Positions 1 through 64,000 of a stretch of DNA of 64,000 nt are shown in pieces; positions within the stretch are counted from its first letter, which is position 1; the number at the start of each line of letters is the position of its first letter. The notes below the pieces were generated by a model. It was not told the origin of the DNA. It made no database searches and saw only the letters and a program-made list of their open reading frames with translations. The DNA lies in the NCBI GenBank assembly GCA_026004735.1, contig BPJS01000001.1:3793641-3857640 (forward strand), given 5' to 3'. The translations under genes and the position numbers were made by a program. The stretch is from Isosphaeraceae bacterium. Lineage in GTDB: Bacteria; Planctomycetota; Planctomycetia; Isosphaerales; Isosphaeraceae.

Positions 1-1908
1 GGGCGTTTTCGAATGAGTGTGCGGGGGCGGCCGAAGCCGGTTGATCCGGGGTTATCGGAGGCTCGGTTGCGAGCGCGTCATCTGGAGGAGAGGCAGCGGG
101 AATGGGAGGCTTCGCTGACGACGGCCGACTGGGTTGCGCTGGCACCGACCAAGGTGCTTTCGCGCAAGCATGCGACGATGGAAGTGATGGAGGATGCGTC
201 GGTTCTGGTCTCGGGGGATAAGCCGAACAACGATGTCTACGAGCTGGAGGTGGAGATACCGGCTGGTGCCGAGCCGGTGACGGGGCTGAGGATTGAGGCG
301 TTGACGCATCCGAGCCATCCGGAGGGTGGACCAGGCCGGGCGCCGCTCTTTTCGGTGGGGGATTTCATTTTGACGGAGGTGGAGGCGCGGGTTCGGGGCG
401 GTCAGGCGATCCGGTTTGCGCATGCGTCGCATGATTATGCCGAGCCGGGGAAGTCGGCGGCGTTGGCCATCGACGGCCAGCCGGATACGGGGTGGTCGAT
501 CCGAGGGGGGGTGGGTCGGCCGCATCATGTGGTGCTGGAGCTGGCTGAGCCGCTCGGTCGGGAGCAGCCGCTGAGGTTGGAGCTGGTGCTTCACCAGTTT
601 GGGATCCACCAGATGACGCTGGGGCGGTTTCGGGTGTCATACACGACGACGGCCGGACCGTTGCGGTCGTCGGGGGTTCCGGCGGAGGTGGAGGCGGCTT
701 TGCGGGTGGCGGAGGCCGAGCGCGACGACGCTCAGCGTGAGCTGATTCGACGGGCGTTTCTGGCGGGTTGCGAGGAGTTGGAGGAGGCGCGGGGTGAGAT
801 TGAGGCGTTGCGTCGCCGGCTGCCTCGGCATCCGACGACGCTGGTGATGCAAGAGCGACGTCCGGAGCATCGACGGGTAACGCGGGTGCGTGAGCGGGGA
901 GAGTTTTTGCGGGCAGCCGAGCGGGTTGAACCGGGCGTGCCGGCCGCGTTGCATCGGTTGCCGGCGGGGGTGGCGGCGGATCGGCTGGGGCTGGCGCGGT
1001 GGCTGGTTTCGCGGGACAATCCGCTGGTGGCGCGGGTGGTGGTCAACCGGGACTGGCTGGCGTTTTTCGGGCGGGGGCTGGTGACGACGGTGGAGGATTT
1101 TGGGTCGCGGGGCGAGCGGCCGACGCATCCGGAATTGCTGGACTGGCTGGCCGTCGAGTTCATGGATCGGGGTTGGAGCCGCAAGCAGTTGCACCGGTTG
1201 ATCGTGACCAGCGCGACGTACCGTCAGGACTCGCGGGTGAGTGCCGAAGCGCTGGCGCGTGATCCGAAGAATGCGTTGTATGCGCGGGGCGCTCGGCTGC
1301 GGTTTGAGGCCGAGGTGGTGCGGGACGTAGCGCTCGCGGCCGCGGGGTTGCTGGACCGGCGGATCGGCGGGCCGAGCGTCTATCCGCCCCAGCCGGAAGG
1401 GGTGACGTCGCTGGCGTATGGCGGACCGGGCTGGCCGACGAGCACGGGGCCGGATCGGTATCGGCGGGGCCTGTACACGTTCACGAAGCGGACGGCGCCG
1501 TATGCGATGTTCAGCACGTTCGACATGCCCACTTCGGAGGCGACCTGCGCGCGGCGAGAGCGATCGAATACGCCGTTGCAGTCGTTGACCTTGTTGAACG
1601 ATCTGGTGTTCCTGGAGGCGGCGCGTGCCTTGGCGGCGCGGGTGATGCGGGAGGCGGCTGATCTCGACGCCCGCATCGATCGCATGGCGATGCTGGTTCT
1701 GGGCCGGCACAGCCGGGAGCTGAAGGGATTCGCCGAGCGGGTCAGGGAGTTTTCCGAGCGGCAGCGTCAGCGATTGGAGGCCGGGGAGCTGGTCGCGAAG
1801 GAATTGGCGGCGGAGACGCCCACAGGTCTGGACCCGGTCGAACATGCGATGTGGACGGCGGTGGCGCGGGTGGTTTTGAATCTGGATCGGGCGATCACCC
1901 GGGACTGA
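1..1908 (+). CDS. DUF1553 (PSD1-type) protein, 5' end outside window
   Basis: This is the C-terminal part of a planctomycete DUF1549/DUF1553 secreted protein of unknown function. The frame is open from base 1; the ATG at 13 lies inside a GRFRxSV motif that recurs near base 622 as GRFRVSYT, so it is internal and not the start. About residues 115-215 form a galactose-binding/concanavalin-like module ([12 protein letters not shown]). The linker [14 protein letters not shown] and the DUF1553 core ([20 protein letters not shown], near 985-1050) follow, ending with [13 protein letters not shown]. The family normally begins with a signal peptide, a cytochrome-like CxxCH domain and DUF1549, all of which would lie upstream. 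The DUF1501 partner starts 13 bp downstream, the usual genomic pairing. Family assignment is firm; the biochemical role is unknown. Confidence 0.93.
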
Positions 1909-1921
1909 GAGGGCCAGGGCG

Positions 1922-3367
1922 ATGAATTGCCAGGTGAGGCGGTGGCAGGGGAAGGATCGGCTGGCGGTGACGCGTCGGCATTTTTTCCGGGACTGTGGGG
2001 TGGGGGTCGGGAAGATTGCGTTGGCGTCGATGCTGGCGGCTCGGCGGGGATGGGCGGACGAGGCGACTGGTCCGATGGCGGTCAAACCTCCGCACTTCGC
2101 GCCGCGCGCGAAGCATGTGATCTACTTGTTCATGGCCGGAGCGCCGAGCCAGTTGGATTTGTTTGATCCGAAGCCGGCGCTGGTCAAGTACGATGGGCAG
2201 CCGGTTCCGGCGTCGGTGGTCAAGGACCAGCGGTATGCGTTCATCCGGCCCGATTCGCAATTGATGTCGGCGCGGTATCGGTTTGCGAAGTATGGGCAAA
2301 GCGGGGCGGAGCTGTCGGAGATTATTCCGCACCTGGCGACGGTTGTGGATGAGATCGCCATCATCAAGTCGGTATACACAAATCAATTTAATCATGCACC
2401 AGCGCAAATATTTGTGAATACGGGTTCGCCGCTGCCGGGTCGGCCCAGCATGGGGTCGTGGGTAACGTATGGGCTGGGGAGCGAGTCGGAGGATTTGCCG
2501 GGGTTTGTGGTGTTGTCGTCGGGGGCGGGGATCAGCGGCGGCGCGGCAAATTGGTCGAGCGGATTTTTGCCGACGGCATATCAGGGGGTGGTGTTCCGGT
2601 CGCAGGGGGATCCGATTTTGAATGTGTCGAATCCGGCGGGGGTGGATGCGCGGTTGCAGCGGGAGAGCTTGGATCTGATCGGGGAGTTGAATCGGCGGCA
2701 CTGGGCGGAGGTCGGGGATCCGGAAATTGAGACGCGGATCGCGGCCTATGAGATGGCCTACCGAATGCAGTCGAGCGCTCCGGAGTTGATGGACTTGAGC
2801 GGCGAGAGCGACGAGACGCTCGAGCTGTATGGGGTGGAGCGTGGCAAGCCGTCGTTTGCAGCCAATTGCCTGCTGGCGCGGCGGCTGGTGGAGCGCGGGG
2901 TCCGGTTTATCAATCTCTATCATGAGGGTTGGGATCACCATAGCGACGTCAAGGGGGGACTCAAGGCACTGTGTGGTCAGACGGACCGGGCCAGTGCGGC
3001 GCTGGTGTTGGATCTCAAACGGCGGGGTCTGCTGGACGAGACGCTGGTGGTCTGGGGCGGGGAATTTGGCCGGACGCCGATGGTGGAGTCAAACGCGGCG
3101 CTGGGGCGGAGCATGGGTCGGGACCATCATCCGCAGGCGTTCACGATGTGGCTGGCCGGTGGCGGCATCCGCCTGGGGATCACGCTGGGCGCAACCGACG
3201 AACTGGGGTTCCACGTGGTGGAAGATCCCGTTCACGTTCATGACCTGCAGGCGACGATTTTGCACCTGTTGGGACTGGACCATACACGGTTGACGTACCG
3301 ATTCCAGGGTCGGGACTACCGGTTGACGGATGTGCATGGGGAGGTTGTTCGCAAGCTGCTGGCTTGA
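1922..3367 (+). CDS. DUF1501 domain protein, Tat-exported
   Basis: This 481-residue protein belongs to the DUF1501 family, which has an alkaline-phosphatase/sulfatase-like fold. A twin-arginine motif (TRRHFF, residues 17-22) followed by a hydrophobic stretch predicts Tat export. Family landmarks are visible: [35 protein letters not shown] and GRDHHPQAF. It begins 13 bp after the DUF1553 gene, so the two are probably one transcript. Members occur in large numbers in Planctomycetota next to DUF1549/DUF1553 partners, and a role in handling sulfated polysaccharides has been suggested but not shown. The substrate here is unknown. Confidence 0.93.
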
Positions 3368-3454
3368 CGGCCAGCCCAAGACGGGTCGGAAGGAGCAGCC
3401 CGGTTTGGGGGTGGGATGGCGATCAGGCGAGCCGTGGACCTCAGGCCGCACGGT

Positions 3455-3483
3455 TTGACCGAAGGCGTTGGGTGTGCTTGAAT
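3455..3483 (+). promoter_or_regulatory. candidate sigma-70-like promoter for the kinase gene
   Basis: TTGACC (3455-3460) and TTGAAT (3478-3483) are separated by exactly 17 bp, matching the -35 and -10 consensus at 5/6 and 4/6. It lies about 170 bp before the kinase start at 3652. Chance matches are common, so this is a modest call. Confidence 0.3.
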
Positions 3484-3651
3484 AGGGTCAAGGTCGATCG
3501 CGGCTAGCCGGTACCGGAGCGGTGAGTCCGGTTGGTGAGTATGTTCCCTTCGGCATGGAGGGGCTTTGAAGGCCTCGCGGAGGTCATGGTAGCGTATGGG
3601 GTTGCGCTGCTGATGAGTCACGACGAGATGGCATGATCCGTTTGAAGAGCA

Positions 3652-5424
3652 ATGAACCACCCGACCGCCTGCCCCTCATCCGCAGCGATCCGCCGGTTTC
3701 TCGGGGGTCATTACACGGGGTCCGAGGCGGATTTGGTGGCCGAGCATTTGATTGGCTGCGAAGCGTGCCGCGAGGCGGCGGTGGCGATGTCGTCGCCGTC
3801 GGCGGTGGTGGAGGCGATCCGGTCGTGGTCGATGCGGCCGCGCGGCGAAGCGGTTGACGACGGGGGCCTGAGGACAGGCACGCCTCCGGCGGCGAGCCAC
3901 CCGGTGACGGTCCGGCCGGCCGGGCCTGGTGCGTCGGGGGTCGGGTCGGGGCTTGGCTCGGCGGCGGCTGGGGTGTCGGGGTTGAGGGAGAGTCGGTTCG
4001 ATACGGGTCCGACGCGGCTGGACGATCGGTGCGTGCTTGAGCCGGCGGTGGAGCCGGAAGAGTTGGGCCGGCTGGGTCCGTACCGGGTGCTGGAACTGTT
4101 GGGCGAAGGGGGAATGGGGCTGGTGTACCGGGCGCTGGACACCCGGCTGCAACGTCCGGTGGCGCTGAAGGTGATGCGGCCGTCGGTAGCGCAGTCGGCT
4201 GCGGCGCGGAGCCGATTTGATCGCGAGGCGCGGGCGATTGCGGCGATCGAGCACGACAATATTGTGACGATCTATCAGGTGGGCGAGGCCAACGGGCTGC
4301 CGTATCTGGCGATGCCGCTGTTGCAGGGCGAGACCCTGGACAAGCGGTTGCGGGCGGTGAAGCGGCTGCCGGTTCGGGAGGCGTTGCGGATCGCACGGCA
4401 GATCGCCGAAGGACTAGAGGCGGCCCATGCGCGGGGGTTGGTACATCGGGATATCAAGCCGGGCAATATCTGGCTGGAGACCAGCAAGGGGCGGGTGAAG
4501 ATTCTCGATTTTGGGCTGGCGCAGGAGACCGGAGGGGAGCAGGAACTGACGCAGACCGGGATCATCATCGGAACGCCGGCCTACATGGCGCCGGAGCAGG
4601 CCGCCAACGAACCGGTCGATGCCCGTACGGATCTGTTCAGCCTGGGGTCGGTGCTGTATCGAATGCTGACGGGGGTCCCGCCGTTTCAGGGGTCGAACTC
4701 GCTGGCGATTATCCGGTCATTGGCGGTCGCGCAGCCCAAGCCGCCGCACGAGCTGGTACCAGAAATTCCCCTGGCGGTCAGCCGGCTGGTGTTGCGGTTG
4801 CTCGCCAAGGATCCGGAAGGCCGGCCCCAAACCGCGCAGGAGGTTGTCAGCGAATTGGCGAAACTGGAACGGGAGGTGGCCGGCCTGAACCAGGTGGCGG
4901 ATTCGCCAGCGATGTCCGCGATCCAGCGGGCCCTGTTGGACGAGATCGGACTGGCGGAAGATGGTACGGACGTTCAGGTTCCGGCGCTGAAAAGCACGGC
5001 GCCGGGAGTGGTTCCGGCGTCGAGATCGGCGGTCGGACCCGCGCCGCCGAGCCCGAGCGGCGGGTCATCGGGGATCGCCCCAAGGCCGGCCGGAGCGTCG
5101 GGAATCCGGGGAGAGGGGCAGACAGGGCGATCGGGAGCCGCCGGCGACTCAACGGTTCCACGGTCTAGATCTGGGATGCCGGCGGAGCGTGGACCAAACC
5201 GGTTCGAACGGGCCGGCTCGGCGGCGGTGGAGCCCGATGTTTTGCTTCGCGGGATCGACACGTCGTTCTTGGACGAAGAGTCGAACTTGCCGTCGTCGCT
5301 CCTCGAGGAAGACGATCGGAAACGACCGCGACGGCCGATTCCCTGGCCGCTGGTTCTCTCGCTTGGATTGCTGTTGTTCATGGCGACGCTGGCGCTGCTG
5401 ATCGTTCTGAACCGCAAGGGTTGA
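3652..5424 (+). CDS. Ser/Thr protein kinase with N-terminal zinc finger and C-terminal membrane anchor
   Basis: This 590-residue Hanks-type kinase carries a putative zinc-finger/anti-sigma-like segment at its N-terminus (H32-x3-C36-x2-C39). After a Pro/Gly/Ser linker the kinase domain spans about residues 142-405: glycine loop GEGGMGLVY (~151), catalytic lysine in VALKVM (K173), HRDIKPGN (D267), DFG (D286) and the APEQ motif (~313). A low-complexity linker leads to one membrane helix near 565-585 and a short charged tail (LNRKG), so the kinase should face the cytoplasm with almost nothing outside. The start uses a weak AAGAG ribosome site. All key catalytic residues are present. It is paralogous to the kinase at 44293 (shared VTIYQVGEA and HRDIKPGNIWLE). 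Substrate unknown. Confidence 0.95.
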   Translation: MNHPTACPSSAAIRRFLGGHYTGSEADLVAEHLIGCEACREAAVAMSSPSAVVEAIRSWSMRPRGEAVDDGGLRTGTPPAASHPVTVRPAGPGASGVGSGLGSAAAGVSGLRESRFDTGPTRLDDRCVLEPAVEPEELGRLGPYRVLELLGEGGMGLVYRALDTRLQRPVALKVMRPSVAQSAAARSRFDREARAIAAIEHDNIVTIYQVGEANGLPYLAMPLLQGETLDKRLRAVKRLPVREALRIARQIAEGLEAAHARGLVHRDIKPGNIWLETSKGRVKILDFGLAQETGGEQELTQTGIIIGTPAYMAPEQAANEPVDARTDLFSLGSVLYRMLTGVPPFQGSNSLAIIRSLAVAQPKPPHELVPEIPLAVSRLVLRLLAKDPEGRPQTAQEVVSELAKLEREVAGLNQVADSPAMSAIQRALLDEIGLAEDGTDVQVPALKSTAPGVVPASRSAVGPAPPSPSGGSSGIAPRPAGASGIRGEGQTGRSGAAGDSTVPRSRSGMPAERGPNRFERAGSAAVEPDVLLRGIDTSFLDEESNLPSSLLEEDDRKRPRRPIPWPLVLSLGLLLFMATLALLIVLNRKG

Positions 5425-5951
5425 GCGCACAGAGGTTTGGGCAGCAGGGCGGGGACCAGGACATCATCGTCGATGATTGAGGAACGCCCTCGGACCGGGC
5501 GTGCCGGGAGGGTTTCGGCGGTGGCGGTCGCGTCGAGGTGATCCAGCGGCACAGATGGTCAAAGGCTCAGGGCCGAACGAACCCCGTGGATCCATGGATG
5601 GAGTGAATTGGCCGTAGAAACATGGCTACGGCGACAGCGAGCGCGCCGACCGTTCCGTGCTTCGATGAGACGTAAAGCTAATGATATTATATAGTGTATG
5701 GCGAATGAGGCCTGGACGGCCAGTTCCGAGAGGCAAATCCGAACGGTTCGAGCGCCTTCGAGTGGCGAGGCGTTCAGAAGTGATCTATTCTATTGTATCA
5801 GGATAGTTTAGAGCACAAGGAACGTTGTGGGCGAGTTCGGTTCTTTATAAAGCGCAAAAACGGCATAGTTTTGTTGACAAGGTGTGAATTGGCTCGTAGG
5901 TTTCGGTTGGGTTGATGTTTCGGCTCGACGCCGAGAGGGGAGGTTACAACG
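5425..5951. other. 527-bp intergenic region with AT-rich patches
   Basis: No convincing gene is seen. The region contrasts with its GC-rich surroundings through AT-rich patches at about 5676-5699 and 5781-5812. A perfect 7-bp hairpin, GCCGTAG/CTACGGC with an 8-nt loop, lies at 5611-5632; no T tract follows it. A promoter for the XRE gene lies at its right end. It probably holds regulatory DNA, or an unrecognised small RNA. Confidence 0.5.
5874..5902 (+). promoter_or_regulatory. candidate promoter of the XRE regulator
   Basis: A perfect -35 hexamer TTGACA (5874-5879) is followed after 17 bp by TAGGTT (5897-5902, 3/6 match to a -10). Transcription would begin about 40 nt before the start codon at 5952. 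An inverted repeat TCGGC-5-GCCGA (5920-5934) lies between promoter and ribosome site and could be an operator for autoregulation (inference). Confidence 0.4.
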
Positions 5952-6389
5952 ATGAGTCTGGCGCGGCGCATTCGGGATTGCCGTTATGCAAAGGGCTGGG
6001 GCCCGGATGAATTGGCGACGCGGGCGCAAATCTCACGGACGGCGTTGTACCAGATCGAGTGTGGCAAGACGGAGACGCCGCGTGCGGGCACGATCAACCG
6101 CATTGCGCGGGCGTTGGGGGTGAGCGTCGACGACCTGATGAGCAGCGAGCGTCCCTGGGCGGGTGACGGCGCAGCGACCCGGGACGTTTCGACGGTTGGG
6201 GTTACGGAGGGAGCCGGAGACATTGGGATGACGCGGCCACGGCTGGCCTCGTGGGCCGCCCCGCGTGAGGAGGAGTTGGAGCACAAGTTTCAAGAGCTTT
6301 TGCGGTCGCCCCTGCGCGAAGGGGTGATCCGGCTGGTGGAGGCCTCGTACCGATTGCTCTCGACAGAATCGGAACGATCGGCAATCTGA
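5952..6389 (+). CDS. XRE-family helix-turn-helix transcriptional regulator
   Basis: This 145-residue protein has a Cro/C1-type helix-turn-helix at about residues 3-62: LARRIRDCRYAKGW, then LATRAQISRTALYQIECG, then TINRIARALGVSVDDLM. The remaining ~80 residues are polar with a helical C-terminus and contain no recognised sensor domain. The ATG has a strong AGGGGAGG ribosome site 8 nt upstream. It is flanked by a long spacer upstream and a small secreted protein downstream, giving no clue to its targets. Such solitary XRE proteins often regulate themselves or nearby genes. Confidence 0.9.
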   Translation: MSLARRIRDCRYAKGWGPDELATRAQISRTALYQIECGKTETPRAGTINRIARALGVSVDDLMSSERPWAGDGAATRDVSTVGVTEGAGDIGMTRPRLASWAAPREEELEHKFQELLRSPLREGVIRLVEASYRLLSTESERSAI

Positions 6390-6465
6390 GTGATTGGGGA
6401 AGATCAAAGAAGATGAATTTGCCGGCGTTGGATAGGAAATTGGGTTAGATTTTCTCAAGAGTCAG

Positions 6466-6496
6466 GGCAGGCCCGTTTTTCTAGTCTGGGTCTGCC
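6466..6496 (+). other. hairpin between regulator and small secreted protein gene
   Basis: GGCAGGCCC (6466-6474) pairs with GGGTCTGCC (6488-6496) over 9 bp with one G-U pair; the 13-nt loop contains five T. It lies 76 nt after the XRE stop and 45 nt before the next gene, so it may end the first transcript or sit in the leader of the second. Confidence 0.35.
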
Positions 6497-6541
6497 GACG
6501 GCAAATCCGCACTCCGACTGCTTCTTCGATGAGTGTGCACC

Positions 6542-7012
6542 ATGATGGCCAGCCCGCGGGTGTGGTGGGTGGGGGGTGTTGTCGCGGTGGTGGGATTGAG
6601 TCTGGGAGAAGGGGCTTCGGCTCAGACGTTGGCGGGTTGGTCCCAAGGAGCGCTAGGTCGGGTGGATGACCCACGGGGAGGGCAGTTGGGGACGTTCTAC
6701 CCGACTCCGTACATGACGGTCGGTGGCAACGGAGAGGCGGGATTTACGCCGTTGCAGCAGTATGGGTCGGGGACTCTGTCGCTGTATGGTCCGTTTTCGG
6801 CGTTGCGGCCGGTGGCTGCGCCGGCGCGGGTGGTGACGCGCGGGTATCAGGGCGTTCGCGAACTGAGGCCGGCGATCGTGGTCAGCTATCCGTTCTTGCC
6901 GGGGGTCGGGGTGCCGAGCTATCCGCGGCGGGCTCAGGTGCGTGGGGCGGGTCCAGTCCAGACGACGCCGCCGTGGTGGGATACGGGTCATTATTGGGTG
7001 GATTACGACTGA
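6542..7012 (+). CDS. small secreted protein of unknown function
   Basis: I do not recognise this ~156-residue protein. It has a signal peptide (VWWVGGVVAVVGLSL, then a GASAQ cleavage-like site near residue 25). The mature part is rich in Gly, Pro, Tyr and Val, has no cysteines, and ends in an aromatic tail (WWDTGHYWVDYD). ATG codons at 6542 and 6545 are both possible; a GTG at 6533 would add three residues without improving the signal peptide. It is probably an exported envelope-associated protein. High-GC codon use matches neighbouring genes. Confidence 0.7.
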   Translation: MMASPRVWWVGGVVAVVGLSLGEGASAQTLAGWSQGALGRVDDPRGGQLGTFYPTPYMTVGGNGEAGFTPLQQYGSGTLSLYGPFSALRPVAAPARVVTRGYQGVRELRPAIVVSYPFLPGVGVPSYPRRAQVRGAGPVQTTPPWWDTGHYWVDYD

Positions 7013-7413
7013 GCGTGGTTTGCTTGATTGATGTCAGTCGCCCGGCTCGGCCAGATGATGGGATGTGGGTCTGAGGCGGACGGTTTGGGCGGGTTGGATA
7101 CGGCGCGGGCTGGGGGGAGGCTCGAGCACGCTGGAGCGCATCGGGGGGTGCTTATCCGGCAGGCGGTCGGCTCGACAACGACCGGTCCGGTCGCGCGAGG
7201 TCGGATCCGGAGCGTGGGCACCCGATGGCGAGGTGATGGAGTGCGTTGAGGGCGGGATTGCGGGCGGACGGACGGTGGTCCAGCTCGGAGCGGAGTTGGG
7301 GGGAACCGGGCAAGGATTGCCGAAGAAGGGCGTTGCCAACGGCTGTGCAGCGCAGCCCGATCGGAGGAATCTGGAGAGATGAATTGGAGAAATGTGGCTG
7401 GGGAGTTTGGAGG
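7013..7413. other. 401-bp convergent intergenic region, nothing recognised
   Basis: This lies between the ends of a plus-strand and a minus-strand gene. Only a weak 5-bp hairpin (7341-7357) is visible. Short open frames here lack ribosome sites and convincing composition. Confidence 0.5.
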
Positions 7414-8397
7414 CTAACCGCTGGGCGGGAGGAGGCGAGCAAAGGGGCGTAGGAGGTCGCCGAGGCGGAAACGCTGGGTGCGGGGCGGGCGGCTGGACCC
7501 AGGAGGCGGAGCGTGGTCCGGGAGTCGGCGGGGGTGAGGGCTTTGGAGGCGGACGGTTTCATGTGCTGAAGGGGTGGAGGCGGTGTGGGAGGCGCGGATC
7601 AGGTTGCGGATGTGGGCGAGCAGAGCGCGGTTCGGGTCGTCGATTTCGGTGGCGATTCGCTCTGACAGAGGGGTGACCGAGTCCGGCGAGGCAGAGCGTA
7701 GTTCGTGGAGGTATGAGGCGAGCAGCAGGCGTCGGGCTGGGGAGCCGGTGGCGAGGAAGTGGACCCAGGCCCAGGCCTCGCGGTAGTCGCGTGGGGTCAT
7801 GGAGCGGACGTCGTGGATGGATTCGAGGCGTGGGAGGTCGGGCCGCCAGCGGCGGATCTCGTCGGCGAGGCGCTGGAGGTGGTCAGGGTTGGTGCCAGGG
7901 GTGGGCGCGCGGTCTTCGAAGAATTCGGCGAGACCCTCGTCGATCCAGAGAGGCAGCTCGGGGATCAGGCAGTGGAGCAGGGCGTGGGTGGCTTCGTGGC
8001 GGAGGTCTTCGGTGAGGCGGTCGCCGAGGAAGGTGTAGATGACGCGGCGGTCGCCCTGGGCGAGGAAGAAGGCGCGGCGGTGGGGCAGCTCGTTGTAGTA
8101 GGTGTTAAGGAAGTGAGCGAAGGTCCGGGAGTCGTCGAGGATATAGACTTCGATGGAGCCGGGGCCAGGGTCGATGGAGGTGGCCAAGACGGATTCGATC
8201 TCGCGGCGTAGTTGGGTCAGCTCGACGACGGCTGGGGCGTTGTCGGGGAGCGGGAAGTTGGAGTGGATGACGTAAGGGCCGACCTCGACGCGGTGGGCGG
8301 TCGGGATCAGGGTATGGTCTCGGAGAGGGATGGCCGAGCAGCCGGAGAGAAGCCCGGCGATCAGGGCGGCGGCGGTGGAAGAGGGGAGACGGGGCAT
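7414..8397 (-). CDS. zincin-type metallopeptidase-like lipoprotein
   Basis: The 327-residue product starts with a lipoprotein signal (MPRLPSSTAAALIAGLLSGC), which is why the ATG at 8397 is preferred over a longer frame from 8514. A HEATH zinc motif at H134-H138 and a downstream DEGLAEFFE segment (~152) resemble planctomycete peptidase-MA/DUF1570 proteins, where a Glu after the HExxH is the third ligand. A basic, Pro-rich tail follows. It lies 32 bp downstream of the tandem kinase gene and is probably cotranscribed with the envelope-polysaccharide cluster. Enzymatic activity is inferred from the motif; the substrate is unknown. Confidence 0.8.
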   Translation of the reverse strand: MPRLPSSTAAALIAGLLSGCSAIPLRDHTLIPTAHRVEVGPYVIHSNFPLPDNAPAVVELTQLRREIESVLATSIDPGPGSIEVYILDDSRTFAHFLNTYYNELPHRRAFFLAQGDRRVIYTFLGDRLTEDLRHEATHALLHCLIPELPLWIDEGLAEFFEDRAPTPGTNPDHLQRLADEIRRWRPDLPRLESIHDVRSMTPRDYREAWAWVHFLATGSPARRLLLASYLHELRSASPDSVTPLSERIATEIDDPNRALLAHIRNLIRASHTASTPSAHETVRLQSPHPRRLPDHAPPPGSSRPPRTQRFRLGDLLRPFARLLPPSG

Positions 8398-8429
8398 AGG
8401 GCCGGCTCGGATGCGGACAGGTGGTCGGT

Positions 8430-10259
8430 TCAGCTCAGGATCCGGCCGCGGCGGAGGTTTTGGCGGCGTTTGGCCTGAGCGAGGCGGGCGATGCGGCGCC
8501 AAGTGGCCTTCCAAAGGCGCTGGTTGGGGTGACGGACGGGGAGGTAAGCCCGGAGGAAGCGGAGGAAGTCGGTTCGTGAGGGGTGGCAGGCTTCGGCGAG
8601 GCTGACAGCGAGGCGGGCGAGATTCTGAAGGCGGCGGCGGCGTGGCAGTGGGTGGCGGAGTTCGACGCCGACGAGGTCGATCAGGGTGAGGGCGGGCGGG
8701 TCGGCCAGCGGGTTTCCCTCGACGAGGATGTTGGCGGCCTTGAGGTCGCGGTGGGAGAGGGAGCGATCGTGGAGGAAGCGGAGGAGCTGGGCCAGGGCGC
8801 GGGTGTAGCGGCGACGCAGGGCGCGCTGGGTGGAGGCGTCAAGCGAAGGCAGGAGGTGGCGGGCGACCGTGTCGAGGCTGAGGGCTGGTTCGGCCTTGAT
8901 GGTGGCGAGGTATTCGGTGCCGGTGAGCCAGCGAAGCAGTCGGCCGCGCGCGGGGCGGTAGGGGGTGCGGATATAGACCAGGTTGGCGGGGGTGGGCACG
9001 CCGCGGCTGGCCAGGTGCTGAGCGGCCTGCCAGGCGCGCCAGGCGCGCGAGGGACGGACCAAGGCGAGCCAGGGATCGAGTCGTTTCTTGGTGGGAAACC
9101 GTTTGTAGATGACCGGAGTGGGCACCTGGTCGACGGGCAGCACAATTTGGGCGACGGTGGCCGAAGGCGAGTGTTTGAGGATCGGGGTGGACGGGAGCTG
9201 GAATGGGGCGTCGGGATTCTCCAGGAGCCGGAGGACGGCCTCGGGCGGCAGCCGGCGGGAGGCGATGGCGTCGTTTCGCTTATTGGAAAGCTCGTAGAAG
9301 TATTTGTTGGTTGATCGACAACGGCGGCCCCAGCGGGTCCAGAGCCGTTCGGCCCAAGCGCGGGTGGCGCGTTCGATGGAGCGTGCGAAGTGAGAAGGGT
9401 TGAGCCCGGCGGGTCTCAAGGCGTCGAGGTAGGCGGACAGGAAGCGGAGCCGGTCGGTGCGGGAGGAGCGGCTCCAGAAGTAATGATTGAGCAGGGCGAG
9501 GTTAGCCTGGGCGTGGCGGCGGGTGAGGCGGCGGCGGTGGCGAAGGGCGTCGGTGTCGATCATGGCCAGGCGGATCTGGTCGTTGTGATCGAGGCGGACC
9601 AGAAGGTTGCCGGGGTGGAAGTCCTGGTGGAGGAACCCGGCGGCGTGGAGGCGAGCGGTGAGGCGGCCGACCTCGCGGGCCAGGGCATGGCGGAGGCGGG
9701 AGCGGCGGGGTTCGGGGAGGTTGGGCAGGAGTTGTTCGACGACGAGGTCGAGGGGCGTGGTGCCGGGAATCTCGGGGCTGACCAGGTAGTTTTCGAAGAG
9801 GAAGCCGAAACGGCGTTGTTCGCCGAGGGCGATGGGGGTGATGGTGGTGATGCCGAGCCGGGCGAGTTGGAGGGCACGACGGGCTTCGTTGCGGCCTTTG
9901 CCGCGGCGAAACCATTGGCGGAGGATCTCGCGCCAGGTGGGGACCTTGTAGTGTTTGACGTAAGCGGCTGAGCCGGGCAACTGGATGCGGTAGACGGCGC
10001 GGTTGGGGCCGTTTTTGATGGTCTGGAGACAGCCGGCGGCCTTCCATTCGTCGAGGCGGAGGCCGCACGGGCCGAGGAGTCGGTCGCGCCAGGCGGGCAG
10101 GATCCACCAGCCGATCGTTCCAAACCGGGCGTAGACCCAACCGGGCTGACGGAAGAGCGGGGTTGGGATGGAGTCGGGGACGGGGCGAGGGTGGGCGCGA
10201 GGGGAGTGTCCGAAGGGATCCGGGCGCACGGAGGCAGGGGGTAGGCTCAGGCGGGTCAT
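8430..10259 (-). CDS. tandem lipopolysaccharide-kinase-like (WaaP/InaA) protein
   Basis: This 609-residue protein contains two consecutive small-kinase domains of the WaaP/InaA/Kdo-kinase type. The first has HQDFHPGN (~211) with a later IDTD segment; the second has HRDLKAAN (~503) with LIDLVGVE. Upstream lysines such as AYVKHYK and VIYKRF are the probable nucleotide-binding lysines of each copy. No membrane helices are seen. The ATG at 10259 overlaps the stop of the upstream glycosyltransferase (ATGA), so translation is coupled; the longer frame to 10592 would run through that gene. Context with a GT4-type transferase and a divergent lipid-flippase-like ABC protein suggests phosphorylation of an envelope glycolipid. 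Two full kinase domains in one chain is unusual for the family as I know it. Confidence 0.88.
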   Translation of the reverse strand: MTRLSLPPASVRPDPFGHSPRAHPRPVPDSIPTPLFRQPGWVYARFGTIGWWILPAWRDRLLGPCGLRLDEWKAAGCLQTIKNGPNRAVYRIQLPGSAAYVKHYKVPTWREILRQWFRRGKGRNEARRALQLARLGITTITPIALGEQRRFGFLFENYLVSPEIPGTTPLDLVVEQLLPNLPEPRRSRLRHALAREVGRLTARLHAAGFLHQDFHPGNLLVRLDHNDQIRLAMIDTDALRHRRRLTRRHAQANLALLNHYFWSRSSRTDRLRFLSAYLDALRPAGLNPSHFARSIERATRAWAERLWTRWGRRCRSTNKYFYELSNKRNDAIASRRLPPEAVLRLLENPDAPFQLPSTPILKHSPSATVAQIVLPVDQVPTPVIYKRFPTKKRLDPWLALVRPSRAWRAWQAAQHLASRGVPTPANLVYIRTPYRPARGRLLRWLTGTEYLATIKAEPALSLDTVARHLLPSLDASTQRALRRRYTRALAQLLRFLHDRSLSHRDLKAANILVEGNPLADPPALTLIDLVGVELRHPLPRRRRLQNLARLAVSLAEACHPSRTDFLRFLRAYLPVRHPNQRLWKATWRRIARLAQAKRRQNLRRGRILS

Positions 10260-11320
10260 GGGCGGTCCCCCGCAGGGATAGGACCCGGCGTCGAGGCGGC
10301 AATGGCGTGGGGTCTTAGTGGGAGGGGCCTGGAAGCGGTCAGGGCATCGAGGAAGGTCGATTCCCAGGCGCGGAGGTCGTAGTGGCGTTCGACGAAGCGG
10401 CGGGCGTTCAGGCCGAGGCGCTGGCGGGCGTCGGGGTGGGCGGTCAGTTCGACGAGGAGGTTGATCCAGTCGTCGTCGGAGTGGGCGAGGAAGCCGTTCT
10501 GGCCATGAGTGATCAGGGAGGTTTGGACGCCGACGGAGTTGGCGACGACGGGCAGTCCGGCGGCCATGTATTGAAGAAGTTTGAGGCCGCATTTGCCGCG
10601 GCTCCAGAGGTCGTCGGGGAGCCAGGAGATACCGACGTCGGCGGAGGCGACTGCGGCGGCCTCGATGGCTTCGGACCAGGGGATCGGCTCGACCGGGAGG
10701 GGGTCGAAGCGGCAGAAGCGATCGCAGACCAGTCGGAGGCGGACACCGGGGACTTCGCGGCCGATGCGGCGCCAGAGCGGAGCGCTCGTCTCCAGGCCTT
10801 GGAGGGTGCTGGAAGAGCCGATCCAGACGAGGGTCAACGGGGTGGAGCTGGGGGCTGATTTGGGGTGGTAGCGATGGCAGTCGATGCAGGTGGGAATGAG
10901 GGTCAGGCGCGGGGCAGGCAGACCGTGATCGACGGCGAGCTGGCCGAGGAAGGGGTTGCCGGCCAGGACGGCATCGACTGAGCGCATCAGGGCGGCGAAG
11001 CGGCGCCGGCGTCGTGGGCAGTGGGGGCCGCGGGGGTCGAAGGAATCACGGTAGAGAATGGCGTCGTCGAAGTCGAAGACGAGTCGCCGAGCGGCGCGGC
11101 GGAGGAGGGCCAGTTGCCAGCGTGGCAGCAGTTTGCGTTGCAGGAGGACGATGTCGTAACGAGCGGCGTCGCGGAGTTGGGCGATTCGGCGGACTGGATT
11201 GGTTGAGAGGGACTGAATCTGGAGCGAGAGGCCGCGACGGATCAGGGCAGGACGGAAGGCGAGCACGCGGTAACGTGCGCAGACGTGGTGGGGCGACTCG
11301 ACCAGGGCCAGGACGTTCAT
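10256..11320 (-). CDS. GT4-type glycosyltransferase
   Basis: This 354-residue protein has the two-Rossmann GT-B layout. The N-terminal half contains LVFDFDDAIL and a membrane-proximal basic loop. The C-terminal half carries the sugar-nucleotide-binding region GKCGLKLLQYMAAGLPVVAN, typical of group 1 transferases, followed by NGFLA. A ribosome site GGAGG precedes the ATG. Its last codon overlaps the start of the tandem kinase. It probably adds a sugar to lipopolysaccharide core or another envelope glycan; donor and acceptor cannot be read from the sequence. Confidence 0.92.
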   Translation of the reverse strand: MNVLALVESPHHVCARYRVLAFRPALIRRGLSLQIQSLSTNPVRRIAQLRDAARYDIVLLQRKLLPRWQLALLRRAARRLVFDFDDAILYRDSFDPRGPHCPRRRRRFAALMRSVDAVLAGNPFLGQLAVDHGLPAPRLTLIPTCIDCHRYHPKSAPSSTPLTLVWIGSSSTLQGLETSAPLWRRIGREVPGVRLRLVCDRFCRFDPLPVEPIPWSEAIEAAAVASADVGISWLPDDLWSRGKCGLKLLQYMAAGLPVVANSVGVQTSLITHGQNGFLAHSDDDWINLLVELTAHPDARQRLGLNARRFVERHYDLRAWESTFLDALTASRPLPLRPHAIAASTPGPIPAGDRP

Positions 11321-11568
11321 CCGTCCTCCGTGACGGCGGATGGGTCAGAGTGCGAGGGACGGGCACTGTAACCGCGCCTGGGAAATCGACCAAGACCAAG
11401 CGGCGGGGGTTGGCGGAAGGCCGAGAACCGATCTTGCCTGGATCGAGGCGATGGGCTATGAGCAGCGTCGTCGTCAGTTCGCGTTGGCCGGCCCGCGGGG
11501 CGGGACGGCGGCTGGTGGGGCAGGGAGGCTCCGAGCCTGAACGCGACCATGCGGCGGCCGGCTGATTC

Positions 11569-13818
11569 ATGAAGAACTTCATCCGCCTCGTCCGATTCGC
11601 TTGGCCCTACCGTCTGCGATTTGGGCTATCGCTGGGCTGCGCGCTGATGGTTGCGGTGCTGTGGTTTTTGAACATCAGCGCGGTCTATCCGCTGCTTCAG
11701 ATCTTGTTTTATCACCAGAACTGCCAGCGGTGGATTGGCGAGCAGATCGCGGAGTCGGAAACGACGATCGCGTCGCTCGAAGCGCGGATCGGTGAAGTGC
11801 GGGCCGTGCAGGAGGTTTCGGCGTTGCCGCGTGCGGAGGCCGTGGCCACGTTGCGGGAGCGGTATCGGGAGAAGCAGGCGGGAGCGGATGCCCGGCTGGC
11901 GGCGTTGCGGGAGGCGCAGCGTCGGCTTCAAGAAGAGAATCCGGCGCCGGTCGCCGGATTTGAGCGGGCGGTTCCCAATGCGGCGCTGGGGCCGCTGCGG
12001 CAGGCGCACGCCGTGGCGATGGCGGCGGTCGATGAACTGGATAGCGCGATGAACCGGTATCGCCGAGGGGAGATTGAGTCGTTACGGCAACGGGAGGAGT
12101 CGTTGCGTCGGGAGCTGGGCAAGGCGCGGAAGAACGACAGCCGGTTGCGGTGGCTGGAGCCGTTCATCCTGAGGTTTCTGCCGAGCGATGGATTTCGGAC
12201 GCTGGTCCTGCTGCTGGCGGTGGTGCTGGCAGGGGTGGCGCTGAAGGGGGTGTTTCAGTTTGCCCAGGATGTGTTGGTGGCCGATGTGACCCAACTGAGC
12301 TTGTTCGACATTCGCAACCTGTTTTTCCGGCGGACGATGGCGCTGGACCTGGCGAGTTTCTCGGAGCAGGGATCGGCCGAGTTGATGGCGCGGTTTACCA
12401 ACGATATTGATTCGGTCTCGCAGGGGTATAACACGCTGCTGAGCAAGATGGTGCGCGAGCCGTTGCGGATCATCACGTGCCTGGGCGGGGCGTTGTGGCT
12501 GAACTGGCGGTTGACGTGTCTGACGCTCGTGATTGTGCCGATCTCGGCGCTGACGACGGTCCACGTGGGCAAGATTCTCAAGCGGGCGGTGCGACGGTCG
12601 CTGGAGAGCATGTCCACGATTTACAAGATTCTGCAGGAGTGTTTTCAGGGGATACGGGTCGTCAAGGCCTACACGACAGAGCGGCAGGAGCGGCGGCGGT
12701 TTTTCCGCGAGACCAAGACGCTGTATCGGAAGAGCCTGCGGGTGGCCAAGATCGACGCGATCAGCGATCCGGTGCTCGAGCTGTTGTCGCTGATGACGGT
12801 GGCGATAGCGTTGCTGGCTGGGTCGTATTTGGTTCTGTACCAAACGACGACGCTCAATCTGGGGTTTGTGAAGCTGCCGCTGGCGTCGCAGCCGATGATG
12901 ATCGAAGACTTGTTGACGCTGTACACGATGCTGGCCGGGATGTCGGACCCGATTCGCAAGCTGTCGAACGTGCATTCCAAGATTCAGCGGGCGGCGGCGG
13001 CCTCGGATCGGATTTGCGCGATGATGGACCGGCGACCGGTGGTGGTGGACAAGCCGCGGGCGACGACGCTGCCACGGCATCGGCGGTCGATCGAGTTTGA
13101 CGATGTTCACTTTGGCTATTCGGGTCGGGAGCCGGTGTTGCGGGGGGTGAACCTGTCGGTCGCGCATGGGGAACGGGTGGCGGTCGTGGGGCCAAATGGC
13201 TGCGGGAAGTCGACGTTGTTGAACTTGCTGGTCCGGTTCTGGGATGTGGATGCGGGGGCAGTGCGGATCGACGGCTACGACGTGCGCGAGGTGCGGTTGA
13301 GGAGTTTGCGGGCACAGGTCGGGTATGTGACGCAGGAGACGATTCTGTTTGAAGGGACGGTGCTGGAGAACATCCGGTACGGCTCTCCCCACGCGACGCG
13401 CGCGCAGGTGGAGGAGGCGGCGCGGCGGGCCTATGCCCACGCCTTCATCGAGAAGTTGCCACAGGGGTACGACACGCTGTTGAGCGAGCGGGGGATGTCG
13501 CTTTCGGGCGGTCAGAGGCAGCGGCTGGCGCTGGCTCGAGCGTTTTTGCGCGATCCGGCGATCCTTCTGCTGGATGAAGCGACCAGTGCGATTGACATTC
13601 AGGACGAGGCCCTGATTCGACGCGCGATCGAGCAGTACGCCCGGGGCCGGACGACGATCCTGGTGACGCATAGTCTGGCGACGCTTCAGCATGTCGACCG
13701 GATCGTCTTGATGAACGGCGGGCGAGTCGAGGCAATCGGGACCGACGCCGAATTGCGGCGAACCTCCGCCTTGTATCGACGGCTCTATGAGGCGTACAGC
13801 CACCGCGAGAGTGCCTGA
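11569..13818 (+). CDS. MsbA-like ABC exporter (fused permease and ATPase) with coiled-coil insert
   Basis: This 749-residue half-transporter has an N-terminal membrane domain and a C-terminal ATPase with Walker A GPNGCGKST (~541), signature LSGGQRQ (~645), Walker B ILLLDEAT (~664) and a switch His in VTHS. The closest family by layout is MsbA-type lipid/drug exporters. A charged, Glu/Arg-rich helical segment of roughly 130-140 residues (about 55-190) is inserted between the first helix (RFGLSLGCALMVAVLWF) and the next (TLVLLLAVVLAGVALKG, ~210); normal exporters have a short extracytoplasmic loop there. It is divergent from the glycosyltransferase/kinase operon, consistent with glycolipid export (inference). 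The ribosome site is weak. At 749 residues it is longer than the ~580 usual for MsbA, the excess being this insert. Confidence 0.94.
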   Translation: MKNFIRLVRFAWPYRLRFGLSLGCALMVAVLWFLNISAVYPLLQILFYHQNCQRWIGEQIAESETTIASLEARIGEVRAVQEVSALPRAEAVATLRERYREKQAGADARLAALREAQRRLQEENPAPVAGFERAVPNAALGPLRQAHAVAMAAVDELDSAMNRYRRGEIESLRQREESLRRELGKARKNDSRLRWLEPFILRFLPSDGFRTLVLLLAVVLAGVALKGVFQFAQDVLVADVTQLSLFDIRNLFFRRTMALDLASFSEQGSAELMARFTNDIDSVSQGYNTLLSKMVREPLRIITCLGGALWLNWRLTCLTLVIVPISALTTVHVGKILKRAVRRSLESMSTIYKILQECFQGIRVVKAYTTERQERRRFFRETKTLYRKSLRVAKIDAISDPVLELLSLMTVAIALLAGSYLVLYQTTTLNLGFVKLPLASQPMMIEDLLTLYTMLAGMSDPIRKLSNVHSKIQRAAAASDRICAMMDRRPVVVDKPRATTLPRHRRSIEFDDVHFGYSGREPVLRGVNLSVAHGERVAVVGPNGCGKSTLLNLLVRFWDVDAGAVRIDGYDVREVRLRSLRAQVGYVTQETILFEGTVLENIRYGSPHATRAQVEEAARRAYAHAFIEKLPQGYDTLLSERGMSLSGGQRQRLALARAFLRDPAILLLDEATSAIDIQDEALIRRAIEQYARGRTTILVTHSLATLQHVDRIVLMNGGRVEAIGTDAELRRTSALYRRLYEAYSHRESA

Positions 13819-13910
13819 GGCGACCCCGGGCCTGGGGTAACGAGCAACCCGGGGCGGCGGCTGGAAAGGGCGGGCAGGCCGTTTCGTTCGCAGGGCGGAT
13901 GTGGGGCGTT

Positions 13911-13924
13911 GGCTCCGCGGAGCC
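13911..13924. repeat. perfect 14-bp palindrome
   Basis: GGCTCCGCGGAGCC reads identically on both strands. With no loop it resembles a DNA-binding site more than a terminator. It lies about 95 bp after the ABC exporter stop. Confidence 0.4.
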
Positions 13925-14062
13925 GCCTACCGCGTTGACGAGGCGGTCCAGAGCCGGCCGCTCCCCGCACGGGGCGAAGCGCGCGATATCGGCCGCGCCT
14001 TGAGCAACGGGATCAATCCGCCCGGCGGGTCAGCCGACCCATGCCAAGGAAGCCGAAGATGA

Positions 14063-14086
14063 GCTGGCCCATTCAGGCCAGCTTTC
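14063..14086 (+). terminator. candidate stem-loop terminator
   Basis: GCTGGCC (14063-14069), loop CATTCA, GGCCAGC (14076-14082), followed by TTTC. The stem is perfect, but the T run is short and it lies 245 bp past the exporter stop, so its partner gene is uncertain. Confidence 0.35.
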
Positions 14087-14594
14087 GGGAGTTCCTCGGA
14101 ACCCGTGCGCGAACAGGCTGCGCTAGGGGATTGAGTTGGGCGGTTGACCGAAGCGCTGACTGGACCGCTGAAAGCAGGAGGGAAAGACCGACGGCGCGTT
14201 CCTGACGCCGGAAGAGTCGAGGATCAAGGACGCGGGCTGATCTGCGTGACCGGCTCGTTCCACGCGCGTCGCTCTCGCTGGAAGAGTCGAGAAGACCGGA
14301 TGCGGGGGCTGGCGCCTGGAACGATGACGTGGAGAGAGGCAATCGCGCATCAGGAAACGGTTCGGGCGGAGCAACGGCAGGCGGAGGAGTACGGCGCTGT
14401 CAGGGGAGGACGCTGTCACGGAGAGGAGAAACCGGCGTAATAGACATTGGCTCTGGGCTGACAATGTTGAAAAAACGGCTCGTTGACGGCTGATGTGGGC
14501 GGCCCTAAGCTTCGAGGGGGGGGAAGTGGGCGGAGGGCCGGCACCCTGCGGGGGGGGCTGGATCAGCGCGTGCTCGGATTGCCGAGGGTCGGCG

Positions 14595-16238
14595 ATGAGG
14601 AAGCCAGCAGCGTATGGCCTGGTGGTTTCGGGATTGATTGTCGTGGCGTCGGCCTGGGGTCAAGAGCCGGCCGAGTCGCCGGGCGGGTCGGTTCTGCCGT
14701 CGTTTGCGGCGGGCGAGGTTCCCTCGCGGCTGGAGTATATCGATGAACTGCTGAGGGCGGCCTGGGAGGAGGCGGGGATCAAGCCGTCGCCGATCTGCAC
14801 TGACGCGGAGTTTTTGCGTCGGGCATATCTGGATCTTCTGGGCCGAATCCCCAACGTGGAGGAGGCCCGGGCGTTTTTGGGCGGGGGGAAAGAGCGCGAT
14901 CCGGGACGGCGGGCGAAGCTGATCGAGAATCTGCTGGCGCATCCGGATTATGCCAAGAATATGGCGACAATTTTCGCCAACACGCTGGTGGGGCGTCGGC
15001 CGCGGGGCGATCAAGTGGATCGGGAAGCGCTGGTCGGTTGGCTGCGGACGCAGTTTGCGACCAACCGGTCGTGGAAGGACGTGGCCTGGGATCTGCTAAC
15101 GGCTACCGGGTCGAACCGGGAGCAGGGCGCGGTCAACTTTGCGCTGGCGCACTTCGCGGACGAGAAAGTCAACCTAACGGCGGCAACAACGCGGGTTTTT
15201 CTCGGGCTCCAGATCCAGTGCACTCAGTGCCATGACCATCCGTCGAACGACTGGAAGCAGCAGGATTTTTGGGGGATCAACGCGTTTTTCCGGGGAACGC
15301 GGTCGCGGCCGGTCGAGGTGATCGACGCCAGCGGGGCGGTGGTTCGTAATGGGACAGAGGTCTACGACGAGCCGACCGATGCCTGGGCGCGGTTTGAGAA
15401 GCGGAATGCGGTGGTTGGTGTGGTGCCGCCGACGTATCTCGACGGGAGGCGGATCGACCCGGGTCCGGAGGTGGTGCGGCGGGTCGAGCTGGCCAAGCTG
15501 ATTACCGAGCCGACGAATGATCAGTTTGCCAAGGCGTTTGTCAACCGGATCTGGGGCCACCTGCTGGGGCGGGGGATCGTGCACCCGGTGGATGATTTTG
15601 GGGATCACAACCCGCCGAGTCATCCGGAACTGATCGAGCGGCTGGCGGTGGATTTTCGGGCCTCGGGCTACGACGTCAAGGCGCTGATTCGGTGGATCAC
15701 GGCGAGCGAGGCGTACCACGTTTCGAGCCGGATGACGAAATCGAACGAGAAGGACGACGTCCTGTTCAGCCACTATCCGCTCAAGCCGATGAGCCCCGAA
15801 CAGCTCTTTGACTCGCTGATCACGGCGACGGCGGCGCATCGGACGGCTGGGGGCGATTCGGAGCGGCGGCGGAGCGAGTGGTTACGGCAGTTTGTGGTGA
15901 CGTTCGACAATGATGAAGCAGGCGAGACGTCGAGCTTTCAGGGGACGATTCCGCAAGCGTTGATGATGATGAACGGCGAGTTGATGGCCAAGGCCGTCAG
16001 TGGAGAGCCGGGGAGCTTTCTTGCGCACGTGCTCGATGAGTCGCGGCTTCAGCGGCGGGTGCCGCCGGTGCGGTATGCGGTGGAGATGTTGTATCTGGCG
16101 TCGCTGTCGCGGTTGCCGACGCCGCAGGAGCTGCGGTGGGCCTCGAATCTGTTTGCCACGAATCCGGATACGCTTGCAGTGCTCCAGGATTTGTTCTGGG
16201 CGCTGTTGAATTCGAATGAGTTTGTGCTCAACAAGTGA
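14595..16238 (+). CDS. DUF1549/DUF1553 secreted protein
   Basis: This 547-residue secreted protein has a signal peptide (RKPAAYGLVVSGLIVVASAW, residues 2-21) and then DUF1549 (AEFLRRAYLDLLGRIPNVEE, and the conserved CTQCHDHPSNDW) joined to DUF1553 (AKAFVNRIWGHLLGRGIVHP, HPELIERLAVDF). The CxxCH could bind haem or metal; this is known of the family only as a conserved motif. I prefer the ATG at 14595 because it begins the signal peptide and has an upstream GAGGG; a longer frame from 14493 adds a non-signal leader. It is a compact version lacking the cytochrome and concanavalin modules of the protein at 1-1908. A DUF1501 gene follows 61 bp later. Confidence 0.94.
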   Translation: MRKPAAYGLVVSGLIVVASAWGQEPAESPGGSVLPSFAAGEVPSRLEYIDELLRAAWEEAGIKPSPICTDAEFLRRAYLDLLGRIPNVEEARAFLGGGKERDPGRRAKLIENLLAHPDYAKNMATIFANTLVGRRPRGDQVDREALVGWLRTQFATNRSWKDVAWDLLTATGSNREQGAVNFALAHFADEKVNLTAATTRVFLGLQIQCTQCHDHPSNDWKQQDFWGINAFFRGTRSRPVEVIDASGAVVRNGTEVYDEPTDAWARFEKRNAVVGVVPPTYLDGRRIDPGPEVVRRVELAKLITEPTNDQFAKAFVNRIWGHLLGRGIVHPVDDFGDHNPPSHPELIERLAVDFRASGYDVKALIRWITASEAYHVSSRMTKSNEKDDVLFSHYPLKPMSPEQLFDSLITATAAHRTAGGDSERRRSEWLRQFVVTFDNDEAGETSSFQGTIPQALMMMNGELMAKAVSGEPGSFLAHVLDESRLQRRVPPVRYAVEMLYLASLSRLPTPQELRWASNLFATNPDTLAVLQDLFWALLNSNEFVLNK

Positions 16239-16299
16239 GCCAGGTCTGAGGGCCGTGCGGTCTGTGTGATCAGGTGTCGGACCAAGAATGAGGCGAGCC

Positions 16300-17586
16300 A
16301 TGAACCAGCGATGGCGGCAGCCAGACGGAATGAGCCGACGGCACTTTCTGAGCCATCTGGCGGCGGCGACCATGGCCGGACCGGCCGCGCAGTTGGTGGG
16401 GGCCTTGGAGGCGCAAGCGGCGGCAGGAATCCGTCCGCCCAAGCGCTGCATCATGCTGTGGATGGGTGGGGGGCCCAGCCACCTCGATACCTGGGATCTG
16501 AAGCCCGAGAGTGAGAAGAACGGCGGTGAGTTTCGGCCGATTGAAACGAGTGTGCCGGGGATTCAGATTTGCGAGCATCTGCCGACGGTGGCGCGGCAGA
16601 TGAAGCATTTGAGCATTGTGCGGTCGCTCAATTCGCGGGAAGGGAATCATGACCGGGGCACCTACGTGATGCATACCGGCTACATGCCGACGCCGACGAT
16701 TGTGCATCCGAGTTTTGGTTCGATCTGTTCGTACGAGCTAGGGTACAAGGCGGGCGAGGACTTTCCGCTGCCGCATTTCATTTCGATCAACGGACCGGGC
16801 GAGGGAGCCGGTTTCCTGGGGATGGCCCATGCGCCGTTTTATGTGCAGAATCCGACCGCGCCGATTGCCAACCTGCGTCCGCCGGGTGGGATTGAGGAGT
16901 TCAGGCTGGGGCGTCGGCTGGGGATGCTGGGCGTGCTGGAGGACAACTTCCGGTTGCAGAATCGCGGTCAGGCGGCGGCGGACCACAAGGCGGTCTATCA
17001 GAAGACCGTCAAGATGATGAACTCGCAGTATACCCAGGCGTTCAACCTGGAGAGCGAGCCGCCCGCGGTGCGCGATGCGTATGGGCGTCATTCGTTTGGG
17101 CAGGGCTGCCTGATGGCGCGGAAGCTGGTGGAGATGGGAGTGACCTTTGTGGAGGTTCACCTGAACGGGTGGGACAACCACAACGATATTTTCGACACGT
17201 TGCGAACCGGCAACCTGCCGCAACTGGACCAAGGTTTGGGCACGCTGATCGAAGACCTGGCCGTCCGCGGGTTGCTGGATACGACGCTGGTTGTCTGGAT
17301 GGGCGAATTTGGACGCACGCCGCGGATCAACCAGAATGCCGGGCGAGACCACTGGCCGAATGGGTGGTCGGTGGTGCTGGGCGGCGCGGGTTTGAAGGGC
17401 GGCCGGGTGGTGGGGGCGACGGATCGGGACGGCGTCGAGATCGTGGATCGTGAACTGCACGTCCCAGACCTGATCGCCACGATGGCACACGCGATGGGGA
17501 TTGACCTTTCGACCCAGTACACGACGCCCAATGGACGGCCGTTCAAGATTGTGGATGGGGGCCAACCCATCGCGGAGTTGATCTGA
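16300..17586 (+). CDS. DUF1501 domain protein, Tat-exported
   Basis: This 428-residue protein is a DUF1501 family member with a twin-arginine signal (SRRHFLSHLAAA, residues 12-23). Landmarks are CIMLWMGGGPSHLDTWDLKP, HLNGWDNHND, MGEFGRTPRIN and GRDHWPNGW. ATG 16300 has a GAGG ribosome site 6 nt upstream and is preferred; ATG 16288 would add four residues. It pairs with the DUF1549/DUF1553 gene upstream, the second such pair in the window. Its stop lies only 17 bp from the stop of the convergent giant gene. Function unknown. Confidence 0.94.
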   Translation: MNQRWRQPDGMSRRHFLSHLAAATMAGPAAQLVGALEAQAAAGIRPPKRCIMLWMGGGPSHLDTWDLKPESEKNGGEFRPIETSVPGIQICEHLPTVARQMKHLSIVRSLNSREGNHDRGTYVMHTGYMPTPTIVHPSFGSICSYELGYKAGEDFPLPHFISINGPGEGAGFLGMAHAPFYVQNPTAPIANLRPPGGIEEFRLGRRLGMLGVLEDNFRLQNRGQAAADHKAVYQKTVKMMNSQYTQAFNLESEPPAVRDAYGRHSFGQGCLMARKLVEMGVTFVEVHLNGWDNHNDIFDTLRTGNLPQLDQGLGTLIEDLAVRGLLDTTLVVWMGEFGRTPRINQNAGRDHWPNGWSVVLGGAGLKGGRVVGATDRDGVEIVDRELHVPDLIATMAHAMGIDLSTQYTTPNGRPFKIVDGGQPIAELI

Positions 17587-17603
17587 GGCGTCGCGAAGCT
17601 GGC

Positions 17604-20600
17604 TTAGGCGGGCCAGACGAGCAGGGTCAGGGCCGTCAAGGTTGCGATGACCGCCGCCGAGCGAGCCAATCTCCCGGTCCGGCTTGCCGCGAGGGCGATG
17701 GCGACGAGCAGGCTGGCGAAACTGGATCGGGGGGCGTCCCAGGTTGGTTGAGGGCGGGTTGCCGACCGGGCCGCCAGAATCAGGCGTGGCGGTTCGGCTG
17801 CGCTAATTCCTCGGAACCAACTCGGGGTGCCGAAGAGCGGAAGGCGGGGTGGGAGGGCGTCTGACTCTGAGGGTGTCTGGGCGGTCCCCGGGGGAGGCAG
17901 ACTCAAGCCGGCATCCCGGAGGGCTGACTGAAGACGCGCGCGGGCCGCGTCGGCCAAGGCGAGGCGGGTGGTGGTGGGGACGGGAGTCGAGGCGGCGGCA
18001 GCGTCGGCAAGCTCGCCGCGGAGGTGGTCCAGTTGCTCGATCGCCGCGGCGAGGTCTGCCAGGGCATCCGGGTCGGAACGGTCGAGAGTGGGCAGACGTG
18101 CCTCCAGGGTGCGAGCTTCTAGCTCAATCGTCTCGACGAGGAGGGTTGCCCGCTCGGCAGGGGCGAGGCCGTCGGCTTCGGTCGGAACGGTGCGTGAGGC
18201 GATCGGGTCGCGCAGCTCGACGTGGAGCGGGACGCCGGGCTGGTCGGGGACGGGCAGCTCGATGCCGATTGATCCGGGGGTCGCCGGAGTGACCCAGTAG
18301 ACGGCGACGACGCGGGTCGAGCCGGGTGGCACGAGCAGCCTGCCAGAGCGGGTGCGGTAGCAGGGGAGGAACCGGAGGCCGTCATGTGCGCCGAGGATCT
18401 GGGCCGAGGCGGGAAAGCGGAAGTTCAGGGAGTGGCCGGGTGGGGAGGCGAGGTGGCAGAGCAAGCGACCGGCAATGCGGCCGTCAAGGCCCGCCTGAAG
18501 CTGGATCAGGGCGTGGGTGATGTGGGGGACGTCCGGCTCAGGATCTGGGCGGCCGGGGCGGAGCCGAAGCGACCAATCCGAGCGCAGGATGCGGTAGACG
18601 CGACGGGTTGGGCGTTCCTCGAGGTTCAGTTCGGAAGAGGGGAATCGGGCGCGTTCGACTTCGCGGACTCCGGCCGAGCCTTCGGCGGCATACCGCCGGC
18701 CGGAGGCGTCGAACCAGGCCAGATACGATTCGACGCGGCCGAGGCCGAGGGGAACCAGGTTGGGAAATTCGACGGGTCCGGGCTGGGTTGGGGTGACGGA
18801 GCGGACGATGACGCGGGGTTCGTCCCAGGTGGGTGTTTCGAAGCGGACTTCGAGGCGGGTGGTGTCGCCCATGGGGAGACGGCGAATCTCGCTGGGGGAA
18901 GGCTCGACCTGGACGTCGAGTTGGGCCGCGAAGGCGGCGGGTAGGTCGAGGCGGAGCTCGCGATAAGGACCGCCGCGGACGCGGTAGCGGGCCGAGGCGC
19001 GCCATTCGATGGAATCGGGCTGAAACTCGAGGTGGCTGAGGACGCGGACATCGGCGGCGGGGCCCTCGAGCCGGTAGCGGAGGTGGGCATCGGCGGCGTT
19101 TGGCTCGACCCGAAAGGCGGCCCGGACCGGAACTGGACCGGACGAACCGCTAGCCGGGATCGAGCGGGACCAGCCGGAGGGTTCCTCTAGGTCGAGGGCC
19201 ACTTCGGGGGCGGCGGCCAGCCTCAATTCGGTCGGCTCGACGATTTCCGCCTGCCAGCGGGGGATCGACAGGACCAGCTCGCGCGACAGCCCCTCGAGCG
19301 GAGCTGCAGGCCCGTCGGAGTCGAGCCAGCCGAGGATCGCAAGGCGCTGAGGCGGCCCGCGCTGGCTGTCCCAGTGAAGGACAAGTTGATGGGAGTCGCC
19401 GGAAAGGTGCCAGCTCAGAACGCCCTCGCCGCTCACGTCGATGAGCCGGAGCCTGTGCGGTAATTGGACGGAGAGCGCGGGGAGCGAGGGGTCCGCGGCG
19501 ACGATCTCGACCTCAGCCTGGACGCGGACCCTCTGGCCGTCGATGGTGCAATCCAGACGCGGCCGCAGGTGCGTGGGGGAAACGGAGGTGCGGACCAGGA
19601 GGCTCAAGGGGTTTGAGTCGCGGGCATCCCAGGCGGCCGTGGGCCGCTGGTCTGCGGGGATCGGTTCACCCCAGGCCGCCAGAAACTCACTGATCGGTAG
19701 CCGAGCGTCGCCACCGATCAAAGGATCAGACGGCTGGAGCGACCAGCCGGCGCGGGGTCGAACAGCCACGGCGTGGGTGCGGATTTCGGCGTCGCCGGAG
19801 ATGACCGGCGGCGGCAGCGAGCGCGGGGATCGCAGGCCCTGAGCGGCCGGGCGCCAGGCCAGGAGTCGGGTCTCTTCGCCCGGGGCCAGCGCGGGCATCA
19901 ACGCGATGGACCAGCGGTCCGGGTTCGAAGGGGGGGAATCCGGGTGGACGCGGTCGCGCCGACCCTCGATCGGGATGGGGAGGATGCGCGCGTCGCGGGT
20001 TGGCAATTGGAGCGATAAGGTGTCCAGAGGCTCGGTTCCGGCGTTCTGGAGGCGGAGTTCGAGCAGATCGCCGAGGGGGCCGGCCTCCCAGAGGGTCTGG
20101 AGATCAAGAACCGGGCGCGAAGCCGGCGGATCGGTGGCGAGGTCGAGATCGAGGCGGTCGACGGGTCCGATCGGCTGGGGAGCGGGACCGACTGAGTCGA
20201 CAGTTGATTCGCGGATCGCGAGCGCAACGGGGACGATCCGCGGGTGTACCGAGGTTTGGGCCAAGCCGGTTGCCTCGACCCGGAGTTCGTGCGAGCCTGG
20301 CCCACGGATGCGGACCCGACCGACGCCGAGGTCAGGGTCGAGCGTGATCGGGGCCTCCTGGTCGTCGACCCAGACGGTCACGCCCAGCCAGCCATCGAGG
20401 GGGATTGGCCACAGGCTGCCCTCGGGATCGGCGCCGACAACTTGGTATGTGGATCGAAGGAGAAGCTGGTCGTCGGACTGTTGGAGGGAGTGGCGCGCCT
20501 CGCGAGCACCGAAGCCGTCGGACCGCTCGCGCTGCTGACGGGCGCGTTGTTGCTCGGTCTCGCGGACGAGCCGCTCGAGCCGTTCCAGATCGGCGAGCCG

Positions 20601-23600
20601 GACGACAGCTCGGGCCGGAGGGGCGGCAGCGTCCTCGGCGGTGTCGAAGGGCAGAAGAATCAGGATCGGCTCGGGCGCGGATTCGTCCGGCACGCGCTGA
20701 CCGGCCGTTGCCGAGGCGACCAGAGCGTGGAAGGCGTAAGCGAGCAGCAGTGTACTGGCGCCGCGGAGGGTTGCCGTCGAGGCGGCGGCGTTCGGAGGCA
20801 GGTTGACTGGCTCGACCGGCCGGAGCCAGCGTGCGGCCGCGATCACAACCCCGGCAACGACCGATGGGGCGATCCAGGGAGCGAGCTGCGGGAGTACCAG
20901 AATGAGGCCGGCCAGCAGGGCATAGCCGAGCACCAGCAAGCGGGACGCCAGAGTGGGCTGGCGACGGCTCGGCCAACCTAGCGCAAGCACGAGGGCGGCC
21001 ACGAACCATGCCTCGGTTCTCCAGCCCGTCTGCGTGCGTGACTCGAGGCGGACCTGGGCGCCATCGGGGATGAGGTGCGGCGGGAGCACGCGATCGGACG
21101 CTGGCGGTGGCGGGTTGGTCCGCCAACGCCAGAGGGTCAAAAAGCGATGGGAGGGATCCTGACCGTCGCGGGCGGCTTCGAGGATGCGGGCCGGCCGGTC
21201 GAGCCGGGCGGCGGCGCTTGGTGTGGTCAAGAGCAGCGCTGCTTCGAGGGGAACGACGGTTAGCCCCAGTGCCTCCAAGGCCCGGGAGACCGAGGCGTCG
21301 GAGTTCTGAGGAAACGGCGATTCAGGGCGAGCGGCGGCGGTGGCCAGGGCCTCCGAGTCGATGATCCAGGTGATGCCGCGGCGGGCCTGGCTCTCGAGCC
21401 AGGCGATCAAGGTGGAGCCGGGAGCCGGCAGCTCCAGGTCGGCTTGGAACGTGCTGCTCGGGCGGATCGTACGGCCGGGGGCTGGAGTGGACGATCGGGC
21501 GAGCGCGGCCCCAGGGCTGACCGCGATGCGGTCGCTGGCGCGGACGATGGTGTTCAGGACGGGCAGACTCAGGCGGGGAAACCGCGGCGCAGCGGGATCG
21601 AGGCCGGGGGGTTCCTGGTAGACCAGCTCGAGGCGGTGAGCGGATCGCCCCGGCCCGATTCCGCGGGGAATGGCCAGCCAGCCGTCGGACGTGGTGGGGT
21701 CGAAGGCAACGGCGTCGAGCCAGGCGGCGACTGGCCGTGCCCCGTCGGGCAGGCGTGCTTTGAGGTCCGGATAGGACGGACACGTGAACTCGGCGACGAG
21801 GCGGCAGGTTCGGCCGGATTCGGTGGGCGGCCCAGGAGTCCATTCGGCTAGGGCGATCAGTCCTGGGGTTGAGAGTTGCTCGCGTTGCGTGATCCGCAAA
21901 CGGGGTTCGGGGCCGCGGCCCGAGACGCGGTAGGCGATGCGGTTGGAGCGGAGCGAGCGGGGGTCGAGGTCGAGGGCGGGGATGGTTTGGTGGGCCGAGT
22001 CGAATTCAAGCCGAGGGTCGAGGCGGCTCAGGCCGACGCCGCTCAGTTCGAAGCCGAATTGTTCGCTGGCGGCGACTAAGAGGCGTTGGTCGGGGTGCTG
22101 GTCGCCGTTGAGGGCGAAGGTTGGCAGGGGGCCGCCGTCAGGACCAAGCTGAGAGTGGGCGTGGAGCAGGATTCGGCCGGACTCCCAGCGTCGGGCAGGG
22201 AGTTTGAGGGTCTGGGCCAGGCGTGGAGCCGAGCCGGGTTCGGCGGGGGGAACGGTGTGAACGGCCAGGACGGGCAGGGGCTGGTCCACGCCTTCACGAA
22301 CCAAGGCCCAGGACCAGGCGACGTCGGCGGAGTGCTCGATGACGAGGCGATCCAGCTCCGACGGAGGCAGATCAATGGAGAGGTAGGCGTCGAGGTCGAA
22401 GGAGTCGCCGGCTGGGCAGACAAGCAGGCGGCTGATCGCCGTGGGGCGGAGCCGTGTGGGGGTCAAGTCGAAGTCGAGCCTGGCGTGACGGTCGCGCCAC
22501 CGCCAGGCGAAGCGGGGAGTGTCGTCGAAGCCATCGGTTCGGGTTCGCAGGGGGTCGAGCCATTCGACGCTCTGAGCTGAGAGCGGGCGGATGCTGATTC
22601 GGTCGTCGGCGATCAGGCTCCAGAGTTCGTCGCTGGTATAGCCGGGGCGCGGCTGGGGGCGTGGAACGGCCAGGCGCGATGTCGAGATCAAGGAACGGAA
22701 GGCCCGAAAGCGAACGATCACGGGGGTGGCGGGATCGCGGGCTTGGGGGGGGATGACGGTGGCGACGTGGCCGACGTCCGGCTCAAAGGCGGAGGACCAG
22801 AGGGTGGGTTCGTCGAGACTGACGATCTGGACTGAGTCCCAGGTCCACTCGGTCGGCAGGGCAATGGAGAGGGTCGGCGGTCGGGGACCGGGAAAGTTCC
22901 AGGTGGCTTCGGCGTCGAGGTATGCCCGATCGGACTCGAGCCGCAAGGCGGCGCGGAGGTCGACCCGGGGCGACAGGTCTGGCTCGCCCAGCTCGAGTTC
23001 GGCTGGTGGCCCATCGGCGGTGGCGTCGAAGGCCAGCCAGGAGCCGCCTCGGGCCAGCGAGTCGGGCGGGACCGGGACGCGTTCGGCGGCAATCCGGCGG
23101 GTGTTGAGCACAATCCACTCAGGCCCAAGGTGAACCAGGGTGCGCTCGCCGAGGAGCAGCGAGCCGGGCAGTCGGACCCGCGGGATTTTCCAGCGGCCGC
23201 TGGTCGGGGGGCGGACGCGGCCCTCGAGATGCAGCGTTTGTCGGGGCGCAGCGCCTTCGGCCAGCCGGATGAGCACCTGGGTTTCGGGACCGGTACCGGG
23301 CAGCACCTCAAAGCCATCGACGCCCGGACCCAGGATCGTGGTGGCCTCGAGGGGAGACTCCCAGACGGTGATGAGCGAGCGGGGCGGCGGGGTCGGCAAG
23401 CGGAGGTCCCACTCGGCCTCGAAGCGAGGGCCGTCGGCGGTGATCTCGAACTGGTGGCGGGCGGACAGCCAGGGCGGGTCGGGCGGCGGCGCGATTCCGT
23501 CCCGGCGGCGGATCGTCGCCACGATCCGGCCAGAGGCGCCGTCGATTCGAAGGAGGGTTCGACCGGGCTCGGCCAAGAGGTGGCGGATCCGGTTCGGCGT

Positions 23601-24179
23601 GGAAGTGTCGAAGTCGAGACGGTCGGGCAGGTCGATCGTCAACGCCGAGAGCGCGCAGTCGGGGAGTTCGAGGCTGAGATCGGCCGAGTCGGCATCGAGC
23701 CTGACGGGCAACTGCCAGGGGATGACGATCGTGGAGACGCCGGGCTGGGTGATCCAGGCGATCAGGCGGCCATCGGGGCGGGTGCGGAGGTCGGGCAAGC
23801 CAGCGCTGGGGGTGATCGGGAGGTTCCAGGGGACTAGCGGGACGGCGGCGGGAGGATCTGGACCGATTTCGACGGTCAGGGTGCTGCGGCCCTCGAGGAC
23901 GTCGCCATCCATCCAGCGTGCCTGGTGCTCGGCCCGGATCAGACGAGGCGGATGAGGCATGGGGTCGTTGAGGCTGCGACGGACGGTGTCGAGATAGCGT
24001 TCCAGGTCGGCCAGGTTCAGGCTGCGGACGGGAGTATCGGCACCGAAGAGGCGAACGATTTCCTGGGAAGGGATGCGAAGGCGGCGAATGGGGGGCAACT
24101 CGCCGGGGTGGGAGGCGGGGTTGACGGCAGCGAACCAGGCCGCGGTCAGGGCCAGGCGGAGAAGCGCCGGGCGGCTCAT
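17604..24179 (-). CDS. giant secreted/membrane protein, probably a fusion of two ~1.1-kaa units
   Basis: I do not recognise a named family. The 2191-residue product has a signal peptide (ALLRLALTAAWFAAV, residues 5-19), a short helix with LADLERYLDTV (~57), a long beta-rich region, hydrophobic helices at about 1056-1146, then a second LADLERLERLV helix (~1192), another long beta-rich region and terminal hydrophobic helices (VIATLTALTLLVWPA). Corresponding segments recur in register in both halves and in the upstream 1099-residue protein, for example SIALPTEWTWDSVQIVS (~438) and SVQLPHRLRLIDVSG (~1569). Its length is almost exactly twice that of the upstream protein. ATG 24179 overlaps the upstream stop (ATGA), so the pair is translationally coupled; a frame to 24503 is excluded for this reason. 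It is probably an envelope protein with large extracytoplasmic domains; catalytic motifs are not evident. Confidence 0.88.
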   Translation of the reverse strand: MSRPALLRLALTAAWFAAVNPASHPGELPPIRRLRIPSQEIVRLFGADTPVRSLNLADLERYLDTVRRSLNDPMPHPPRLIRAEHQARWMDGDVLEGRSTLTVEIGPDPPAAVPLVPWNLPITPSAGLPDLRTRPDGRLIAWITQPGVSTIVIPWQLPVRLDADSADLSLELPDCALSALTIDLPDRLDFDTSTPNRIRHLLAEPGRTLLRIDGASGRIVATIRRRDGIAPPPDPPWLSARHQFEITADGPRFEAEWDLRLPTPPPRSLITVWESPLEATTILGPGVDGFEVLPGTGPETQVLIRLAEGAAPRQTLHLEGRVRPPTSGRWKIPRVRLPGSLLLGERTLVHLGPEWIVLNTRRIAAERVPVPPDSLARGGSWLAFDATADGPPAELELGEPDLSPRVDLRAALRLESDRAYLDAEATWNFPGPRPPTLSIALPTEWTWDSVQIVSLDEPTLWSSAFEPDVGHVATVIPPQARDPATPVIVRFRAFRSLISTSRLAVPRPQPRPGYTSDELWSLIADDRISIRPLSAQSVEWLDPLRTRTDGFDDTPRFAWRWRDRHARLDFDLTPTRLRPTAISRLLVCPAGDSFDLDAYLSIDLPPSELDRLVIEHSADVAWSWALVREGVDQPLPVLAVHTVPPAEPGSAPRLAQTLKLPARRWESGRILLHAHSQLGPDGGPLPTFALNGDQHPDQRLLVAASEQFGFELSGVGLSRLDPRLEFDSAHQTIPALDLDPRSLRSNRIAYRVSGRGPEPRLRITQREQLSTPGLIALAEWTPGPPTESGRTCRLVAEFTCPSYPDLKARLPDGARPVAAWLDAVAFDPTTSDGWLAIPRGIGPGRSAHRLELVYQEPPGLDPAAPRFPRLSLPVLNTIVRASDRIAVSPGAALARSSTPAPGRTIRPSSTFQADLELPAPGSTLIAWLESQARRGITWIIDSEALATAAARPESPFPQNSDASVSRALEALGLTVVPLEAALLLTTPSAAARLDRPARILEAARDGQDPSHRFLTLWRWRTNPPPPASDRVLPPHLIPDGAQVRLESRTQTGWRTEAWFVAALVLALGWPSRRQPTLASRLLVLGYALLAGLILVLPQLAPWIAPSVVAGVVIAAARWLRPVEPVNLPPNAAASTATLRGASTLLLAYAFHALVASATAGQRVPDESAPEPILILLPFDTAEDAAAPPARAVVRLADLERLERLVRETEQQRARQQRERSDGFGAREARHSLQQSDDQLLLRSTYQVVGADPEGSLWPIPLDGWLGVTVWVDDQEAPITLDPDLGVGRVRIRGPGSHELRVEATGLAQTSVHPRIVPVALAIRESTVDSVGPAPQPIGPVDRLDLDLATDPPASRPVLDLQTLWEAGPLGDLLELRLQNAGTEPLDTLSLQLPTRDARILPIPIEGRRDRVHPDSPPSNPDRWSIALMPALAPGEETRLLAWRPAAQGLRSPRSLPPPVISGDAEIRTHAVAVRPRAGWSLQPSDPLIGGDARLPISEFLAAWGEPIPADQRPTAAWDARDSNPLSLLVRTSVSPTHLRPRLDCTIDGQRVRVQAEVEIVAADPSLPALSVQLPHRLRLIDVSGEGVLSWHLSGDSHQLVLHWDSQRGPPQRLAILGWLDSDGPAAPLEGLSRELVLSIPRWQAEIVEPTELRLAAAPEVALDLEEPSGWSRSIPASGSSGPVPVRAAFRVEPNAADAHLRYRLEGPAADVRVLSHLEFQPDSIEWRASARYRVRGGPYRELRLDLPAAFAAQLDVQVEPSPSEIRRLPMGDTTRLEVRFETPTWDEPRVIVRSVTPTQPGPVEFPNLVPLGLGRVESYLAWFDASGRRYAAEGSAGVREVERARFPSSELNLEERPTRRVYRILRSDWSLRLRPGRPDPEPDVPHITHALIQLQAGLDGRIAGRLLCHLASPPGHSLNFRFPASAQILGAHDGLRFLPCYRTRSGRLLVPPGSTRVVAVYWVTPATPGSIGIELPVPDQPGVPLHVELRDPIASRTVPTEADGLAPAERATLLVETIELEARTLEARLPTLDRSDPDALADLAAAIEQLDHLRGELADAAAASTPVPTTTRLALADAARARLQSALRDAGLSLPPPGTAQTPSESDALPPRLPLFGTPSWFRGISAAEPPRLILAARSATRPQPTWDAPRSSFASLLVAIALAASRTGRLARSAAVIATLTALTLLVWPA

Positions 24180-27100
24180 GATGCGTAGTCCCCGGGATCG
24201 TCGGGACGGACCGCCGAACCGCGGGATGCGGTGGACGGGGCGCGGCGACGCACGATCGTCGAATCCTCGGGGCCGTGGACAACTTCGACGGGGCGTGCTC
24301 CGTCGAGATGGCTGGGTCGCAGGCTTGAAGCTGGCCCGGATGTTTGCAACTTGCGCCGCCAGAGGGTTGCGACGAGGATTCCCAGGCCGACGCCGGCGAG
24401 GCCCGATTGGAGCACCTGTCCGACCAGGATTCCGAAGCGCGAGGTGGCCAGGACCCCGGCCGCGAGCCAGAAGGCGGCAATCATTCCGGGCCAGCGTTGC
24501 CATCCGGCGAGGGTCAGCAGGGTGACGGCCAGGGCCGCCAGACTGCTGCTGGCCAGCAGATAGGGGCGGGAGACGATCCAGAGGCTCACCTGGTTGGGGT
24601 TCCCCGAGCGGCCGAAGAGGTAGTTATGGGTGGACGCGGGAGAGGAGCGGGGCGCGTCGGAGAGCAACCCGAGGGCGGACCGCTGGGGCTGACGGCGCCA
24701 GAAGTAGCCGCTCCAGGCCCATTCATTCAGGTCGTCCCAGCCGGTCGGTGCTCCGAGCAGGGCGTAGCTGTGCGGGAGGCGCACTTCCCAGAGCAGGGCG
24801 CCGACGGCCGCCTGGTCCGAAAAGCGAGGACCCCACCAGCGTCCCCGTTCGGAAGCTCGAGGGATCACGTAGCTGAGTTCGACCAGAGACTCGCCCTGGT
24901 TGGGCGGCAGGCGTAGGCGGAATGTCCCGGGCGGCTCAAGGGCCTCGATCTCCTCGATGGATTGGGCGCCGACCCGCGCGCCGATCCACTCGGAGCCGTT
25001 TGGCAGTTCGACGACGAGCTGACCCTCGTGGCGCGCGACCTGAACGCGACACTCGACGCTGACCGAGGCATCGGGCATCCAGGTGGTCGCAACGACAGCC
25101 CGGCGAATGAACAGCGGCGGCAGAGTTGCGCGACGCGGCAGGCGGAGCCGGGCGTGCAGACGGGGGGGATCCTGGTGATCGCGGCGGGTCCAAGCCGAGC
25201 TGGGGTCGCCCGGGTCGGAGGGCAGCCAGGCGTCTCCCTCGGGTTCTAGCTCAAGGCCGGCCTCGGCTGAGAGGGAGACGACGCGGCTGGCGGCGGGAAT
25301 GCCGACTAGCCCGAATTCGGGGATTTCGATTCGGCGCTGGGAGCCGGGCGCGATGGGTTCTGCGAAGGCGACTCGACCGCGCAGGCGAAGGCTGCTGCGG
25401 ACGTCGATCGGTCGAGCCAGCTCCAGGAGGACGCGCTGAGGAGATTCGGGGGCCGCGGACAGAAAGCGCCGGCGTCGGACGTCGACGCCCAGGAGCTGCC
25501 AGTCAGGCTCGATACCGGCGGGGAGCTGAAGTTCGAGGGAATCCAACTGGCCGTGTTCGAGGAGAAGCTCGATCTCCTGGCGGAGGTCGATCCCGAGGCG
25601 GTCCAGGGTTAGTTCGACTCGATGGCGGGTCGCGACCTGGCGTTGCAGGGATTCGACCTCAAGGACCAGGCGCTGATCGGCGTTCTGCCAGGGGATCCAG
25701 GCGATGCGCGGGGATCGCAGGTCGGGCCGCTCGGCAGGCCAGGTCCAGGCTGAGGGGGCAGGGCCGAACGACCGCGGCGATCCGTCCGGATGGAGGGCCT
25801 GGAGGGCAATGTCGCGTGTATCGACCAGTGCAAGCAGGCCGGACGTCCCGTCGACGTCGCGGGGAGCAGGCAGCGCGACGGCCACGGGGGCCCCCGGAGT
25901 GATCGGGAGGGAGCCGATCAGCCGAATCGAGAATTGGCCAGAGGCGGAGGCCGAGTCGGCAAGCCTGAGAACGAGCTGCCGCGAGGAGTCGGAGGTCGGC
26001 GAGCGAGCCGTCGCGGCGCTCGAAGCGATCGACTCGGGGGGACCGACGTCGAGAATCTGGAAGTCGTTGGGAACGTCGAAGGCGACCCGTGCCAGCCGGC
26101 CACGGGGGCCGCGAAAGTCGAACCAGGACTCAATGCGCAGACTTTGTCCGTCGTCGGACCAGAGGGTTGAGCGGGTGCGGCAGGAGAGCCAGGGTCGAGA
26201 GGGATCGGTGCGCAGTTCGAGCTGAAACGGTTGAGTGAGCAGCCGGTAGGCGAGGATGACCGACGGTCGGGCGCGGAGGGTTGGGGAGAGTTCGGTACGG
26301 GGGTCGATCGGGCGGAGGCCCGGTCCGGTGCGTCCGGTGACGACCAGATCGTCGCTGGCGGAGATGGCCAGCAGCCCGGTTTGCACGGGGGTATCGACGA
26401 TCGGGATTCCGCGGAAGAGCCAGGTGGCCGACTCGTCGCGGGGGAGCGGCCGGCGGGCGCGGATGGTTAGCTCCAGGGTTTTCTGCGCGTTCAGGGGTCG
26501 CGGGATCCAGACACGGCCGGCGACGGTGGGATCGGCCCTGAGCCGTCGGGGGTCGAACGGCTGGGCGTCGATGAGGTATTCGACGTCCTCGAAGCTCGGG
26601 TCGAGATCGAGACCGAGTTCGCTGGCCGACCCTCGCTCGGCGCGCAGGGTGGCGGTTGACTGGATGCGTGCCGAGCCGGACTCGATGGTGATGGCCAGTT
26701 CGACCTGGGCCGAGAGGACCGGCCGGGGAGGTTCGGCCTCGCTGGTCTGGGTCGACCAATCCAGTTCCAGGCGAGGCCGCGGGGGGATCAGGCCGGCGAT
26801 GGTGGCCTGACCGGCCTGGTCGCGGAGGATCGTGAGCGATTCGCCCGTGCGGAGAGCAGCCTGGAGCAGGCCGGGAGGAGCGGTCAGTTCGAGACGGGTC
26901 ATCGGAGCCTCGGCCAGGGGTAGGTCGAGGCGCCGTTGCTGGCCGAGGACCCGGACCGGGACCGACAGGCGGACGCGGAGCACCTGCCGACCGGAGCCCT
27001 GAAGTTCGGCCGTCCAGCCGGAACCGGGGACAACCGAGACGGGAATCGGCTGGCCGTCGCGCGTGACTTCGGAGAGAACCAGGCCGTCGAGCCGCAAGGG

Positions 27101-27475
27101 GGCGAGAACGGCCTGATCGCCTTCGACGAGGAACTCGAAGCGGAGGTCGAGATCGGCCTGGTCGTCGCCGAGCCGCCCGGAAACGAGCACGGAGCGGAGT
27201 GAAGCGGTGGGAGTCTGGGGAGCCGACTGGCTGGCCGAGCGGTCAAGCAGGGCCTGGTAACGGGAGCCGTCGAGGAGGACGAAGTCGGGGTTGGCGAAGC
27301 GGGAGAGCAGGGCGTTGAGGTCGGCGGGCATGCCGAGAATGACAAAGAGCGGGTCGGACGAGGGAGCGGGCGACGCGGCCGGCTGGCTCACCGTGGGCCG
27401 CTCGGTCTGTTGCGCCCCGACCGGGATGACGGTCAACGCGAACAAGGACATTGCCGCGAGGATGGGCCGGCACAA
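24176..27475 (-). CDS. large secreted/membrane protein, paralogue of each half of the downstream giant
   Basis: I do not recognise a named family. This 1099-residue protein has a signal peptide (ILAAMSLFALTVIPVGA, 5-21), a short helical start (ADLNALLSRF and SRYQALLDR, 51-79), a beta-rich ectodomain of nearly 900 residues, and three hydrophobic helices near the C-terminus (LAALAVTLLTLAG, MIAAFWLAAGVLA, GLAGVGLGILVATLW) followed by a basic, disordered ~60-residue tail. The segment AFDVPNDFQILDVGPPES (~462) matches equivalent positions in both halves of the downstream giant. The start codon is TTG without a clear ribosome site; ATG 27451 is possible but would leave a signal peptide without positive charge. 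It is the first gene of a two-gene operon, with a palindrome 120 nt upstream. Confidence 0.88.
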   Translation of the reverse strand: MCRPILAAMSLFALTVIPVGAQQTERPTVSQPAASPAPSSDPLFVILGMPADLNALLSRFANPDFVLLDGSRYQALLDRSASQSAPQTPTASLRSVLVSGRLGDDQADLDLRFEFLVEGDQAVLAPLRLDGLVLSEVTRDGQPIPVSVVPGSGWTAELQGSGRQVLRVRLSVPVRVLGQQRRLDLPLAEAPMTRLELTAPPGLLQAALRTGESLTILRDQAGQATIAGLIPPRPRLELDWSTQTSEAEPPRPVLSAQVELAITIESGSARIQSTATLRAERGSASELGLDLDPSFEDVEYLIDAQPFDPRRLRADPTVAGRVWIPRPLNAQKTLELTIRARRPLPRDESATWLFRGIPIVDTPVQTGLLAISASDDLVVTGRTGPGLRPIDPRTELSPTLRARPSVILAYRLLTQPFQLELRTDPSRPWLSCRTRSTLWSDDGQSLRIESWFDFRGPRGRLARVAFDVPNDFQILDVGPPESIASSAATARSPTSDSSRQLVLRLADSASASGQFSIRLIGSLPITPGAPVAVALPAPRDVDGTSGLLALVDTRDIALQALHPDGSPRSFGPAPSAWTWPAERPDLRSPRIAWIPWQNADQRLVLEVESLQRQVATRHRVELTLDRLGIDLRQEIELLLEHGQLDSLELQLPAGIEPDWQLLGVDVRRRRFLSAAPESPQRVLLELARPIDVRSSLRLRGRVAFAEPIAPGSQRRIEIPEFGLVGIPAASRVVSLSAEAGLELEPEGDAWLPSDPGDPSSAWTRRDHQDPPRLHARLRLPRRATLPPLFIRRAVVATTWMPDASVSVECRVQVARHEGQLVVELPNGSEWIGARVGAQSIEEIEALEPPGTFRLRLPPNQGESLVELSYVIPRASERGRWWGPRFSDQAAVGALLWEVRLPHSYALLGAPTGWDDLNEWAWSGYFWRRQPQRSALGLLSDAPRSSPASTHNYLFGRSGNPNQVSLWIVSRPYLLASSSLAALAVTLLTLAGWQRWPGMIAAFWLAAGVLATSRFGILVGQVLQSGLAGVGLGILVATLWRRKLQTSGPASSLRPSHLDGARPVEVVHGPEDSTIVRRRAPSTASRGSAVRPDDPGDYAS

Positions 27476-27594
27476 GGGGTGCGGTTCCGTGGGGTGTCAG
27501 CGCTGAGCCAGGCCTTCACAAGGAGGCGAGCGATCACGAGCGGATCGTCGGAGGCGAAGGCCGGATAGTGAAGTGTACAGGACACAGAGAGTTT

Positions 27595-27608
27595 ACCGCC
27601 TAGGCGGT
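27595..27608. repeat. perfect 14-bp palindrome upstream of the giant-protein operon
   Basis: ACCGCCTAGGCGGT is fully self-complementary. It lies 40 bp after the phosphatase stop and about 120 bp before the start of the 1099-residue protein gene, on the same strand. The lack of a loop and T tract argues for a protein-binding operator over a terminator (inference). Confidence 0.45.
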
Positions 27609-27648
27609 CGGTGCGGGAATCGGTTGAGCCGTTGGCTTTCTACGGAGT

Positions 27649-28455
<807 letters not shown>

Positions 28456-28606
28456 GACGTTTTCTCCCGGGTTGACGGCACAGGTCCGTTACCAAAAAGC
28501 GGATCGAAGGGTCGAAGCGACGCAGTCACGGAGGCGACTTCGTAAGTCAAAGGCGAGGGGTGAGGGACGGTGCCGACGGGCAGTGGTCGGCGGGCTTGGG
28601 GCGGAT

Positions 28607-30550
28607 TTAGCGATTACGGGACCGGGGAGGGAGCAGGTCGCGCCAGGCTTTGAGGCCCCGTGGGGTGGGTTCTTCGGGGTCGTAACCCATCGAATCGCCG
28701 CGGCGGGTAATTCGGATCAGGTTGTCGAGGGCGAGTTCTCGGATGGCGAGGTCTGGGTGTTCGAGGGCAGCGAGCAGCTGGGAACGGATCGTCTCGTCGG
28801 CAAGGTCTTCGGGGCTGTAGCCGCGGAGTAAGGCGGCAGCCAGCGAACCCCAGGATGGGTCGCGTTGGGCGCGTTGGAGATCCTGGAGGAGGCGGTTGGA
28901 GGCAGACTCGCCGCGGGTGAGGGCCTGGCGTAGGGCGTCGATGGCGGCGCGGCGGGTTTCGGGCTGGCGGGGGGTCTGGAGGGCGTCGATCAAGAGGGGA
29001 AATTGATTCAAGAGGCTCAGGGCTTGGAAGGCCAGGCGGCGGATGCTGGGCGACTCGGCGTTGATGGCCTCGACCAGGCTGGTGATGGGAGGCTTTTCGG
29101 GTTTGAAGAAGCTGAGGAGCTGGCGGCCGGCCTCGTCGCGGTCGACGGGCGGCGTGGGCTCGAGCACCCAGGCCGGGGAAGGCTCGACGATTTGTTCGCG
29201 GAGTTCGCCGGTGGGCGAGAAGGCTAGGCGAACCGGCCCGCGCACGGTCTGATCCTGGCCGGCGTGGCGAAAGGAGAGTTCGGCCTCGGGGAGGTAAATA
29301 ACTAGGCCAGGTTCGGGGGTCCGGGATTGTCCGGGTTGCCATTGCCGGGTTCGCTCCAGACCGACGGGTACATCCGTCGGGAGGGTTAGGGCGAGGGTCG
29401 CCTCGGGGAGGGCGATGTTCAGACGCGCGGCGGCGGCGTCGGCTCGGGCGATAAGCCGGCCCTCGTCGAGAGCAATCGATGGCGAATTTTCCGCGGTCGG
29501 TTCGAGGAGGCGGATCTGGGTGGCGTCGATCAGTTGGATCGAGAGGGAGTCGATCCGCAGGGTGGAGCGGAACGGGTCGAGGTTGAGCAGCGGCTCTCCG
29601 GGGTTGAGGGCAGCGCCGGCGGAGAGGCGTCGCCATGCGCCGCCGGCTTCGGCCCGGGTGAGCAGGACGCCCGATTCGGATTCGAGGGTAGCGATCGGTT
29701 TGGCGGCCGGGGGAGCGGGTTCGGGCTGGGGCATCGCCTCGGGCGGTGCAGCCTCTTCGCCGGGAGCGTCGGCGGGGCGGAGCGGATCGGCACGCTCAAC
29801 GTTGGCCAGGGCGGGAGGCGGCATGGGCCGTTCGGCGACGGGTGGGACGACTCCGAGATTGGGCTGGGCGATGGCCGGCTCCTTGGGCTGGGCTGGGACG
29901 TTCTGGGCCACGGCCGCAGGTTGGCCGGCGGGAGCGGGAGGGGGGGCGGAGGCGATCGGGGTTGAGTCCGCGGGCCGAGGCCGCGGCCGGAGGTTGTCCC
30001 AGGTGGACCAGCCCAGGAGGAGCGCCGCGAGGGTGATGGCGACGGCGGTTCGCCGCGCGTTGGCGCTGGGCTGGGTGGTCGGCTCCGGCCGCCAGGTGGG
30101 GACCTCGGCGGCGACTGGATCGGGTTTGACTGGGGCAGCCGATCGGCGGGCTCGTTCGCCGAGTGCCTCGCGTCCCTTGACCAGGTGATACATACGATAA
30201 CGGGCATCGGGAGGGACTTTGGCCTTCTGGCCGAGGAGGCTGAGAATCTGGTGCGCGCTGGCGACCTCGGCCAGGTGGACGTCGGACTTGAGGCAGAGGC
30301 GTTCGTACTCGGCGACCTTGTCGGCCGGCAACGTGTTGTCCAGGTAGTCGGCGACGAGGTTGGGATCGGTAGCCTCCGGTCCCGAGGATGGAGGAACAGA
30401 GAGTCGGCGTTGCCGGGTGACCTTGCGGATTCGCTCGACCAGTTCGCGGGCGTAGGCGCTTTCGTGGACTTGCTGGCCGATGGCGCGGACCTCGGCGGCG
30501 GGCAGAGTGTCGTCGAGCCAGCAGAGGAGGGTTCGCAGGGTGAGTCGCAT
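28607..30550 (-). CDS. anti-sigma-factor-like membrane protein with HEAT-like C-terminus
   Basis: This 647-residue protein belongs to a type I recognise from planctomycetes. Its N-terminus has two related anti-sigma-like segments (LCWLDDTLPAAEVRAIGQ near residue 9 and VADYLDNTLPADKVAEYE near 66), then RYRMYHLVKG. One membrane helix lies at about 168-188 (AVAITLAALLLGWSTWDN). A Pro/Ala-rich linker leads to a beta-rich domain and then helical HEAT-like repeats (SIRRLAFQALSLL, AIRELALDNLIRI). The usual anti-sigma HxxxCxxC zinc motif is absent from the N-terminal segments. It probably transmits an envelope signal to cytoplasmic regulators; no sigma factor lies beside it. The ribosome site is weak. 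Confidence 0.8.
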   Translation of the reverse strand: MRLTLRTLLCWLDDTLPAAEVRAIGQQVHESAYARELVERIRKVTRQRRLSVPPSSGPEATDPNLVADYLDNTLPADKVAEYERLCLKSDVHLAEVASAHQILSLLGQKAKVPPDARYRMYHLVKGREALGERARRSAAPVKPDPVAAEVPTWRPEPTTQPSANARRTAVAITLAALLLGWSTWDNLRPRPRPADSTPIASAPPPAPAGQPAAVAQNVPAQPKEPAIAQPNLGVVPPVAERPMPPPALANVERADPLRPADAPGEEAAPPEAMPQPEPAPPAAKPIATLESESGVLLTRAEAGGAWRRLSAGAALNPGEPLLNLDPFRSTLRIDSLSIQLIDATQIRLLEPTAENSPSIALDEGRLIARADAAAARLNIALPEATLALTLPTDVPVGLERTRQWQPGQSRTPEPGLVIYLPEAELSFRHAGQDQTVRGPVRLAFSPTGELREQIVEPSPAWVLEPTPPVDRDEAGRQLLSFFKPEKPPITSLVEAINAESPSIRRLAFQALSLLNQFPLLIDALQTPRQPETRRAAIDALRQALTRGESASNRLLQDLQRAQRDPSWGSLAAALLRGYSPEDLADETIRSQLLAALEHPDLAIRELALDNLIRITRRGDSMGYDPEEPTPRGLKAWRDLLPPRSRNR

Positions 30551-30597
30551 GGTCGAGCCGTGGGCCAGGGGTGGGGACGTTCGATGCCTCTCCGATA

Positions 30598-32808
30598 TTA
30601 GTGCATTTTGCGACGGCGATCCGTAGGAGCGTGTTCGGCGACCACGGCGTAGATCCGAAGGTGGCGGTCGGCGTGGAGCAGGCGGAACTGGTCGGGGCGG
30701 CTGTCGGCCCAGGTCCGCTCGATGGGGAAAAAGTCGTTGTCGTAGGGGTTGAGACGGCCGCGGAGCGGGTCGGCGCGGGCGACGACGAGGAGCCGGATGG
30801 CGTGACGGCGGAGGTTGGCAAGCCAGGCGTCGGGATCGGGCCAGAGCCGCTCCCAGCTCGGGCGAGGGTCAGGCCAGGTGGGCGGGAGGCCGCGGCGGAT
30901 GGCCTCGCGATGGTAGTCGTGGGGCAGCCAGTCGTCGTGGCCGTCGATGTTGACGTACCGGACGTCGTTGCGCATCCGACCGGCGAACAGGTAATACGGG
31001 ATGTCGGTCCCGGCGTAGGCGACCCGAGTGCCCTGGACGGGTGAGGCGGTTTCGAGCACGGCCCAGCCGGGCAGGTAGTCGGGGAAATCGGCCGGATAGA
31101 TTCGCCGCAGGGCCTGTGAGGTCAGTTCGTGCCAGCCCACGCCGCCGAGGAGGACCAAAAGCGTCGCGCCGAGGGCCGTCAGGCGGTGCCATCGCGAGGG
31201 TTGGCCCCAGAGCCAGATGGCGGCCAGCCCAAGCCCGACGGCGAGCCAGGCGATGCCGTACCCGCTCCAGCGGATAGGGCCGGGGAGGGAGGCATGGGGT
31301 GTCTCGATCAGGGGGAGGATGGCCGTCAGAGGCTGCGGGATTCGATCGGTCAGCGACCACAAGGCGCGGCTGCCGTAAGTTGTGGTGGGCCAGCCTGGCC
31401 CGGTGAGCAGATGGACGACGACCAGACTGGCGGCTGCCACGACCCGCCAGGGACGGTCTAGAAGACGGGCCAGGGCGATCGCCGCTAGACCGAAGCTATG
31501 CAGCATGAACCGCTGCTGGGTGCGGTAGGGGATCAGGATCCAATAAAGCATGAGGTTGAGCAGGGCGAGGGCCGAGAGTGTCCAGACCCAGCGGTCGGTG
31601 GGCTGGCGAATACGGCCGAGGCGCCAAAACCCCGCCAGAGCCAGACACCAGAGCGGGATCAGCCGGACGTCGAGGACGGCGGACAGGATGTCAACGAAGG
31701 CTGCCAGATCGGTCACGGGCAGGTAGTAGGGGCTGTTGGCCATCGCGGCAGGCTGGTACCAGCCGGTCAGCCAGGTTCGGCCCGCGAATTCGAGGTGAGC
31801 CGGATAGAGCGGGTTGCCGGTTCGGAGCAGGTTGGATGCGAACCAGTAGGAGACCGGGCAGAGCGTGGCCGCCAAGAAGAGGAGGGCCGAGCCGAGGCCA
31901 TGGTGGGGGATGAGAGAGAGAACGACGAGCGCGGCCAGTGGGCCGACGAAGATTGTCCCGGTGGGCTTGCAGCCCCAGGCCAGGCCAAGGGCCAGGCCGG
32001 CCAGAGCGAGCGTGCCCAGGTTGCGTCGGCCCCGGTCGAACCGGATGAGACCGTAGACGCCCGCCAGGTAGGCGGCCGTGAAGAGGGTGTCGACGTTGGC
32101 TTCGAACGAGAAGAGCAACAGCGGCAGAATGGTGGTGAATGCGCAGGCGGCGACGATGGCCGCCGAGCGGGTTGCGCCCAGATCGCGCGCCATGCGAACG
32201 ACCAGCCAGCCCGCGGCCAGCAGCGCCGGTGCTTGGCCGACCCGAGCAAGGCGGTCGCCTCCCCAACCGATCATCAACCAGGCAAACCAGAGATCGCCGT
32301 TGGCGGGAAAGTAGGGTGCGGCGGACTCTCCGAACGGGACCGGGACAAGCCCCAGCGCGTGGGCTTTCCACCAGCGGGCTGCGAAATAAAGGTGATAGAT
32401 CGGCCCGTCGCTGACGACCTTGACCGGATAGGCCAACGAGTGCACGCACAGCATCAAGGCCGCGGCGAGCGTGGCTCCCAGGGCGAACCAGGCGGCCAGA
32501 CGCTCGGCCCATCCCTCGACGATGCCAGAGCCGACCGGCGGCGCGTCGTCGGCGTCGTCGGGGCAGCGACCGCGGGCAAGGACTCCGGCGATCAGCAGGC
32601 CCAGAAGGGTCCAGGCCAGCAACGGCCCGCGGCCAAGCAGGCTCAGACTGCCCAATAGCTGCATCCCCAGGACCAGCCAGGTGGCGGCCAGGATCGCGGC
32701 AGCCCAGATGCGACCGGGGCGGTCCCGCGGCGGCTCAAGCCGCGAAGCAGCCAACCAGCCAGCCAGAGCCAAGAGGCCATTGAGCGTGAGGGTCCAAACG
32801 ACGGCCAA
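30598..32808 (-). CDS. polytopic membrane protein, GT-C glycosyltransferase-like
   Basis: This 736-residue protein has about a dozen hydrophobic helices across the first ~560 residues and a soluble C-terminal domain of ~170 residues (AYAGTDIPYYLFAGRMRNDV and onward). The architecture resembles GT-C lipid-linked-sugar transferases (PMT/ArnT group): an acidic first loop, a YHLYFAARWWKAHAL segment and a C-terminal soluble part. I do not see a diagnostic motif, so the assignment is by shape. The start is TTG at 32808 with no clear ribosome site, which is unusual; no in-frame ATG occurs before residue ~49. It ends 47 bp before the anti-sigma-like gene and may be cotranscribed with it. Confidence 0.8.
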   Translation of the reverse strand: MAVVWTLTLNGLLALAGWLAASRLEPPRDRPGRIWAAAILAATWLVLGMQLLGSLSLLGRGPLLAWTLLGLLIAGVLARGRCPDDADDAPPVGSGIVEGWAERLAAWFALGATLAAALMLCVHSLAYPVKVVSDGPIYHLYFAARWWKAHALGLVPVPFGESAAPYFPANGDLWFAWLMIGWGGDRLARVGQAPALLAAGWLVVRMARDLGATRSAAIVAACAFTTILPLLLFSFEANVDTLFTAAYLAGVYGLIRFDRGRRNLGTLALAGLALGLAWGCKPTGTIFVGPLAALVVLSLIPHHGLGSALLFLAATLCPVSYWFASNLLRTGNPLYPAHLEFAGRTWLTGWYQPAAMANSPYYLPVTDLAAFVDILSAVLDVRLIPLWCLALAGFWRLGRIRQPTDRWVWTLSALALLNLMLYWILIPYRTQQRFMLHSFGLAAIALARLLDRPWRVVAAASLVVVHLLTGPGWPTTTYGSRALWSLTDRIPQPLTAILPLIETPHASLPGPIRWSGYGIAWLAVGLGLAAIWLWGQPSRWHRLTALGATLLVLLGGVGWHELTSQALRRIYPADFPDYLPGWAVLETASPVQGTRVAYAGTDIPYYLFAGRMRNDVRYVNIDGHDDWLPHDYHREAIRRGLPPTWPDPRPSWERLWPDPDAWLANLRRHAIRLLVVARADPLRGRLNPYDNDFFPIERTWADSRPDQFRLLHADRHLRIYAVVAEHAPTDRRRKMH

Positions 32809-33565
32809 GAAGCATAACCCGTAGGGAGGTGGGACCTGTTCCCAAGTGATCGTTATTGTACGCTGAAAGTCGACGCTGGCGCGGACGCCTTGGCGGCGAG
32901 ACTTCGGGCGTCGGTGCCGGCTACACGCTTACGAGTCTAGGGCCCATTTCATTGAGTGGACGAAGTCCGACTGAGTGGTTGGGGCGATCCGATTTGTCCC
33001 GGATACCGAGGCCCGCTCGATGGATGCCCGAGTGCCTGGGAGGTACAGGCCGACGGTGCCGGTCGTTTCGCAGCGCGAGGGAGGGGGTTCGACTGGGATC
33101 CGCTTGACGTCTGAGGGCCCAGGCCGCGTCGATCGGGGCGATGGTCCGTTGGTTCGTGCGCGTGCGACTGCCACGCCGCGATTCGGATTCGGCGCGGAAC
33201 TCAGTGAGCTGGAGCGGATGGCGGCTGACTACGGAACGATGAGAACAGCAGCTCCGTTGGCCGCCGTTGATCCCGCGCTGACCAGAACCCGAGCCAGCCC
33301 CTTCACGGGCCAGATCGAGCCGACCGCCGCGTGTCCGATCCTGACGATCGTCGCTCAGAGTCTTCAGGTCCGGTCCGCTTAAGATGGCATGCTTGCTGCG
33401 GCTTTAGGCGCGATGGGTCGAGCCACGCCGTCCTGCGGTTGTTGGGCTGGGGATTATCTTGTTGCGGTCCGGAGCGTGAACTGGGCCAAGCTGGATGGAG
33501 GGGTTGTGAGGGTCGATCAACGGATCGATCAGATAAGGGCAATTTGATCCGGATGGAGGAGCAGA
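32809..33565. other. 757-bp divergent intergenic region with one doubtful open frame
   Basis: This separates the minus-strand membrane protein from the plus-strand ROK gene. A frame of 135 codons on the plus strand (32975-33382, GTG start, or ATG at 33020) has moderately coding-like third-position bias, but no ribosome site, no domain and a composition dominated by Arg, Gly, Pro and Thr. I do not call it a gene. No strong promoter pair was found. Confidence 0.4.
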
Positions 33566-34540
33566 GTGGCGGTGCCGTTGATGCTCGGGGTTGAGATTGG
33601 GGGGACCAAGCTCCAGCTTGGCTTGGGGCGGGGTGATGGACGGATTTTAGGCTTGCGCAGGCTGGAGATTCGACCCGAGGGAGGGGCCGAGTCGATTTTG
33701 GAATCGCTTTCCCAAGCGATCGAGCCGCTCGTGATGGCGTGTGGCCAAGGCTGGCCGGTCGCGGCTGGAATCGGCTTTGGGGGGCCGGTTGATCCGGCCG
33801 CTGGTGTGATTCTCCGGTCGAACCACGTCGCGGGGTGGAGTGGGTTTCCGATTGTGCGCTACGTTTCGCGGACGTTGCGAATTCCGCTGGTTGTGCTCCA
33901 GAACGACTCGGATGTGGCGGCGTTGGCCGAGGCGCGACTGGGCGCCGGGCGGGGGCACTCTCCGGTCTTGTACGTCAACAGTGGAAGCGGAGTGGGAGGG
34001 GGATTGGTCATAGATGGGGTGATTTATCGAGGATCGGGATCGGGAGCCGTCGAGATCGGGCACGTCGTGCTGAGCGACCCCGAGGAGGGGGCGTGGCAGA
34101 CGGTCGAAGAGCGTGCGTCGGGTTGGGCGATTGGTCGGGCTGGTCGTGAGTTGGTTTCCTCTGGTCAGGCCGCGCCGGATGGGCCGCTGATGCGTGGGTG
34201 CGGAGGCGATCCGGAGCGGGTCACCGGCGAGCTGGTGGGGCGGGCGGCGATTGAGGGTGACCCGGCGGCGCTGTTGATTGTGGAACGTGCCGCTCGAGCC
34301 TTGGGGGCGGGGATCGCCATGGCCGCGAACCTGTTGGCCCCCTCGCGGGTCATCCTCGGTGGAGGGGTTTCCCAACTGCCTCCGCTGCTCTGGCTCGAAC
34401 CGATCCGTCGCGTCGCCCGCCAGCGCACTTACGAACCGATCCGGCTCGAGATTGTCACGGCCGAGCTGGGACAAGACGTTGTCGTCCAGGGAGCGCTTTT
34501 GGTGGCGGCCGAAGCCTGGACAAAGCTGGCCAGCGGGTGA
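33566..34540 (+). CDS. ROK-family sugar kinase-like protein lacking the zinc motif
   Basis: This 324-residue ROK protein probably phosphorylates a hexose such as glucose or N-acetylglucosamine with ATP. Seen are the phosphate-binding EIGGTKLQLG (10-19), GFGGPVDPAAG, the catalytic-region NDSDVAALAEARLGAG and the EIGH of the sugar site. The family's CxCGxxGCxE zinc motif should follow that histidine, but here the segment reads GAWQTVEERASG with no cysteines. The start is GTG at 33566 with GGAGG 6 nt upstream; ATG 33581 is less likely. It carries no DNA-binding domain, so it is a kinase-type rather than repressor-type ROK protein. Activity without the zinc site is uncertain. Confidence 0.9.
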   Translation: MAVPLMLGVEIGGTKLQLGLGRGDGRILGLRRLEIRPEGGAESILESLSQAIEPLVMACGQGWPVAAGIGFGGPVDPAAGVILRSNHVAGWSGFPIVRYVSRTLRIPLVVLQNDSDVAALAEARLGAGRGHSPVLYVNSGSGVGGGLVIDGVIYRGSGSGAVEIGHVVLSDPEEGAWQTVEERASGWAIGRAGRELVSSGQAAPDGPLMRGCGGDPERVTGELVGRAAIEGDPAALLIVERAARALGAGIAMAANLLAPSRVILGGGVSQLPPLLWLEPIRRVARQRTYEPIRLEIVTAELGQDVVVQGALLVAAEAWTKLASG

Positions 34541-34961
34541 TGACCAGGATCGTTGCATCGGGCCTAGATTTCGGGCACACGCTCGGGGGGGACTGATCTT
34601 GGCGGAAGGACGGTCTGATCCCATAATTCCCACGGGTGCCCGAGAGAGAGAGCAGAGCGGCGGAGAAAATGATCGGCAGTGGTCCGCGGTTTGCGAGTGA
34701 GGATAGACGGGACGTGCGTCGCGGGCGGTTTGTACCGGTCGATGCGAGAAAAAAAGCCGCGGTGGCGATCAAATGGGTTGGTTCCGACGAATATGTTTGT
34801 GGAGGGAAGCGAAGCGAACATGGAGATCGGCGGATTCTGATGCATTGTCGCACGCTTCTGTCACAACGGGGTTCGATTTGAGAACGCATTAGAGGAAGGG
34901 GAAGCTCGTCGCAAGGCAGGGAATCGCTGGGGCCCTTAACCCTGAAAGGGGGGTCGACGTC
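34541..34961. other. 421-bp intergenic region before the 80-residue gene
   Basis: No gene is supported. At its right end a short hairpin, CCCTT (34933-34937) with AAGGG (34946-34950), would partly cover the G-rich ribosome site of the next gene. No good -35/-10 pair was seen. Confidence 0.45.
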
Positions 34962-35204
34962 ATGAGCGCGAAGCTGGCCGAAACCCAACACTGGCAGCGC
35001 AACCTGGCCTCATTGATCCGGTCGGGGCTGTTTGTGCGTGCCGAGACCGGCAGGGCGAACGGCCTCTTCACGGTGGTCGGGATTTATGGCGACGGCTCCC
35101 ACTCGGCCCCGCTGGCGAAGTATTCGGACGAGCGGCGTGCGGTGGACGCGTGCGACCTGGTCAATATGCTCGCGCGGAGCGGGTTTTCAATCGAGGACAA
35201 TTAG
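34962..35204 (+). CDS. small conserved-looking protein of unknown function
   Basis: This is an 80-residue acidic-to-neutral protein without signal peptide, membrane helix or cysteine cluster. A central segment (LFTVVGIYGDGSHSAPLAKY) looks like a short beta hairpin flanked by helices (WQRNLASLIRSGLF and VDACDLVNMLARSGF), so a small folded cytoplasmic protein is likely. The ATG has a G-rich ribosome site (GGGGGG) 8 nt upstream. It converges on the metallopeptidase gene, with 31 bp between stops. I do not recognise the family. Confidence 0.7.
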   Translation: MSAKLAETQHWQRNLASLIRSGLFVRAETGRANGLFTVVGIYGDGSHSAPLAKYSDERRAVDACDLVNMLARSGFSIEDN

Positions 35205-35235
35205 GAGGCGGGAGCCGTCGTCCGATCACGGGGAA

Positions 35236-36192
35236 TCATGTGGACCCGCCGTTCCGGTTCGTTCCGGGGCGGCGGGTTCTGCGTTGAATCGGCTCGGGCA
35301 GTGGTCCGCCGTCCCACCAGCCGATTTCGCGCGCGGTGAGGGGGTCGATTCGGAGGCGGGTCAGCGATTCGTATCCCAAGAACATGATGTCATGTGGGGT
35401 CAGTTGGCCGCGTGGGTAGCGTTGCAGCGAGCGTCCGTATTTGTCGGTCGCGCCGAAGAGGTGAAGAAGCTCGTGGAGGAAGGTGATCGGGTCGGCGAAG
35501 ACCGGTCCGTCGTGGGGTCCGTGGGGCGTCCCCTCGCGCGCATAGCAGACGGCCAGGCGGAGTCCTGGGATTCCGGTGTGCTGGTCTTCGAGCGCGAATG
35601 ACTGTCCTCGGCTGAGGCTGTGGAGAAACCAGACGACGGTGTCCGAGTTGGCCCGGGCTGAAAGCGCGGCGATGAGCGAGGGGAGGTCGGGGTAGCCGTT
35701 CTGGATCGCTCCGGCTGAGGCTGCGCGGAGGAGAGCGAGCCACTCGGCGGTGTCTGAGATTTGGTCGAAGTGTTCCTGGGCGTCCGGGCCGAGAGGGTGG
35801 GGAGGGCGGGGCGAGTCATCGAGGGCCACGACTTCGATCGGGCTGCGTTCGACGTGGAGCGGGATGCCCCAGTCGGCGGCCTCGCGGTTGAGCCAGTCGG
35901 CCGCGCGATCGAGCGCGCGGCGGGTGTGCTCGATTTCGGTCGGGGACCAGCGGCGGCCGTCGCGGCCCTGGAAGTAGGACGCCAGAGCGACGCGGCCGGA
36001 GAGCGGTGAGCGGACAGGCGGGACGGGCCGCCGATGAACCAGTCGGTAGACTTCGATGGAAGCGCCGATCACGGCGACGGCCGCCAGGCACCCCGCCAGC
36101 GCGAGTTCGCGGTGGGGTCCGGCCGGCAGGAGGACGGCGATCAGGCCGACGGCGGCGATCAGAATGGCCCAGGCGTAACCTCGAGCGGACAT
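35236..36192 (-). CDS. membrane-anchored zinc metallopeptidase-like protein
   Basis: This 318-residue protein begins with two hydrophobic segments (YAWAILIAAVGLIAVLLP and LALAGCLAAVAVIGASIEVY) and then has a soluble domain. The HELLHLFGATDKY motif near residue 247 fits HExxHxxGxxD, with two His and the Asp as likely zinc ligands and the Glu as catalyst. I chose ATG 36192 because it begins the first membrane helix and lies 24 bp after the MalQ stop; a frame to 36363 would overlap MalQ. It is the last gene of a four-gene minus-strand operon. Protease activity is inferred from the motif; no family name is certain. Confidence 0.78.
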   Translation of the reverse strand: MSARGYAWAILIAAVGLIAVLLPAGPHRELALAGCLAAVAVIGASIEVYRLVHRRPVPPVRSPLSGRVALASYFQGRDGRRWSPTEIEHTRRALDRAADWLNREAADWGIPLHVERSPIEVVALDDSPRPPHPLGPDAQEHFDQISDTAEWLALLRAASAGAIQNGYPDLPSLIAALSARANSDTVVWFLHSLSRGQSFALEDQHTGIPGLRLAVCYAREGTPHGPHDGPVFADPITFLHELLHLFGATDKYGRSLQRYPRGQLTPHDIMFLGYESLTRLRIDPLTAREIGWWDGGPLPEPIQRRTRRPGTNRNGGST

Positions 36193-36215
36193 GGGCGTCG
36201 GGTGGATCGGGTCGA

Positions 36216-37793
36216 TCACGAGGCCTGCCGGCGGAGCCCCGTCCGGCTCGGGGATTCGGGGACCGCTCGCGGTGGTTGCTCCGCGCGCAGCCGCCCGTAG
36301 GTTTCGGCCAGCATACGCAGTCGAGCCCGGGGCGCGGGGTCGGCCAGGTGCTGGGGCTGACACCGCCAGAGCCAGTTTCCGGTCGGCGTTCCCGGGATGT
36401 TCATGCGGGCTTCCGAGCCGAGGCCGAGGACGTCCTGGAGTGGGACGATGGCCAGGCAGGCGACCGAGGCATACGCAGCCCGGATCAGATCCCAGTGGAT
36501 CTCGGCGCCGTCGGAGTTGAGATACCGGAGCAAATAGCCTGGTTCGGAGGATGGGTCCGGGGTGGGCCGTGGGTCCTTGGCCGTGAGGCTCTGGAACCAG
36601 CCGAGGGAGGTATCATTGTCGTGGGTGCCGGTGTAGACGACGCAGTTGGCAGGATAGTTGTGGGGCAAGTGGGGGTTGGAGGGCCCACTGCCGAAGGCGA
36701 ATTGAAGGACTTTCATGCCGGGCAAGCCGAAGCGGTCGCGGAGCCTGAGGACGGCGGGCGTGATTTCGCCGAGGTCTTCGGCGATCAGCGGCAGGCCGCC
36801 GAGGGCCGAGCGGAGTGCGCGGAAGAATGGAGCGCCTGGACCTGGGCGCCAGCGGCCCGAGGCGGCGGTGGGTGCGTCGGCCGGGACCTCCCAGTAGGCT
36901 TCGAAGCCGCGGAAGTGGTCGAGGCGGATTCGGTCGACCCGCCGCAGGGTTTGCCTCAGGCGTGCGATCCACCAGGCGTAGCCTTCGGCGCGGTGGGCGG
37001 GCCAGTGATAGAGCGGGTTGCCCCAGAGCTGGCCGTCGGCGGAGAAGTAGTCGGGCGGGACGCCGGCCACGCCGGTGGGATGGCCGTGGGCATCGAGGGC
37101 GAACAGCTCGGGCCGTGCCCAGACGTCGGCGCTGTCGAGCGAGACGAAGATGGGCACGTCGCCGATGAACTGGATTCGGCGGGCGGCAGCCGCGGCGCGG
37201 AGTTGGGACCATTGGCGCTCGAAAGCATACTGTGCGAACTCGTGGAAGGCGATTTCCGGACCGAGCGCGCGGCGGGCTTGGCGGATCGCCCGAGGATCGC
37301 GGCGTCGGAGGCCCTCGGGCCATCGCCACCACGGTTCTTGATTTTGTTGGGTCCGGATCGCTTCAAAGAGCGCGTAGTCGGCCAGCCAGAAGGACTCGGC
37401 GTTGCGGAATCGGCGGAAGTCGGGGTCGTTGCGGTCGAAGCCTGCCGCGGCCTGGCGGAGCCAGCCGAGTCGGGCCGCAACCGCCGGGCCGATTGAGTCC
37501 GGGCTGCCGTCCAGACGTGGACCGCGCCGCAATGCGGATCGAGGGAGCCAGCCGGCCTCGACCAGACCGGCCGGGCTGACCAAGAGCGGGTTGCCGGCGA
37601 ACGAGGAGGACGATTGGTACGGGGAGTACGATTCCCCGACTGGGCCGAGCGGCAGGAATTGCCACCAGGACTGTCCGGCCTCGACCAGGTAATCGAGGAA
37701 GGCGTGGGCCTCGGCGCCCAAGTCGCCGAGTCCGAAAGGACCGGGTAGAGAGGTCAGGTGTAGCAGCAAGCCGCAGGAACGTGGAAAGGTCAT
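36216..37793 (-). CDS. malQ: 4-alpha-glucanotransferase (amylomaltase)
   Basis: This 525-residue GH77 enzyme transfers alpha-1,4-glucan segments between oligosaccharides in maltodextrin and glycogen metabolism, in the cytoplasm. Motifs are all present: SPYQSSSSFAGNPLLVSP at the N-terminus, the nucleophile region RIRLDHFRGFEAYW, the acid/base region LIAEDLGEITP and the GTHDNDT loop. Length matches bacterial amylomaltases. Its start overlaps the stop of the upstream membrane protein (ATGA, 37790-37793), and the metallopeptidase gene follows. It complements GlgB in the same window, though they are separate units. Confidence 0.97.
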   Translation of the reverse strand: MTFPRSCGLLLHLTSLPGPFGLGDLGAEAHAFLDYLVEAGQSWWQFLPLGPVGESYSPYQSSSSFAGNPLLVSPAGLVEAGWLPRSALRRGPRLDGSPDSIGPAVAARLGWLRQAAAGFDRNDPDFRRFRNAESFWLADYALFEAIRTQQNQEPWWRWPEGLRRRDPRAIRQARRALGPEIAFHEFAQYAFERQWSQLRAAAAARRIQFIGDVPIFVSLDSADVWARPELFALDAHGHPTGVAGVPPDYFSADGQLWGNPLYHWPAHRAEGYAWWIARLRQTLRRVDRIRLDHFRGFEAYWEVPADAPTAASGRWRPGPGAPFFRALRSALGGLPLIAEDLGEITPAVLRLRDRFGLPGMKVLQFAFGSGPSNPHLPHNYPANCVVYTGTHDNDTSLGWFQSLTAKDPRPTPDPSSEPGYLLRYLNSDGAEIHWDLIRAAYASVACLAIVPLQDVLGLGSEARMNIPGTPTGNWLWRCQPQHLADPAPRARLRMLAETYGRLRAEQPPRAVPESPSRTGLRRQAS

Positions 37794-39052
37794 GAGCGTG
37801 GGGGTGAGACAGAGAGCCGAATGGTTCGAGTTGGAGGACGCGATTGGGAGGATTGGACCGGCCAGGCGTTGAGTCGAAAGCGATGGAGGCGACGATCGAG
37901 CGAATCGCGGCCCTGGATCATTTCGACGGTCCGGGAGCCTGTCCAGCGGTTGGCTCGTCCGCGGATCACGACGCGGATGGTGCGCGGGGGCGACGGGCCG
38001 GTGAGCAGGCTGCGGGCGATGCCCAATGTAGTGCGGACCTGGGGATAGGGCGGAGCGCCGCGGGTGGCGCGCGACCAGGCCATCAGGTCGAGCCGGCGCC
38101 AGACCGGATCGCCGACATCACGAAGAAAGGGTCGAAGCGTGGTGGGCCAGAGGTCGCGGTCGTCGGTGTGGAGGTCAATCTCGGCGCGTTCGTTGTGGCT
38201 TGCGTAGACGGCGAACGAAGGCCAGGTGTCCCACACGCCAAGGCGTTCGGTCAGGGGCATCAGGGCCACGGTGCCGAAGAGCAGGCGCACGGGGACGGCC
38301 AGGCGAACTGGCTCGGGGTCGGGTGGTGGCAAGGGGGTCGCGAAGAGGATCCACTCCTCGGCCAGGAGAGCCAGGTTCCAGACGAGCACCGTCGCGCCGT
38401 GGTTCAGGCCCCAGGGGCCGAGCACGGCCAGGATCCCCAGATGGAGCACGATCGCCAGGGCGAGACCGTAGACGCGAGTTCGTGGAAGCAGCAGGAACGC
38501 GGCGAGCACGACCTCCAGTGCCGGCAGCGACAGAGCCAGGGCGTCGAGTATGGGTGCCGGGAGTGTGGAGATGTCGAGCGCCAAGACCCGGGCGGGCACG
38601 GAGAGGAAGGCACGGCCCAGTTCGCGGGCGAAGCTGTGGTCCAGCTTGGACAGTCCGGAATGGAAATACATGAGGGCGTGGAAGCCGCGGGCGAGCCGGA
38701 TCGCCGCGGCGTCAGGGGTAGCGGCCAGGGCGGTACCGACGACGAGAAACTGATAGACCCAGGGTTGCAATCGGTCCTGGTCGCCCAGGACGCTCCAGGC
38801 GGTCAAACAGAGGGCCGGCATGAGGGCCACGGGTCGCCGGAGTAAAGCCGCGGCCAGCAAGAGGCTGAGGACGATCGCAAAGGGCAAGGCGGCGTGGGTG
38901 GGTGCGTTGCGGATGAACGGAACGCGCGGATAGGGGCGATCGTCGAGCCAAAGCGGCCAGCACAGGAGGATCAGCGTGAGGGTGGCCAGGCAGATCGCGC
39001 GGGTGTAGAGCGCGCGGGTTCCGATCCGGCCGGTCGAGAGCGCGGGGATCAT
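37790..39052 (-). CDS. polytopic membrane protein, HTTM/gamma-carboxylase-like
   Basis: This 420-residue protein has several hydrophobic helices in its first ~290 residues and a soluble C-terminal domain of ~130 residues. The segment [16 protein letters not shown] resembles the core of HTTM (horizontally transferred transmembrane, vitamin K-dependent gamma-carboxylase-related) and DoxX-like proteins; this is a pattern resemblance only. Both ends overlap neighbours by ATGA junctions (39049-39052 with the hydrolase, 37790-37793 with malQ), so all three are translated from one transcript. The role relative to MalQ is unknown. Confidence 0.72.
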
Positions 39053-39855
39053 GACGGGGCCAGGCCGTCGAGAAACCGATCAATGGCCAAGCGGAAGCCG
39101 AGGTTGTCTTCGATGTGGGGCAGGTGTCCGACGCCTGGCAGGACCTCGAGACGAGCGTTGGCGATGCGGCGGGCCAGCGCCTGGGCCACGCGGGGCGGGT
39201 TGACGATATCGTGCTCGCCGACGAGGACTAGAACGGGCCGGTCGAGGTCGTAGAGGCGGTCGCGGGTATCATGATCGAGGACGGCGGCCGCCTGGCGAGC
39301 AAACGCCTCGGGGTCCTGGGGATGTGGGTGCCGTTCGGCGAAGCGGATCAGGCCCTCGACCTGGGCGGGGGAGCGGGCGTAGAACTCGGGACCGACGAGC
39401 CAGGGGAGCGTGGCACGGCTAAACTCGGCGGGGCTGGTCCGGCGGCGCAGCAAGACCCAGGATTCGACCACGGCGCGGCGCCAGGGTTCAGCGCCGGTGT
39501 GGGTGGAGGCCAGTACCAGGGATCGCACCCGGCTGGGGTAGCGGAGCGCAAGCTCCTGGGCGATCAGCCCACCGAGAGAGTGGCCGAGGACATGAGCGGC
39601 GGGCAGGTCGAGGGCCTCGAGCAGCCGGGCCACGTCGTCGGCCATGTCGGCGGTCGAGTACGCGACCGGTGTCCGCGAAGAACGGCCGACGTCGCGGTTG
39701 TCGAGACAAAGGACGCGAAACCGCGCGGCGAAGTGGCGCGCGGTCACGATGAAGGCGTTGTGATCGCCGCCCAGACCGCTGAGCAGGAGAAGCGGAGTCC
39801 CGGCACCCTCGTCGGTGTAGAAGAGCGATCGATCGCGGAGGTCGAGTTGGGGCAT
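39049..39855 (-). CDS. alpha/beta-hydrolase fold protein
   Basis: This 268-residue hydrolase has the classical triad: nucleophile Ser in GHSLGG, Asp in GEHDIVNP and His in [10 protein letters not shown], with the oxyanion segment [12 protein letters not shown] near the N-terminus. The substrate is likely a small ester, lactone or carbon-carbon bond substrate, but it cannot be named. ATG 39855 is preferred; the frame can extend to 39888, but those bases carry the divergent tRNA promoter. It heads an operon with the HTTM-like protein, malQ and a metallopeptidase. Confidence 0.92.
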
Positions 39856-39864
39856 GGGGGCCGC

Positions 39865-39893
39865 TTGACAGGCGAAATAGAGGGGCAAATAAT
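39865..39893 (+). promoter_or_regulatory. promoter of tRNA-Glu
   Basis: TTGACA (39865-39870, perfect) and AATAAT (39888-39893, 5/6) are separated by exactly 17 bp, and the tRNA begins 12 bp after the -10. This is the best sigma-70-type promoter in the window. Confidence 0.85.
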
Positions 39894-39904
39894 ACGCCTA
39901 CCTT

Positions 39905-39977
39905 GCCCCCATCGTCTAGTGGCCCAGGATACTAGGTTCTCAGCCTAGGGACCGGGGTTCGAATCCCCGTGGGGGTG
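39905..39977 (+). tRNA. tRNA-Glu (anticodon CTC)
   Basis: The 73-nt sequence folds as a full cloverleaf: acceptor GCCCCCA with TGGGGGT (one G-U), D arm GTCTAGTGGCCCAGGAT as in glutamate tRNAs, anticodon stem CTAGG/CCTAG with loop TTCTCAG (anticodon CTC, reads GAG), a 4-nt variable loop, and T arm CGGGG-TTCGAAT-CCCCG. The discriminator is G (39977). CCA is not encoded (CCT follows), so it is added enzymatically. It has its own promoter and terminator and is a single-gene unit. Confidence 0.98.
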
Positions 39978-39984
39978 CCTGACG

Positions 39985-40019
39985 AAGCCGCGCGGTCCAT
40001 CCCGTGCGGCTTTCGCTTT
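39985..40019 (+). terminator. intrinsic terminator of tRNA-Glu
   Basis: An 11-bp stem AAGCCGCGCGG/CCGTGCGGCTT with one G-U pair and 6-nt loop TCCATC (39985-40012) is followed by T-rich TCGCTTT. It starts 8 nt after the tRNA. Confidence 0.82.
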
Positions 40020-40051
40020 GCGCGGTCCGCCCCGAGGCCTAGCGCTGTGCC

Positions 40052-40057
40052 TATAAT
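40052..40057 (+). promoter_or_regulatory. -10-like box upstream of nadA
   Basis: A perfect TATAAT hexamer lies 87 bp before the nadA start and just beyond the tRNA terminator. No good -35 hexamer is found at 16-18 bp, so a non-standard or activator-dependent promoter is possible. Confidence 0.35.
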
Positions 40058-40143
40058 CAAGAAATAATCAGGCGACCAGGCGGCGCTGCGCACGGCGAGC
40101 GTAGCCTGGAGTCACAAAGCCGGACGATGGGAGGGTTCCCAGG

Positions 40144-41259
40144 ATGACGACTGCGGTTGCCGAGCCAACGGGCCTGGCCCCCCTGCCCTTTGAGACGTAC
40201 CGGACGCTCGATCCGGCGGAGCTGGACGCACGAATTCGGGCGGTCAAGCAGGCGATGGGTCCGGAGCTACTGATCCTGGGCCATCACTACCAGCAGGACG
40301 AGGTGATTCAGTTTGCCGACCTGCGGGGCGACAGCTATAAGCTTGCGCAGCAGGCCGCGGCCAGCCGGGAGTGCCGCTGGATCGTCTTTTGCGGGGTCCA
40401 CTTCATGGCCGAGACGGCCGACGTGCTGACTGGGCCGGACGTGCGGGTGATCCTGCCCGACATGGCGGCCGGTTGCAGCATGGCCGACATGGCTGACATC
40501 GACGCGGTCGAGACGGCCTGGGCCGAACTCGGAGAGCTGATCGACACCGCCGACGTCATGCCCGTGACCTACATCAATTCGGCGGCGGACCTGAAGGCGT
40601 TTTGCGGGCGACACGGGGGGATTGTGTGCACCAGCTCAAACGCCCGGGCAGTGCTGGACTGGTCCTTCCGACAGCGGAGCCGAGTGCTCTTTTTCCCGGA
40701 TCAGCACCTGGGCCGCAACACAGCGCGGGCGATGGGGGTGCCGCTCGATCAAATGCCGGTCTGGGATCCCAAGTTGCCGATGGGCGGAAATCCGGCGGAA
40801 GCGATCGAGCGAAGCCGGGTGATCCTCTGGCGGGGCCATTGCTCGGTCCACCAAATGTTCCGGCCGGAGCATGTCGCGCAGTTTCGAGCGAAATATCCGG
40901 GGATCAAGATCCTGGTCCACCCGGAATGCACGATGAAAGTGGTGGACGCGGCGGACCTGGTCGGATCGACCGAGTTTATCATCCGCACGATCGAGCAGGC
41001 TCCACCGGGCAGCCTCTGGGCGGTGGGAACCGAGCTCCATCTAGTCAATCGCCTGGCGCAGGAACATCCGGACAAGACGGTGATGTTCCTGTCGCCGATG
41101 GTCTGTATGTGCGCGACGATGTACCGCATTGATCGGCCGCATCTGGCCTGGGCGCTGGAGAATTTGGCGCGCGGGACGCCGGTCAACGTGATCACGGTCC
41201 CGGCGGAGACGGCGCGTTGGGCTCGGGTGGCGTTAGAGCGGATGCTTGAGGTCCGCTGA
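40144..41259 (+). CDS. nadA: quinolinate synthase A
   Basis: This 371-residue enzyme condenses iminoaspartate with dihydroxyacetone phosphate to form quinolinate, the first ring of NAD, in the cytoplasm with a [4Fe-4S] cluster. The likely cluster cysteines are visible: C111 (AAGCSMADM), C233 (GHCSVHQMF) and C321 (VCMCATM; C323 is adjacent). Other family motifs are LGHHYQQDEV, YINSAADLKA, FFPDQHLGRNTA and HPEC. The arrangement is the Bacillus-type long form. ATG 40144 has GGGAGGG 8 nt upstream. NadB and NadC are not in the window. Confidence 0.97.
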   Translation: MTTAVAEPTGLAPLPFETYRTLDPAELDARIRAVKQAMGPELLILGHHYQQDEVIQFADLRGDSYKLAQQAAASRECRWIVFCGVHFMAETADVLTGPDVRVILPDMAAGCSMADMADIDAVETAWAELGELIDTADVMPVTYINSAADLKAFCGRHGGIVCTSSNARAVLDWSFRQRSRVLFFPDQHLGRNTARAMGVPLDQMPVWDPKLPMGGNPAEAIERSRVILWRGHCSVHQMFRPEHVAQFRAKYPGIKILVHPECTMKVVDAADLVGSTEFIIRTIEQAPPGSLWAVGTELHLVNRLAQEHPDKTVMFLSPMVCMCATMYRIDRPHLAWALENLARGTPVNVITVPAETARWARVALERMLEVR

Positions 41260-41669
41260 GACGGGTATGAACCGGGAGAGCGGCCGGTGGGTGGAATCGG
41301 CTGCCGTGCGGGTCGCAGCCACCGTCGGCCGTTCGGAAGACGGATCAGCGGGGGCCTTCGTGTTCCCGCCGGATTCACGTTGGCAGGGAAACAGCGGCCG
41401 CGGCCTCGGACCGAACGGACGGGATCACTGCGGCCGCCGAGCCAGTGGATGGTTCTGGTCGCGGGGACGCGCAGGCCGATCCACGCGGGCGGAGTCGGCG
41501 GCGAAGCTGCGCAGCGGGCGCGGGGGATGCGTGGTCGTCAAGGGCTTGTCAACGTCGAACGATTGCGGGGAAATGAATGTATGCACGAGGTCCAGCAGGC
41601 CGCATCGCGGCCGAGGCCTCGACCCGGTTGGATGGTTCGATCCACGATGCGCGTGAGGCGTATGACGTC
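41260..41669. other. 410-bp intergenic region, nothing certain
   Basis: A 6-bp hairpin GGCTGC/GCAGCC (41299-41320) after nadA could help end that transcript, but no T tract follows. No gene, tRNA or convincing promoter is seen. Confidence 0.45.
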
Positions 41670-43919
41670 ATGGCTTCCACGATCTACGCGACGCCGACGT
41701 ACCTGAATCCTGGCGAACTGGAGCTGCTGATTCATTCGGCACACTGGGATCCGTTTGCGGTGCTGGGGATTCACCCGGTGAGCGTGGACGGCCGGCGGGC
41801 GATGCTGGTGCGCGCGTTCCTGCCGGAGGCGCGACGGGCCTGGGTCGTCGATCTGGCGCGCGGGGAGCCGGCCGAACGCGTCGACATGAACCGGATCCAT
41901 CCCGATGGGGTCTTCGAAGCCGTGTTTCTGGACCGGCATGCGCCGTTCCGGTACCAGCTTGGGGTCGAGAACCACGAGGGCTACCGCTGGGAGTTTGAGG
42001 ATCCGTATCGCTTCAGTCCGGTGCTGACCGATTTCGACCTGCACTTGCTGGGCGAGGGAACCCATCTGCACAACTACGAGAAGATGGGCGCGCATCTGAT
42101 GACCCATGAGGGGATATCGGGGGTCCATTTTGCCGTGTGGGCGCCCAACGCGCTGCGGGTGAGCGTGGTCGGCAATTTCAATCATTGGGACGGGCGGCGG
42201 CACCCGATGCGCAACCGCGGACCGTCCGGCATTTGGGAGATTTTCATCCCCGGGCTGACTCAAGGTGAGCTTTACAAGTTCGAGATCAAGAGCCGGTATC
42301 ATGGATACATGGTTACAAAGACGGATCCTTATGGATTTTTCCACGAGCTGCGGCCGCGGACGGCGTCCGTGGTCTGGGATTTGAACCGGTATCGCTGGGA
42401 GGACTCGGAGTGGCTGGCGCGGCGGAGCAAGACACAGGCGCTGGATGCGCCGCTGTCGGTCTACGAGGTTCATTTGGGATCGTGGCGACGCAAGCCCGAG
42501 GCGGGCAACGCGTGGCTGAACTACCGTGAGCTGGCCGATGAGCTGGTTCGCTACCTGGATGGGATGGGGTTTACGCACGTCGAGCTCTTGCCAGTCAGCG
42601 AACATCCGTTCGACGGAAGCTGGGGGTATCAGACGACGGGTTACTTTGCGCCGACGTCGCGGTATGGGACGCCGGACGATTTCATGTACTTCGTGGACAC
42701 GCTGCATCGGCACGGATACGGCGTCTTGTTGGACTGGGTGCCGGCCCACTTTCCGCGTGATGAGCACGGCCTGGCGTATTTTGATGGAACCCACCTCTAC
42801 GAGCACGAGGATCCAAGGCTTGGCGAGCATCGCGACTGGGGGACGAAGATCTTCAACTATGGCCGGGTCGAGGTCCGCAACTTCCTGCTCGGCAATGCAC
42901 TGTTCTGGCTGGAGCGCTACCACATCGACGGGTTGCGGGTGGATGCGGTGGCGTCGATGCTCTACCTCGACTACTCGCGTAAGCCGGGAGAGTGGATTCC
43001 GAACCGATTTGGCGGCAATGAGAATCTGGAGGCGATCGACTTCCTGAAACGATTCAATGAAACGCTCCACCTGAACCATCCGGGTGTGCTGACGATCGCC
43101 GAGGAATCGACCGCGTTCGGCGGCGTCTCGCGGCCGACCTATCTGGGGGGCCTGGGTTTCAGTCTCAAGTGGAATATGGGCTGGATGAACGACACGCTGA
43201 GGTATTTCAGTAAAGATCCGATCTACCGCAAATATGAGCATGGTTCGCTGACATTTAGTCTGATCTACGCTTTTACCGAGAATTTTATGCTTCCGCTGTC
43301 GCACGATGAGGTGGTGCACGGCAAGGGGAGCCTGCTCGACAAGATGCCGGGCGATCTCTGGCAGCGGTTTGCCAACTTGCGGTTGTTGTATGGCTACATG
43401 TGGGGGCACCCGGGCAAGAAGCTGCTGTTCATGGGCGGGGAAATCGCGCAGTGGCGGGAATGGTCGCACGACGAGAGCCTGGATTGGCACCTGCTCCAGT
43501 GGGAGAGCCATCAGGGCGTGCAGCGGCTGGTTGGCGACCTGAACCGGCTGTACCGCGCCGAGCCGGCGTTGCATCAGGTCGATTTCGACTGGACGGGGTT
43601 TGAGTGGCTGGAGCTGCACGATTGGGAGAACAGCGTGCTGGCGTTTTTGCGGCGGGGCAAGAAGCCGGCCGATGAGGTGGTCGTGGTCTGCAACTTCACG
43701 CCGGTGGTGCGGCGCGATTATCGGATCGGGGTTCCGAGGGCGGGTTTTTATCGCGAGCTGCTGAATACCGATGCCGGATATTATGGAGGCTCGAACGTGG
43801 GGAACGCGGGGGGCGTCTGGTCGATCCCCGAACCGCACGCCGGCCGTCCGCACCAGCTTCGGCTGACCCTACCCCCGCTGGCGGCGGTCTTCTTGAAGCC
43901 AACCGAAACGGAGCCTTGA
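41670..43919 (+). CDS. glgB: 1,4-alpha-glucan branching enzyme
   Basis: This 749-residue GH13 enzyme makes alpha-1,6 branches in glycogen. An N-terminal branching-enzyme module and a CBM48 ([20 protein letters not shown]) precede the barrel. The four GH13 regions are complete: [17 protein letters not shown] with nucleophile D425, TIAEESTA with E478, and [15 protein letters not shown] 41670 begins the normal MASTIYATP start; a frame to 41577 adds 31 unusual residues. No glgA or glgC is adjacent. MalQ at 36216 provides a second glucan enzyme nearby. Confidence 0.97.
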
Positions 43920-44292
43920 GCCGGGGACAACAGGCTGGTGCGGAGGGTTCAGTACGGCTGCGGGCGGCGCCGACTACCGGCAACCGCCTAATGAGCGGGC
44001 GCTGGCAGATTGGGCTGAGTTTGGGTCTGCGACGTGACCCGGCGTAGAGAGTCCCGGCGAACCGGCTGCTGGGCGGGGGTGTCCGGAGGGGGGGAGCTTG
44101 TGGGCCCGTGCGAATGCGGACGAGGCAGGGCTTGGTCTTGAGGCCGCTCGGTTGGGCGGCGGGGTCAACAATCGGCGTTCTGGGACGAACCGCCTGAAGG
44201 GAAATGGTTGTTCTCTTGAGGGTCGCCGGACGGCTACGCTCGGGATGGGGTGCGTGTGGGCCTGAGGGGTGTTCGTCAGGGAGTCGGCGACG
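43920..44292. other. 373-bp intergenic region, nothing recognised
   Basis: This lies between glgB and the second kinase, both on the plus strand. No gene, hairpin terminator with T tract or convincing promoter is seen. Confidence 0.45.
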
Positions 44293-46710
44293 ATGAGTCG
44301 GGACGAGCCGGAGGCGACCCGCGGTGAGGGAAAGCGGCCCGTCACCTCTCGGCACGAGGAGACGACCGTCGATTTTGAGCGAGGCCAGGCGCCAGCGGTG
44401 TCCCATCGGGGGGAGTATCCGTTTCTCGAGCCCTCGCGTGGAGGCGGGGAGCTGGGCTGGTTGGCCCATTATCGGGTGCGGCGGCTGATTGGCTCGGGCG
44501 GGATGGGACTGGTCTTTCTAGCCGATGACACGCTGTTGAATCGGCCGGTGGCGTTGAAGGTGATTCGGCCCGAGCTAGCGGGGGTTCCGCAGGCAGTGGT
44601 CCGGTTTGCTCGGGAGGCGCGGGCGGCCGCGGCGATCCGCCATGACAACGTCGTGACGATCTATCAGGTCGGGGAGGCTGGAGGTGTGGCCTTCATCGCG
44701 ATGGAGTATCTCCAGGGAACGTCGCTCCAACGCTGGCTCGAGCGGGGCAAGCGGCCGTCGGTCGAGTTGCTGATCCGTCTGGCACGGGAGATCACGGCCG
44801 GGCTGAACGCGGCGCACCGGATGGGGATGGTTCACCGCGATATCAAGCCCGGCAACATCTGGCTCGAAGCGCCTCAGGGGCGGGTCAAGATCCTTGACTT
44901 CGGCCAGGCTCGAGCCGAACGCGAGGACGTTCAGATCACCCAGTCGGGGGCGATTCTCGGGACTCCGGCGTTTATGAGCCCGGAGCAGGCGGCCGGTGAG
45001 CCAGTGGAGGCGTCGAGCGATTTGTTCAGTCTCGGCTGCGTGCTCTATCGCCTGGCGACCGGGCAGCTACCGTTTCCGGGTCGTACGATCATTGCCGTTT
45101 TGCACGCGTTGTCGAATCAGACGCCGACCCGTCCGCGGCAGCTCAACCCGAAATTGCCGAGGGCGCTGGACGAGCTGATCATGAGGCTGCTCGAGAAGGC
45201 CCCGGAGCGGCGGCCGGCGTCGGCACTGGCGGTTCTGGAAGCGTTGGACGAGATTGAACGGCAACTGGCGGCCGCGCGCCAGGCCCGTGAGTTGGGGCTT
45301 TTGGGGGAGGTCGATCGGGAGCCGCTGGAGGTGGTTGCGACGCTCCCAGAGGAGGAGGCGGTTCGGTCGGAGCAGACCCGCCGTCGGCGCGTTGCCGGGC
45401 TGGACGGACGGCTTGCGGCTGGGGTTTTTGGGATCGGCGGCGTGGTGTTGGCGGTGTTTTTGGCCTGGCCCTGGAAGCCGGCTGAGCGCGAACCGCTAGC
45501 GCGGGCCACCGAAGATCCGCCGAAGGTCCCCATTCAGCCACAGCCTGGAGTTGAAGACCCGACGCCGGCCGAGCCGGGCGAATCGGAGCCAAAGCGAGAG
45601 GCTCCGCTGCCCGGGCCGGTGATTCGAGATGAGGGGCGGGTCGCGATGGAGCCGGTGCCAGCTCGTCCCGTGGGGCTGGTCGGTTCGACGCTGCGCGGCG
45701 AATTCATTGACCCGGATCGGGACTGCGCCTTTCGCTTGAACGCAGAGGGCGATGGGGCCACGATCGCGGTTCCGGGCACGGCGCACCTGTTGAGCATCGA
45801 ACGCGGGTGGATCAACGCTCCGCGGTTGCTCAGGTCAGTCGCGAGCGATTTTGATGTGACGGTGCGTGTGGGTGGGATTGAGCCGCCGGGCCGTAAGGCG
45901 TCCACGCCGCTTTATCCGGCCTATCACGGGGCTGGATTACTGATCTGGCAGGATGAGCGGAACTATTTTCGGTTCGAGCTGGCGGAAGGGTATCTGGAGG
46001 GACGCCCGCGGCGGTTTTTGAATTACGAGTATCGGCAGGATGGCCAGCTTGTCGCGTCTCATGGTCGCGTTCTAGACCGGGATCGGGATCAGCTCTATCT
46101 GCGGCTGACCCGGCGCGGTTCAACACTGATGGCCGCGTATGGGCCTGACGGCATCACCTGGACCGATGCCAATCCGCTGCTTACGACGTTTGCGGAGACG
46201 GTGAGCGTTGGCCTGGTGGCGATCAATTCGTCACTCCGCCCGCTCGAAGCGAGCTTCTCGGAGTACAAGCTGGACGAGCCGGATCAAGCAGCACCCATGT
46301 TGGGGGTCCAGGTGCGACTGACGCCGGCGCGGGCGAGCTTTGGGGTCGACGAGGCGGTGGAAGTGGGCATCGAGATCGTCAATCAGACGTCGGCTCCGGT
46401 GGCGGTGCCGGGTGACCGAGGAGGCGAGCAACGCTATCGGTTGCTGGTCACGGATGTGGACGGGAGGCCGCGAGCGCGGAGCCGTGACGAGCCGTTCGGG
46501 GAGACTCTGGGGCCGGTCACGGTCCTCCCCGCCGCGGGCAAGCTCAGCGACCGGATCGTGATCAAGCCCGAGGGCGACCAGTGGAAGCCCGGCCCCTACA
46601 CGATCCGGATCGATGTCGTGCTGCTGGGGGTGGATGGGCGGCCGATCGGCATGGCCAGTTCCCAGCCGGCCGAGTTTCGGATCGAGGCCGGCGAACGACC
46701 CAGCCCCTGA
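44293..46710 (+). CDS. Ser/Thr protein kinase with exported sensor-like C-terminus
   Basis: This 805-residue kinase has a short disordered N-terminus and a kinase domain at about 60-325: GSGGMGLVF, K89 in VALKV, HRDIKPGNIW (D183), DFG (D202) and the SPEQ motif. One membrane helix at ~377-395 (VFGIGGVVLAVFLAWPW) separates it from a long outer part. That part contains a concanavalin-like/DUF1349-type domain (LLIWQDERNYFRFELAEGY, ~555) and a C-terminal Ig-like beta domain (~670-800). It therefore looks like a receptor kinase sensing an extracytoplasmic ligand, perhaps a carbohydrate (inference). ATG 44293 has AGGGAG upstream; an in-frame GTG at 44269 is less likely. Its stop is 12 bp from the convergent porin stop. 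Confidence 0.94.
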   Translation: MSRDEPEATRGEGKRPVTSRHEETTVDFERGQAPAVSHRGEYPFLEPSRGGGELGWLAHYRVRRLIGSGGMGLVFLADDTLLNRPVALKVIRPELAGVPQAVVRFAREARAAAAIRHDNVVTIYQVGEAGGVAFIAMEYLQGTSLQRWLERGKRPSVELLIRLAREITAGLNAAHRMGMVHRDIKPGNIWLEAPQGRVKILDFGQARAEREDVQITQSGAILGTPAFMSPEQAAGEPVEASSDLFSLGCVLYRLATGQLPFPGRTIIAVLHALSNQTPTRPRQLNPKLPRALDELIMRLLEKAPERRPASALAVLEALDEIERQLAAARQARELGLLGEVDREPLEVVATLPEEEAVRSEQTRRRRVAGLDGRLAAGVFGIGGVVLAVFLAWPWKPAEREPLARATEDPPKVPIQPQPGVEDPTPAEPGESEPKREAPLPGPVIRDEGRVAMEPVPARPVGLVGSTLRGEFIDPDRDCAFRLNAEGDGATIAVPGTAHLLSIERGWINAPRLLRSVASDFDVTVRVGGIEPPGRKASTPLYPAYHGAGLLIWQDERNYFRFELAEGYLEGRPRRFLNYEYRQDGQLVASHGRVLDRDRDQLYLRLTRRGSTLMAAYGPDGITWTDANPLLTTFAETVSVGLVAINSSLRPLEASFSEYKLDEPDQAAPMLGVQVRLTPARASFGVDEAVEVGIEIVNQTSAPVAVPGDRGGEQRYRLLVTDVDGRPRARSRDEPFGETLGPVTVLPAAGKLSDRIVIKPEGDQWKPGPYTIRIDVVLLGVDGRPIGMASSQPAEFRIEAGERPSP

Positions 46711-46722
46711 AGCTCCGTCCAG

Positions 46723-48069
46723 CTAAAACAGCACAATCAGGTCGACCGCCAGGGTGAGTTGGGCGGTTCGCGTCCCGTCGTCATACGGCCGAGCGCCTGG
46801 GGCCCAGTCCCAGCGAATCTCCGGACGAAGCCAGAGGTTCGGAGAGGGTTTGTAAATCAGACCATGGGTCATCTCGTAGTAGGTGGCCGGCGCAGGGAGA
46901 ACGAACCCGTAGGGGTCGGCGAAGACCTCGATGCGGGAGACGCCGGAGAGGCGGGGGTTGAACTCGACGATCAGCCAGTGGGCGCCGCCGTAGTAGGAGA
47001 TCCGGCCCGGTTGTCCCTCGGGTCCGAAGCCGATGACGTTGCCCTGGGTGACCAGGAACGCTTCGACGGCCTGTTTCCAGCGGCGTTGACGACCCCAGAG
47101 GTAGCTTGCGACGGTCGAGTGGTAGACGAGCGTGCTCCGCGAATAGAGCGGATTGCGACGATTCTGGAGCGTCGGGCTGGTGTAGGCGCCGACCGGAAGA
47201 GTCGGAAAATCAACCGCGGGGAAGAACGGAAGCTGGTTGGGACCAACCAGGACCAGCGAGGTCAGCGAAGCCCGGCCAGAGCGCGAGGTCCAGCCTAGCC
47301 CGCCCAGGAAGCTGAATTGGTAGTGGGCGTTGAACCAGCGATCGCCACCGTTGACGGCGCCCTGGAAGAGCGTCAGGCGGTCACCCAGCTCCAGTCGGCT
47401 CAAGGCTCCGAGATAAGTAAACGGTGTGAAGTTCAGAAGATAGGGGACCGAAAGCAACGGGCGGTAGACGGCCATGGGCGACTCGAAGCCAGCCGGCGAG
47501 TAGAACCGGCCGCCCTGGAGATGGAGCCGCAGGTTGGGTCGAAGAGGCAGCGACAGTTCGGCGAAGAGCTGGGGGAAGTCCACTCCGGCGAAGCCGCCAG
47601 GCGTGAACGCGCCGTCGAAGAGGCCAAACGATTTGGTGAACAGCCAGTCGTTACCGAAGAGGATATCCCAGCGCAGACCGAGGTCGGCGGCGCTGGCTTC
47701 ACGAGTCGCCTTGCGGACGACCAGGTAGTACTGATTGCCTTGCCAGGCGTTGGCCAGCCGGTTGGGGAAGACGGTGACGGTGCTGCCATCGGCCGGTTCG
47801 AAGCCGGGAGTGGCGGTGTAGCTGTTCTGGATCCAGCCAAAGAGGTCGATCGGCGAGTCGTCGAGGTCGAGCCAGGCGTCGAGCGTGCCGAACTGCGGAG
47901 GCGCAAGCGGCCCGGCGGGGCTTACTGAGTCGGAGAGCGGGACGTCGGTCGCGTCGTAGGGGGGCGGGGTCGCAGGCGTGACGTGGGCCTCCTGCTGAGC
48001 CTGAGCCGCGGCGCAGCAGGCCAGGAGGAGCCAGAACCAGGCGCGGCGGCCTCTGAGTGTCAACCGCAT
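46723..48069 (-). CDS. outer-membrane beta-barrel porin-like protein
   Basis: This 448-residue protein has a signal peptide (AWFWLLLACCAAAQAQQ, ~10-26) and a mature part with alternating beta-strand pattern, Gly/aromatic girdles and a terminal phenylalanine (VDLIVLF), the hallmark of outer-membrane barrels. The content resembles the planctomycete beta-barrel porin-2 (BBP2, formerly DUF1597) family. It probably allows passive passage of small solutes across the outer membrane. It lies 89 bp downstream of dtd on the same strand; its leader contains a 13-nt segment shared with the nitrilase gene leader. Confidence 0.85.
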   Translation of the reverse strand: MRLTLRGRRAWFWLLLACCAAAQAQQEAHVTPATPPPYDATDVPLSDSVSPAGPLAPPQFGTLDAWLDLDDSPIDLFGWIQNSYTATPGFEPADGSTVTVFPNRLANAWQGNQYYLVVRKATREASAADLGLRWDILFGNDWLFTKSFGLFDGAFTPGGFAGVDFPQLFAELSLPLRPNLRLHLQGGRFYSPAGFESPMAVYRPLLSVPYLLNFTPFTYLGALSRLELGDRLTLFQGAVNGGDRWFNAHYQFSFLGGLGWTSRSGRASLTSLVLVGPNQLPFFPAVDFPTLPVGAYTSPTLQNRRNPLYSRSTLVYHSTVASYLWGRQRRWKQAVEAFLVTQGNVIGFGPEGQPGRISYYGGAHWLIVEFNPRLSGVSRIEVFADPYGFVLPAPATYYEMTHGLIYKPSPNLWLRPEIRWDWAPGARPYDDGTRTAQLTLAVDLIVLF

Positions 48070-48158
48070 GCACTCCCGGGAGGCGACGGCCTGAGCGGTT
48101 TTTCCGATCGTTTTGGATATATCGTCAGATGCGCCGGGGCTTCATCAGCCGGAATCGG

Positions 48159-48608
48159 TCAGGAGCGTCCGCGGGACTCGAGCAGGAAAGTGACAGGTCC
48201 GTCGTTGACCAGGGAGACTTCCATGTGGGCTTGGAACACGCCGCGTTCGACGCGCGGACCGTGCCCGGCCAGGGAGTTGCAGAAGCGTTCGTAGAGCGGC
48301 GCAGCCTGGTCGGGGGGAGCGGCGTCGCTGAAGCTCGGCCGGCGGCCTTTTCGGCAATCGGCCAGGAGCGTGAACTGGCTGACGACCAGGACCGAGCCGC
48401 CGACCTCGGTCACGTCGCGGTCGAAGCGGCCGTCCTCGGCGGCAAAGCCACGCAGGCCGGCGACCTTGGCGGCAAGCCAGTCGGCGTCGGCCTCTGAGTC
48501 GCCTTGAGCCACGCCGAGCAGAACCAGCCAGCCCTGTTCGATGGCGCTGACGATTTGGCCGTCGACAGACACGGAGGCCCGGCGGACCCGCTGGATCACG
48601 GCGCGCAT
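48159..48608 (-). CDS. dtd: D-aminoacyl-tRNA deacylase
   Basis: This 149-residue cytoplasmic enzyme hydrolyses D-amino acids mischarged on tRNA. The active-site segments are present: SQFTLLADCRKGRRPSF (~78-94) and VNDGPVTF (~135). Length is exactly that of the Dtd family. It starts 12 bp after the asparagine synthase stop and is probably in the same transcript. Confidence 0.97.
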   Translation of the reverse strand: MRAVIQRVRRASVSVDGQIVSAIEQGWLVLLGVAQGDSEADADWLAAKVAGLRGFAAEDGRFDRDVTEVGGSVLVVSQFTLLADCRKGRRPSFSDAAPPDQAAPLYERFCNSLAGHGPRVERGVFQAHMEVSLVNDGPVTFLLESRGRS

Positions 48609-48620
48609 GACACGGTCGGC

Positions 48621-50633
48621 TCAGGCAACGGCCGCTTCGGGGGTGGGTTCCAGGTCGCGGGTTTTGTACTGAGTCGGAGTGCGGTTGCCGGCAAACTCCG
48701 GCGCGGTCCAGGTCGGCAGTTCGCAGAGTCCGCCGCCGAGAAACAGATGGTGCCAGAGTTGGGTGGCGACGACGCTGGTCAGCCCCATGTCATAGATGAA
48801 GCGGCGTGGGGTCAGCTTGGGCAGGCGGCGGTGCCACTTGACCTCGCGGAGGACGGCCTCGGGCTGGAAGTATCCGGCTTTGCGTAGCGATTCGGGCGAA
48901 AGCAATTGATCGACCCAGGCGGGGCGGTGCGAGCCGAGGAAGGTCGCCCCGCGGTGCGCCTGGAACATCGTCTTGGGACGGTTGGCAATCTGCGGCGGGA
49001 GCGTGCGGGCGGCGACCTGGCGGAGCAGCCATTTGTCGGTGCGGCCGCGGAGCTTGTACTCCGGCGCGATCCGGCTGCAAAACTGGATGACGTCGTCGTC
49101 CAGGAACGGGTAGCGGGTCTCGACCGAGCTGTGCATGGCGATCCGGTCGCCCTTGGAGAGCATCAGCAGACCGGCGAGCATCAGCTTGTAGCCGACGTAG
49201 AGCGACTGGTTGAGAGGTGCCCAGCGGGTGAACCGGTCGTTGGTCAGGTCCAGATCGTCGAACGGCGAGACATCGCCGATCCCCTGCCAGAGCTGTTCGG
49301 TAAAGAGGACCGGACGGACTTGAGCCAGCAGTTCATAGAGGTCCTGCTGCGCGGTGCGGACACCCTTGAAGGCCTCGGAGGGAAAGCGCCGGGAGCGACC
49401 TCCGCCCAGGGAGTCGAGCACCAGACCGAACAAAGCGCGGGGCAGACCGGGTCCGATGCGTTGGATGATCCGATGGCGGGTCTGGGCGGTCTTGAACCAG
49501 ATGTAGCCGGCCAGGGCTTCGTCGGCGCCTTCGCCGGTTAGGGAAACTTTGTAGCCCTGGGAGTGAACTTCGCCAGCCAGCCGCATCAGAGCGGCGCAGG
49601 AGGTGTCCAGGACCGGTCCTTCGGCGGCCACGATCAGTTCCGGGTAGGCGTGGGCCAGCCGGGCCCGGTCCATGGTGACGACCGACAAGGGCGAACCGAG
49701 CGCCTCGGCAGCCTCGGTGGCCGAGCTGCGCTCGTCAGGCCCGGCCCGATCGAAGCTGATCGTGAACGACGGAACCGGCCGACCCATCTGGCGGGTGGCC
49801 AAGCCCAGGACGACCGTCGAATCCAGGCCGCCGGAAATGTAGCTGACGACCGGCACATCACCCCGCAGTCGGCGCTCGACCGAACGCTGAAGCAGGTGCT
49901 GAAGCTCGTCGACCAGCGGCGTTGGGTCGTCCAGGCGAAGTTCTTCGCCCCGGTCCGGAAAGTCGAGATCCCAGTAGACCCGTTTCTCGATCCGCCCGTC
50001 GCGAATTCGCAAAAATTGGCCCGGCGGCAACGAGCGGATGCCTCGGAAAAAGGTTCGCGAGGTGCCCGCGCAGAAGAACGTGAACAAGTGATCAATGCCG
50101 CGGGGGTCGGCCTCGGGCTGGACCAGGCCGGAGGCGAGCAAGGCTTTGATCTCCGAGGCCCAGAGCAGCCAGCCATCGACTTCGGTGTAGTAGAGTGGAC
50201 AGATTCCGACGCGGTCCCGACCGAGTACCAGCGTCCGTTCGCGGCGATCCCAGAGTGAGACCGCGAACTGGCCGCGCGCCTTGTCGAACATGCCCAGGCC
50301 GCGGTCTTCGTAGAGGTGGACCCAGGCCTCGGTATCGCAGCGCGTCGCCAAGCGATGGCCGCGACCGAGCAGTTCAGCGCGAAGCTCGGGATACTCGAAC
50401 AACTCGCCGTTGAAGGCGACCCAGATCGAGCCATCTTCGTTGGAGAGCGGCTGACGGCCGCCGGCCAGGTCGATGATCGACAGCCGCCGGGCGCCCAAGG
50501 CGACGCCGGGTTCTTGGTGGATGTGCTCGTCGTCCGGGCCGCGATGGGCGATCGTTCCGGTCATGGCCCGAAGCCGATCGGTCGGAAACCATCGGGTTCC
50601 GGTCAGATCCAATGCCCCGACGATGCCACACAT
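48621..50633 (-). CDS. asnB: asparagine synthase (glutamine-hydrolysing)
   Basis: This 670-residue protein has an N-terminal class II glutamine amidotransferase domain (Cys2 in MCGIVGAL, RLSIIDLAGGRQPL, AFNGELFEY) and a C-terminal ATP pyrophosphatase domain with SGGLDST near residue 267 and TGEGADEALAGY. Together they amidate aspartate, or an analogous carboxylate, with glutamine-derived ammonia. A secondary-metabolite or surface-polysaccharide amidotransferase role is also possible, since these proteins are often recruited for that. The ATG has GAGGT 9 nt upstream. It heads the asnB-dtd-porin group; a palindromic promoter-like element lies about 190 bp upstream. Confidence 0.94.
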   Translation of the reverse strand: MCGIVGALDLTGTRWFPTDRLRAMTGTIAHRGPDDEHIHQEPGVALGARRLSIIDLAGGRQPLSNEDGSIWVAFNGELFEYPELRAELLGRGHRLATRCDTEAWVHLYEDRGLGMFDKARGQFAVSLWDRRERTLVLGRDRVGICPLYYTEVDGWLLWASEIKALLASGLVQPEADPRGIDHLFTFFCAGTSRTFFRGIRSLPPGQFLRIRDGRIEKRVYWDLDFPDRGEELRLDDPTPLVDELQHLLQRSVERRLRGDVPVVSYISGGLDSTVVLGLATRQMGRPVPSFTISFDRAGPDERSSATEAAEALGSPLSVVTMDRARLAHAYPELIVAAEGPVLDTSCAALMRLAGEVHSQGYKVSLTGEGADEALAGYIWFKTAQTRHRIIQRIGPGLPRALFGLVLDSLGGGRSRRFPSEAFKGVRTAQQDLYELLAQVRPVLFTEQLWQGIGDVSPFDDLDLTNDRFTRWAPLNQSLYVGYKLMLAGLLMLSKGDRIAMHSSVETRYPFLDDDVIQFCSRIAPEYKLRGRTDKWLLRQVAARTLPPQIANRPKTMFQAHRGATFLGSHRPAWVDQLLSPESLRKAGYFQPEAVLREVKWHRRLPKLTPRRFIYDMGLTSVVATQLWHHLFLGGGLCELPTWTAPEFAGNRTPTQYKTRDLEPTPEAAVA

Positions 50634-50935
50634 GCAGGTCTTACCTCGACGCGAGAATCCACCCGGTCATACGGCCGCGGCGACGCGGGTCGGGACACAG
50701 GCCGTCGGAAAGCGGATTAGGTGGTAGGGATCCGCCTCCATTGGCTTGGGCACCGAAGAGCCCTGGCATATCGCCCGGAACGGCTGGGGAGCCGATGGGC
50801 CGCGGCGTCGCAGCGACGCCGTCGGGATTATACCCGACAAAGGGCGTCGATTCGGAGGAGATTGCGGACGCGGCTGGGCGATCGGGGGGGCCGGCAGGGC
50901 TATCGGGGGGCCGAGAGCCGGCGGCCGGGGCCGGC
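50634..50935. other. 302-bp leader region of asnB
   Basis: This holds the palindrome at 50821-50838 and otherwise low-complexity GC-rich sequence. A Pro/Gly-rich open frame on the minus strand (50641-51033) runs through it but is rejected in favour of the small protein at 50936-51079. Confidence 0.45.
50821..50838 (-). promoter_or_regulatory. palindrome around a -10-like box upstream of asnB
   Basis: GTCGGG-ATTATA-CCCGAC is a perfect 6-bp inverted repeat. On the minus strand its centre reads TATAAT, so a repressor dimer bound here would cover the -10 of an asnB-directed promoter. No strong -35 is seen. Confidence 0.45.
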
Positions 50936-51079
50936 TCAGGCATCGCCGCGCCAGCCCCAGTTGGGCAGGCCACGGCGGCGACACGCCCGCCAGTAGGCAA
51001 ACGAGCCGACGACCGTGTAGAGCGCGCTGCCAAGGCGAAAGATCAGGCCGCGTGGCCCGACCGGGACATAAAATGGCAC
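50936..51079 (-). CDS. 47-residue small protein overlapping the nitrilase gene
   Basis: A GTG start at 51079 is preceded by an ideal ribosome site AAGGAG with 7-nt spacing, lying inside the 3' end of the nitrilase gene, and the frame ends with TGA at 50936-50938. The product is basic and aromatic: FYVPVGPRGLIFRLGSALY, then SFAYWRACRRRGLPNW. The central hydrophobic part (LIFRLGSALYTVVGSFAYW) could associate with the membrane. The strong ribosome site and non-random sequence argue that it is real. I do not recognise the family. It would be coupled to nitrilase translation. Confidence 0.6.
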   Translation of the reverse strand: MPFYVPVGPRGLIFRLGSALYTVVGSFAYWRACRRRGLPNWGWRGDA

Positions 51080-51891
51080 GACTTGACTCCTTGAGGCTCG
51101 GGGATTCGAACCGCAGACAGTAGGATTTCTTCGTCGGTACCGGCCCGGATCGGGGCTGATTCGCGGCCGTCGCAGATGCTACTCTGGCCGGCGAACCGAT
51201 CCGGAAGATGCTCGGCGATGAGCATGCCGAGCAAGGGTATGGTGGTGTGGGTGGGGCCGCATTGGTTGGCGAAGACGACAGGGATGCCGAGGTCGTCGGC
51301 GACCTTGGCGGGGATTTCGGCGGACATTGGGCCGACGTGCCCCATGAGCCAGTGGCGGCGCCCGGTGTGGCGGTTGGCGAAATCGGGCCAGGCGGCCGCG
51401 ACGATGGCTAGGTCAATCCGCCGGCGATAGTCGTCCCAGACGCGGCGGTAGATCATATCGGCGCAGATGGCCAGTCCCAGGTTTCCGAATCGGGTAGGGA
51501 CGATCAGGGGCGAGCGGCCAGGGCGGAAGCGAAACCGTTCCCAGAAGACCAGGTGGCGTTTGCGGTACACCTGCACGGAGCCATCGGGCTGGCACAAGGC
51601 GATAGAGTCGTAGAGGTGGCGGCCCTCGCGTTCGACGATGCCGGCGGCGATCGTCATACCCCAGAGCTGGCTCCGGCGGCGGAGATGGGTCAGGGTCCGT
51701 CCTTCGAGGGTCTCGGCGTAGGGGGCGTAGTCAGGCAGGAAGCCGTAGCCGGTATTGAACATTTCGGGCAGGACGGCCAGCCGGGCACCGCCGAGGTGTG
51801 CCTCGCGGAGCAGATGATCGGCCCGTTCCAGGTTCTCCTCGACGGCCAACAACCGGGCGGACATCTGAACCGAAGCGACGACCACTTTCAC
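51043..51891 (-). CDS. nitrilase-family carbon-nitrogen hydrolase
   Basis: This 282-residue protein carries the nitrilase triad: E43 in LPEMFNTGY, K111 in YRKRHLVF and C143 in AICADMIY. It probably hydrolyses an amide or nitrile with a small substrate, in the cytoplasm. I prefer GTG 51891 because GGAGG lies 9 nt upstream; ATG 51909 would add six residues and has a poorer ribosome site. The C-terminal 13 codons overlap the start of the 47-residue small protein. The substrate is not evident. Confidence 0.92.
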   Translation of the reverse strand: MKVVVASVQMSARLLAVEENLERADHLLREAHLGGARLAVLPEMFNTGYGFLPDYAPYAETLEGRTLTHLRRRSQLWGMTIAAGIVEREGRHLYDSIALCQPDGSVQVYRKRHLVFWERFRFRPGRSPLIVPTRFGNLGLAICADMIYRRVWDDYRRRIDLAIVAAAWPDFANRHTGRRHWLMGHVGPMSAEIPAKVADDLGIPVVFANQCGPTHTTIPLLGMLIAEHLPDRFAGQSSICDGRESAPIRAGTDEEILLSAVRIPEPQGVKSCHFMSRSGHAA

Positions 51892-52144
51892 AGCACGAGA
51901 CCTCCGCATCCCTGGGAGGCGACGGCAGGGAGAACCGAACCGGGCAATGGGGTGGGCGTAAGCCGACCGGGTCGTGTGCCGTCCGTTGGGTGTTATCGAC
52001 GGGGCGTCACGACTTCCTGATTCGGAGCAGGCCATTCCGATTGCCGGGACCGGTCTGGTCGTCGTGACCGGAACGGTCCGCACAGATTGGCCGAGTCTGA
52101 GGATGGCGACAGTAGCCGACCGGAGTGATCCTGAACAGGCCAAT

Positions 52145-52633
52145 TCAGGGGTTGCGGTCGGATCGACGGCCGATCCAGTCGAGGAGGCCCTTGCGTCGAG
52201 GTGGAGGAGGAGTCTGGGCCTGGGCGCGGAGGTTCTCGGCCCGTTGGATCAGGTCGCCGGTGGGCGGGTTGGTCGCGGGAGCCATTTCGTAGTAGAACTC
52301 GCGCTCGTCGCGGATCGTCAGGGGGAGGAGGTTTTCGGTGAAAAACTCGGTGAGGAGGTTGTCGTACCAGGGGGCTTTGATCGGCTGGATGATGCGCTGG
52401 GTCTGATAGCCGTCGGCGATCAGGACGATCTCACGGGGGCCGTAGTAGGTAAAGCTGCGAGACTGGGGAGCGGGGCCGAGCTCTTCGCCGTTGACCCAGA
52501 CCTGGGCATGGGGCGGGTTGGTGCGGATCGTATAGCGGCGCTCGACGCAGCCGCAGCTCGCGAGCAGGGCGGCCAGGACCAGGGCGGCCCGCCGGTCAGG
52601 CCAGAAGGGGCGGATTGCGTCCATCGGGTTCAC
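52145..52633 (-). CDS. PEGA-domain lipoprotein
   Basis: This 162-residue protein has a lipoprotein signal (AALVLAALLASC, Cys near residue 27) and a PEGA-type beta domain (YTIRTNPPHAQVWVNGEELG, ~33-52, then VLIADGYQTQRI). PEGA domains mediate surface-layer or cell-envelope protein contacts. The start is GTG 52633 or ATG 52624; the ribosome site GGGAG fits neither perfectly. The C-terminus is basic and Pro-rich. Its exact role is unknown. Confidence 0.8.
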   Translation of the reverse strand: MNPMDAIRPFWPDRRAALVLAALLASCGCVERRYTIRTNPPHAQVWVNGEELGPAPQSRSFTYYGPREIVLIADGYQTQRIIQPIKAPWYDNLLTEFFTENLLPLTIRDEREFYYEMAPATNPPTGDLIQRAENLRAQAQTPPPPRRKGLLDWIGRRSDRNP

Positions 52634-52823
52634 ATACTCCCGGCCCGCCGTGGGGGAACCTGGGTTCGATCGCCGGCGATCCGGCCAGGTGGTTGCGGGA
52701 CAGGGCGCTACGTCGCGGAGCGGACCGGCCGGACGAAACGGAAACTTGATCGTTCCCGAGCGGGGGAGAACCTACGCCGGAGGCCGGTCGGCGCCAAGAC
52801 GGAATCGGCTCCGGGTGCGAAGG

Positions 52824-53342
52824 TCAGGAGGTCGTCTCGATCGGCTGCCAGGGCAGATCGCGATTTTCGCGGGCAGCCATGCGGCTGAGGTGGCGGCGCT
52901 CGGCCAGGCGGTTCTCGAGCTGGAATTCCAGGCGCGTGCTGTTGACGTGGACGACTTCGAGAATCTCCATCACTTCGGCACGCTCGCGATCGTCGTTGAT
53001 CGACCAGATGATGTTGAGGTTTTCCTCGCCGTTGAGGAGCCGGTCCAGAATCGGGCGGAGCAGTTTGGAATCCTGGAATTTGCGGCGGAGGATTCCGAAG
53101 TCAACCTGGTCCAGCTCGATCCAGAATTTGCGTCCGTAGAGGTGTTCGACCCACTTATGCCTCAGGAAGCGGTTCCAGTAGTGGCGAACCCACTCCCGGA
53201 TAGCTTGTTCGCCGAGGTCGTAACCGACTTCCTCGCTGCGATACCACTTGTAACGGTCGGCCTCTTTTTGGCCCTCGACGTAGACGCTGTACTTTTCGTC
53301 GGGGGAATCGAGGTCGATGCTGGTGACAACGTCGGTACACAT
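52824..53342 (-). CDS. unknown 172-residue cytoplasmic protein
   Basis: I do not recognise this protein. It is rich in charged and aromatic residues, has no signal peptide or membrane helix, and looks mainly alpha-helical with beta segments (AIREWVRHYWNRFLRHKWVE, LNIIWSINDDRERAEVMEIL). ATG 53342 is preferred because AGGA lies 9 nt upstream; ATG 53351 lies directly on that site. A possible operator overlaps its upstream promoter region. The high content of Trp, Tyr, Arg and Glu suggests a compact folded protein. Confidence 0.75.
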   Translation of the reverse strand: MCTDVVTSIDLDSPDEKYSVYVEGQKEADRYKWYRSEEVGYDLGEQAIREWVRHYWNRFLRHKWVEHLYGRKFWIELDQVDFGILRRKFQDSKLLRPILDRLLNGEENLNIIWSINDDRERAEVMEILEVVHVNSTRLEFQLENRLAERRHLSRMAARENRDLPWQPIETTS

Positions 53343-53472
53343 CGAGCTCATTCCTGAGCGGGGATACCCGTCCTTGGGCTTTACGACAGGAGCACCGTCT
53401 GCGGGCAGGTTGCAGACGGACAACTCAACGCGCGATCCGGCAGAAGCAGGACAGCGCCGTAAGCCCCGGCTT

Positions 53473-53491
53473 TTGTGCACACAAAGTTTAT
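53473..53491 (-). promoter_or_regulatory. candidate operator and -10 upstream of the 172-residue gene
   Basis: A perfect inverted repeat TTTGTG-CA-CACAAA (53473-53486) abuts a -10-like TAAACT on the minus strand (53486-53491); TTGGTC lies 17 bp upstream as a weak -35. The arrangement suggests repressible transcription of the gene starting at 53342. Confidence 0.4.
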
Positions 53492-53526
53492 GCAAATCAG
53501 GAGCCGAGACCAAGTCCGATCGTGCG

Positions 53527-53546
53527 AAAAAGCGCGAAAGCGGCGC
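53527..53546 (-). terminator. weak terminator-like hairpin after the propeller gene
   Basis: On the minus strand a short GCGC stem with a 7-nt loop is followed by TTTTT. It lies 40 nt after the stop at 53586. The 4-bp stem is weak. Confidence 0.3.
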
Positions 53547-53585
53547 GATGTGATGATTATTGGGAATGGGATCGGGGCGGGAGCG

Positions 53586-55529
53586 TCAGCCGGGGTTGGT
53601 CGGAAACCATTGCAGATTGGTTCCTTGCATCGCGGCGACGCCGCTAGGCGCAGCCGCCAGGGGGCGGAAGGGTCCGGAGCCGACGGCGCGCCACTCGACG
53701 CGGCCATCGAAGCCGATACAGGCCAGTTGGGCGTCGCGGGCCACCAGTTTTCTGAGCGAGCCGGTCGGGTTGCTGATGAGGAGGGAACTGCCGGACTCGG
53801 GTCCGGACTGGAGTTGGAGGAAGCCGCGGGGGTCATAAGCGAGAGCGCGGCCGTCGGGGGCGGTGACGACCAGGAGCTGGCCAATGCGCTGGAGCTGCCA
53901 GGCTTCCCAGGGGGTGGGGGTTTCCCAAAGGACGGTGGCGTCGGGGGCGTGGCCGCGGAGGATCTGGGCGTGGCGGGCCAGGCTGACCCAGGTGGGAGCG
54001 CCGGGTGTCTCGGGTCCGTCGACCACCAGCAAAGGTTCGGGGGGATCTGCCTGGAACTGGCCGGCGGGTTCGCCGGCGGCGTCGATGATCTGGAGCAAGC
54101 CGTCGTCGGTGGTGTAGGCGGTCAGGCCGAGGGGGCCGACGGCCAATTCTTCGACCCCGGTGCGGACGTCGCGGCGCCAGACCCAGCGGCCGGCGAGGGT
54201 GGCGCGGCCGATCCGGTCGCGTTCCTGGACGATGGCCAGACCGTAGCGGTCGGGCCGAGCAATGAGGTGGGAGATCTGGACCAAGTCCAGGTCGGGGTGA
54301 TCGAAGCGGTCAGCGCGGGAGTTGTAGAGGATCAGGTCGCGGTCGGTGCTCAGGAGGATCCAGCCGGGGGCGGTCCGGACGAAGCGGCCGATTCCGCGTA
54401 GTCCGGGAGACTGGGCGATGAGCTGACCGGAGGCGTCGAAGATCCGGAGCCGGTTGTCGCGGAGGGCGACGCCGATGCGGGTCGGGTCGTCGATGACGCC
54501 GAGGACGGCGGCCTGGCCTTCGTCGTCGTCGCGGGCTAGGGGGAGCGACCAGGCGGGGCGGCGGAGGAACTCGGCCAGGGGTGTCGGCCCGGAGCGGCCG
54601 GAGCGGATCCGGTCGGCGATGGCTCCCTCGAAGTCGAGGCAGGCCAGTTCGCCGGTTTCCAGGCCATAGATTAGGAATCGTCCGAGGGGGTCGAATTCGA
54701 GGGCGACGGGTGGTCGGCTCAGACGGGTGCGCCAACGGATGTGGCCGGCGCGATTGAGCAGGACCAGGTCGGCTTCTTGGGTCGCCGCGGCGATCAATCG
54801 GCCGGGGAAGTCGGGGACGGCGTGGATGGCGGTCCCTCCGAGGTGGTAGGAGCCTTCGTTGTGGCCGTTGGCGTCGTAGCGCTGGATGCCGACGTTGAAG
54901 CAACTGGCGAGGATGACCTGGCCGTCGCCGGTCGTTTCAAGGCGGCCGAGGTTGGTTAGGAGGCGCTCGTCCCAGAGGGGGTCGAGGTCGACGCGGGTCG
55001 GCGAGGGTCCTGGGGAGAGGTGGAAGGCCTGGATCATGCCGTATCCGGCAGCCCCGATCAGGACCGGCTGGGCGGGGACGAAGCGGAGCAGAGGAAACGG
55101 CTGGCGTGCGACGGTGCGGCCGACCTGGCGGCCGTCGGCGGTCAGGAGAACGATTTCGCCGGAACGGGTGGTGACGGCGACGAAGCGGCCGTGAGGATCG
55201 AGGTCGAGGGTCAAGGCGCCGGCCGGAGCGGGGCGGTCTTCGACCAGTTCGAGGGACTGGTCCAGGAACAGAAGTCGGGGGCCGCCGACAAGCAGAACGA
55301 CGCGCTGGGCGTTGTCGGCCAGGCGTGCGGCGAGGATCGGCGCGGGGCAGCGGGCGTGGTGGAGTCGGCGGCCGTCGAGGTCGTAAAGATCCAGGAACGG
55401 ACCGTCGTCCCAGGCGAGCAGCCGGCGGGCTTCGCGTGCGAGCTGGAGGCCTCGGAGGGGGGCGTCGGTGAGGGCAGTCCAGCACAGCTCGGCGGCCAGG
55501 CGGGAGCCGGAGGGGGGCGGTGCGCTCAT
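53586..55529 (-). CDS. beta-propeller-like repeat protein of unknown function
   Basis: This 647-residue protein has no signal peptide. Repeating short units of about 40-45 residues, each with two or three beta strands and turns such as FDASGQLIAQ, LLNRAGHIRWR and LDFEGAIADR, indicate a WD40/PQQ-like propeller with perhaps two propeller domains. Cysteines are scattered. It likely acts as a protein-binding scaffold or reporter of another component. It lies 35 bp downstream of the S41 protease stop on the same strand, so cotranscription is likely. No catalytic motif is seen. Confidence 0.75.
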   Translation of the reverse strand: MSAPPPSGSRLAAELCWTALTDAPLRGLQLAREARRLLAWDDGPFLDLYDLDGRRLHHARCPAPILAARLADNAQRVVLLVGGPRLLFLDQSLELVEDRPAPAGALTLDLDPHGRFVAVTTRSGEIVLLTADGRQVGRTVARQPFPLLRFVPAQPVLIGAAGYGMIQAFHLSPGPSPTRVDLDPLWDERLLTNLGRLETTGDGQVILASCFNVGIQRYDANGHNEGSYHLGGTAIHAVPDFPGRLIAAATQEADLVLLNRAGHIRWRTRLSRPPVALEFDPLGRFLIYGLETGELACLDFEGAIADRIRSGRSGPTPLAEFLRRPAWSLPLARDDDEGQAAVLGVIDDPTRIGVALRDNRLRIFDASGQLIAQSPGLRGIGRFVRTAPGWILLSTDRDLILYNSRADRFDHPDLDLVQISHLIARPDRYGLAIVQERDRIGRATLAGRWVWRRDVRTGVEELAVGPLGLTAYTTDDGLLQIIDAAGEPAGQFQADPPEPLLVVDGPETPGAPTWVSLARHAQILRGHAPDATVLWETPTPWEAWQLQRIGQLLVVTAPDGRALAYDPRGFLQLQSGPESGSSLLISNPTGSLRKLVARDAQLACIGFDGRVEWRAVGSGPFRPLAAAPSGVAAMQGTNLQWFPTNPG

Positions 55530-55564
55530 GATCGCTTCAGGCTAACGGTTGGAGGCCGGCGGCG

Positions 55565-57259
55565 TCAGTGGGCGACCGAGAGCACGCGGCGGGCCTGAGC
55601 GAGGGCGCGCTGGAGGACGGTGTCGGTGGCGGGGTCGCCGAAGGAGGAGGGAAGCGGGTCGGACGCTGAGTCGGTGGCGGGCCGGGCTGCGGTCCGGACC
55701 GCGACGTCGGGCAGGACTCCCTGCTCGGAATAGGACTGGTTGGTGGGCGAATAAAATCGGGCGGTGGTGAGCTTGAGGCCGGCCGGAGCGGTGCGGAGGG
55801 GGAAGATGCTCTGAACCGAGCCTTTGCCGTAGCTTTTTTCGCCGATGACCAGAGCGCGGCGGTTTTCTTTCAAAGCGCCGGCGAGGATCTCGCCGGCGCT
55901 GGCGGTGTCGTGGTCGACGAGGACGGCGACGGGGAGCCGCCAGGAGACGCCGGGGCGAGCGCGATAGACGGCGTTCTGGCTTCCAGCGCGGCCGCGGGTC
56001 GAAACAATGATGCCGGAGTCGAGGAACTCGTCGGCGATTTCGACGGAGACGTCGAGCAGCCCGCCGGGGTTTCCCCGAAGGTCGAGCAGCAGGAACCGCA
56101 TGCCCGCTTGCTCGAGGGCGGACAGGGCGCGGCGGAGTTCTTCGGTCGAGCCTTTTTGGAAGCCGGTCAGTTGGATGTAGCCGATGCCGAGCACTGGATC
56201 GAGGATGCGGGCTTGGGAGACGCTGAGGACTTCGATCGGTCGGCGGACCAGGCGGAGGGTTTGGCGGGAGCCGTCGGGGGCGAGGATTGAGATTTCGACG
56301 GCCGATCCTTCGGGGCCTTGGAGCAGGGCGGCCGCTTCATCGAGGGCTAGACCGCGGATTTCCCGGCCGTCGATGGCGACGATCCGCTGGCCGACGGTCA
56401 GGCCGGCCGCAGCGGCCGGACCGCCGGGAATGATTCCGACGAGGAGCAAGCCAGCCGGATCGCTCTTTAGTTCGACACCGAGGCCGACGAAGTTGCCGTC
56501 GATGACCGAGTACAGGTCGTCGAGTTTGTCGGGCGAGAGGTAGGCCGAGTAGTCGTCCAGCGCGTCGCAGGCGCCGTAGACGAATTCGAGGATTAGGGCT
56601 GTGGGTTCGAGCTGAATGGCGCGGCGACCCAGCTCGACGGCCTCGCTGACGAAACGGCGTGCCTCTTCGCGTGAGTGAACCAGGAGCCTGTGGCGGCGGT
56701 TCTGGAGGGTCTGGCGTAGCCAGAGCACGCGGGCGGGGTCTGCGCCCGGAGCGTTGGTGTCGAGGAAGAGCGGTTCGCGGAGGGCGACTTCCAGGTTGTC
56801 CAGGCCGCGGCGTACCAGAGGCAGGGGCGAGACGGGGTCGACGTAGTGGGTTTCGATGCGTTCGAGGACTTCGTCAAAGAGGTCCAAAGCCTGATTGGCG
56901 GGCATCCGCAGGAGGATCTGGCGGAAGCTGGGATCCTGATAGCGGCGGGCGAGGCGGATGTGGGCTTCGCAGAGTCGGAGCCGGTGACGCAGCTCGACGC
57001 GGGCGGGCCAGCGCTCCAAAGCCCGCTCGTAGACGCGGATGGCGTCGGCCCACTGGCGGCGGCGCTCGAGCGAGAGGGCTTCGGAGAGGGCCTGTTCGGG
57101 GTCGGCCGGGTCAGGGGATGAGGCGGCCGGCGGTGTGGCGGGCGTGGCCGGCAGGCTGGGGACGACCTGGGCAGACAGTCGGGACGTCAGCGCTAGCAGC
57201 AGAGCCAGGAGGGGTGGGACGATTCTGAAGCGGCATCCGGCGAACGTCTCGACGGTCAT
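55565..57259 (-). CDS. S41 family C-terminal processing protease
   Basis: This 564-residue secreted protease has a signal peptide (PPLLALLLALTSRLSA, ~15-30), a TPR-like helical region (ADAIRVYERALERWPARVEL, ~72), a PDZ domain (~250-325; GLGVELKSDPAGLLLVGIIP) and an S41 catalytic domain. The serine/lysine dyad is in DTASAGEILAGAL (~455) and GEKSYGKGSVQ (~480). It resembles CtpA/CtpB tail-specific proteases of the periplasm, with an unusual N-terminal TPR extension. It lies downstream of an ECF-like sigma gene, with a 312-bp spacer. The substrate is unknown. Confidence 0.94.
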   Translation of the reverse strand: MTVETFAGCRFRIVPPLLALLLALTSRLSAQVVPSLPATPATPPAASSPDPADPEQALSEALSLERRRQWADAIRVYERALERWPARVELRHRLRLCEAHIRLARRYQDPSFRQILLRMPANQALDLFDEVLERIETHYVDPVSPLPLVRRGLDNLEVALREPLFLDTNAPGADPARVLWLRQTLQNRRHRLLVHSREEARRFVSEAVELGRRAIQLEPTALILEFVYGACDALDDYSAYLSPDKLDDLYSVIDGNFVGLGVELKSDPAGLLLVGIIPGGPAAAAGLTVGQRIVAIDGREIRGLALDEAAALLQGPEGSAVEISILAPDGSRQTLRLVRRPIEVLSVSQARILDPVLGIGYIQLTGFQKGSTEELRRALSALEQAGMRFLLLDLRGNPGGLLDVSVEIADEFLDSGIIVSTRGRAGSQNAVYRARPGVSWRLPVAVLVDHDTASAGEILAGALKENRRALVIGEKSYGKGSVQSIFPLRTAPAGLKLTTARFYSPTNQSYSEQGVLPDVAVRTAARPATDSASDPLPSSFGDPATDTVLQRALAQARRVLSVAH

Positions 57260-57571
57260 CGCGGGCGGACCCCCGCACCAACAGGCGCGGCGGAAGGTCC
57301 TGGCGGGAGATCGCCCTGCGATTCCCGATCCGGCGCCGGGGGGATCCGAACCGACCCACTCAAGGGGGGTGCGGGTCGGGGGTCACGAGGCGACCGGCCG
57401 GTGGACCGTCCGCACGCCGCTCCCTGGGTGCTTCTACTCGAGGTGAGAGACGTAGCTGGCGAGCGCGACGGCGGGCCACCGCGGAACAGGCGACGGGAAC
57501 CCGAGTCGGCCGAGAGCCGGAGGTGCCATCCGTGGAATCCCCCGTCTCCGCTGCGATTATAGCATATGGAT
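57260..57571. other. 312-bp leader region of the S41 protease gene
   Basis: On the minus strand a perfect TATAAT (57561-57556) lies just past the sigma gene stop, about 300 nt before the protease start; no good -35 is at the usual distance. Nothing else is recognised. Confidence 0.4.
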
Positions 57572-58345
57572 TCAAGCCCACGCCTGACGGCGCCGATCCA
57601 AGGCTGGTTTGCAATAGGTATGGAGGCCGACCTCGATCAGCTCTTCTTCCAGTTCGTCGAGGCTGGGGTGGTCGAGGGTGTCTTGAACGATCCGAAGCAG
57701 CCGATCTTCGAACTCGCGGCGGGCTAGGTGCAAGAGGCGGCGAAACTGGGATTCGCTGATCGGTTCGCCAGTTTGGGACGTGAAGGCCTCGGCCAGTTGG
57801 CGGCTACGCGCTTCGGGATGCCGCAGCCGCAGGTCAAGCGCTGTGTGGTAGCGCAGGTTTTTGCGTTGCTCGAGTTCCTGAAGCTCATCGAATGCGGCGT
57901 GGAGCAGTTCGGTGCGCCAGATGTGGAGGAACTGGAGATCGGATTCGGAGGGAGGCGGGACGATGGGCTGGGCTGGTTCGGGGAGATCATCGAGGCAGAG
58001 ATGGGCGCGTGCGGCCGAGGACTTGCGGTGTGAGGAGACGAGGTGGATGAGCGTTGTCTTCAAGTAGCTGCGAAACTTACCGCGCCCGGGGTTGGCATGG
58101 CGCAGACCGCCTTCGATGAAGCTGCGAGCGAAGTTTTGGAAGAGTTCGGCCGCGGACTCGGGGTCGCGGGTCAGCGCAAGCAAGTAGCGAAGGATGGCGG
58201 GGCCGTAGCGGCGGAGGAGCCGATCTTGAGCTTCGCGGGCGGACGGGCCATCGCCGCTGGCCTGGAAGACTTCGGTCCAGTTGGTCGGGATTTCGCGGAG
58301 GCGAGTCGGAGGACTGCTCTGGGGATCGGATGTCACGGCAGGCAA
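57572..58345 (-). CDS. ECF-like RNA polymerase sigma factor
   Basis: This 257-residue protein has sigma region 2 (AILRYLLALTRDPESAAELF with GKFRSYLKTTLIHLV, ~50-105) and a region 4-like helix-turn-helix (ARSRQLAEAFTSQTG and SESQFRRLLHLARREFEDRL, ~185-220). Both fit planctomycete ECF sigma factors; the linker between them is longer than normal. The start is TTG 58345 or GTG 58336, neither with a good ribosome site. It may direct transcription of envelope genes nearby; no anti-sigma gene is adjacent. Confidence 0.85.
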   Translation of the reverse strand: MPAVTSDPQSSPPTRLREIPTNWTEVFQASGDGPSAREAQDRLLRRYGPAILRYLLALTRDPESAAELFQNFARSFIEGGLRHANPGRGKFRSYLKTTLIHLVSSHRKSSAARAHLCLDDLPEPAQPIVPPPSESDLQFLHIWRTELLHAAFDELQELEQRKNLRYHTALDLRLRHPEARSRQLAEAFTSQTGEPISESQFRRLLHLARREFEDRLLRIVQDTLDHPSLDELEEELIEVGLHTYCKPALDRRRQAWA

Positions 58346-58383
58346 GCCCAGGGCCGAGCAGGTGGGGGTTGGCCCTTCTCAGT

Positions 58384-60227
<1,844 letters not shown>

Positions 60228-60231
<4 letters not shown>

Positions 60232-63200
60232 CGCAGGTCCTCCGCGGTAGACGGAGCCAGGGAAACGGGGGTAGAGCGAGAGACGGGGCTGTCGGAGTCG
60301 ACCTTGAGGGCGGCGTGGCCGTCGAGGCCGGGGGCGTCGGGGCGGTGCAGGTCGTGAATGACGATCGAGTTGGCGTTGAGGTTGGCGGCCGGGTTTTCCT
60401 GGCGGGCGATTTTTTGGGCGATCCCCTCGGCGGTTTCGTCGGGGCGGTAGAGGGAATGGAGGGTCGAGTGAACGGTTGCCAGGGCGCTGGCCAGCGATCG
60501 GCGGATGTCCGGATCGGCCTGGTCGCGGCAGACGTCGGCGATGCGATCCATGACGCCGAGGAGCGTATTGGTCCGGGAGCCGAATTCGGGCCGGGGACCG
60601 CGGACGAACTGGCGGACCGAGAGGCTGAGGGTCCGGGCCAGGTCGGGGGCGTCGGCCGGGGAACCGGCTAGGCGATCGGCCAGACTGAGCAACTGTTCGG
60701 GCGCGACCGGCTCGGGCGGAGCCGTGGCGGTGTTGGGAGCGCTTGGGCCGGGATCGGCCGCCAGGACGCGGGCCAGCTCGGCGTAGGCCAGGCCGAGGCC
60801 GTAGTGGGCGTCGACGTTTTCGCTGTCGACCTTGAGCGACTCGCGGAAGGTGGCGATCGTTTCGTTGAGCAGAGTCAGCCGCGCCGGGCTGTCGGGATCT
60901 TCCTGGAAGTATCGTCCCCAGAGAGCTCGCCCGAGTGCGTTGCGGACCTCGAAGTCGACGCTGAAGTCGAACTTGCGTGCCGGGATCTTGGTTTCGAGGA
61001 CCGAGCGATATTTGGCGATAGCCTCGTCGAGCAAGCCGTTGCGTTCGTCGACCTGAGCGGCCAGCCAGTTGATGACCCAGGGGGCCGGATGATCCAATTC
61101 GGTCGCGCGGGCCAGGGCGGCCAGGGCGTCGTCGTTGCGGCCCTCCTTGAGGTAGACGCGGGCGAGGTTGACCCAGCCGTCGGACTTGCCCATCTCGGCG
61201 ACGGCCTTGAAGGCGACCTCAGCCTGCTTTAGTTCGCCTTTTTGGGCGCCCTTGGTACCGCCCTCGAGAAGCAGGCCGATGCCGTAGTCGTTCCAGCGTT
61301 GCCAGAGCTGGTCCTCGGGGATGTCGGGGAGTTTGTTCTCGACGATGCTGGTGGAGCCGGCGACCGGCAGAGTCAGGGAGTCGGAGGCCATGACGACGAC
61401 CGGCAGCTCAGGTCCACCGCCCTTGCCGAAGATGTAGTCCATGTAGGTGCGGTCGAACTTGCGGTAGTTGACCTTGGCCTCGAGGGTGATCGGTTCGGTC
61501 AGTCCGTTGGGGACCTCGAGCGCGAAATGGACGACCTGGGCAGCTCCGGGCGGGATTTGCTTGTTGTAGAGCGGTACGAAGATATCTTGGGGGTTGCGGC
61601 GGTCGATCCGTTTGCCGTGGCGGTCGAGCATGTAGATGTTGATGAAGTGGGCGTAGGGATCGACCTGGCCGTCCGGTCCGATGCCGCCGGAGCGACCGAT
61701 CACCCGGTCGCCGACGCGGGCGATCAGCTCAACCCAGATTTCGTTGGAGTCGGCGGTTCCCTGGCTGAAGGGATGGCCGATATTGAGCGTGCGGACGACG
61801 GTCTCGACCAGGTAGCGCTGGCCAGGTTGGAGCGTGGGGACCTCGGGCCGAAGGGGGGCGAAGAGCGAACCGTCGATCGTTCCGCCGGTCTTGAGTCCGA
61901 AGATATCGATCCGAACTTTTTTGTCGGCGAGGAACCGGGCGTGTTGTTCGGCGACGTCGGCGCGGCCGCGAATGGTGGCCAGGCCGGTGTTGGCTGCGAT
62001 GAAGAGATGGTTGTGGACCTCGGTGCCACCCTTGCCGTCGAAGTCCTGGGCGCCGAATTCCCGCGATGGGAGGAGCGGCATGTGGCAATCGTTGCAACTG
62101 GTCTTGGCGACCTCGGGGTAGTAGAAGCTCTTGGCGTTGCCACCGGCGACGCCGGAGAGAACGAACGTGTCCCAATGGTTTTGGCCGCGAAGGAAGTCCT
62201 TGTAATGATTCAGAGCGAAGGGGAGCGAGACCTTGTGGCAGGTTGAGCAGAATTCGGGGTTGCGGTGGACTTCCGGCTTGAGGAACGTCCGCTTGTGCAT
62301 CTCAGGCTTGGCCTTGACCAATGTGTTGTTGACCCACTGGAGGAACGGGTTGTTGCTGTAGGCGAATGGGTAGTGTTGGGGTTCCTCGATGGTGTAGTCG
62401 GCGTTGCCGCGGGTGCTGCCGATGTGGGTGATGGCGTGGCAGGCGGTGCAGGTGATGCCGGCCTGGCTGCTGGGGGTGTTGACGTCGTCGTAATTGGGGT
62501 CGTCGAACGCGCCGGAGAAGAACGGGACGGGGTCGTGGCAGCCCGCGCACCAGCGGGCTGCTCGGGGGGAGCCGTCGCGTGCGATGGAGACCTGCCGGGT
62601 CTCACGGACGCTCTGCAAATAGGCCTTGTTGTTGAAGGAGCTGAAATGATGGGCTGAGTGAAACCAGCCGTTGTAGCTATCTTGATGACATTTGAGGCAG
62701 TACTCATCCATCATCAGGGCTTGTTCGGGGATGAGCTTGCCGCCGGCCAGTTTGACCTCGGAGGGGAAGGTGTAGGTCGGGTCGTTGGGCTTACGGCCGG
62801 CCCGAGGGTCGTGGGAGTGAAAGACGGCCATCAAGGCGATGAATGAGCCGACGCAGGCGACCCAGACTTTGGCCCATCGCCACTGGATCCTCGGACCCAT
62901 GACGCGGTGGTAGTAGTAGAGGCCGATGGCGGCCAGCGGCGTCAGCACATGGAGCCAGTAGATGACGTTTCGGATGCGGCGATCGCGGATGTCGATGAAC
63001 TCGCGCCAGAGGCCGAAGCCGGTGACCAGAAGGATCGTGGCGCAGGCCAGCAGGAGCAGACCGTAGCGGATGGCGCGCTTGTTGGGCCGGTTTCGGGCGG
63101 TGATCCAGTGGACCAGCCCGAAGACGACGAAGGGCACGACGAGGACGACCCCGAGTGCGATATGGACGACCAGCATCAGGAGCGAGAAATAGGTGTGCTG

Positions 63201-63371
63201 GACGTCCTTTTTAAGCCAGCCCATGAAGGTTACGCTGGCCAGGTAGGCGCCGTTGGCCGCCAGGAGGGCGAAACCGACCAGCACCGCCCAGAGCCAGGGC
63301 TTGAGGCGCGGTCCGATGGCGGGCTGGTAGACGAAGCCGCGCCGGTCTTTCATCGGGGCGGGATTCGACAT
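60228..63371 (-). CDS. pentahaem membrane cytochrome c fused to TPR domain
   Basis: This 1047-residue protein starts with about five membrane helices (up to residue ~185) containing several His that could bind haem b. A periplasmic region then holds five CxxCH sites: CLKCH (~223), CAGCH (~275), CTACH (~308), CSTCH (~375) and CNDCH (~427). A beta-rich middle part and TPR-like repeats (~700-890; AKYRSVLETKIPARKF) follow, then a low-complexity tail. This resembles a quinol-to-periplasm electron carrier with protein-docking repeats, and it is translationally coupled to the CRTAC1 lipoprotein. Electron donor and acceptor are unknown. The ATG has GAGG 9 nt upstream. Confidence 0.93.
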
Positions 63372-63512
63372 CGAAGAGGACCTCCCCCGGGTCGGAAATC
63401 GGGCACGCCAGCAGGCCGGAGCCGTGTCTTCCGCAAGTGCCTGGAGATTGAGGAGCGAAGATGAAGACCGGTTTGGGATCGCACGGTCAACCGGCGAGGC
63501 GTGACCTCAAGG

Positions 63513-63545
63513 CAGCATGCCGACCCGGGCAGACTCGGCATGCTG
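63513..63545 (-). terminator. strong hairpin after the partial gene
   Basis: CAGCATGCCGA (63513-63523) pairs perfectly with TCGGCATGCTG (63535-63545) over an 11-nt loop. It lies 35 nt downstream of the minus-strand stop at 63580. No T tract follows on that strand, so it may be a 3' stabiliser or a Rho-independent-like end. Confidence 0.5.
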
Positions 63546-63579
63546 GGCATCGATTCGGATTGAGGACAGAGGCTTGGTT

Positions 63580-64000
63580 TCAAGGGGCGGCGGTGGCCGC
63601 AGACCGGGAGGGGTCGGGGTTCCAGCCGCGGACGATTTGCTCGACGACCGGGCCAAGGCGAGCGTGGACCGCGTCGGGGTAGTGGGCGACGAGCCAGACG
63701 GTTTGGGTTGGGCCGGGGTAGCCGGCGGTGAGCTGCCGCGTCGGGATCGGCGGCGTGCCGGAGTCGAGCCGCGGCTGTCCCAGCCCGCTTGGGGCTAGCC
63801 GGGAGCCGTCACCGGGCGCGACGACTTCGACCAAGGCGAACGCGCCAGCCGGGCCGTTGTGTGTCTCGGTTCTCAACACCCGAGCCTCGGGAAGATTGGT
63901 CAAGCGATTGGCCAGCTCGAGGCCGAGCGCCACGGGGTCTGGATCGGGGATGGCCAGCGTTCGGTAGAGGACCAGCGAGGCACCCTCCGGCCCAGTCCAG
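63580..64000 (-). CDS. C-terminal part of an unknown protein, 5' end beyond window
   Basis: The frame is open to the window edge; about 139 residues are visible, ending at 63580. The visible part includes SLVLYRTLAIPDPDPVALGL and TQTVWLVAHYPDAVHARLG, with no signal, membrane helix or motif that identifies it. A GTG at 63933 is internal, since coding-like sequence continues upstream. I do not recognise the family. Confidence 0.7.
   Translation of the reverse strand, partial: WTGPEGASLVLYRTLAIPDPDPVALGLELANRLTNLPEARVLRTETHNGPAGAFALVEVVAPGDGSRLAPSGLGQPRLDSGTPPIPTRQLTAGYPGPTQTVWLVAHYPDAVHARLGPVVEQIVRGWNPDPSRSAATAAP

Follow-up and report, generated by a model that had tools for sequence, protein, structure and literature searches.

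A planctomycete tandem kinase of the WaaP family with a canonical first domain and an atypical second domain

Gene neighborhood of the tandem kinase

We analyzed a 64,000-nucleotide stretch (the window) of the genome of an Isosphaeraceae bacterium (contig BPJS01000001.1 of assembly GCA_026004735.1), which is a single contig of 4.82 Mb. An open reading frame (ORF) on the minus strand, spanning 8430-10592, encodes a protein with two kinase domains, and the ATG at 10259 was chosen as its start (Table 1). This ATG overlaps the stop codon of the upstream glycosyltransferase gene in the sequence ATGA, and the next downstream gene begins 32 bases past the kinase stop. The order and overlap of this GT4-kinase pair match those of waaG and waaP in Escherichia coli, where WaaG is also a GT4 enzyme.

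Table 1. Positions in the window of the tandem kinase gene, its adjacent genes and the key residues of the two kinase domains
Feature	Position	Strand	Remarks
DUF1570 lipoprotein-like gene with HExxH, next downstream	7414..8397	-	PF07607, 24.8 bits (cut-off 22)
Tandem kinase gene	8430..10259	-	609 aa; stop codon 8430-8432
GT4-family glycosyltransferase gene	10256..11320	-	PF13692/PF00534; overlaps kinase start by 4 bases
MsbA-like ABC exporter gene, divergent	11569..13818	+	TIGR02203, 419 bits, below cut-off of 602
Kinase domain 1, residues 46-308, canonical WaaP-like	9336..10124	-	PF06293, 66.4 bits
Domain 1 beta-3 Lys, K102	9954..9956	-	Lys in 131/131 tandems
Domain 1 helix-C Glu, E125	9885..9887	-	Glu in 131/131; aligns with E. 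coli WaaP Glu
Domain 1 catalytic loop HQDFHPGN, residues 211-218	9606..9629	-	D213 column Asp 115/131, Glu 16/131
Domain 1 metal-binding Asp, D235	9555..9557	-	Asp in 131/131
Kinase domain 2, residues 323-598, atypical	8466..9293	-	PF06293, 47.1 bits
Domain 2 beta-3 Lys, K386	9102..9104	-	Lys in 130/131
Domain 2 helix-C position, A409 (Glu in WaaP)	9033..9035	-	Acidic in 5/131 tandems
Domain 2 catalytic loop HRDLKAAN, residues 503-510	8730..8753	-	D505 130/131, N510 131/131
Domain 2 DFG-equivalent DLV, residues 528-530	8670..8678	-	D528 129/131

Homologues of the neighbors were counted in 34 loci of the class, the window excluded and some of the loci ending at contig edges: the GT4 gene was found in 31/34, the DUF1570 gene in 28/34 and the MsbA-like ABC exporter gene in 10/34. 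Given its presence in 28/34 loci with the tandem, the DUF1570 protein may serve the same envelope step. It carries a lipobox-like LLSGC and the sequence HEATH, with a further Glu ~18 residues on, a pattern that we take to be metallopeptidase-like. In the exporter, ~190 residues precede the Pfam membrane domain and include a charged, coiled-looking stretch. Elsewhere in the window, two minus-strand ORFs of 2299 aa (17604-24503) and 1099 aa (24176-27475) gave no Pfam match at 1e-5 and are putative genes, and one plus-strand ORF (44269-46710) combines a Ser/Thr protein kinase domain with a DUF1349 domain.

At 20 loci outside the family (19 of them also outside the class), the neighbors fell into clusters of GT4 (15 loci), heptosyltransferase (10), GT2 (8) and GT2 (7), formed by single linkage and named from one scanned member each. 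Among 27 loci examined with a flank of 1.5 kb (L100-L126), 11 contained a second ORF matching the domain-1 profile. No heptosyltransferase gene adjoining the tandem was seen in the window. Searches of the genome gave three heptosyltransferase-family matches and one each for WaaA and LpxC, and a single-domain WaaP-like kinase (L001) with the WaaP-type His is encoded elsewhere in it. The first-pass annotation of the window had linked the protein to an envelope glycolipid, and this link is supported by the glycosyltransferases, heptosyltransferases and kinase ORFs of the neighborhood together with the LpxC, WaaA and heptosyltransferase matches in the genome. The association of the tandem with the heptosyltransferase family GT9 was weak at the curated cut-off: in 59 genomes, GT9 was present in 46/47 with the tandem and 9/12 without it (Fisher p 0.024, uncorrected for descent). 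When two matches with E-values between 2e-4 and 4e-4 were treated as absent, the latter figure became 7/12 (p 0.0008, likewise uncorrected). The only tandem genome without GT9, G010, is 81% complete.

Distribution of the tandem architecture

The tandem query matched 50 of the 59 genomes comprising that of the window and its relatives. Single-ORF tandems were found in 34/37 genomes of the family and in 11/22 others of the class; the remaining family genomes carried the gene in two pieces (two genomes) or as a fragment (one genome). In a draw of 392 genomes across Planctomycetota, 302 matched at 1e-6, single-domain matches included, and at least 88 contained a single-ORF tandem, a lower bound made up of 85 genomes that were read, the window genome, G012 and G058. 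All 86 places read across both domains in the 85 genomes were one ORF each. The fetched places were those whose match ran from model position 80 or less to 518 or more, with other wide matches (e.g., in G090, G098 and G252) and shorter ones left out.

The alignment of 131 tandems used below combines the 45 of the class-level set with the 86 of the phylum draw and excludes G021 (a fragment with two stops) as well as G029 and G030, where the gene is split in two. L136, one more tandem whose domain-1 Asp is replaced by Glu, lies outside all counts. A genome-contig scan, limited to close relatives, returned 20 loci, of which 11, in planctomycete records, were long or full matches and the other 9, in Clostridia-type records, short partial ones. 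The named records with long matches belonged to Planctomycetota, several of them to Isosphaeraceae or Singulisphaera. Among the loci is a homologue (L043) in Singulisphaera acidiphila DSM 18658, a cultivated bacterium of soil or bogs. In a literature search that covered mostly openly readable papers, we found no description of a tandem PF06293 protein or of PF06293 kinases from Planctomycetes.

Two kinase domains in a single polypeptide

The protein contains only two matches to HxDxxxxN, which are the HQDFHPGN and HRDLKAAN motifs seen by the first-pass annotation at ~211 and ~503. Their origin by chance was rejected (two or more matches in 0.01% of 20,000 composition-preserving shuffles). The lysine and metal-binding aspartate proposed for each half could be assigned as K102 and D235 in the first and K386 and D528 in the second. 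PF06293 (Kdo/WaaP) was the best Pfam match of each half, and residues 1-330 (66.4 bits) and 331-609 (47.1 bits) each cleared the cut-off of 21.3 bits separately. In searches against PDB sequences, WaaP (6dfl) came first for the full-length protein (E 1.8e-11, residues 85-279) as well as for the second half alone (E 3.4e-7). The two halves could also be aligned to each other, with 34% identity over 130 aa (E 6e-9).

The AlphaFold model, calculated from a 35-row alignment, showed two kinase folds with a pLDDT of 87.7 and a pTM of 0.81. Domain 1 (residues 49-308) matched WaaP 6dfl with Z 19.4 and rmsd 3.9 over 235 aligned residues, and domain 2 (residues 323-598) was structurally most similar to PRPK 6wqx, with Z 20.7 and rmsd 3.7 over 228 aligned residues. 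Residues 1-32 were modeled with low confidence, and residue 51 is the first column conserved in at least 90% of 45 relatives. Profile, structure model, phylogeny and conservation agree on two WaaP/InaA-family kinase domains in a single polypeptide, as had been proposed from the first inspection.

Both domains were close to E. coli WaaP in profile comparisons (E 1.1e-13 for the first domains and 1.8e-12 for the second), and all scanned domains matched PF06293 at E<=0.001 (29/29 first, 28/28 second). At the same threshold, PF00069 matched 21/28 second domains. A relationship of domain 2 to WaaY was considered and rejected, as the alignment (E 4.4e-5) was weaker than that to WaaP.

Conservation of catalytic residues in the two domains

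Domain 1 has the full residue set of a canonical active kinase, namely the Lys, the helix-C Glu, the Asp of HxD, the Asn/His and the metal-binding Asp. K102, E125, D213, N218 and D235 were each kept in 45/45 sequences of the class set, and N218 in 131/131 tandems. Domain 2 has the Lys, the HxD Asp, the Asn and the metal-binding Asp of this set and lacks the helix-C Glu. The first-pass annotation had described two active-looking domains; this stands as far as the Lys/Asp/Asn/Asp set is concerned, which both domains possess, but not for the helix-C Glu, which the first half has (E125) and the second lacks (A409), a difference that the annotation had not mentioned.

The helix-C position of domain 2, assigned by an ungapped match to the Glu-bearing segment of E. 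coli WaaP, is Ala in 81, Ser in 32, Gly in 10, Glu in 4, Asp in 1 and Thr, Gln or Met in 1 each of the 131 tandems, so that 126/131 have no acid there. The single exception in the Lys column is L224, in which a Lys sits beside the column. Ranked by conservation over the 131 sequences, the top four of the 246 domain-2 columns are N510, D505, K386 and D528, a pattern expected from catalysis rather than from scaffolding. In a study of Pseudomonas aeruginosa WaaP (PMC6147952), the E78A mutation of the helix-C Glu increased EDTA sensitivity 128-fold and strongly impaired function, and the K51A, H161A, D163A and D188N variants did not support growth. By these results, loss of the Glu is costly, yet not equivalent to loss of the other residues.

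A possible substitute for the missing glutamate

In kinases without a helix-C Glu, such as POMK and the DYD kinases, the Lys or its replacement can pair with an acidic residue in the third DFG position (PMC12599244). The corresponding position of domain 2, residue 530, was acidic in 81/86 tandems of the phylum draw, in 3/11 of the rest of the class set and in 0/34 of the window's family, where Val occupies it in 31/34, including V530 of the window protein. The window's domain 2 consequently lacks the POMK-like compensation. In the N-lobe of the second domain, no substitute acid conserved in all members was found among the 34 sequences of this family. Two candidates within the family only are position 371, which is Glu/Asp in 28/34 but Gln in the window protein, and position 395, which is Asp/Glu in 33/34. 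With the DFG acid missing as well, no acidic partner of K386 shared by every family member was found, and the absence of both the helix-C and the DFG acid makes the window's family the extreme case among the tandems.

Reciprocal loss of catalytic residues

In 16 tandems (L117, L124, L125, L173-L177, L179, L181, L183, L184, L186-L188 and L195), Glu replaces the catalytic Asp of domain 1, with the loop reading HGELHAEN in 15 and HGELHTEN in 1. All 16 keep the Lys, Asp, Asn and metal-binding Asp of domain 2 as well as an Asp at 530. This Asp-to-Glu change need not inactivate domain 1. The converse was observed in L069, in which domain 1 is intact and the catalytic and metal-binding Asp of domain 2 are lost; its Lys fell on different residues in two alignments and is thus of unsure state. 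Loss in either domain with the other intact would suggest two separable activities. The genome that encodes L069, G058, also encodes a lone second-domain-like kinase (L074) elsewhere. In L149 and L150, domain 1 is present and no domain-2 catalytic loop was found downstream; by eye, the stretch after domain 1 resembles the helix-C region of domain 2.

Origin of the fusion

A tree was built from 19 single kinases together with the first and second domains of tandems, 35 of each. Every second domain and four of the single kinases fell into one clade with support of 100/99, apart from the first domains, which were not resolved as a single group. The fusion is therefore old and joined two different branches, and the second-domain clade rules out a recent tandem duplication. 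Five proteins matched domain 2 without domain 1 (L074, L132, L133, L134 and L135), although L135 may be a tandem truncated by the end of its contig, L132 and L133 closely resemble each other, and L133 was not on the tree. The helix-C Glu was absent and the Lys/Asp/Asn/Asp set was kept in 5/5, and their DFG position reads DLD or DLE.

Discussion

We lean, without great confidence, toward a reading in which the tandem protein phosphorylates sugars of the LPS core at two catalytic sites, the second of them atypical. The protein would be cytoplasmic, with domain 1 acting as a canonical WaaP/Kdo-family kinase. Domain 2 belongs to a distinct and old branch of this family, in which the helix-C Glu was lost and the Lys, Asp, Asn and metal-binding Asp were kept; it would still transfer phosphate, and in most lineages the acidic third DFG residue probably pairs with the Lys in a POMK-like manner. 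Both sites would most likely target two hydroxyls of one growing core oligosaccharide; the co-translated glycosyltransferase would act before the kinase sites, and export would follow. Phosphorylation of two positions by the tandem kinase is a plausible hypothesis. Several observations count against the two-site reading as a whole: the helix-C acid missing from domain 2, the DFG acid missing in the window's family, the lack of a heptosyltransferase gene beside the tandem in the window, the weak GT9 association at the curated cut-off, and the separate WaaP-like kinase L001, owing to which at least one core phosphate would be possible without the tandem protein.

In the main rival explanation, domain 2 would be a pseudokinase whose binding of ATP or LPS serves to hold or activate domain 1, in the way that the pseudokinase Fam20A activates Fam20C. 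The absence of the helix-C acid from 126/131 second domains would fit such a role, as would the finding that the members of the window's family have no substitute acid common to all of them. Fam20A, with Gln for the essential Glu of Fam20C, is an allosteric activator (PMC5413348), and Foldseek lists the pseudokinase-kinase tandem of TYK2, at a low TM of 0.22. However, the catalytic base D505 is kept in 130/131 and is among the top four columns, which would be needless for a pure scaffold. Furthermore, copies of domain 2 exist without domain 1, and it is in domain 1, not domain 2, that the catalytic Asp is changed in 16 tandems. These sequence features argue against domain 2 being dead in phosphotransfer, and we consider the pseudokinase explanation possible but rather unlikely.

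It is improbable that both domains are kinases acting on a protein or on a glycan other than LPS instead of on the LPS core. Both halves have PF06293 as their best Pfam match, every scanned domain matched it, and the neighbors are glycosyltransferase, heptosyltransferase and further kinase genes; these observations outweigh, in our judgment, the PF00069 matches of 21/28 second domains, the HRDLKxxN loop of domain 2, which is of the Ser/Thr kinase type, and the structural similarity of domain 2 to PRPK, its closest match. A recent tandem duplication or an annotation artifact with a decaying second copy is highly improbable, even though domain 2 has decayed in L069, L149 and L150: the separate grouping of 35/35 second domains from the 35 first domains (100/99) and the single ORF in 34/37 family genomes and at 86/86 places of the phylum speak against it.

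The tandem protein shares with the WaaP/RfaP heptose(I) kinase (PF06293; 6dfl) the fold, the PF06293 match, the Lys/Glu/HxD/metal-Asp set (in domain 1) and the overlap with an upstream glycosyltransferase gene, as in E. coli waaG-waaP. WaaP has one domain rather than two, however, and has the helix-C Glu that is missing in domain 2. The scores against the NCBIfam RfaP equivalog (112.6 bits for the whole protein, 67.1 and 51.7 for the halves) were below its cut-off of 170 bits. The Kdo kinase KdkA, a single-domain protein, belongs to the same Pfam family, but domain 2 scored only 34.7 bits against NF002475, far under the cut-off of 142. WaaY, the heptose(II) kinase, is the second core kinase of E. 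coli, and domain 2 aligns better with WaaP. Both tandem domains have Asn where WaaP has His (H168; PMC6147952). The waaP-wapP-wapQ-PA5006 operon of P. aeruginosa likewise encodes several LPS kinases of one core pathway together, although waaP, wapP and wapQ are separate genes. A clone of residues 300-493 of PA5006 is mentioned in PMC8707732, so PA5006 would be long enough for two domains.

Other resemblances concern domain 2. POMK and the bacterial DYD kinases lack the helix-C Glu and have an acidic third DFG residue (PMC12599244); in the tandems, this DFG position is acidic in 84/131 second domains. In the kinases described there, however, the beta-3 Lys is replaced too, whereas domain 2 of the tandems keeps it and that of the window has DLV. 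Fam20A-Fam20C resembles the tandem in pairing a kinase with a Glu-less partner (PMC5413348), but the two are separate eukaryotic secretory-pathway proteins.

A broader proposal, which we put forward only tentatively, is that Planctomycetota share a bifunctional LPS-core kinase as old as the phylum, with a second site that represents a distinct Glu-less class of sugar kinases. This site would be held by DL[DE] in most lineages; with neither acid in the window's family, it may use an unusual ATP geometry or carry out other ATP-dependent chemistry there. The envelopes of planctomycetes are less studied than those of proteobacteria. If the proposal is true, a two-site core kinase across the phylum would imply that the LPS core of planctomycetes is phosphorylated and probably contains heptose, and the second domains would provide a natural test of kinase function without the Lys-Glu pair, the usual mark of an active enzyme.

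Follow-up and report, generated by a model that had tools for sequence, protein, structure and literature searches.

The minus strand of the 64,000-nucleotide stretch of DNA analysed here (the window) carries two adjacent giant genes, which raises the question of what their products are, how they arose and what they may do. Planctomycetes have unusual envelopes with large periplasmic invaginations, and the protein machinery of these envelopes is poorly known. Searches of both products, P0001 and P0002, against Pfam, NCBIfam and PDB sequences gave no family match, and the initial annotation's remark that no named family fits them holds for these three collections. Among 34 members of the family of P0002 (unit 1 in what follows), no Pfam family matched consistently, a UstYa match (E 7.5e-4, in two of the 34) being judged due to chance. 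Family profiles gave no credible match to PDB chains. A literature search on the family, with subscription papers mostly outside its coverage, found no description.

Profile comparisons confirm three copies of a single very large unit that are only distantly related to one another, one in P0002 (unit 1) and two, fused, in P0001 (units 2 and 3). Direct BLASTP of P0001 against P0002 gave nothing significant (best E 0.11), and the similarity is thus visible in profiles only. With relatives gathered from 59 genomes, HHalign aligned the P0002 family collinearly to P0001 residues 1–1160 (924 columns, Prob 99.9, E 2e-33) and to residues 1161–2191 (802 columns, Prob 99.8, E 2e-29), and the two halves of P0001 to each other (827 columns, Prob 99.0, E 9e-18); reversed-profile controls were null (Prob 2.4 at most). 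Aligning each half of P0001 to the 1099-aa protein had been suggested from the letters alone, together with the core claim of three copies of a ~1.1-kaa unit as one plus two, and both are borne out by these alignments. The recurring motif sets on which that claim was built are in register to within 0–3 residues. AFDVP... (unit 1 residue 465) pairs with P0001 residues 438 and 1570, which are exactly SIALP... and SVQLP...; RVVSL... (unit 1 residue 731) pairs with residues 698 and 1818 (699 and 1815 as first noted), and SRYQALL (unit 1 residue 71) with residues 57 and 1196 (56 and 1195 as first noted). The HMM of the 1.1-kaa family also finds two near full-length copies in the 2.2–2.7-kaa partner of distant relatives, for example at residues 107–1025 and 1247–2119 of the partner at locus L118. 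As an aside on method, pairwise BLASTP taken by itself would have led us to reject, wrongly, the three-unit homology.

The open reading frames, their coordinates and strand, and the ATGA-coupled two-gene arrangement had been read correctly at the outset (Table 1). Gene 1 starts with TTG at 27475, and an alternative ATG lies eight codons further downstream. The mechanical open reading frame of gene 2 has 2299 aa and is longer than the protein called from the ATGA start, which is followed by a signal-peptide-like segment. Tight coupling of the unit genes is kept among relatives: ATGA is found at 15 of the 64 gene junctions scored, and most of the remainder are short or overlapping. An upstream palindrome previously taken as evidence for a co-made assembly did not withstand scrutiny. 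This element, TCAGCGCTGA, is a perfect 10-bp palindrome, of which about 60 are predicted by chance alone in 64 kb, and it was rejected as regulatory evidence.

Table 1. Features of the two-gene locus and its upstream neighbour, in window coordinates.
Feature	Position	Strand	Description or basis
Inositol monophosphatase family gene, upstream neighbour	27649..28455	(-)	Pfam PF00459, E 3e-65
Gene 1 (P0002), unit 1	24176..27475	(-)	1099 aa; predicted N-terminal signal segment, five-domain beta-sandwich ectodomain, three membrane helices, disordered tail
Unit 1 domain a, residues 88–248	26732..27214	(-)	AlphaFold2 strand pattern; most divergent repeat
Unit 1 domain b, residues 246–428	26192..26740	(-)	AlphaFold2; HHalign to c E 2e-12, d E 3e-8, e E 4e-7
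Unit 1 domain c, residues 424–610	25646..26206	(-)	Contains AFDVPNDFQILDVGPPES segment; AlphaFold2 and profile
Unit 1 domain d, residues 607–784	25124..25657	(-)	Contains RVVSLSAEAGLELE segment; AlphaFold2 and profile
Unit 1 domain e, residues 781–962	24590..25135	(-)	AlphaFold2 and profile
Unit 1 predicted membrane helices, residues 970–1045	24341..24568	(-)	Model helices 970–991, 996–1013, 1015–1045; hydropathy
Unit 1 disordered tail motif GPEDSTIVRRR	24242..24274	(-)	Relatives VGSDDSTAIRxR
ATGA overlap	24176..24179	(-)	Gene 1 TGA stop and gene 2 ATG start
Gene 2 (P0001), units 2 and 3 fused	17604..24179	(-)	2191 aa
Unit 2, P0001 residues 1–1160	20700..24179	(-)	HHalign to unit 1 and AlphaFold2 model
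Unit 2 beta-sandwich domains a–e	21495..23966	(-)	Model strand pattern; limits mapped from unit 1
Unit 2 extra alpha/beta domain, residues about 915–995	21195..21437	(-)	STN-like by pattern; aligned across 25 members
Unit 2 predicted membrane helices, residues 1048–1158	20706..21038	(-)	Four in model, low to moderate confidence
Unit 3, P0001 residues 1161–2191	17607..20699	(-)	HHalign to unit 1, 802 columns, E 2e-29
Leu-rich helix LADLERLERLV, start of unit 3	20565..20597	(-)	Aligned with unit 1 residue 71 and P0001 residue 57

One unit consists of a predicted signal or membrane segment, a tandem of about five beta-sandwich domains of ~175 aa, and membrane helices. In the AlphaFold2 model of unit 1 (pLDDT 79, pTM 0.39), five beta-sandwich domains follow one another, each of which starts with a long hairpin of two strands; behind them come three membrane helices and a disordered tail. 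By profile comparison, domains b, c, d and e are homologous repeats (best E 2e-12, controls null); domain a has no significant profile similarity to domains b–e and is too diverged to tell. The model of unit 2 (pLDDT 72, pTM 0.34) has the same layout, with domains a–e at about residues 72–229, 230–398, 399–573, 574–768 and 769–895, plus a small alpha/beta domain and four membrane helices that lead into unit 3. The extra domain is modelled as helix-strand-helix-helix-strand-strand. Pfam STN (PF07660) has no match even at E 10 on four family members, and the STN-like stretch of a VWA protein from a relative (locus L136, see below) reaches E 0.039 only. The models cover units 1 and 2, which share the five-domain strand pattern and the nearest folds, the outcome of the structure prediction initially proposed as a check. 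For unit 3, the domain limits were transferred from unit 1 and the last domain is putative. Five domains in each of three units would give about 15 domains on two polypeptides. The topology is read from hydropathy and from models of moderate confidence (pTM 0.34–0.39), which do not fix the relative placement of the domains; both point to membrane helices, and 'secreted', the term first applied to these proteins, should be replaced by 'membrane-anchored'.

A Foldseek search with both modelled units returned Ost1/ribophorin I, integrin alpha and the N domains of M1 aminopeptidases and leukotriene A4 (LTA4) hydrolase as the nearest folds. Ost1/ribophorin I may resemble the units in its luminal part, a fold of two tandem beta-sandwich domains on a membrane anchor, and about 420 columns are matched for both modelled units. 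Unit 1 superimposes on Ost1 chain 6c26_1 over 420 columns with an rmsd of 7.5 and a TM by target of 0.48, unit 2 on the same chain with an rmsd of 8.9 and a TM by target of 0.40, and chain 6ezn_A is matched over 414 columns with a TM by target of 0.42. By contrast, the present proteins have about five domains in each of three units and no match to Ost1 at the sequence level, with Pfam Ribophorin_I (PF04597) found in 0 of 40 planctomycete relatives. Published BLASTP and HMM searches reported no promising homologues in prokaryotes for the non-catalytic subunits of OST (PMC4973528), and given this sequence-level negative the Ost1 resemblance is a lead worth structural testing. The single beta-sandwich of ~200 aa in the M1 aminopeptidase and leukotriene A4 hydrolase N domains fits one repeat (204–228 columns, prob 1.0), whereas the units have no catalytic domain (Pfam Peptidase_M1 has no match in P0001 or P0002 at E 0.1), and their beta-sandwich is tandemly repeated and membrane-anchored. 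Integrin alpha, a long chain of beta-sandwich leg domains, gave the top Foldseek E-values, but its TM-scores are 0.09–0.14 with rmsd values mostly above 20, and the units are bacterial; since the whole-integrin TM-scores are about 0.1, this likeness is local only. Domains of the bacterial adhesins clumping factor A and PitA were also among the matches, and a viral fold library gave weak or local matches only, including giant-virus M1-aminopeptidase-like and inter-alpha-trypsin-inhibitor-like proteins. We treat the resemblance to Ost1, integrin alpha and the M1 N domain as a shared fold class without family membership, in which a fold in common with eukaryotic Ost1 would recur in bacteria.

The family is widespread in Planctomycetota. 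Of 149 genomes sampled from the phylum, 56 match the unit 1 profile; the family is not universal, as the other 93 have no detectable copy. A profile search of genome contigs with a narrow alignment recovers Isosphaeraceae-type relatives only, and the relatives by locus include Singulisphaera, Paludisphaera and Aquisphaera, which makes Isosphaeraceae the likely family of the window. The order of the pair is conserved in the family, the class and the phylum. In a FastTree phylogeny of 80 units (HMM-guided alignment, 802 columns), the position labels require nine changes, versus 38 when shuffled. A mixture-model tree of 30 rows, of which nearly all lie outside the class of the window, places each unit position in a single clade (SH-aLRT 90–94). 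These trees show the triplication to be older than the divergence of the sampled families, with the three units as separate lineages; long branches leave the deep branching order uncertain. In most genomes, units 2 and 3 form one fused protein. In two genomes (G117 and G069), the units are three separate genes, placed by the trees in the clades of unit 1, unit 2 and unit 3, which marks the 2191-aa protein as a two-gene fusion of units 2 and 3. With its separate and fused forms, the family is a clear-cut natural case of genes that fused after an ancient triplication. One genome (G076) has a permuted unit order. Several genomes of one family of the class (G037, G042, G046, G050, G052 and G055) carry unit loci at two distinct sites; those second-type loci that were included in the tree (L093 and L123) group with the wider-phylum type, and unit 1 of L087 and L088, which belong to that same family, groups with the window's type.

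The gene neighbourhood differs between lineages. In the window's class, the upstream neighbour conserved on the same strand encodes an inositol monophosphatase (17 loci), and the loci of this class (L061–L096) have no adjacent sigma or VWA gene, with one unlinked sigma match in L065. The YfbK gene is unlinked in G000 and relatives, and in the window's own genome the YfbK_C gene is far from the locus. In 11 of 55 unit-bearing genomes, all outside the window's class, a VWA gene with PF12034 (YfbK_C) lies directly upstream on the same strand, at 358–1648 bases from match to match (rough chance estimate 4e-25). These YfbK/VWA proteins (PF12034, PF12450) are neighbours and not relatives of the units; the idea that they are extra unit copies was rejected, the two tested having no profile similarity to the units. 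At seven loci (L136, L155, L156, L158, L160, L161 and L162), an ECF sigma gene, with Pfam Sigma70_r2/r4 in all seven, precedes the VWA gene. Each of the VWA proteins checked has one N-terminal membrane helix by hydropathy. Two of those scanned have a zf-HC2 domain (above the Pfam cutoff in L161, below it in L155), and those of L155, L156 and L158 have similarity to the L136 anti-sigma segment; at L160 and L162 the anti-sigma assignment is made from position and the N-terminal helix only. A sigma gene followed by a membrane anti-sigma gene is the typical layout of a sigma/anti-sigma pair with a periplasmic sensor domain. The operons of the seven relatives are like ECF sigma/zf-HC2 anti-sigma pairs in that they begin with the sigma gene, followed by a gene that is usually anti-sigma-like at its N-terminus. 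They differ in that this downstream protein ends in a large VWA/YfbK module, after which come the giant unit genes. A literature search for the combination of a sigma/anti-sigma pair, VWA/YfbK and giant unit genes, covering few subscription papers, found no description. The family comprises phylum-wide, co-encoded giant proteins that are predicted to be membrane-anchored and that none of the Pfam and NCBIfam models used here recognises; in several lineages they have a signalling link that can be put to the test.

As to function, our leading but tentative reading, to which we give a little less than an even chance, is an ancient, phylum-wide, three-paralogue sensor/scaffold of the periplasm that is anchored in the inner membrane and coupled to ECF signalling. 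The three units would be held in the inner membrane, with rods of about 15 domains projecting into the periplasm, and would form a hetero-assembly that acts as both scaffold and sensor of the envelope state. The periplasmic VWA domain of the anti-sigma factor would read this assembly and then release the sigma factor. One assembly of the three units is plausible; operon linkage by itself does not imply physical contact. We infer the function, including the sensing role, from gene linkage and from a topology predicted by hydropathy and models, and for the window's family and class, in which the units have no sigma or VWA gene beside them, the signalling link is extrapolated.

The same arrangement could be produced by a purely structural scaffold or tether, possible though rather unlikely in our estimation, in which the rods fix the spacing of the envelope or the shape of the membrane and the sigma factor only induces the units under envelope stress, as regulon output and not as sensor. 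Giant tandem beta-sandwich rods with no recognised catalytic domain and closely coupled genes suit such a role, and in relatives the units directly follow the sigma and VWA genes, a position often taken by regulated targets. A scaffold alone, however, leaves unexplained why an anti-sigma-type gene carries a large periplasmic VWA domain and why unit 1 has a near-invariant cytoplasmic tail motif in the window's class. The unit genes are concrete deletion targets for finding out what gives the periplasm of planctomycetes its organisation.

The fold matches suggest two other roles. Matches to integrin alpha legs, clumping factor A and PitA domains would fit a surface protein for adhesion or matrix binding, with integrin- or pilin-like rods that reach through or beyond the outer membrane to bind glycans or neighbouring cells. 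We regard this as improbable: the helices that end each unit and the four between units 2 and 3 would tie both ends of the rods to one membrane, and the family scans revealed no cell-wall or sorting signal. That Ost1/ribophorin I ranks with the best PDB folds for units 1 and 2, the two modelled, would instead suit an accessory factor for the processing or glycosylation of exported proteins, whose beta-sandwiches bind substrate beside a membrane enzyme. We find this very doubtful, since the Ribophorin_I scan of the 40 relatives was null, integrin alpha and M1 aminopeptidases are returned from the same fold class, and the annotated neighbours of the units include no oligosaccharyltransferase-like gene. 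There is little likelihood, too, in a broader combination of these ideas, namely that the units are prokaryotic relatives of the Ost1/ribophorin I luminal fold that build a 15-domain, three-subunit periplasmic complex for integrin-like envelope sensing via a VWA-bearing anti-sigma factor, previously undescribed in Planctomycetota.

For the window's class, where the sigma pair is unlinked, the sensor/scaffold reading may be extended to the cytoplasmic DST-IR tail of unit 1, which is conserved and may dock a different cytoplasmic partner. The tail motif is near-invariant in relatives of this class and looks like a docking or modification site. In a genome-wide pattern search it proved almost private to the unit 1 gene in most genomes tested; a docking motif common to many proteins was rejected on this account.

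The three units, each a membrane-anchored module of about 1.1 kaa, are encoded in two relatives, G117 and G069, by separate tandem genes; by position these are orthologues of unit 1, unit 2 and unit 3, respectively, as known from the fused arrangement, where the latter two share one gene. The separate genes at L119 (G076) are permuted, with the order unit 3-like, unit 1-like and unit 2-like assigned by their placement on the tree of 80 units. Extra copies were also observed. The fourth unit of G126 is a close copy of unit 2 on the tree, and six genomes from one family within the window's class (G037, G042, G046, G050, G052 and G055) carry two unit loci each; among the loci placed on the tree, one type is window-like and the other like the rest of the phylum.

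The tail motif of unit 1 is near-invariant across unit 1 tails of the window's class and, genome by genome, almost private to the unit 1 gene.

The 736-aa ORF belongs to the upstream block that is kept in relatives. The PSCyt2/PSD1 and DUF1501 pair is convergent with the giant operon and faces its 3' end, a layout kept in 13 Isosphaeraceae-type loci. At L136, the 1659-aa product encoded between the sigma factor and the giant gene combines an anti-sigma-like N-terminus, a membrane helix, an STN-like stretch and a VWA/YfbK module.

Features of the window and of related loci
Feature	Location	Strand	Remarks
736-aa ORF	window 30598-32808	-	weak match to LA_3751/LA_3752 putative glycosyltransferase family
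PSCyt2/PSD1 (DUF1549/DUF1553) + DUF1501 gene pair	window 14493-17586	+	
VGSDDSTAIRxR motif	window 24242-24274, and relatives		disordered, predicted cytoplasmic tail of unit 1
Three separate tandem unit genes	L117 5331-15887 (G117)		products 1129/1262/1148 aa
Three separate tandem unit genes	L120 5886-18250 (G069)		products 1211/1435/1489 aa
Three separate unit genes, permuted	L119 3-13710 (G076)		tree placement
Fourth unit, downstream	L167 1597-16172 (G126)		1287 aa
ECF sigma factor, 1659-aa protein, double-unit giant gene (operon, in this order)	L136 6466-18784
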